Source: Campylobacterales bacterium (GTDB taxonomy: Bacteria > Campylobacterota > Campylobacteria > Campylobacterales > Hydrogenimonadaceae). Taken from it: DNA of 15,241 bases. The notes beneath the pieces are model-generated. The model saw only the letters and a list, made by a program, of their open reading frames with translations, was not told where the DNA came from and did no database searches. The position numbers were made by a program, and so were the translations under genes. Positions 1-15,241 of this stretch are shown here, in pieces. How positions within the stretch are numbered: position 1 is the stretch's first letter; every line of letters begins with the position of its first letter. Where the stretch lies: assembly GCA_027067015.1 (NCBI GenBank), contig JAMOMS010000078.1, positions 1 through 15,241 on the forward strand. The letters run 5' to 3'.

Positions 1-452
1 TGAATATTGAAGGGTTGGCCTATGAAAACGAAAGCCAGCGTCTTTGGCTTGGATTACGTTCCCCCCTGCAATCTCAAAAAGCGGTATTGATTGCCGTGGA
101 AAACCCGAGGGAAGTGCTCATAAAGGGGGCAGAACCTCTTTTTGGAGAGCCGCTCTTTCTTGATCTTGACGGTCGGGGGGTGCGCGGGCTTTGCTATGAT
201 GACAAACGTCACGGATTTTGGGTCTTGGCCGGGAGTGTGGATGAACGTAAAGGGAGTTTTGGACTCTACTTTTACGACTTGCGGCGCCATCGCCTGAAGC
301 GGATAAAAGACGCGCCCGATCTTGGCTTTGCCGAAGGGGTCACGGTGGTACTTCGCCACAGCGGCGCGCCGGCTTTGCTGATAGTGGATGATAACGGCAA
401 AAAACCCAACAAACCGGCGACTTACTATATGATTAACAAGGGGGGATTGTGA
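1..452 (+). CDS. DUF3616-like beta-propeller protein, 3' fragment
   Basis: The reading frame is open from base 3 to the TGA at 450-452 (149 codons), so this is the C-terminal part of a gene that begins before the window. A TTG at base 15 lies inside the conserved block and is unlikely to be the true start. The visible sequence opens with IEGLAYENESQRLWLGLRSP. It continues with GVRGLCYD, a hydrophobic strand ending LAGSVDERKGSF, then FAEGVT and LLIVDDNG. This order (EGL, LWLGLRSP, G(I/V)R, LAG, EG, DD-G) is the pattern I associate with DUF3616, a family of predicted beta-propeller proteins of unknown function. No signal peptide can be judged because the N-terminus is missing. Its stop overlaps the next start (GTGA at 449-452), so it is probably co-transcribed and translationally coupled with the porin. 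A direct role in Pel production is inferred only from position. Confidence 0.7.
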   Translation, partial: NIEGLAYENESQRLWLGLRSPLQSQKAVLIAVENPREVLIKGAEPLFGEPLFLDLDGRGVRGLCYDDKRHGFWVLAGSVDERKGSFGLYFYDLRRHRLKRIKDAPDLGFAEGVTVVLRHSGAPALLIVDDNGKKPNKPATYYMINKGGL

Positions 453-2086
453 AACGGTGGCTACTCATGTCTGCGACCCTTATAGCGGCGCAGGCGGCAC
501 CGACCTGCTACAGCGTGCAGTTGCTCTCTTTACCGCTCTCTCGTGAAGATGCCCTTTTAAAAAGGGCGTGGCCCAAAGATTGCAAAGTCATGAGAATCGG
601 CAGGGCGGTGACGGTACGGTGCGGGTGCTACAGCCGTTTCGCGCCTGCCAAAAAGAGGCAAGAAGCCCTATTGGAGACTTACAAAGGGGCGGATGTGGTG
701 ACCAGCTACCGCTACCGGTTTGATCAAAACGCAACGGGTGTGGCTGTTGAGTCCAACGTCCAAAACCGTGATCGCAATGCGACACAGGAGGCCAAAACCG
801 TGCGGGTGAAAGAAGAGGGGTCTCAGGCGGGGACGGAAGAAAAGGGCGTAGCCCGTTTTTTGAACGATTTTGAAAAGAGTGTACCCGAGGAAGAGGCGGT
901 AGATAGATTCGACGTCCCCTCCGATAAACCCAAACATGAAAAGATCCGCTATGTTAGGCGCCGACCGCCCCATTTTCGCTATCAGGACTATCTGCGCGCC
1001 TTGCGGGCTCATCCGGGCGGCGCCTGGGATTACCGTTACCGTTTCGGGGGACAGGTGAGCTATGACGCGGCATACGTGGATGAGGCGGATGACAAATATT
1101 TTGACCACGACTTTCGTCGGATACGCCTCTTTCATGAGGGGAGTTTTTGGGATGACGCGCTCTTTTACCAGCTTGAGTATAGCGTAACCGGTGTTAATCA
1201 CTACAAAGACCTTTATATCGGTGCCCAGTATGACAAAAAAGGCAAGCCCTATTGGCGCCTGAAGGCGGGAAACATCAAGATTCCCTTTTCACTGGAGGGG
1301 TACACCTCTTCTAAATATCTTACCTTTATGGAGCGCTCTTTAGCCGAGGCTTACGCCGAAAACCGTAAGCTGGGCGTGGAGGCCCTGACTGCCGGGAAGA
1401 TCGCCAAAAAGGTGTACGGCAATTTCTTTGTACACGCCTTTAGCCGTTCGGTGGATGAGCGCTTGGACGGTAAAGAGGATCATCCCGGTTTCGGTACACG
1501 GGCCACATTGACCTATAAAGCCTCCAAAAACCGGACTATGATGATCGGCGGCGCGTGGATGCGGCAAAATTACAGGGATGACAAGATCAAAATCAACCAG
1601 TCGGTAGAGTCCGATCTGGATGATCACAAGTATGCGTCGGTCAAGATCAAGCATGTCGATCATGTGGATCGGGCCAATGTAGAGCTCTATACGGCGTATA
1701 AAAAAGCCTATGTGCAGGGTGAATATACTATGATGGATATTTACGCGCGCAAAGGGGATTACCGTTATAGCGGTTACTATGTGCAGGCGGGCTATTTTTT
1801 GGAGGGTCAGGGGCGCCGTTTTCGCAAAAAGACGGCGACGTTTGGCCGCATTCGTCCCCTGCGTCGGCTGGGTGATATGGAGGTGGCGTTTCGGTATGCG
1901 CATATCGATCTAAACGACAAAGATGAGCAGGGAGGCAGTCAGAGTGATTATACCTTCGCCTTTAACTGGTACATGACGCCGGAGTGGCGGTTGATGTTTA
2001 ACTATGTTTTGGCCTATCCGAAAGATACGGACGAGTATGACGGGATGTTGCAGGTGTTTCAAGGGCGCCTGCTCTTCTCGTTTTAG
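449..2086 (+). CDS. SPOR-like domain fused to OprO/OprP-type porin
   Basis: 545 aa from a GTG start that overlaps the previous stop; AAGGGGGG (438-445) supplies the ribosome site. Residues 1-17 form a signal peptide ending in AAQA/A. Residues 20-88 resemble a SPOR domain (YSVQLLSLPLS, then a C-x12-C-G-C block at C45, C58, C60, then an Ala/Lys-rich helix). Residues about 92-175 are a charged, low-complexity linker. From about 195 the protein reads as a barrel: alternating aromatic strands, a segment GNIKIPFSLEGYTSSKYLTF at 274-293 followed by MERSL, and a final LLFSF with C-terminal Phe, the usual recognition signal of outer-membrane barrels. The IPFSLE-TSSKY-TFMER block is characteristic of the phosphate-selective porin O/P family. 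SPOR domains generally bind glycan-denuded peptidoglycan, so the N-terminus may anchor the porin to the cell wall. The substrate is unknown; phosphate selectivity should not be assumed. It could serve as an accessory outer-membrane component of the Pel locus, but only position supports that. Confidence 0.85.
   Translation: MKRWLLMSATLIAAQAAPTCYSVQLLSLPLSREDALLKRAWPKDCKVMRIGRAVTVRCGCYSRFAPAKKRQEALLETYKGADVVTSYRYRFDQNATGVAVESNVQNRDRNATQEAKTVRVKEEGSQAGTEEKGVARFLNDFEKSVPEEEAVDRFDVPSDKPKHEKIRYVRRRPPHFRYQDYLRALRAHPGGAWDYRYRFGGQVSYDAAYVDEADDKYFDHDFRRIRLFHEGSFWDDALFYQLEYSVTGVNHYKDLYIGAQYDKKGKPYWRLKAGNIKIPFSLEGYTSSKYLTFMERSLAEAYAENRKLGVEALTAGKIAKKVYGNFFVHAFSRSVDERLDGKEDHPGFGTRATLTYKASKNRTMMIGGAWMRQNYRDDKIKINQSVESDLDDHKYASVKIKHVDHVDRANVELYTAYKKAYVQGEYTMMDIYARKGDYRYSGYYVQAGYFLEGQGRRFRKKTATFGRIRPLRRLGDMEVAFRYAHIDLNDKDEQGGSQSDYTFAFNWYMTPEWRLMFNYVLAYPKDTDEYDGMLQVFQGRLLFSF
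506..712 (+). other. SPOR-like Cys module of the porin (residues 20-88)
   Basis: Protein-level domain. It starts with Cys20 followed by YSVQLLSLPLS, has Cys45, Cys58 and Cys60 spaced C-x12-C-G-C, and ends with a helix (AKKRQEALLETY) and a VVTSY strand. The same architecture and exact cysteine spacing occur twice in PelB (12 kb downstream). Unlike the PelB copies, it lacks a fourth cysteine at the end but has an extra one just before the first strand. Confidence 0.7.
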
Positions 2087-2097
2087 GGAGAGAACGG

Positions 2098-2625
2098 ATG
2101 AAAAGAGAGTGGATACGGCTTTGGACGCTTTTGGCGGCGGCCCTTTGGCTGGCCGGTTGTACGACGGCCCAGATTTCCGTTACGCGCAAGGGATTGCCCA
2201 AAGTCTATGAGGATTACAACGAGACCTATCAGATCAAACGGGATATCCGGGTGGTGCTCTTTCGGTTTGAAAACTATACCGACGCCCCCGAAGCGGGGTT
2301 AAGAGCCGCCAATTTGATGGCGGGGGTTTTACAGGCCAAAGGGTATCGGGTCTATCCGTACCTCAAAAAGGCGCCCAAAAGTTTGAAAAAAGCGCGAAAG
2401 ATTGCCAAAAAAGCGGGCGCGCGCTACTTTATGACCGGCGGGGTGAGCGAGTGGCGCTACAAAAACGGCATTGACGCCGAGCCGGCCGTGAGCTTGCGGC
2501 TTACCCTTTACAAAACCAAAAACGCCAAACCTGTCTGGAGCGCGACCGGCTCTGACAGCGACTGGGGGAACGCTACCCTCGGTACGACGGCGCAGAATCT
2601 AATGAAGGAGATGTTGGAACGATGA
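2098..2625 (+). CDS. pelC: PelC-like outer-membrane lipoprotein, copy 1
   Basis: 175 aa with an ATG start 11 bases after the porin stop and a purine-rich GGGAGAG just upstream. The N-terminus is a lipoprotein signal (KR, hydrophobic core, LAGC lipobox) with acylated Cys21. A linker of about 30 residues leads to the compact domain: VVLFRFENYTDAPEAGLRAA (about 52-71), VLQAKGYRV, a Lys-rich helix, GGVSEWRYKNGIDAEPAVSL (114-133) and PVWSATGS. The NYTD-PEAG and GGVSEWRYK-GID-EPAVSL blocks match PelC. In Pseudomonas, PelC is a lipoprotein that forms a dodecameric ring on the periplasmic side of the outer membrane around the PelB channel and guides the cationic polymer; the size also fits (about 172 aa). 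The Lys-rich 85-106 region is a difference from copy 2. The stop overlaps the next start (ATGA), so the two copies are coupled. Confidence 0.85.
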   Translation: MKREWIRLWTLLAAALWLAGCTTAQISVTRKGLPKVYEDYNETYQIKRDIRVVLFRFENYTDAPEAGLRAANLMAGVLQAKGYRVYPYLKKAPKSLKKARKIAKKAGARYFMTGGVSEWRYKNGIDAEPAVSLRLTLYKTKNAKPVWSATGSDSDWGNATLGTTAQNLMKEMLER

Positions 2626-3113
2626 AAAAAATCTGGAAAAAGAGCGGATGGATGTTGATAGCGGGCGCGCTTGCGCTTGGCGGTTGTGCGACCAAGGAGT
2701 ATGTGGCGAGCAAACCTTTTGCCCAGGTGGGTGCCGAGCACAATGTCACCGCCGTGACGCTTCTGGCGCTTCGCAACTACACCGACGTACCCGAAGCCGG
2801 CAAACGGGCGGCCAACCTGGTGGCCGGCGTGTTACGGGCCAAAGGTTTTGCTGTCAAAGAGGCGTTTAGGAAGCGAAAAAAAGGGGATCCTTGCGAGATG
2901 GTCGATGATCGTTACGTCATGGACGGCGGGGTGAGTGAATGGCGCTACAAAACCGGTATTGACGGCGAGCCGGCGGTGAGTTTGCAGTTGACTCTGCACG
3001 ATTGTCAAAGCAAGAAAATTCTCTGGAGCGCCACGGCGTCAAGCAACGACTATTGGCGGGCCTCTATCGGCACGACGGCCCAGGCGGTCATTGAGAAGAT
3101 GTTTAAAGATTAA
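2622..3113 (+). CDS. pelC: PelC-like outer-membrane lipoprotein, copy 2
   Basis: 163 aa; its ATG overlaps the stop of copy 1. The lipoprotein signal ends in LGGC, with acylated Cys22. The core domain parallels copy 1 block by block: NYTDVPEAGKRAANLVAGVL (52-71), AKGFAV, GGVSEWRYKTGIDGEPAVSL (102-121), ILWSATAS and a terminal GTTAQ helix. The two genes are therefore clearly paralogous, and both retain the residues that define the family. Differences: copy 2 has a much shorter linker after the lipid-anchor cysteine and two extra cysteines, Cys91 and Cys128, that could form a disulfide. By homology it sits at the inner face of the outer membrane as part of the PelB-PelC export complex. Whether the two copies form one mixed ring, two stacked rings or alternative rings cannot be seen from sequence. 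Confidence 0.85.
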   Translation: MKKIWKKSGWMLIAGALALGGCATKEYVASKPFAQVGAEHNVTAVTLLALRNYTDVPEAGKRAANLVAGVLRAKGFAVKEAFRKRKKGDPCEMVDDRYVMDGGVSEWRYKTGIDGEPAVSLQLTLHDCQSKKILWSATASSNDYWRASIGTTAQAVIEKMFKD

Positions 3114-3116
3114 AGC

Positions 3117-3124
3117 AGAAGGGG
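3117..3124 (+). promoter_or_regulatory. ribosome binding site deciding the pelD start
   Basis: AGAAGGGG lies 5 bases before the TTG at 3130. The upstream in-frame TTG at 3091 has no comparable purine-rich site and would overlap copy 2 of pelC by 23 bases, so 3130 is preferred. Confidence 0.55.
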
Positions 3125-3129
3125 CACGT

Positions 3130-4365
3130 TTGTTTCGCTACCGCGGGTTTACTTTTCTGGCTTTGTATGAGTCGCTGGCGTTGGCGGCGCTTTTGATAGG
3201 GCTTTCGTTTTGGTTGCACGGAAGCGATCCGCTTTTTGTCCACTCCCATTTGCCGCTGATGCTTATTCCGCTGGCTGTTGTGACGCTCTATTTCGGATAT
3301 GCCGGCGGTTTGCCCTTTTTGGCTCTCTTGGGGGCGGGAATGTGGTACGGTTATGAGACTTTTGCCCTCAAGCCTTTTTTGGTTTATGCCGTCATGACGC
3401 TTTTGATGGCCGAGTTTCATAGCTATTGGCAAAGACGCATAGAGCAGTTGGAGAGTAAAGGCGACTATATGCGTCGCAAGTTTTCCGAGATGACGTCGGC
3501 GTTTTATATGCTCAAGATCTCTCACGATCAGCTGGAAAAAAACTATGTCATCAAACCCATGAGCTTACGAAACGCCATTGGGGAGATTCGCAATAAACTG
3601 GCTCAAGAGCCCCAAGAGTCGTTTGCGCAACTCTTAAGCCTTTTTGAGAAGAATTTTTCGGTTCAATCCGCGGTTATCGCGTGGAAAGAAGAGGATGGGG
3701 CGTTGCATATCAAAGCGGCGACGCAGGATCTTTTTTTTGAGAGAGATGACCCGATGGTTCAAGAGGCGCTGGAGCGAAAAGAGCCGGTTTATGTCTCCGG
3801 GGACGTGGATACGGGAAGTCGTTATATAGCGGTACTTCCCGCATTGGTTGAGGATGAGGTTAAGGGATTGCTTTGTATCGGCAAGATGCCTTTCCTCTCT
3901 TTTAACAAAGATACGCTGGTCTCTTTGACGGTTTTGCTGGAGTATTTTGGATTTGAACTTCTTCGCGCCCGTTGGCTTCGCCGGTTTGGTAACAGGATTG
4001 AGCAGGTCTCTTCAGCCATGTCGTTTGAGTTTCAGCGTCTTGAGAAGATCGAAAAAACTTACGGCCTGGAGTCTTCCGTTATCGCCTTTAATTGTCAAAA
4101 CGATTTGAGCCATACCCTACTGCGTCAACATATTGAAAAGGGGTTAAGAGCGCTGGATATGATGGATGTGGTAGAGACCAAAGAGCGAGGGAAGGTGATT
4201 TTGGTGCTTCTTCCCTTCTCCGGCCAGGCGATGGTGGAGGGGTATTTGTCCCGCCTCAAAAAGAGGCTGGAACGTGAGCATGAAGAGGTGTGCCCGCATG
4301 TTATCTTCTCCATGCGATGGTTGCCCCAGCTTCGCCAGTATCTAGAGGGGAAAGGGAGTCGGTGA
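3130..4365 (+). CDS. pelD: PelD, inner-membrane c-di-GMP receptor
   Basis: 411 aa from the preferred TTG at 3130 (a longer form from TTG 3091 would add 13 residues). About four membrane segments fill residues 8-98, followed by a polar helix or coiled coil (about 100-135), a GAF-like domain (about 140-285) and a degenerate GGDEF-like domain (about 290-411). No GGDEF catalytic motif is present, so it should not make c-di-GMP. An RxxD inhibitory-site motif (RALD, Arg340/Asp343) is followed exactly 35 residues later by Arg375 in EGYLSRLKKR. This matches the spacing of Arg367/Asp370 and Arg402, which bind c-di-GMP in Pseudomonas PelD. PelD activates Pel synthesis post-translationally when c-di-GMP is bound, working with PelE, PelF and PelG at the inner membrane. 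The stop overlaps the GTG start of pelE. Identification is strong from topology, motif and gene context; the start codon is the weak point. Confidence 0.88.
   Translation: MFRYRGFTFLALYESLALAALLIGLSFWLHGSDPLFVHSHLPLMLIPLAVVTLYFGYAGGLPFLALLGAGMWYGYETFALKPFLVYAVMTLLMAEFHSYWQRRIEQLESKGDYMRRKFSEMTSAFYMLKISHDQLEKNYVIKPMSLRNAIGEIRNKLAQEPQESFAQLLSLFEKNFSVQSAVIAWKEEDGALHIKAATQDLFFERDDPMVQEALERKEPVYVSGDVDTGSRYIAVLPALVEDEVKGLLCIGKMPFLSFNKDTLVSLTVLLEYFGFELLRARWLRRFGNRIEQVSSAMSFEFQRLEKIEKTYGLESSVIAFNCQNDLSHTLLRQHIEKGLRALDMMDVVETKERGKVILVLLPFSGQAMVEGYLSRLKKRLEREHEEVCPHVIFSMRWLPQLRQYLEGKGSR
4351..4358 (+). promoter_or_regulatory. ribosome binding site deciding the pelE start
   Basis: AAAGGGAG precedes the GTG at 4362, whose last two bases begin the pelD stop (GTGA). 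The in-frame upstream start at 4290 would give a 72-base overlap and a non-membrane N-terminus, so the GTG is favoured. Confidence 0.5.
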
Positions 4366-5288
4366 TCGCGCAAGCTGAAGTTTTGCCCGTTGACGTGCTT
4401 TTGCTTTCGGCCCTCTTCTCCGCGCTGGTGGGGCGCTTGACGGTTGGCCGGCTCTATCGTAAACAAGGGTGGCGCGTGATTGCCTTTTTTGCTCTGATGG
4501 GGGCGGCTATTCCTGTACTTGGCGTGGTGGTTAGTTTTGCGGTGGCGTTGATGCTAAGAAGGAGCAAAACCAAACTGGTACGGGGAGGGACACACAATAT
4601 CGATCTGGATGAGTTGATTTTAAGCTTTCCCGTTGCCCGTCGGACTTTTGGGGAGGGAGCTTTGAGTATTTTGCTGAATAAACAGTATATGCCCGCCAAT
4701 GTCAAAATTCATGCGCTTTCTGCCCTGGAGTCACAGATCAACCGCACCCATTTGGCGATTATCAAACAGGCTTTAAGCGACAAAGAGGATGAGGTACGCC
4801 TCTTTTCGTTCTCTATTATCGATAAGATGGAAAAGCGTATCAACAGCCAAATTCACCGCTACCGTCAGATTTTTGAAAAGGGAAAACACAAACGCGAAAA
4901 GATGGCCGCGGCCAAGGAGTTGGCCCGTCTTTATTGGGATCTTGTCTATTTTGAGTTGGCCGATGAGACGCTCCAGCACTTTCTGATTGAAGAGACGTTG
5001 CGTTTTATTCAGTATGTGTTAAAAAACGATTACGACAATATTGCCATGCATATGTTGCTGGGCAGGGTCTATCTTCACAAGAAGATGGATGAGTCGGCAC
5101 AAAGGGAGTTTGCTTATGTGCTTGAGAGTGATCCCGCTCAGTACGGCGTGGTGGCCCCTTATTTGGCGGAGATCTTTTTTCGACAAGGAAACTACCGTAC
5201 CGTTCGATCGCTTATGATCCATGACGATAATGAACTGCACTACAGCATTCAACTCTATCCGGTTGTCTTGTTGTGGAAAGGGGAGTAG
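4362..5288 (+). CDS. pelE: PelE, inner-membrane TPR protein
   Basis: 308 aa from a GTG that overlaps the pelD stop. Two hydrophobic segments at about 11-27 and 38-65 form an N-terminal hairpin, followed by a positively charged RRSKTK. The remainder is helical. It carries a conserved-looking DELILSFPVARRTFGEGALS region (about 84-103), alternating charged helices, and TPR-like pairs toward the C-terminus (MHMLLGRVYLHKKMDESAQR, YLAEIFFRQGNYRTV). Pseudomonas PelE (about 329 aa) has the same plan, two membrane helices plus cytoplasmic TPRs, and joins PelD and PelG in the inner-membrane complex that recruits PelF. Identity rests on that plan and on its place between pelD and pelF; short TPR proteins are not diagnostic alone. 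AAAGGGGAG at its 3' end serves as the ribosome site of pelF. Confidence 0.82.
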   Translation: MIAQAEVLPVDVLLLSALFSALVGRLTVGRLYRKQGWRVIAFFALMGAAIPVLGVVVSFAVALMLRRSKTKLVRGGTHNIDLDELILSFPVARRTFGEGALSILLNKQYMPANVKIHALSALESQINRTHLAIIKQALSDKEDEVRLFSFSIIDKMEKRINSQIHRYRQIFEKGKHKREKMAAAKELARLYWDLVYFELADETLQHFLIEETLRFIQYVLKNDYDNIAMHMLLGRVYLHKKMDESAQREFAYVLESDPAQYGVVAPYLAEIFFRQGNYRTVRSLMIHDDNELHYSIQLYPVVLLWKGE

Positions 5289-5291
5289 GGT

Positions 5292-6824
5292 ATGTCCAAA
5301 CATTTACCTAAAGCCGATGAAGTGGATGTGATGATTTTGGCCGAGGGGACATACCCGTATGTCAAAGGGGGGGTCTCTTCATGGATTCATCAGCTTATTA
5401 CCGGACTGCCCCATAAACGTTTTGGGATCTGTTTTATCGGCTCCAGAAAAGAGGATTACGGCGATATACAATATGATCTGCCTTCAAACCTGGTCCATCT
5501 GGAAGTGCACTATCTTTTTATGAGCTCGGAAGATCCCGCGCCCAAAAAACTTTCGGTTTCTTCTTCGGCGATGCAGGCGTTGGAAGCTTTGCACGACGAG
5601 TTTCGTACCAATCGTGACGAGTTGCCCGCATTGATGCATTCGGTGGATTTTTTTCAAAAGTCTCTGACCTTTGATCACTTTTTGCATGCCAAAGAGATAT
5701 GGCAGTTTGTACGGCGTCGTTATTATGAAAAAGCTTCCGAAATGCCCTTTATTGAGTATTTTTGGAGTGTACGCAATATGCATCGACCCATTTGGGTGAT
5801 AGCCGATATTGTGGCCGGTTTTCCCAAGGTGGGTCTTTTTCATGCCCCCTCAACCGGATACGCGGGGATGATCGGTACGTTGGGCAGTTATCAAAACGGC
5901 GCGCCCTTTTTGTTGACAGAACACGGTATCTATACAAGAGAGCGCAAGATTGATCTGTTAACGGCGGAGTGGATCAGCTACCATAAACTCTCTTTGCTGG
6001 CCCAGGCTGAGGAGATGAACTATATTAAAGAGCTTTGGATCCGATTTTTTGAGCGCATCGCCCGTATGGCTTATCGACGGGCCAGTGAAATCTTTTCACT
6101 CTATCGCGGGGCCAAGAATGTGCAGATCACCTTTGGCGCGCCGGAAGAGAAAACCCGGGTTATTCCCAACGGTGTCGATGTCGAAGGGCTTGGCGCGCTG
6201 GTTGACAAGCGTCAGGCAACGGTACCCAAAGTGGTCACACTGATTGGACGGGTGGTTTCGATAAAGGATATTAAAACTTTTATCCGGGCCATGCGTATCG
6301 CCGCCGATGAACTGCCCGATATTGAGGGGTGGATTGTAGGACCGGATGATGAAGACCCCGAATACGCCGCCGAATGTCGCCAAATGGTCGAGGCGTTGAA
6401 ACTGGAGGGGTGCGTGAAGTTTTTGGGGTTTCAAAAAATTCACGATATTTTGCCCAAAACCGGGTTATTGACGCTTACATCCATCAGCGAGGGGATGCCG
6501 CTAGTGATTTTGGAGGGGTTTGCCGCCGGTGTACCCTGCGTGGCCACGGATGTGGGCAGTTGCCGAGACCTGATTTACGGCGGGATCGATGAGGAGGATG
6601 AGGCCATCGGCGCCGCCGGTGCCGTTACAGGCATTGCCAATCCGTCGGATCTGGCGAGTGAGTATGTTCGGTTTTTAACGGACCATAAAAGATGGAAAGA
6701 GGCGCAACGCTGTGGTTTGAAAAGGGTGAGGCGCTACTATCGGCAAGACCAGTTTTTAGAGCACTATGATACCATCTATGACCGCTATTTGAAAAAGGAG
6801 AGCCATGGCGGGCATCGGCTTTGA
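5292..6824 (+). CDS. pelF: PelF, GT4-family glycosyltransferase (Pel polymerase)
   Basis: 510 aa, close to the 507 aa of Pseudomonas PelF. The ATG lies 3 bases after pelE, preceded by AAAGGGGAG (5277-5285). No signal peptide or membrane segment is visible, so it should be cytosolic, docked on the PelD/E/G complex. The N-terminal domain has the PelF signature AEGTYPYVKGGVSSWIHQLI (about 17-36). In the middle are LLTEHGIYTRERKIDLL and a VIPNGVDVEGL block, where the C-terminal GT-B domain starts. The nucleotide-sugar E-x7-E motif is at Glu400/Glu408 in SISEGMPLVILEGFAAGVP, followed by VATDVGSCRDLI. These place it in family GT4, and it is the only glycosyltransferase in the window. It polymerises UDP-activated amino sugar into Pel. 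No UDP-GlcNAc epimerase is seen in the window, so the precursor supply must be encoded elsewhere. Its last 20 bases overlap pelG. Confidence 0.95.
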   Translation: MSKHLPKADEVDVMILAEGTYPYVKGGVSSWIHQLITGLPHKRFGICFIGSRKEDYGDIQYDLPSNLVHLEVHYLFMSSEDPAPKKLSVSSSAMQALEALHDEFRTNRDELPALMHSVDFFQKSLTFDHFLHAKEIWQFVRRRYYEKASEMPFIEYFWSVRNMHRPIWVIADIVAGFPKVGLFHAPSTGYAGMIGTLGSYQNGAPFLLTEHGIYTRERKIDLLTAEWISYHKLSLLAQAEEMNYIKELWIRFFERIARMAYRRASEIFSLYRGAKNVQITFGAPEEKTRVIPNGVDVEGLGALVDKRQATVPKVVTLIGRVVSIKDIKTFIRAMRIAADELPDIEGWIVGPDDEDPEYAAECRQMVEALKLEGCVKFLGFQKIHDILPKTGLLTLTSISEGMPLVILEGFAAGVPCVATDVGSCRDLIYGGIDEEDEAIGAAGAVTGIANPSDLASEYVRFLTDHKRWKEAQRCGLKRVRRYYRQDQFLEHYDTIYDRYLKKESHGGHRL

Positions 6825-8181
6825 GCTAAGGAAGGTTCTAAAAAAAGGGAGTCTGCTCTCTTTAGGCAAAATGTACGCCTACGCGGGTTTGCTTAGCTCC
6901 GGCCCGTGGGTGATCTCTATTTTGGCCATCGTGGCGGTGGGCTTTATCAATGTGGCCACTTTTAAAAGCGCGACACACACGGTGCAGTTTCAGGTTGTCA
7001 TCACCTATGCCATCGCGCTGGCTTCAAGTTTGATTATTACCGGATTTGTACAACTTCCCTATACACGCTATATCGCCGACTTAATTTATGCGGGTAAGCG
7101 TGAGGAGGTTTTACCCAGCTATTTTGGCCTTCTGTTCGTGACCTGGTTAACAGGGCTTCCCTTTATTTGGCTGGCGCTGTATTGGGTCTTCCCCCATATG
7201 GATTCGCTCTTTTATCTGGAGGCGGCAACCGTTTTTTTGGTGCTTTGCGGGGTGTGGCTTTCCAATGTGATAGCCACCAGTTTGAAGTTTTTTAAAGGGG
7301 TGGTGGCCGCCTATTTTGTCAGCTACGGGCTTATTACTTTGGCGGCGTGGTTGTTTCCGGGGGATTTACATACATTACTGCTCATATTTATTGCCGGTAA
7401 TGTATTGTTACTGCTTTTATTAATGATCTATATCATACGCGAGTATGGTGCGCCGAGGTTTATGCACTTTGGCTTTTTTAACAGAAAGAAGTTTTACTGG
7501 CGTATCGGTATCGCCGGCCTTTTTTACAACCTGGGTGCCTGGAGCGATAAGTTTGTCTTTTGGGCCCACCCGCTAACAGGCAATCCCGTGATCGGCAAAA
7601 TTCACGCCTCGGTGGTGTACGATCTGCCCATTTTTATCGCCTACCTCTCTATTTTGCCCGGTATGGCGATCTTCTTTTACCGACTGGAAGCCGATTTTGC
7701 CGAAAAGTATGAGCGCTACTTCAACGCGGTGGTTAAAGACGGTACACTGGGACTGATTGAGCACTATCGCAATGAGATGGTAGAGACGGTACGTCACGCC
7801 ATTCGCGAGATTATTGTCTATCAGGGCATTGTGGATATACTGATTTTTCTGGCCGCGCCGACCCTTTTTGCCGTTTTGAAAATTCCTGTGCTCTACTTGA
7901 ACCTTTTTTATGTTTTGACGGTGGGGGCGTTACTGCAACTTGGGTTTATGTCGGTTTTGGCTATTTTGTTCTATCTGGATAGGAGAACGGAGGCCATGTG
8001 GTTAAGCATTGCCTTTTTTGTGCTCAATACCTTTTTAAGTCTGGCTACGATCTATATGGGGCCGACTTGGTATGGGTACGGTTATGCCGTCTCTTTGTTA
8101 ATTGTATTTGCTATCAGCCTTAAAGTCATTGATAACGTGATGGAGAATTTGGATTATGAAACCTTTATGCTTCGGTATTAA
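6805..8181 (+). CDS. pelG: PelG, multi-pass inner-membrane Pel transporter
   Basis: 458 aa, almost identical in length to Pseudomonas PelG (456 aa). The ATG overlaps the end of pelF and follows AAAAAGGAG (6792-6800). The N-terminus MAGIGFELRKVLKKGSLLSL, followed by a glycine/serine-rich first helix with GPWVISI, is the family hallmark. I count about eleven or twelve hydrophobic segments. A polar loop (about 289-340, RLEADFAEKYERYFNAVVKD and a charged helix) interrupts the second half, as is usual for this family. PelG resembles the MOP/Wzx flippase superfamily and is thought to move the growing polymer across the inner membrane with PelD, PelE and PelF. The 3' end overlaps pelA by 26 bases. 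No frameshift or missing segment is evident. Confidence 0.94.
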   Translation: MAGIGFELRKVLKKGSLLSLGKMYAYAGLLSSGPWVISILAIVAVGFINVATFKSATHTVQFQVVITYAIALASSLIITGFVQLPYTRYIADLIYAGKREEVLPSYFGLLFVTWLTGLPFIWLALYWVFPHMDSLFYLEAATVFLVLCGVWLSNVIATSLKFFKGVVAAYFVSYGLITLAAWLFPGDLHTLLLIFIAGNVLLLLLLMIYIIREYGAPRFMHFGFFNRKKFYWRIGIAGLFYNLGAWSDKFVFWAHPLTGNPVIGKIHASVVYDLPIFIAYLSILPGMAIFFYRLEADFAEKYERYFNAVVKDGTLGLIEHYRNEMVETVRHAIREIIVYQGIVDILIFLAAPTLFAVLKIPVLYLNLFYVLTVGALLQLGFMSVLAILFYLDRRTEAMWLSIAFFVLNTFLSLATIYMGPTWYGYGYAVSLLIVFAISLKVIDNVMENLDYETFMLRY

Positions 8182-10906
8182 ACGTATCGTTTTGCTTGTT
8201 GTTTGGCTTCCGGTACTGCTTTTTGCCTCACCTCAAAGTGCCGTGGTCTACTACGGAGACGACATCTCCTGGCCGATGGTCGGGGTGCATGACTATATTA
8301 TTCTTGAACCTTCGCATGTGCACACCGACACCCACGGCTTTAAGATCTATCGCGATAAAGTTTACGCTTATGTCAGTGTAGGGGAAGCAAGAAAGAGACG
8401 CCCCTGGTTTCAAAAGCTCAAGAAAGAGTGGATTTTGGGCGAAAACAAGGCGTGGGGCAGTCATATTATGGATGTCTCAAACGAGGCTTATCGTCGTTTT
8501 TTGATGCGGGAGGTCTTTGCGCCGCTTTATCGACAAGGTTTCCGGAACTTTTTCCTAGATACCTTAGATAGCTATCGGTTGGTGAGCAAGCCGGATGCGT
8601 ACAAACGCTATGAAGAGGGTATCGTGGCGCTGGTGAAGGCGATTAAGCAAAGTTATCCTAAAGCGGGGATCATTTTAAACAGGGGGTTTGAGCTTTTAAA
8701 TCAGCTTCACGACCAGGTTGACGCCGTACTCTTTGAGTCTTACTATCGGGGGCTTGGCGGAAAGGATTTGGCGTATGTCAAAAAGAGTGATCAAGACCGT
8801 GCGTGGCTAGATAAACAGATTGCCAAAGCAAAGCGTTTCAAGATACCGGTTATATCTTTGGAGTATCTAAAAGATCCCTTCTCAAAAGAGGCGGAGCGTA
8901 TTCGTCAAAAGCTCTTGGATAAAGGATTAATCCCTTATATCTCTGACAAAACGTTACAGCGATACGGTCAAAGTGCCTATCGTGTTCAAAAAAGAGAGAT
9001 TTTGATTCTTTACAACGGGGAAGGGTTTGAGCATAGCAACGGTGAAGATTCCAGCGCCCACCTGATTACCTCTTTACCGATAGAGTATTTGGGGTATGTC
9101 CCGGTATTAAGAGATATTCGACGCGGTTTGCCCAAAGGACACCCGGAAGATCGTTTTGCGGGGGTGGTGATCCAGGTAAACCGCGAGAGCGAGCACGGCA
9201 ATGGCGTGGCCGAGTGGGTTATGCGTATGCATGAGCGGCATCTGTCGGTCGCTATCACCTTTTTATGGCCCTCACTGGAAAGCGGTTTTTTTGAGAAGTT
9301 GGGTCTAAAGGTCTATCGTAACCGCGCCAAGATGAAAGTGGGGGCCAAATATACGGTTGAGGTAAACAAGTATCACCATTTTGAGATGAAACCGGTGGTA
9401 CAGTATCATGATACCTATTTGACGCCTGAAGACGCCAACGCGACGTTTCGTTACAAAGACGCCGACGGGCATGAGAATACGCTGGCCGCCATTACCCCGT
9501 GGGGAGGCTATTGCGTGGATGAGAGTTTTACGGTAGAGTTGGGAAAAGATACCCTCTGGATCGTTGATCCGTTCCGTTTCTTTAAAGAGGCGTTGCGCCT
9601 AAAACCGATTCCCGTTCCCGACCCCACAACCGAAAACGGCCGCAGGGTTTTGTTTACCCATATCGACGGTGACGGTATTATGAACAGGGCGGAGTGGAAC
9701 CAGGCCTATTCGGGGGAGGTGATTTATGAGAAGATCCTAAAACACTATCATATCCCCCATTCGGTTTCGGTGATCGGCGCGGAGATCATGCCCAACGGTC
9801 TTTATCCGGAAGAGTCGCCGCAACTTATGGCATTGGCTAGAAAGATATTCTCGCTTCCGAATGTTGAGCCCGCGACCCATATGTTTAGCCACCCTTTTGT
9901 CTGGTACAAGATCAAGCCGGACGGTTCGCTGGATTCCAAATATCGCTTGGATGTGCCTGGGTATCGTTTTTCGTTGGATAGCGATATCAAAGGCTCTCTT
10001 GACTTTATTACCCAAAAGCTCCTGCCCAAAGGCAAAGCGCCGGCCAGACTGATTTTTTGGTCGGGTGATTGTATGCCGACTATTAAGGTGCTCCACTATG
10101 TTTACAGCCATGACTATCTGGCTATCAACGGCGGAGATACCTATATTACCCGCGACCATCCCTGGATGAGTTACATAGCCCCGCTGGGCATTAAAAAGGG
10201 AGCTTACTGGCAAGTCTATACCGGCCAGCAAAATGAAAATGTCTATACCAACGAGTTTCACGGCCCGTTTTGGGGCTTTAAGAAAGTGATTCAGACATTT
10301 GAGATGACCGACAAACCCCGACGTTTCAAACCGGTCAATATCTATTACCACTTCTACTCCGGCTCCAAACGGGCCACGCTCAAAGCGTTACAGTATGTTT
10401 TTGATTGGGCCATGAAGCATCCGCTTATACCGATGTATGCTTCCGATTACATAAAAAAAGTGCTTGGCTTTTATGACGCTTCTTTGGCGTTGGGGCCCAA
10501 GGGCGAGTGGATAATCGCGGGGGTCAAAGATGTTCGCAGTGTGCGACTGCAAACCAAAGAGCCCAAAGGGATTCGGGGTGACGGCTATGTGGGCAGATCG
10601 CGCACCAAAACAGCGCTCTATCTGCATTTTGACGGTCGCAATCGGATACGTTTTGCGTCAACCGACCAAAAAGAGCCTTGGGGCTTGGGTGAGTCAAACG
10701 CGCGGGTGGTCTCTTTTGTCAAAGAGGAGAAGGGCGCGCGATTGCAATTAAGAGGGTATGTTCCGCTAACGGCGCTCTTTGATATGCAAGAGGGTTGTCG
10801 GGTTACGGCGCGTCCCAAACCGGATAAGAAGAGCGTGCGAAACGGGCACGTAAGATTTGTGTATAAAAAAGCCAAAGAGGCGTGGTTCAATGTATCCTGT
10901 CAATAA
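8156..10906 (+). CDS. pelA: PelA, periplasmic Pel hydrolase and deacetylase
   Basis: 916 aa (Pseudomonas PelA about 948). The ATG lies inside the end of pelG, with GGAG at 8142-8145. A signal peptide covers residues 1-25 (KR, LLVVWLPVLLFAS). Residues about 28-290 form the glycoside hydrolase domain (GH166 type), with FLDTLDSY (Asp135, Asp138) and VLFESYY, whose Glu194 is the likely counterpart of the catalytic Glu218 of Pseudomonas. A Rossmann-like region follows (about 290-480). The deacetylase domain starts near 495, with HIDGDG (Asp504, Asp506) and the metal-binding pair His575-x3-His579 (THMFSHPF). The remaining C-terminus is probably a beta-sandwich. Both active sites look intact, so the enzyme should cut and partially deacetylate the polymer in the periplasm, giving it the positive charge Pel is known for. 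Its position late in the operon, after pelG, differs from pelA-first in Pseudomonas. Confidence 0.95.
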   Translation: MKPLCFGIKRIVLLVVWLPVLLFASPQSAVVYYGDDISWPMVGVHDYIILEPSHVHTDTHGFKIYRDKVYAYVSVGEARKRRPWFQKLKKEWILGENKAWGSHIMDVSNEAYRRFLMREVFAPLYRQGFRNFFLDTLDSYRLVSKPDAYKRYEEGIVALVKAIKQSYPKAGIILNRGFELLNQLHDQVDAVLFESYYRGLGGKDLAYVKKSDQDRAWLDKQIAKAKRFKIPVISLEYLKDPFSKEAERIRQKLLDKGLIPYISDKTLQRYGQSAYRVQKREILILYNGEGFEHSNGEDSSAHLITSLPIEYLGYVPVLRDIRRGLPKGHPEDRFAGVVIQVNRESEHGNGVAEWVMRMHERHLSVAITFLWPSLESGFFEKLGLKVYRNRAKMKVGAKYTVEVNKYHHFEMKPVVQYHDTYLTPEDANATFRYKDADGHENTLAAITPWGGYCVDESFTVELGKDTLWIVDPFRFFKEALRLKPIPVPDPTTENGRRVLFTHIDGDGIMNRAEWNQAYSGEVIYEKILKHYHIPHSVSVIGAEIMPNGLYPEESPQLMALARKIFSLPNVEPATHMFSHPFVWYKIKPDGSLDSKYRLDVPGYRFSLDSDIKGSLDFITQKLLPKGKAPARLIFWSGDCMPTIKVLHYVYSHDYLAINGGDTYITRDHPWMSYIAPLGIKKGAYWQVYTGQQNENVYTNEFHGPFWGFKKVIQTFEMTDKPRRFKPVNIYYHFYSGSKRATLKALQYVFDWAMKHPLIPMYASDYIKKVLGFYDASLALGPKGEWIIAGVKDVRSVRLQTKEPKGIRGDGYVGRSRTKTALYLHFDGRNRIRFASTDQKEPWGLGESNARVVSFVKEEKGARLQLRGYVPLTALFDMQEGCRVTARPKPDKKSVRNGHVRFVYKKAKEAWFNVSCQ
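10874..10880 (+). promoter_or_regulatory. ribosome binding site for the membrane-anchored TPR gene
   Basis: AAAGAGG lies 9 bases before the ATG at 10890, inside the end of pelA. It favours this ATG over the in-frame TTG at 10857. Confidence 0.5.
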
Positions 10907-11861
10907 GCCAAAACGCGTCATCTCAACCAAAGAGATACTCTTTTTGGTAGCCTTTTTTGGTACGATTTTGGGGCTTTTGCACTCAAAAGATCTCTTCCAG
11001 CGGCTGTTGTTGAGTGAACAGAGCAATTATGACTTGACCGAAGCCTACCTTAGGAATCTTGTACGCCTAAAACCTGATGATACCAAAACGCTTTATGAGT
11101 TTGCCAAAGTATTGATCCACCAGGGTAAATATGATTTGGCCAAGACGATGCTGTCGGCTCTGGAGAGCTCCAAAAAGGGCGATATCCGTCAAAAAGCCGT
11201 CTATCTGCGTTATAAGCTTTTAAAACAGGAGTTGGGAGTCACAAAAAGTCCTCGGCAAAAGCGTGATATTTTAAACGCATTGCATCAAGTGTTACTTCGT
11301 ATTGCCCAAAAAGAGCACTCGCCCCAAGCGCTTCAAAAATGGCTCAAAGAGAGTAAAGAGTTGGGGGATGAGAAGATCGCCTTTTTGCTCTTAAAACGTA
11401 TTGCCAAATCTAGAGACGGCGATATTGGTATAATTGAAAAAACTTATTATGAGGCGCTCAATAGGCATGATCTCAAAACCGCGCAATGGGCCATGCAACA
11501 GCTCTATCGCCAGCGCAAAAAATGGTTGGGTGATTATGCCAAAGATCCAAAAGGGTTTAGATCCAAAACAAGGATATTGGTCGCGGAGTTGCTCAAAGCG
11601 CGTCAAAACGCCAAAGCGGCCGGATTGATGGTGGAACTTTACGGCCAAAGCAAAGCGCGTCAAGATCTGTTTGACGCCTTGGATTACCTGATGTGGGGCG
11701 GACACTATAAAGAGGCGGTTACATTGGCCAAGCGTTTTGAGAAGATTTTGACACGTGATAAAACGGGGGCCAAAAAGATCATTGAACTCTATCTTGCCGC
11801 GGGACGTACCGACGATGCGCGGCGACTGTCGTTACAACTGCTTAAAAGGGTGTATCGGTGA
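10890..11861 (+). CDS. membrane-anchored TPR protein next to pelB
   Basis: 323 aa from the preferred ATG at 10890 (17-base overlap with pelA). The N-terminus is short and basic (NKPKRVISTKE), followed by one hydrophobic segment, EILFLVAFFGTILGLL, at about 15-30, without an obvious cleavage site. It therefore looks like an inner-membrane anchor with the rest in the periplasm. The body is all helical, with TPR-like pairs: YDLTEAYLRNLVRLKPDDTK, LYEFAKVLIHQGKYDLAKTM, LFDALDYLMWGGHYKEAVTL, IIELYLAAGRTDDARRLSLQ. It is very Lys/Arg/Gln-rich. I do not recognise a named family. Pseudomonas PelB is a single chain with a membrane-proximal N-terminus and about nineteen periplasmic TPRs that recruit PelA. 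The present gene, coupled to pelB by a GTGA overlap, could supply an inner-membrane-tethered part of that TPR scaffold. This is an inference from domain type and position. Confidence 0.75.
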   Translation: MYPVNKPKRVISTKEILFLVAFFGTILGLLHSKDLFQRLLLSEQSNYDLTEAYLRNLVRLKPDDTKTLYEFAKVLIHQGKYDLAKTMLSALESSKKGDIRQKAVYLRYKLLKQELGVTKSPRQKRDILNALHQVLLRIAQKEHSPQALQKWLKESKELGDEKIAFLLLKRIAKSRDGDIGIIEKTYYEALNRHDLKTAQWAMQQLYRQRKKWLGDYAKDPKGFRSKTRILVAELLKARQNAKAAGLMVELYGQSKARQDLFDALDYLMWGGHYKEAVTLAKRFEKILTRDKTGAKKIIELYLAAGRTDDARRLSLQLLKRVYR

Positions 11862-14800
11862 GAGGACTGGTTGTTGTTCTTATTTTGACGGTTTTGGGTT
11901 GGGCAAGTTCGCGTTACTCGGTGCAGGTTGCCAGTTGGCCGGTCTCTAAAGGCATATCGGCCAAAGCGTTGGTCTCTTCGTCTTGTTACGTGGTCGAAAG
12001 AGAAGGGTTTTATACCATGCGTTGCGGTTGTGAGGGCCCTTTTAACGAGGCGTTAAAAAGATTGCTTCCACGTTATAAGAAGCGATTTGAGGGCGCCTTT
12101 TTGGCCAATTGCGACGTGCATGCGTATGAAAATCGTCACCATGCCTTTAAAAAAGAGAAACCGCAGGCTGTTGAGAGCAAGAGAAAATATGCCATCCAAA
12201 TTCTTAGTTTCCCGCTTGGAAAAGGGTCGTTACTGGGGAGATTACAACCTAAAAAAGGGTGTTACAGGGTTGTTCGAGAGAGCTTTGAAGCGATACGATG
12301 CGGCTGTTTTGACCAATACAAAGAGGCCAAACAGGCGTACGGTACGGCTTTTATTACCTTTTGTGATGAAAAAGCTTTTGCCCAAAGCGTTCAAAGCCAG
12401 GATGATCACGTAACGTCCGTCACTTTGGATGCAGAAGCACCCAAACCGGTTTCGCAAGAGGCCGTCACGCCATCTATGCCCAAAAAACAAAAAACACCTT
12501 CTCAAACGGTGAAAAAAGATCTTTTGGACAACGATCTTCTTGATCGTTTGTATGAGAGTTTTATCTATACGGGTGACGCTTTGCACGCTTTGCAGACGGC
12601 GGAGCTTGCGTTGCGTCAGGGAAAAGGCCGGCGCAAATGGCTCAAACGCGCCATGGAGACGGCTGAAATGGTCGGTGATGAGCAAAAGGTGCTCCATTAT
12701 ACTCAAGCCTATTTTCACTCTTCTCATGATAAGTCGGTATTGAATCGGCTGATTGACCATGCCATGGGCAATTACCACTATGAACAAGCCCTTTACCTGC
12801 TTTCTGAACGCTATCGTCTGGGAGGAGACGAGAAAGATATCCCGGCGATCGTGTCACTCTATGAGAAGGTGGGTGAGCCGGAAAAGGCGCGCGATCTGTT
12901 GTATAAAGCCTGGAAACGAAATCCTCAACGTCGAAAGTGGCTGGAAGACGCTTTACAGATCTCTTTGGATATGGGTGATATTGACGGAGCAAAACCTTTG
13001 GTGAGGATTTTGCAAAAACAGGGCATTCGCAATATCAAAGAGGCGGAGCAGGTGGCGTACTTCTATTTTCTTAACCGAAAACCGCAAAAGGCTTTTTCGA
13101 TTTTGACGCGTCATAATTTGCAACCGCCGGTCATAGAGCGGGGAGGAGCCGACTATTACCGTAAAATTAGCGGTTTGGGCTGGATGTTGGGCTATTATAA
13201 AAAAGCCGCGGACGCTTCGTATCGGCTCATTAAGGCCGGGTTGGCAGATAAGAATGATTACTTCCGTGTCATAGCGGTTTATCAAAACAGTGACAAAGAG
13301 AAAGCCTTTGAAACGGCGTTGGACGGTTTGCGAAAATGGCATGAAAAGAGCTATTTTTATACCGCCGCGGCGTTGGCGATGGATATGCAAGACGACCAAA
13401 GGATGCGGCTGGTTTTTGAGGCGTTGAATGAACCGTTAAAAAAGATTTTAAAAGATGAGGCCGATTACCATATTTTGCTGGGCGGTTACCTTATGCGTAC
13501 CGGCAGGCAAAATGAGGCGCTAAAAGAGTTGCAGACAGCTTATACGCTGGCCCCTGAAAGTACGCAGGTTATGACGGCGTTGATGTGGTTTTACCTGGAT
13601 AACAAAATGGATGATCCTTTGCGCCGTCTACTGCAAAAAATCGAGGCCGACGGGGCCGATCCGGCGCTCTATCCGGTGCTTATTGCCGCCCATATGCGCC
13701 TTCAACAAAGCGACAGGGCCCGTTTTTATATGCACCGTCTCTACAAAGACAAAACGCTTAACGGCGATGAGCGGGCCAATTTGGCCTATCTTTACCAGGC
13801 GCAGATGCGCATGGCGCTTTTTAAAAAAGAGATGGGACGCCTCTTTGAGACGCTCAGCCGGGAGGCCAAAAAGAACCCGAAACTTTTGGAAAACGGGGAG
13901 TTTTGGGACGCCTACTTACGTTCCGCGATGGAGTTTGTGGGGGCGCGCCGTTACCGTGCTCTGCTCAAAAAGGCCAAGCCTTATCTCAAGCCTGACCGCT
14001 ATAAAGAGATTGTGCTTTTGTGGGATTTGCGTAGGGCCGAGTATGAGAGGGCCAGAGAGGAGTATAGGGCATGGGAAAAGATAGAGCCCTGGATCGCTCT
14101 TTCTTTGGCCATGCATTTTGGCGACCAGGATGCCGTAGAGCGGCTTTTGTACCGCTATGACGCCGTTCTTCCCATTCGTGACAGGGTGGAAGCGGCCCGT
14201 ATGACAGGACAGATCGCCATGGCGCAAACCCTGGCCTTTGAGGGGCTGGAAGCCAACGAGCGCGACTACCTGCTCTATTATCAACGGGAGCAGTTGCTCA
14301 AAAGCGAAAGCGACGGGTTGAGCGTGGGGGCGAGCCTGAGCAGTCGTGACAGCCTGGCCAGGCGCAAGGTGGAGATTACAAACCGCAACGCTTTGCCGGG
14401 CGGTTTTTGGCTGAGTGAACGGCTCTGGTATGCCCAAAATGACAAACCGGGCAAATACATACGCCACATGCCCGACTCCCAATGGGGCGCGGACGCAACG
14501 ATAACCGCCCGGTATGACCGTGGCAAGGTCAGCGCGACGGCCGGCGCACGCGACGGCATGGCAAGTTATGCGACGGCGGGCGTGGAAGGGGAGTGGCAGG
14601 TGAGTGACCGCTGGCGTTTGGGCGGCGGCTACCATTTTCGTGAAGATACGGAAGATACCACCTGGCTGATGTTGGGCGGTTACGCGAACCGCGCCGAAAT
14701 ACGCGCCGATTACAAGTGGCTTAACTCCACCTCCGTCGGCTTGCGCATCCAGCGTCTTGACTACAAGGGACAAGACGGCGAAGATGCCGGCAAAGGGTGG

Positions 14801-15214
14801 AAGTACGGCGCGTCACTCTTTCGCGTTTGGCGCACCGGTTACCCTGATATACAGTTTTCGCTTTACGCCGAAAAAGGCGACTTTGAGCAAAACGGTGTCG
14901 CCGAAGGGGTTTTGCGCTCTTTAATGGTCTTGCCCGCATCGGCGGCGCCGTCTGATTATTCCATTGTCGGGGGCGGCGTTTATGTGGGTTATTTGAACCG
15001 TAACGACTATGTGCGAAGCTGGCGTCCTTTCGCGGGCGTGATGCCCTATTACGATTATGAGTCCCAAACCGGCTCGGCCGGCGCGGAGATCGGCGTGGGG
15101 GGCTCGCTTTTGCAACAGGATCATCTCAATATCAGCCTGCGCTATACCCCGGCGCTCTACCGGGGACAGGAGGATATTGTCACACTCTATATGCTTTACA
15201 GGTTGATGTATTAA
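11858..15214 (+). CDS. pelB: PelB, TPR scaffold and outer-membrane export barrel with two SPOR-like domains
   Basis: 1118 aa (Pseudomonas PelB about 1193) from a GTG overlapping the previous stop; the ribosome site is weak. A signal peptide covers residues 1-17. Two SPOR-like modules follow, at about 19-90 and 110-176, each with C-x12-C-G-C plus a later cysteine (Cys43/56/58/85 and Cys135/148/150/169). A Pro/Lys-rich linker (about 177-222) leads to a long array of TPR-like helices to about residue 815. These include QTAELALRQGKGRRKWLKRA, EKVGEPEKARDLLYKAWKRN and LMRTGRQNEALKELQTAYTL. From about 820 the protein is a beta barrel; it has PSDYSIVGGGVYVGYLNR then YVRSWRPFAGV, which match the PelB barrel, and it ends in the aromatic YRLMY. 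PelB forms the outer-membrane channel for Pel and organises PelA through its TPRs, with PelC capping it. The SPOR-like domains are not part of the Pseudomonas description. The barrel section is markedly more G+C-rich than the TPR half. Confidence 0.92.
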   Translation: MRGLVVVLILTVLGWASSRYSVQVASWPVSKGISAKALVSSSCYVVEREGFYTMRCGCEGPFNEALKRLLPRYKKRFEGAFLANCDVHAYENRHHAFKKEKPQAVESKRKYAIQILSFPLGKGSLLGRLQPKKGCYRVVRESFEAIRCGCFDQYKEAKQAYGTAFITFCDEKAFAQSVQSQDDHVTSVTLDAEAPKPVSQEAVTPSMPKKQKTPSQTVKKDLLDNDLLDRLYESFIYTGDALHALQTAELALRQGKGRRKWLKRAMETAEMVGDEQKVLHYTQAYFHSSHDKSVLNRLIDHAMGNYHYEQALYLLSERYRLGGDEKDIPAIVSLYEKVGEPEKARDLLYKAWKRNPQRRKWLEDALQISLDMGDIDGAKPLVRILQKQGIRNIKEAEQVAYFYFLNRKPQKAFSILTRHNLQPPVIERGGADYYRKISGLGWMLGYYKKAADASYRLIKAGLADKNDYFRVIAVYQNSDKEKAFETALDGLRKWHEKSYFYTAAALAMDMQDDQRMRLVFEALNEPLKKILKDEADYHILLGGYLMRTGRQNEALKELQTAYTLAPESTQVMTALMWFYLDNKMDDPLRRLLQKIEADGADPALYPVLIAAHMRLQQSDRARFYMHRLYKDKTLNGDERANLAYLYQAQMRMALFKKEMGRLFETLSREAKKNPKLLENGEFWDAYLRSAMEFVGARRYRALLKKAKPYLKPDRYKEIVLLWDLRRAEYERAREEYRAWEKIEPWIALSLAMHFGDQDAVERLLYRYDAVLPIRDRVEAARMTGQIAMAQTLAFEGLEANERDYLLYYQREQLLKSESDGLSVGASLSSRDSLARRKVEITNRNALPGGFWLSERLWYAQNDKPGKYIRHMPDSQWGADATITARYDRGKVSATAGARDGMASYATAGVEGEWQVSDRWRLGGGYHFREDTEDTTWLMLGGYANRAEIRADYKWLNSTSVGLRIQRLDYKGQDGEDAGKGWKYGASLFRVWRTGYPDIQFSLYAEKGDFEQNGVAEGVLRSLMVLPASAAPSDYSIVGGGVYVGYLNRNDYVRSWRPFAGVMPYYDYESQTGSAGAEIGVGGSLLQQDHLNISLRYTPALYRGQEDIVTLYMLYRLMY
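11912..12127 (+). other. SPOR-like Cys module 1 of PelB (residues 19-90)
   Basis: RYSVQVASWPVS first strand, CYVVEREGFYTMRCGC (Cys43, Cys56, Cys58), an NEALKRLLPRYKK helix, then a final strand with Cys85. The cysteine spacing C-x12-C-G-C is identical to module 2 and to the porin module. Confidence 0.7.
12185..12385 (+). other. SPOR-like Cys module 2 of PelB (residues 110-176)
   Basis: KYAIQILSFPLGKG first strand, CYRVVRESFEAIRCGC (Cys135, Cys148, Cys150), a KEAKQAYG helix and a final strand with Cys169. Parallel to module 1, from which it is separated by about 20 mostly charged residues, so the pair looks like an internal duplication. Confidence 0.7.
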
Positions 15215-15220
15215 AAGGAG
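15215..15220 (+). promoter_or_regulatory. ribosome binding site of the next gene
   Basis: AAGGAG directly follows the pelB stop and is 5 bases before an ATG at 15226, a near-ideal arrangement. It shows that the operon continues past the window. Confidence 0.75.
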
Positions 15221-15225
15221 CCCCG

Positions 15226-15241
15226 ATGCAACCCTCTGACT
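15226..15241 (+). CDS. start of a downstream gene, cut by the window end
   Basis: Only the first five codons (MQPSD) are present. The ATG follows a strong AAGGAG and lies 11 bases after the pelB stop, with no terminator-like hairpin between, so it is probably a further member of the same operon. Nothing can be said about its product. Confidence 0.6.

Follow-up and report, generated by a model that had tools for sequence, protein, structure and literature searches.

The window analysed here, the whole 15,241-nucleotide stretch of DNA from a Campylobacterales bacterium, carries two outer-membrane protein genes of one operon on its plus strand, a porin gene (449-2086) and a gene (11858-15214) for PelB, the export pore of a biofilm sugar. 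The porin begins with a signal peptide, judged by eye from the sequence (449..499), and continues with a SPOR-like module (500..721) recognized from its motif, alignment, AlphaFold2 model, matches to SPOR proteins and profile comparison. A linker of some 105 residues, charged and probably flexible, delimited from the sequence (722..1045), leads to the barrel (residues 200-545, 1046..2083), which matches Porin_O_P (PF07396) at E 1.2e-38, with 133.8 bits against a cut-off of 20.9. PelB likewise starts with a signal peptide judged by eye (11858..11908), followed by module 1 (11912..12133) and module 2 (12185..12394), both identified by motif, alignment and predicted model; module 1 additionally has SPOR matches, and the fold predicted for module 2 is without a match of its own. 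Helix 2 of module 2 is shorter than in P0002. The rest of the protein combines a TPR scaffold (13031..13753; PF13429, E 1.4e-35) with the PelB C-terminal beta-barrel (14309..15205; PF24604, E 4.5e-33), and a PelF equivalog lies in the same operon. A separate plus-strand TPR protein (10857..11861), which has a TPR_19 match and a hydrophobic N-terminal stretch that by eye looks like a membrane anchor, matches the N-terminal part of one-piece PelB proteins of 1213-1218 residues (L032-L034), so that PelB is split at this locus. Pseudomonas PelB shares the TPR scaffold and C-terminal barrel within a pel operon, and is described in the excerpted text of PMC12141448 as a single protein whose N terminus may form an inner-membrane helix. 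In the window, by contrast, the TPR part with the hydrophobic N terminus is a gene of its own, and the barrel protein begins with the modules.

The initial annotation had placed C-x12-CGC modules once at the N terminus of the porin and twice at that of PelB. A search with the DNA pattern TGY-N36-TGYGGNTGY bears this out, returning three matches in the window, all on the plus strand (581-628, 11984-12031 and 12260-12307) and all in frame within the two genes, against a mean of 0.07 in shuffled sequence (maximum 1; three or more in 0 of 200 shuffles). The three modules align over their full length, and the positions identical in all of them are Y, Q, S, P, C, RCGC, A and K. Each also has a fourth cysteine beyond the three of the motif. 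In the porin this is Cys20 (506-508), the residue preceding YSVQ, alongside Cys45 (581-583), Cys58 (620-622) and Cys60 (626-628); in PelB it lies near the last strand (NCD/FCD), as Cys85 (codon 12110-12112) with cysteines 43, 56 and 58 of module 1, and as Cys169 (codon 12362-12364) with cysteines 135, 148 and 150 of module 2. All four cysteines of the window porin and all eight of the window PelB thus fall inside modules. We number them by strand, with C2 on strand 2, C3 and C4 as the first and second cysteine of CGC on strand 3, C1 at strand 1 and C5 near strand 4.

The module is a divergent SPOR subfamily. The SPOR-type fold claimed for it earlier is supported by a profile-profile comparison with SPOR (hhalign score 36.0 over 71 columns, reached by 0 of 100 column shuffles), in which the homology runs along the whole domain, by the AlphaFold2 model of the porin module (pLDDT 93.1), which has the RNP-like beta-alpha-beta-beta-alpha-beta order of SPOR, and by matches to the SPOR proteins CwlC, RlpA, DedD and DamX. 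Pfam and NCBIfam, run on the window proteins, give the module no name, and Pfam SPOR (PF05036) matches neither the window porin nor PelB even at E 1; the model is matched by 1 of the 24 modules of set A5 (best E 4e-4), and the relative L082 passes it with 23.7 bits against a cut-off of 21. Foldseek with the module models returned nothing below E 0.001, the best match of the porin module being CwlC (9.7e-3), while for the PelB module pair CwlC came second (1.1e-2) after 2hiy, a Streptococcus protein with a low TM-score. A profile of set A5 matched none of the PDB sequences at E up to 10. Residues of the SPOR glycan site are kept in part: the strand-1 glutamine (RlpA Gln270) is present in 51 of 55 modules with C2/C3 and in all three of the window, and the position of RlpA Arg311 is arginine in 51/55, but the Arg309 position is mostly threonine or alanine and the Phe274 position is variable. 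A serine at Gln+3 is shared with FtsN and DamX. Unlike the SPOR domains of PF05036, these modules have a reduced basic patch and a conserved C-terminal TYKYRF motif just past the stretches compared, stand N-terminal to barrels or TPRs, are mostly below Pfam detection and probably contain two disulfides (C-x12-CGC).

The argument for these disulfides comes from 76 non-redundant modules, across which cysteines are kept or lost in pairs, pointing to two internal bonds, C2-C3 and one between two of C1, C4 and C5. L082 and L084 retain only C1 and C4, L098 retains only C2 and C3, and C5 replaces C1 in five modules (one of the five read by hand). Strand counting with DSSP shows C2 facing C3 across a two-residue turn; the C1/C4 register is ambiguous, so that the case for C1-C4 comes entirely from their paired loss. 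Once exported, the module would fold in the periplasm, with C2 pairing with the first CGC cysteine across the hairpin, and the second CGC cysteine pairing with the strand-1 cysteine in the porin type or the strand-4 cysteine in the window PelB type. Whether such bonds form in the cell we can only infer from sequence, and the thiol-oxidation genes speak against the stapled reading, as neither DsbB (PF02600) nor VKOR (PF07884) was found in the window's genome, nor DsbB in 17 other genomes of the same genus that were searched. There is a DSBA-family protein that has a CPFC motif. Disulfides joining the porin to PelB, as suggested initially, are not supported, since cysteines are kept or lost in pairs within each module and 6 of 6 porins lack cysteines outside it. 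In PelB of other species, 33 of 155 cysteines (27 proteins) lie outside the module, and only 8 proteins have none outside.

Beyond the window, the module recurs in Campylobacterales at the N terminus of PelB, of pel-linked Porin_O_P porins, of alginate-type exporters, of proteins encoded next to MMPL/LolA-like genes and of TPR proteins in MSHA-type loci. The module is not pel-specific. The related-locus search, made with five closely related modules, led to 20 loci; residues 1-200 of PelB and 1-130 of the porin, used as protein queries, each returned only two matches, one per pair being 100% identical to the query. The earlier observation that two outer-membrane proteins encoded in one operon share the module is repeated in five further operons (L038, L195, L196, L197 and L198). 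Within one PelB family, 22 of 31 intact proteins carry the module and 9 have no module match; a module porin accompanies at least 5 of the 22, a lower bound as contigs end, and 5/22 vs 0/9 does not establish a statistical link of the porin to the PelB module. None of the 26 examined PelB with a module includes the N-terminal TPR part in the same protein, the three fused PelB among those examined are all without a module, and several have neither the fusion nor a module. On a module tree (90 columns, rough support), the window's porin and PelB modules sit in different branches, and the porin modules taken together require four changes. A recent duplication between the two window proteins is rejected on that placement, the tree support being rough.

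We put at a little under 60% the probability that the module, stapled by disulfides, tethers outer-membrane exporters to peptidoglycan. On this reading, a divergent SPOR domain with two internal disulfides directly follows the signal peptide of Campylobacterales outer-membrane exporters. Its sheet retains two residues of the SPOR glycan site, an arginine and the glutamine of strand 1, and together with the flexible linker the domain would likely hold the barrel to peptidoglycan glycan strands. SPOR domains characteristically bind peptidoglycan that lacks stem peptides and localise to the septum; binding of glycan or peptidoglycan by the present modules is putative, and a common periplasmic target of the porin and PelB modules is plausible. 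On a split PelB, where an anchored TPR protein is separate from the secreted protein with TPRs and barrel, the module would replace the lost inner-membrane tether. Such a tether is not required, given the 9 of 31 intact PelB without a module match and those neither fused nor module-bearing. If the tether reading is true, it would explain how a PelB freed from its inner-membrane anchor stays in place, and a wall-binding module in Pel and alginate-type pores would offer, for one lineage, a direct answer that can be tested. OutB/GspB anchors a secretin pore to peptidoglycan (PMC9239104), and is thus a precedent for an outer-membrane export pore held to the wall; it is, however, a separate scaffold protein, and a module built into the pore is not named in the excerpts of that paper. 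The words "SPOR" and "peptidoglycan" are absent from the text of the paper on Pseudomonas PelB (PMC12141448), and the literature searched, at the level of titles and abstract openings, names no SPOR domain for any exporter of Pel or alginate. More speculative, and in our view doubtful, is the wider proposal of a lineage-specific plug-in anchor, in which a common stapled SPOR adaptor of Campylobacterales would tie outer-membrane export machines as unrelated as the Pel, alginate-type, MMPL-linked and MSHA-type ones to peptidoglycan free of stem peptides and replace the inner-membrane tether of split PelB, so that polysaccharide export would sit at wall-remodelling sites.

N-acetyl groups and carboxylates are features of Pel and alginate. 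The SPOR glycan site recognizes such groups, according to the excerpts of PMC6895207, and the module is present on Pel and alginate-type exporters, so the sheet might bind the exported polymer and not peptidoglycan, and serve to capture it or to gate the pore at its entrance. We consider this unlikely, as the module also occurs beside MMPL/LolA-like/acyltransferase genes and on MSHA-type TPR proteins, and the porin is not known to export Pel. To our knowledge, polysaccharide export has not been described for either of those two kinds of locus. The co-occurrence of porin and PelB modules in the window and the five further operons, with TYKYRF as a possible contact, could instead suggest docking domains that act without disulfides, joining porin to PelB or exporter to a common periplasmic protein. 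This is quite improbable in view of the few module-bearing PelB with a module porin (the lower bound given above), the module's presence in other systems without one, and the different tree branches of the window's modules. A redox-active or metal site, raised initially as the alternative to a structural disulfide and suggested by the CxC motif and the one small sheet that contains all four cysteines, is very unlikely because either pair is lost without the other, C5 can substitute for C1, and each CGC cysteine seems to have its own partner, which leaves structural disulfides as the part of that claim we would retain.

For the stapled tether, the closest parallel in cysteine placement is FtsN, whose SPOR domain has a disulfide, C252-C312, that links the region of strand 1 to the loop preceding strand 4 (excerpts of PMC6895207), places near C1 and C5 of our modules. 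As far as those excerpts go, FtsN differs in being a division protein with a single disulfide, no CGC and no link to an exporter. The module would be a clean case of disulfides shifting between neighbouring strands of one fold.

The window, a whole draft-genome contig (G000:C78, with G-numbers for genomes and the C-number for a contig), carries a pel operon composed of a porin, two PelC-like lipoproteins, PelD, PelE, PelF, PelG, PelA, a TPR protein and PelB, its small subunits being named from position and from relatives' operons. The initial annotation placed a SPOR-like module with the pattern C-x12-C-G-C once in the porin and twice in PelB, and this is borne out: the back-translated pattern occurs exactly three times in the window, in the genes and places claimed, versus 0.07 expected from shuffles, and the three segments can be aligned over their full length. 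Each module has a fourth cysteine that had not been mentioned, located immediately N-terminal to YSVQ in the porin and close to the last strand (NCD, FCD) in both PelB modules. Beyond their modules, the window's porin and PelB have no cysteines at all. Helix 2 of PelB module 2 (window 12260-12364) is shorter by about 7-8 residues than in its close relative P0002. The PelC-like lipoprotein genes form a tandem pair at window 2098-3113 and in the relative locus L040, with one such gene in the other pel loci read, and in six operons (L038, L119, L122, L124, L128, L130) pelB has a pelA-like gene on either side, of about 849-861 aa upstream and about 907-939 aa downstream.

The cysteines were surveyed in 132 module matches, of which 10 truncated ones were left out and the rest collapsed at about 75% similarity to 76, a set that includes some ordinary SPOR domains and comes from a search model favouring Cys-bearing modules. 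Numbering the module cysteines C1 to C5, with C3 and C4 as the first and second of CGC, C2 and C3 occur together in 55/76 modules, are jointly missing from 21/76 and are never found singly; strand counting places them opposite each other across a two-residue turn. From the trio of C1 (either side of strand 1's first Tyr), C4 and C5 (close to where strand 4 ends), exactly two are present in 63/76 modules and none in 13/76, a count that depends on four rows read by hand: L060, with one extra cysteine N-terminal and another C-terminal to the domain; L132, an open reading frame of 99 aa with a terminal cysteine; module 2 of the window's PelB, where C5 is displaced owing to the short helix; and L113 (2022), whose second cysteine lies 8 residues past the match end. 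L082 and L084 have only C1 and C4, L098 only C2 and C3, and four Cys-poor SPOR-like relatives only C1 and C5; C5 replaces C1 in the window PelB type and C4 in L101, whose sister L099 has C4. These changes fall in separate tree branches, though the rows are not independent events. All 24 cysteines of six pel-linked porins lie inside the module, as do 122/155 in 27 PelB proteins, 19 of which have at least one outside. Paired loss and module-confined cysteines are what two internal disulfides predict, and the module may well hold two, the second pair being deduced from paired loss. A disulfide bridge between porin and PelB, as once suggested, is disfavoured by this intramodular pairing.

A precedent is found in FtsN, whose SPOR domain has cysteines at comparable places: C252 lies near strand 1 and C312 ahead of strand 4 (PMC6895207, in excerpt). 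Counting against the disulfide reading, neither DsbB nor VKOR has a match in the window's genome (about 92% complete), which does encode a DSBA-family protein with CPFC. DsbB also has no match in the 17 other genomes of the genus searched (0/18 with G000), yet the operon's exported proteins seem to carry disulfides. The SPOR domain itself is already known; what seems new is an apparently disulfide-stapled subfamily on outer-membrane exporters. Among papers found on SPOR with Pel, exopolysaccharide export, porins, Campylobacter or Sulfurimonas, no title or abstract opening names such a domain in these exporters.

Glycan binding by the module is plausible from residue conservation. RlpA touches glycan through its Gln270, Arg302 and Arg309 side chains; its Arg311 belongs to a basic patch and its Phe274 makes a hydrophobic contact (PMC6895207, in excerpt). 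The strand-1 Gln at the Gln270 place is kept in 51/55 of the modules with C2 and C3, a Ser three residues later, as in FtsN and DamX, in 52/55, and an Arg two residues ahead of Gly, at the Arg311 place, in 51/55. Where RlpA has Arg309, most modules carry Thr or Ala, and the residue in the Phe274 position varies.

Such binding could bear on how PelB is held. Pseudomonas PelB is possibly anchored in the inner membrane via an N-terminal helix (PMC12141448, in excerpt), whereas in the window the TPR part with the hydrophobic N-terminus is its own gene; PelB fission is already known from aquatic thermophiles (PMC7112194, in excerpt). Among barrel-reaching PelB proteins in the fetched loci, none of the 26 module-bearing ones is fused to the N-terminal TPR part and the three fused ones all lack the module, in loci picked by module or PelB matches and thus no unbiased sample. 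Nine further entries have neither fusion nor module, including some fragments and the C-terminal piece of the G399 PelB. We propose that the module would supply a new periplasmic hold, most likely on peptidoglycan, for the cut-loose secreted half of PelB, and that the porin would be held likewise through a linker of about 105 residues. Counting against this, several PelB proteins have neither tether, and every structure used is a predicted one. As rivals, the module might bind the exported polymer or act as a protein docking domain. As for the weakest, a redox or metal site at the cysteines, the initial annotation had allowed either this or a structural disulfide for CGC, and the paired pattern favours structural disulfides and speaks against a four-cysteine metal site.

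The claim that two outer-membrane proteins of one operon share the module extends from the window to five other operons: L038 (G049), L195 (G508), L196 (G488), L197 (G546) and L198 (G533), the barrels of these porins being Porin_O_P. L199 has a module-bearing porin on a contig that stops short of pelB, and L200 and L128 each show a porin barrel, seen without its N-terminus, ahead of pelC; the L200 PelB has two modules. In the family of G049, 36/200 genomes have PelB, and the module is matched in 22 of 31 intact proteins and unmatched in nine, intact meaning an uninterrupted reading frame judged by hand from two tables; four further PelB are truncated, and that of G399 is divided between contigs, its N-terminal piece bearing the module. 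A module porin accompanies at least 5/22 module-bearing PelB, a lower bound because contigs end, and 0/9 module-less ones, an association that is suggestive only. On the module tree (90 columns, with rough support values), the module of the window's porin falls among PelB modules from a different family (96/75) and both modules of the window's PelB lie in a separate branch (95/89), so the pair did not arise by recent local duplication. Porin modules do not form a single group (4 changes).

Of 398 genomes in the window's order, 59 contain a match to an 8-row model of the module with E no higher than 0.01; the weak matches are SPOR-like domains of the ordinary or Cys-poor kind. With the limit at 1e-9, 15/397 genomes drawn from the phylum match, all in this order, from a sample whose share outside the order is not apparent. 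Scanning 84,980 species' genome contigs with two short peptide patterns, too narrow to prove lineage restriction, gave 20 loci from Sulfurimonas, Sulfurospirillum, Arcobacter, Campylobacterales or simply bacterium by record name. Besides PelB and Porin_O_P heading pel operons, the fetched loci include Alginate_exp (PF13372) proteins with the module (L083, L092), the former beside an AlgG-like beta-helix protein, an HlyD-type protein, GT2 and a UDP-glucose/GDP-mannose dehydrogenase. In L088, and by eye similarly in L089, L095 and L096, a module protein without a Pfam family is flanked by LolA-like and MMPL genes. TPR proteins carry the module in L081 and L098, the L081 locus also having secretin, T2SSE/MshEN and prepilin-like genes. 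At L081:1687-6419 (also L106), an outer-membrane efflux protein whose N-terminus is SPOR-like has next to it a PelF-like glycosyltransferase (DUF3492) and, in L081, also a protein weakly resembling PelG (PF16933 at E 0.0027, which is under the cut-off); this is possibly a PelFG/OEP export cluster, with no PelB in the part of the locus covered. Finally, on another contig of the window's genome, G000:C279 (L109:3778-5316 and a truncated gene at its end, cut by the contig end), two neighbouring divergent genes start with SPOR-like domains that have PYCLYIGKW and NYCIQLSS without CGC.
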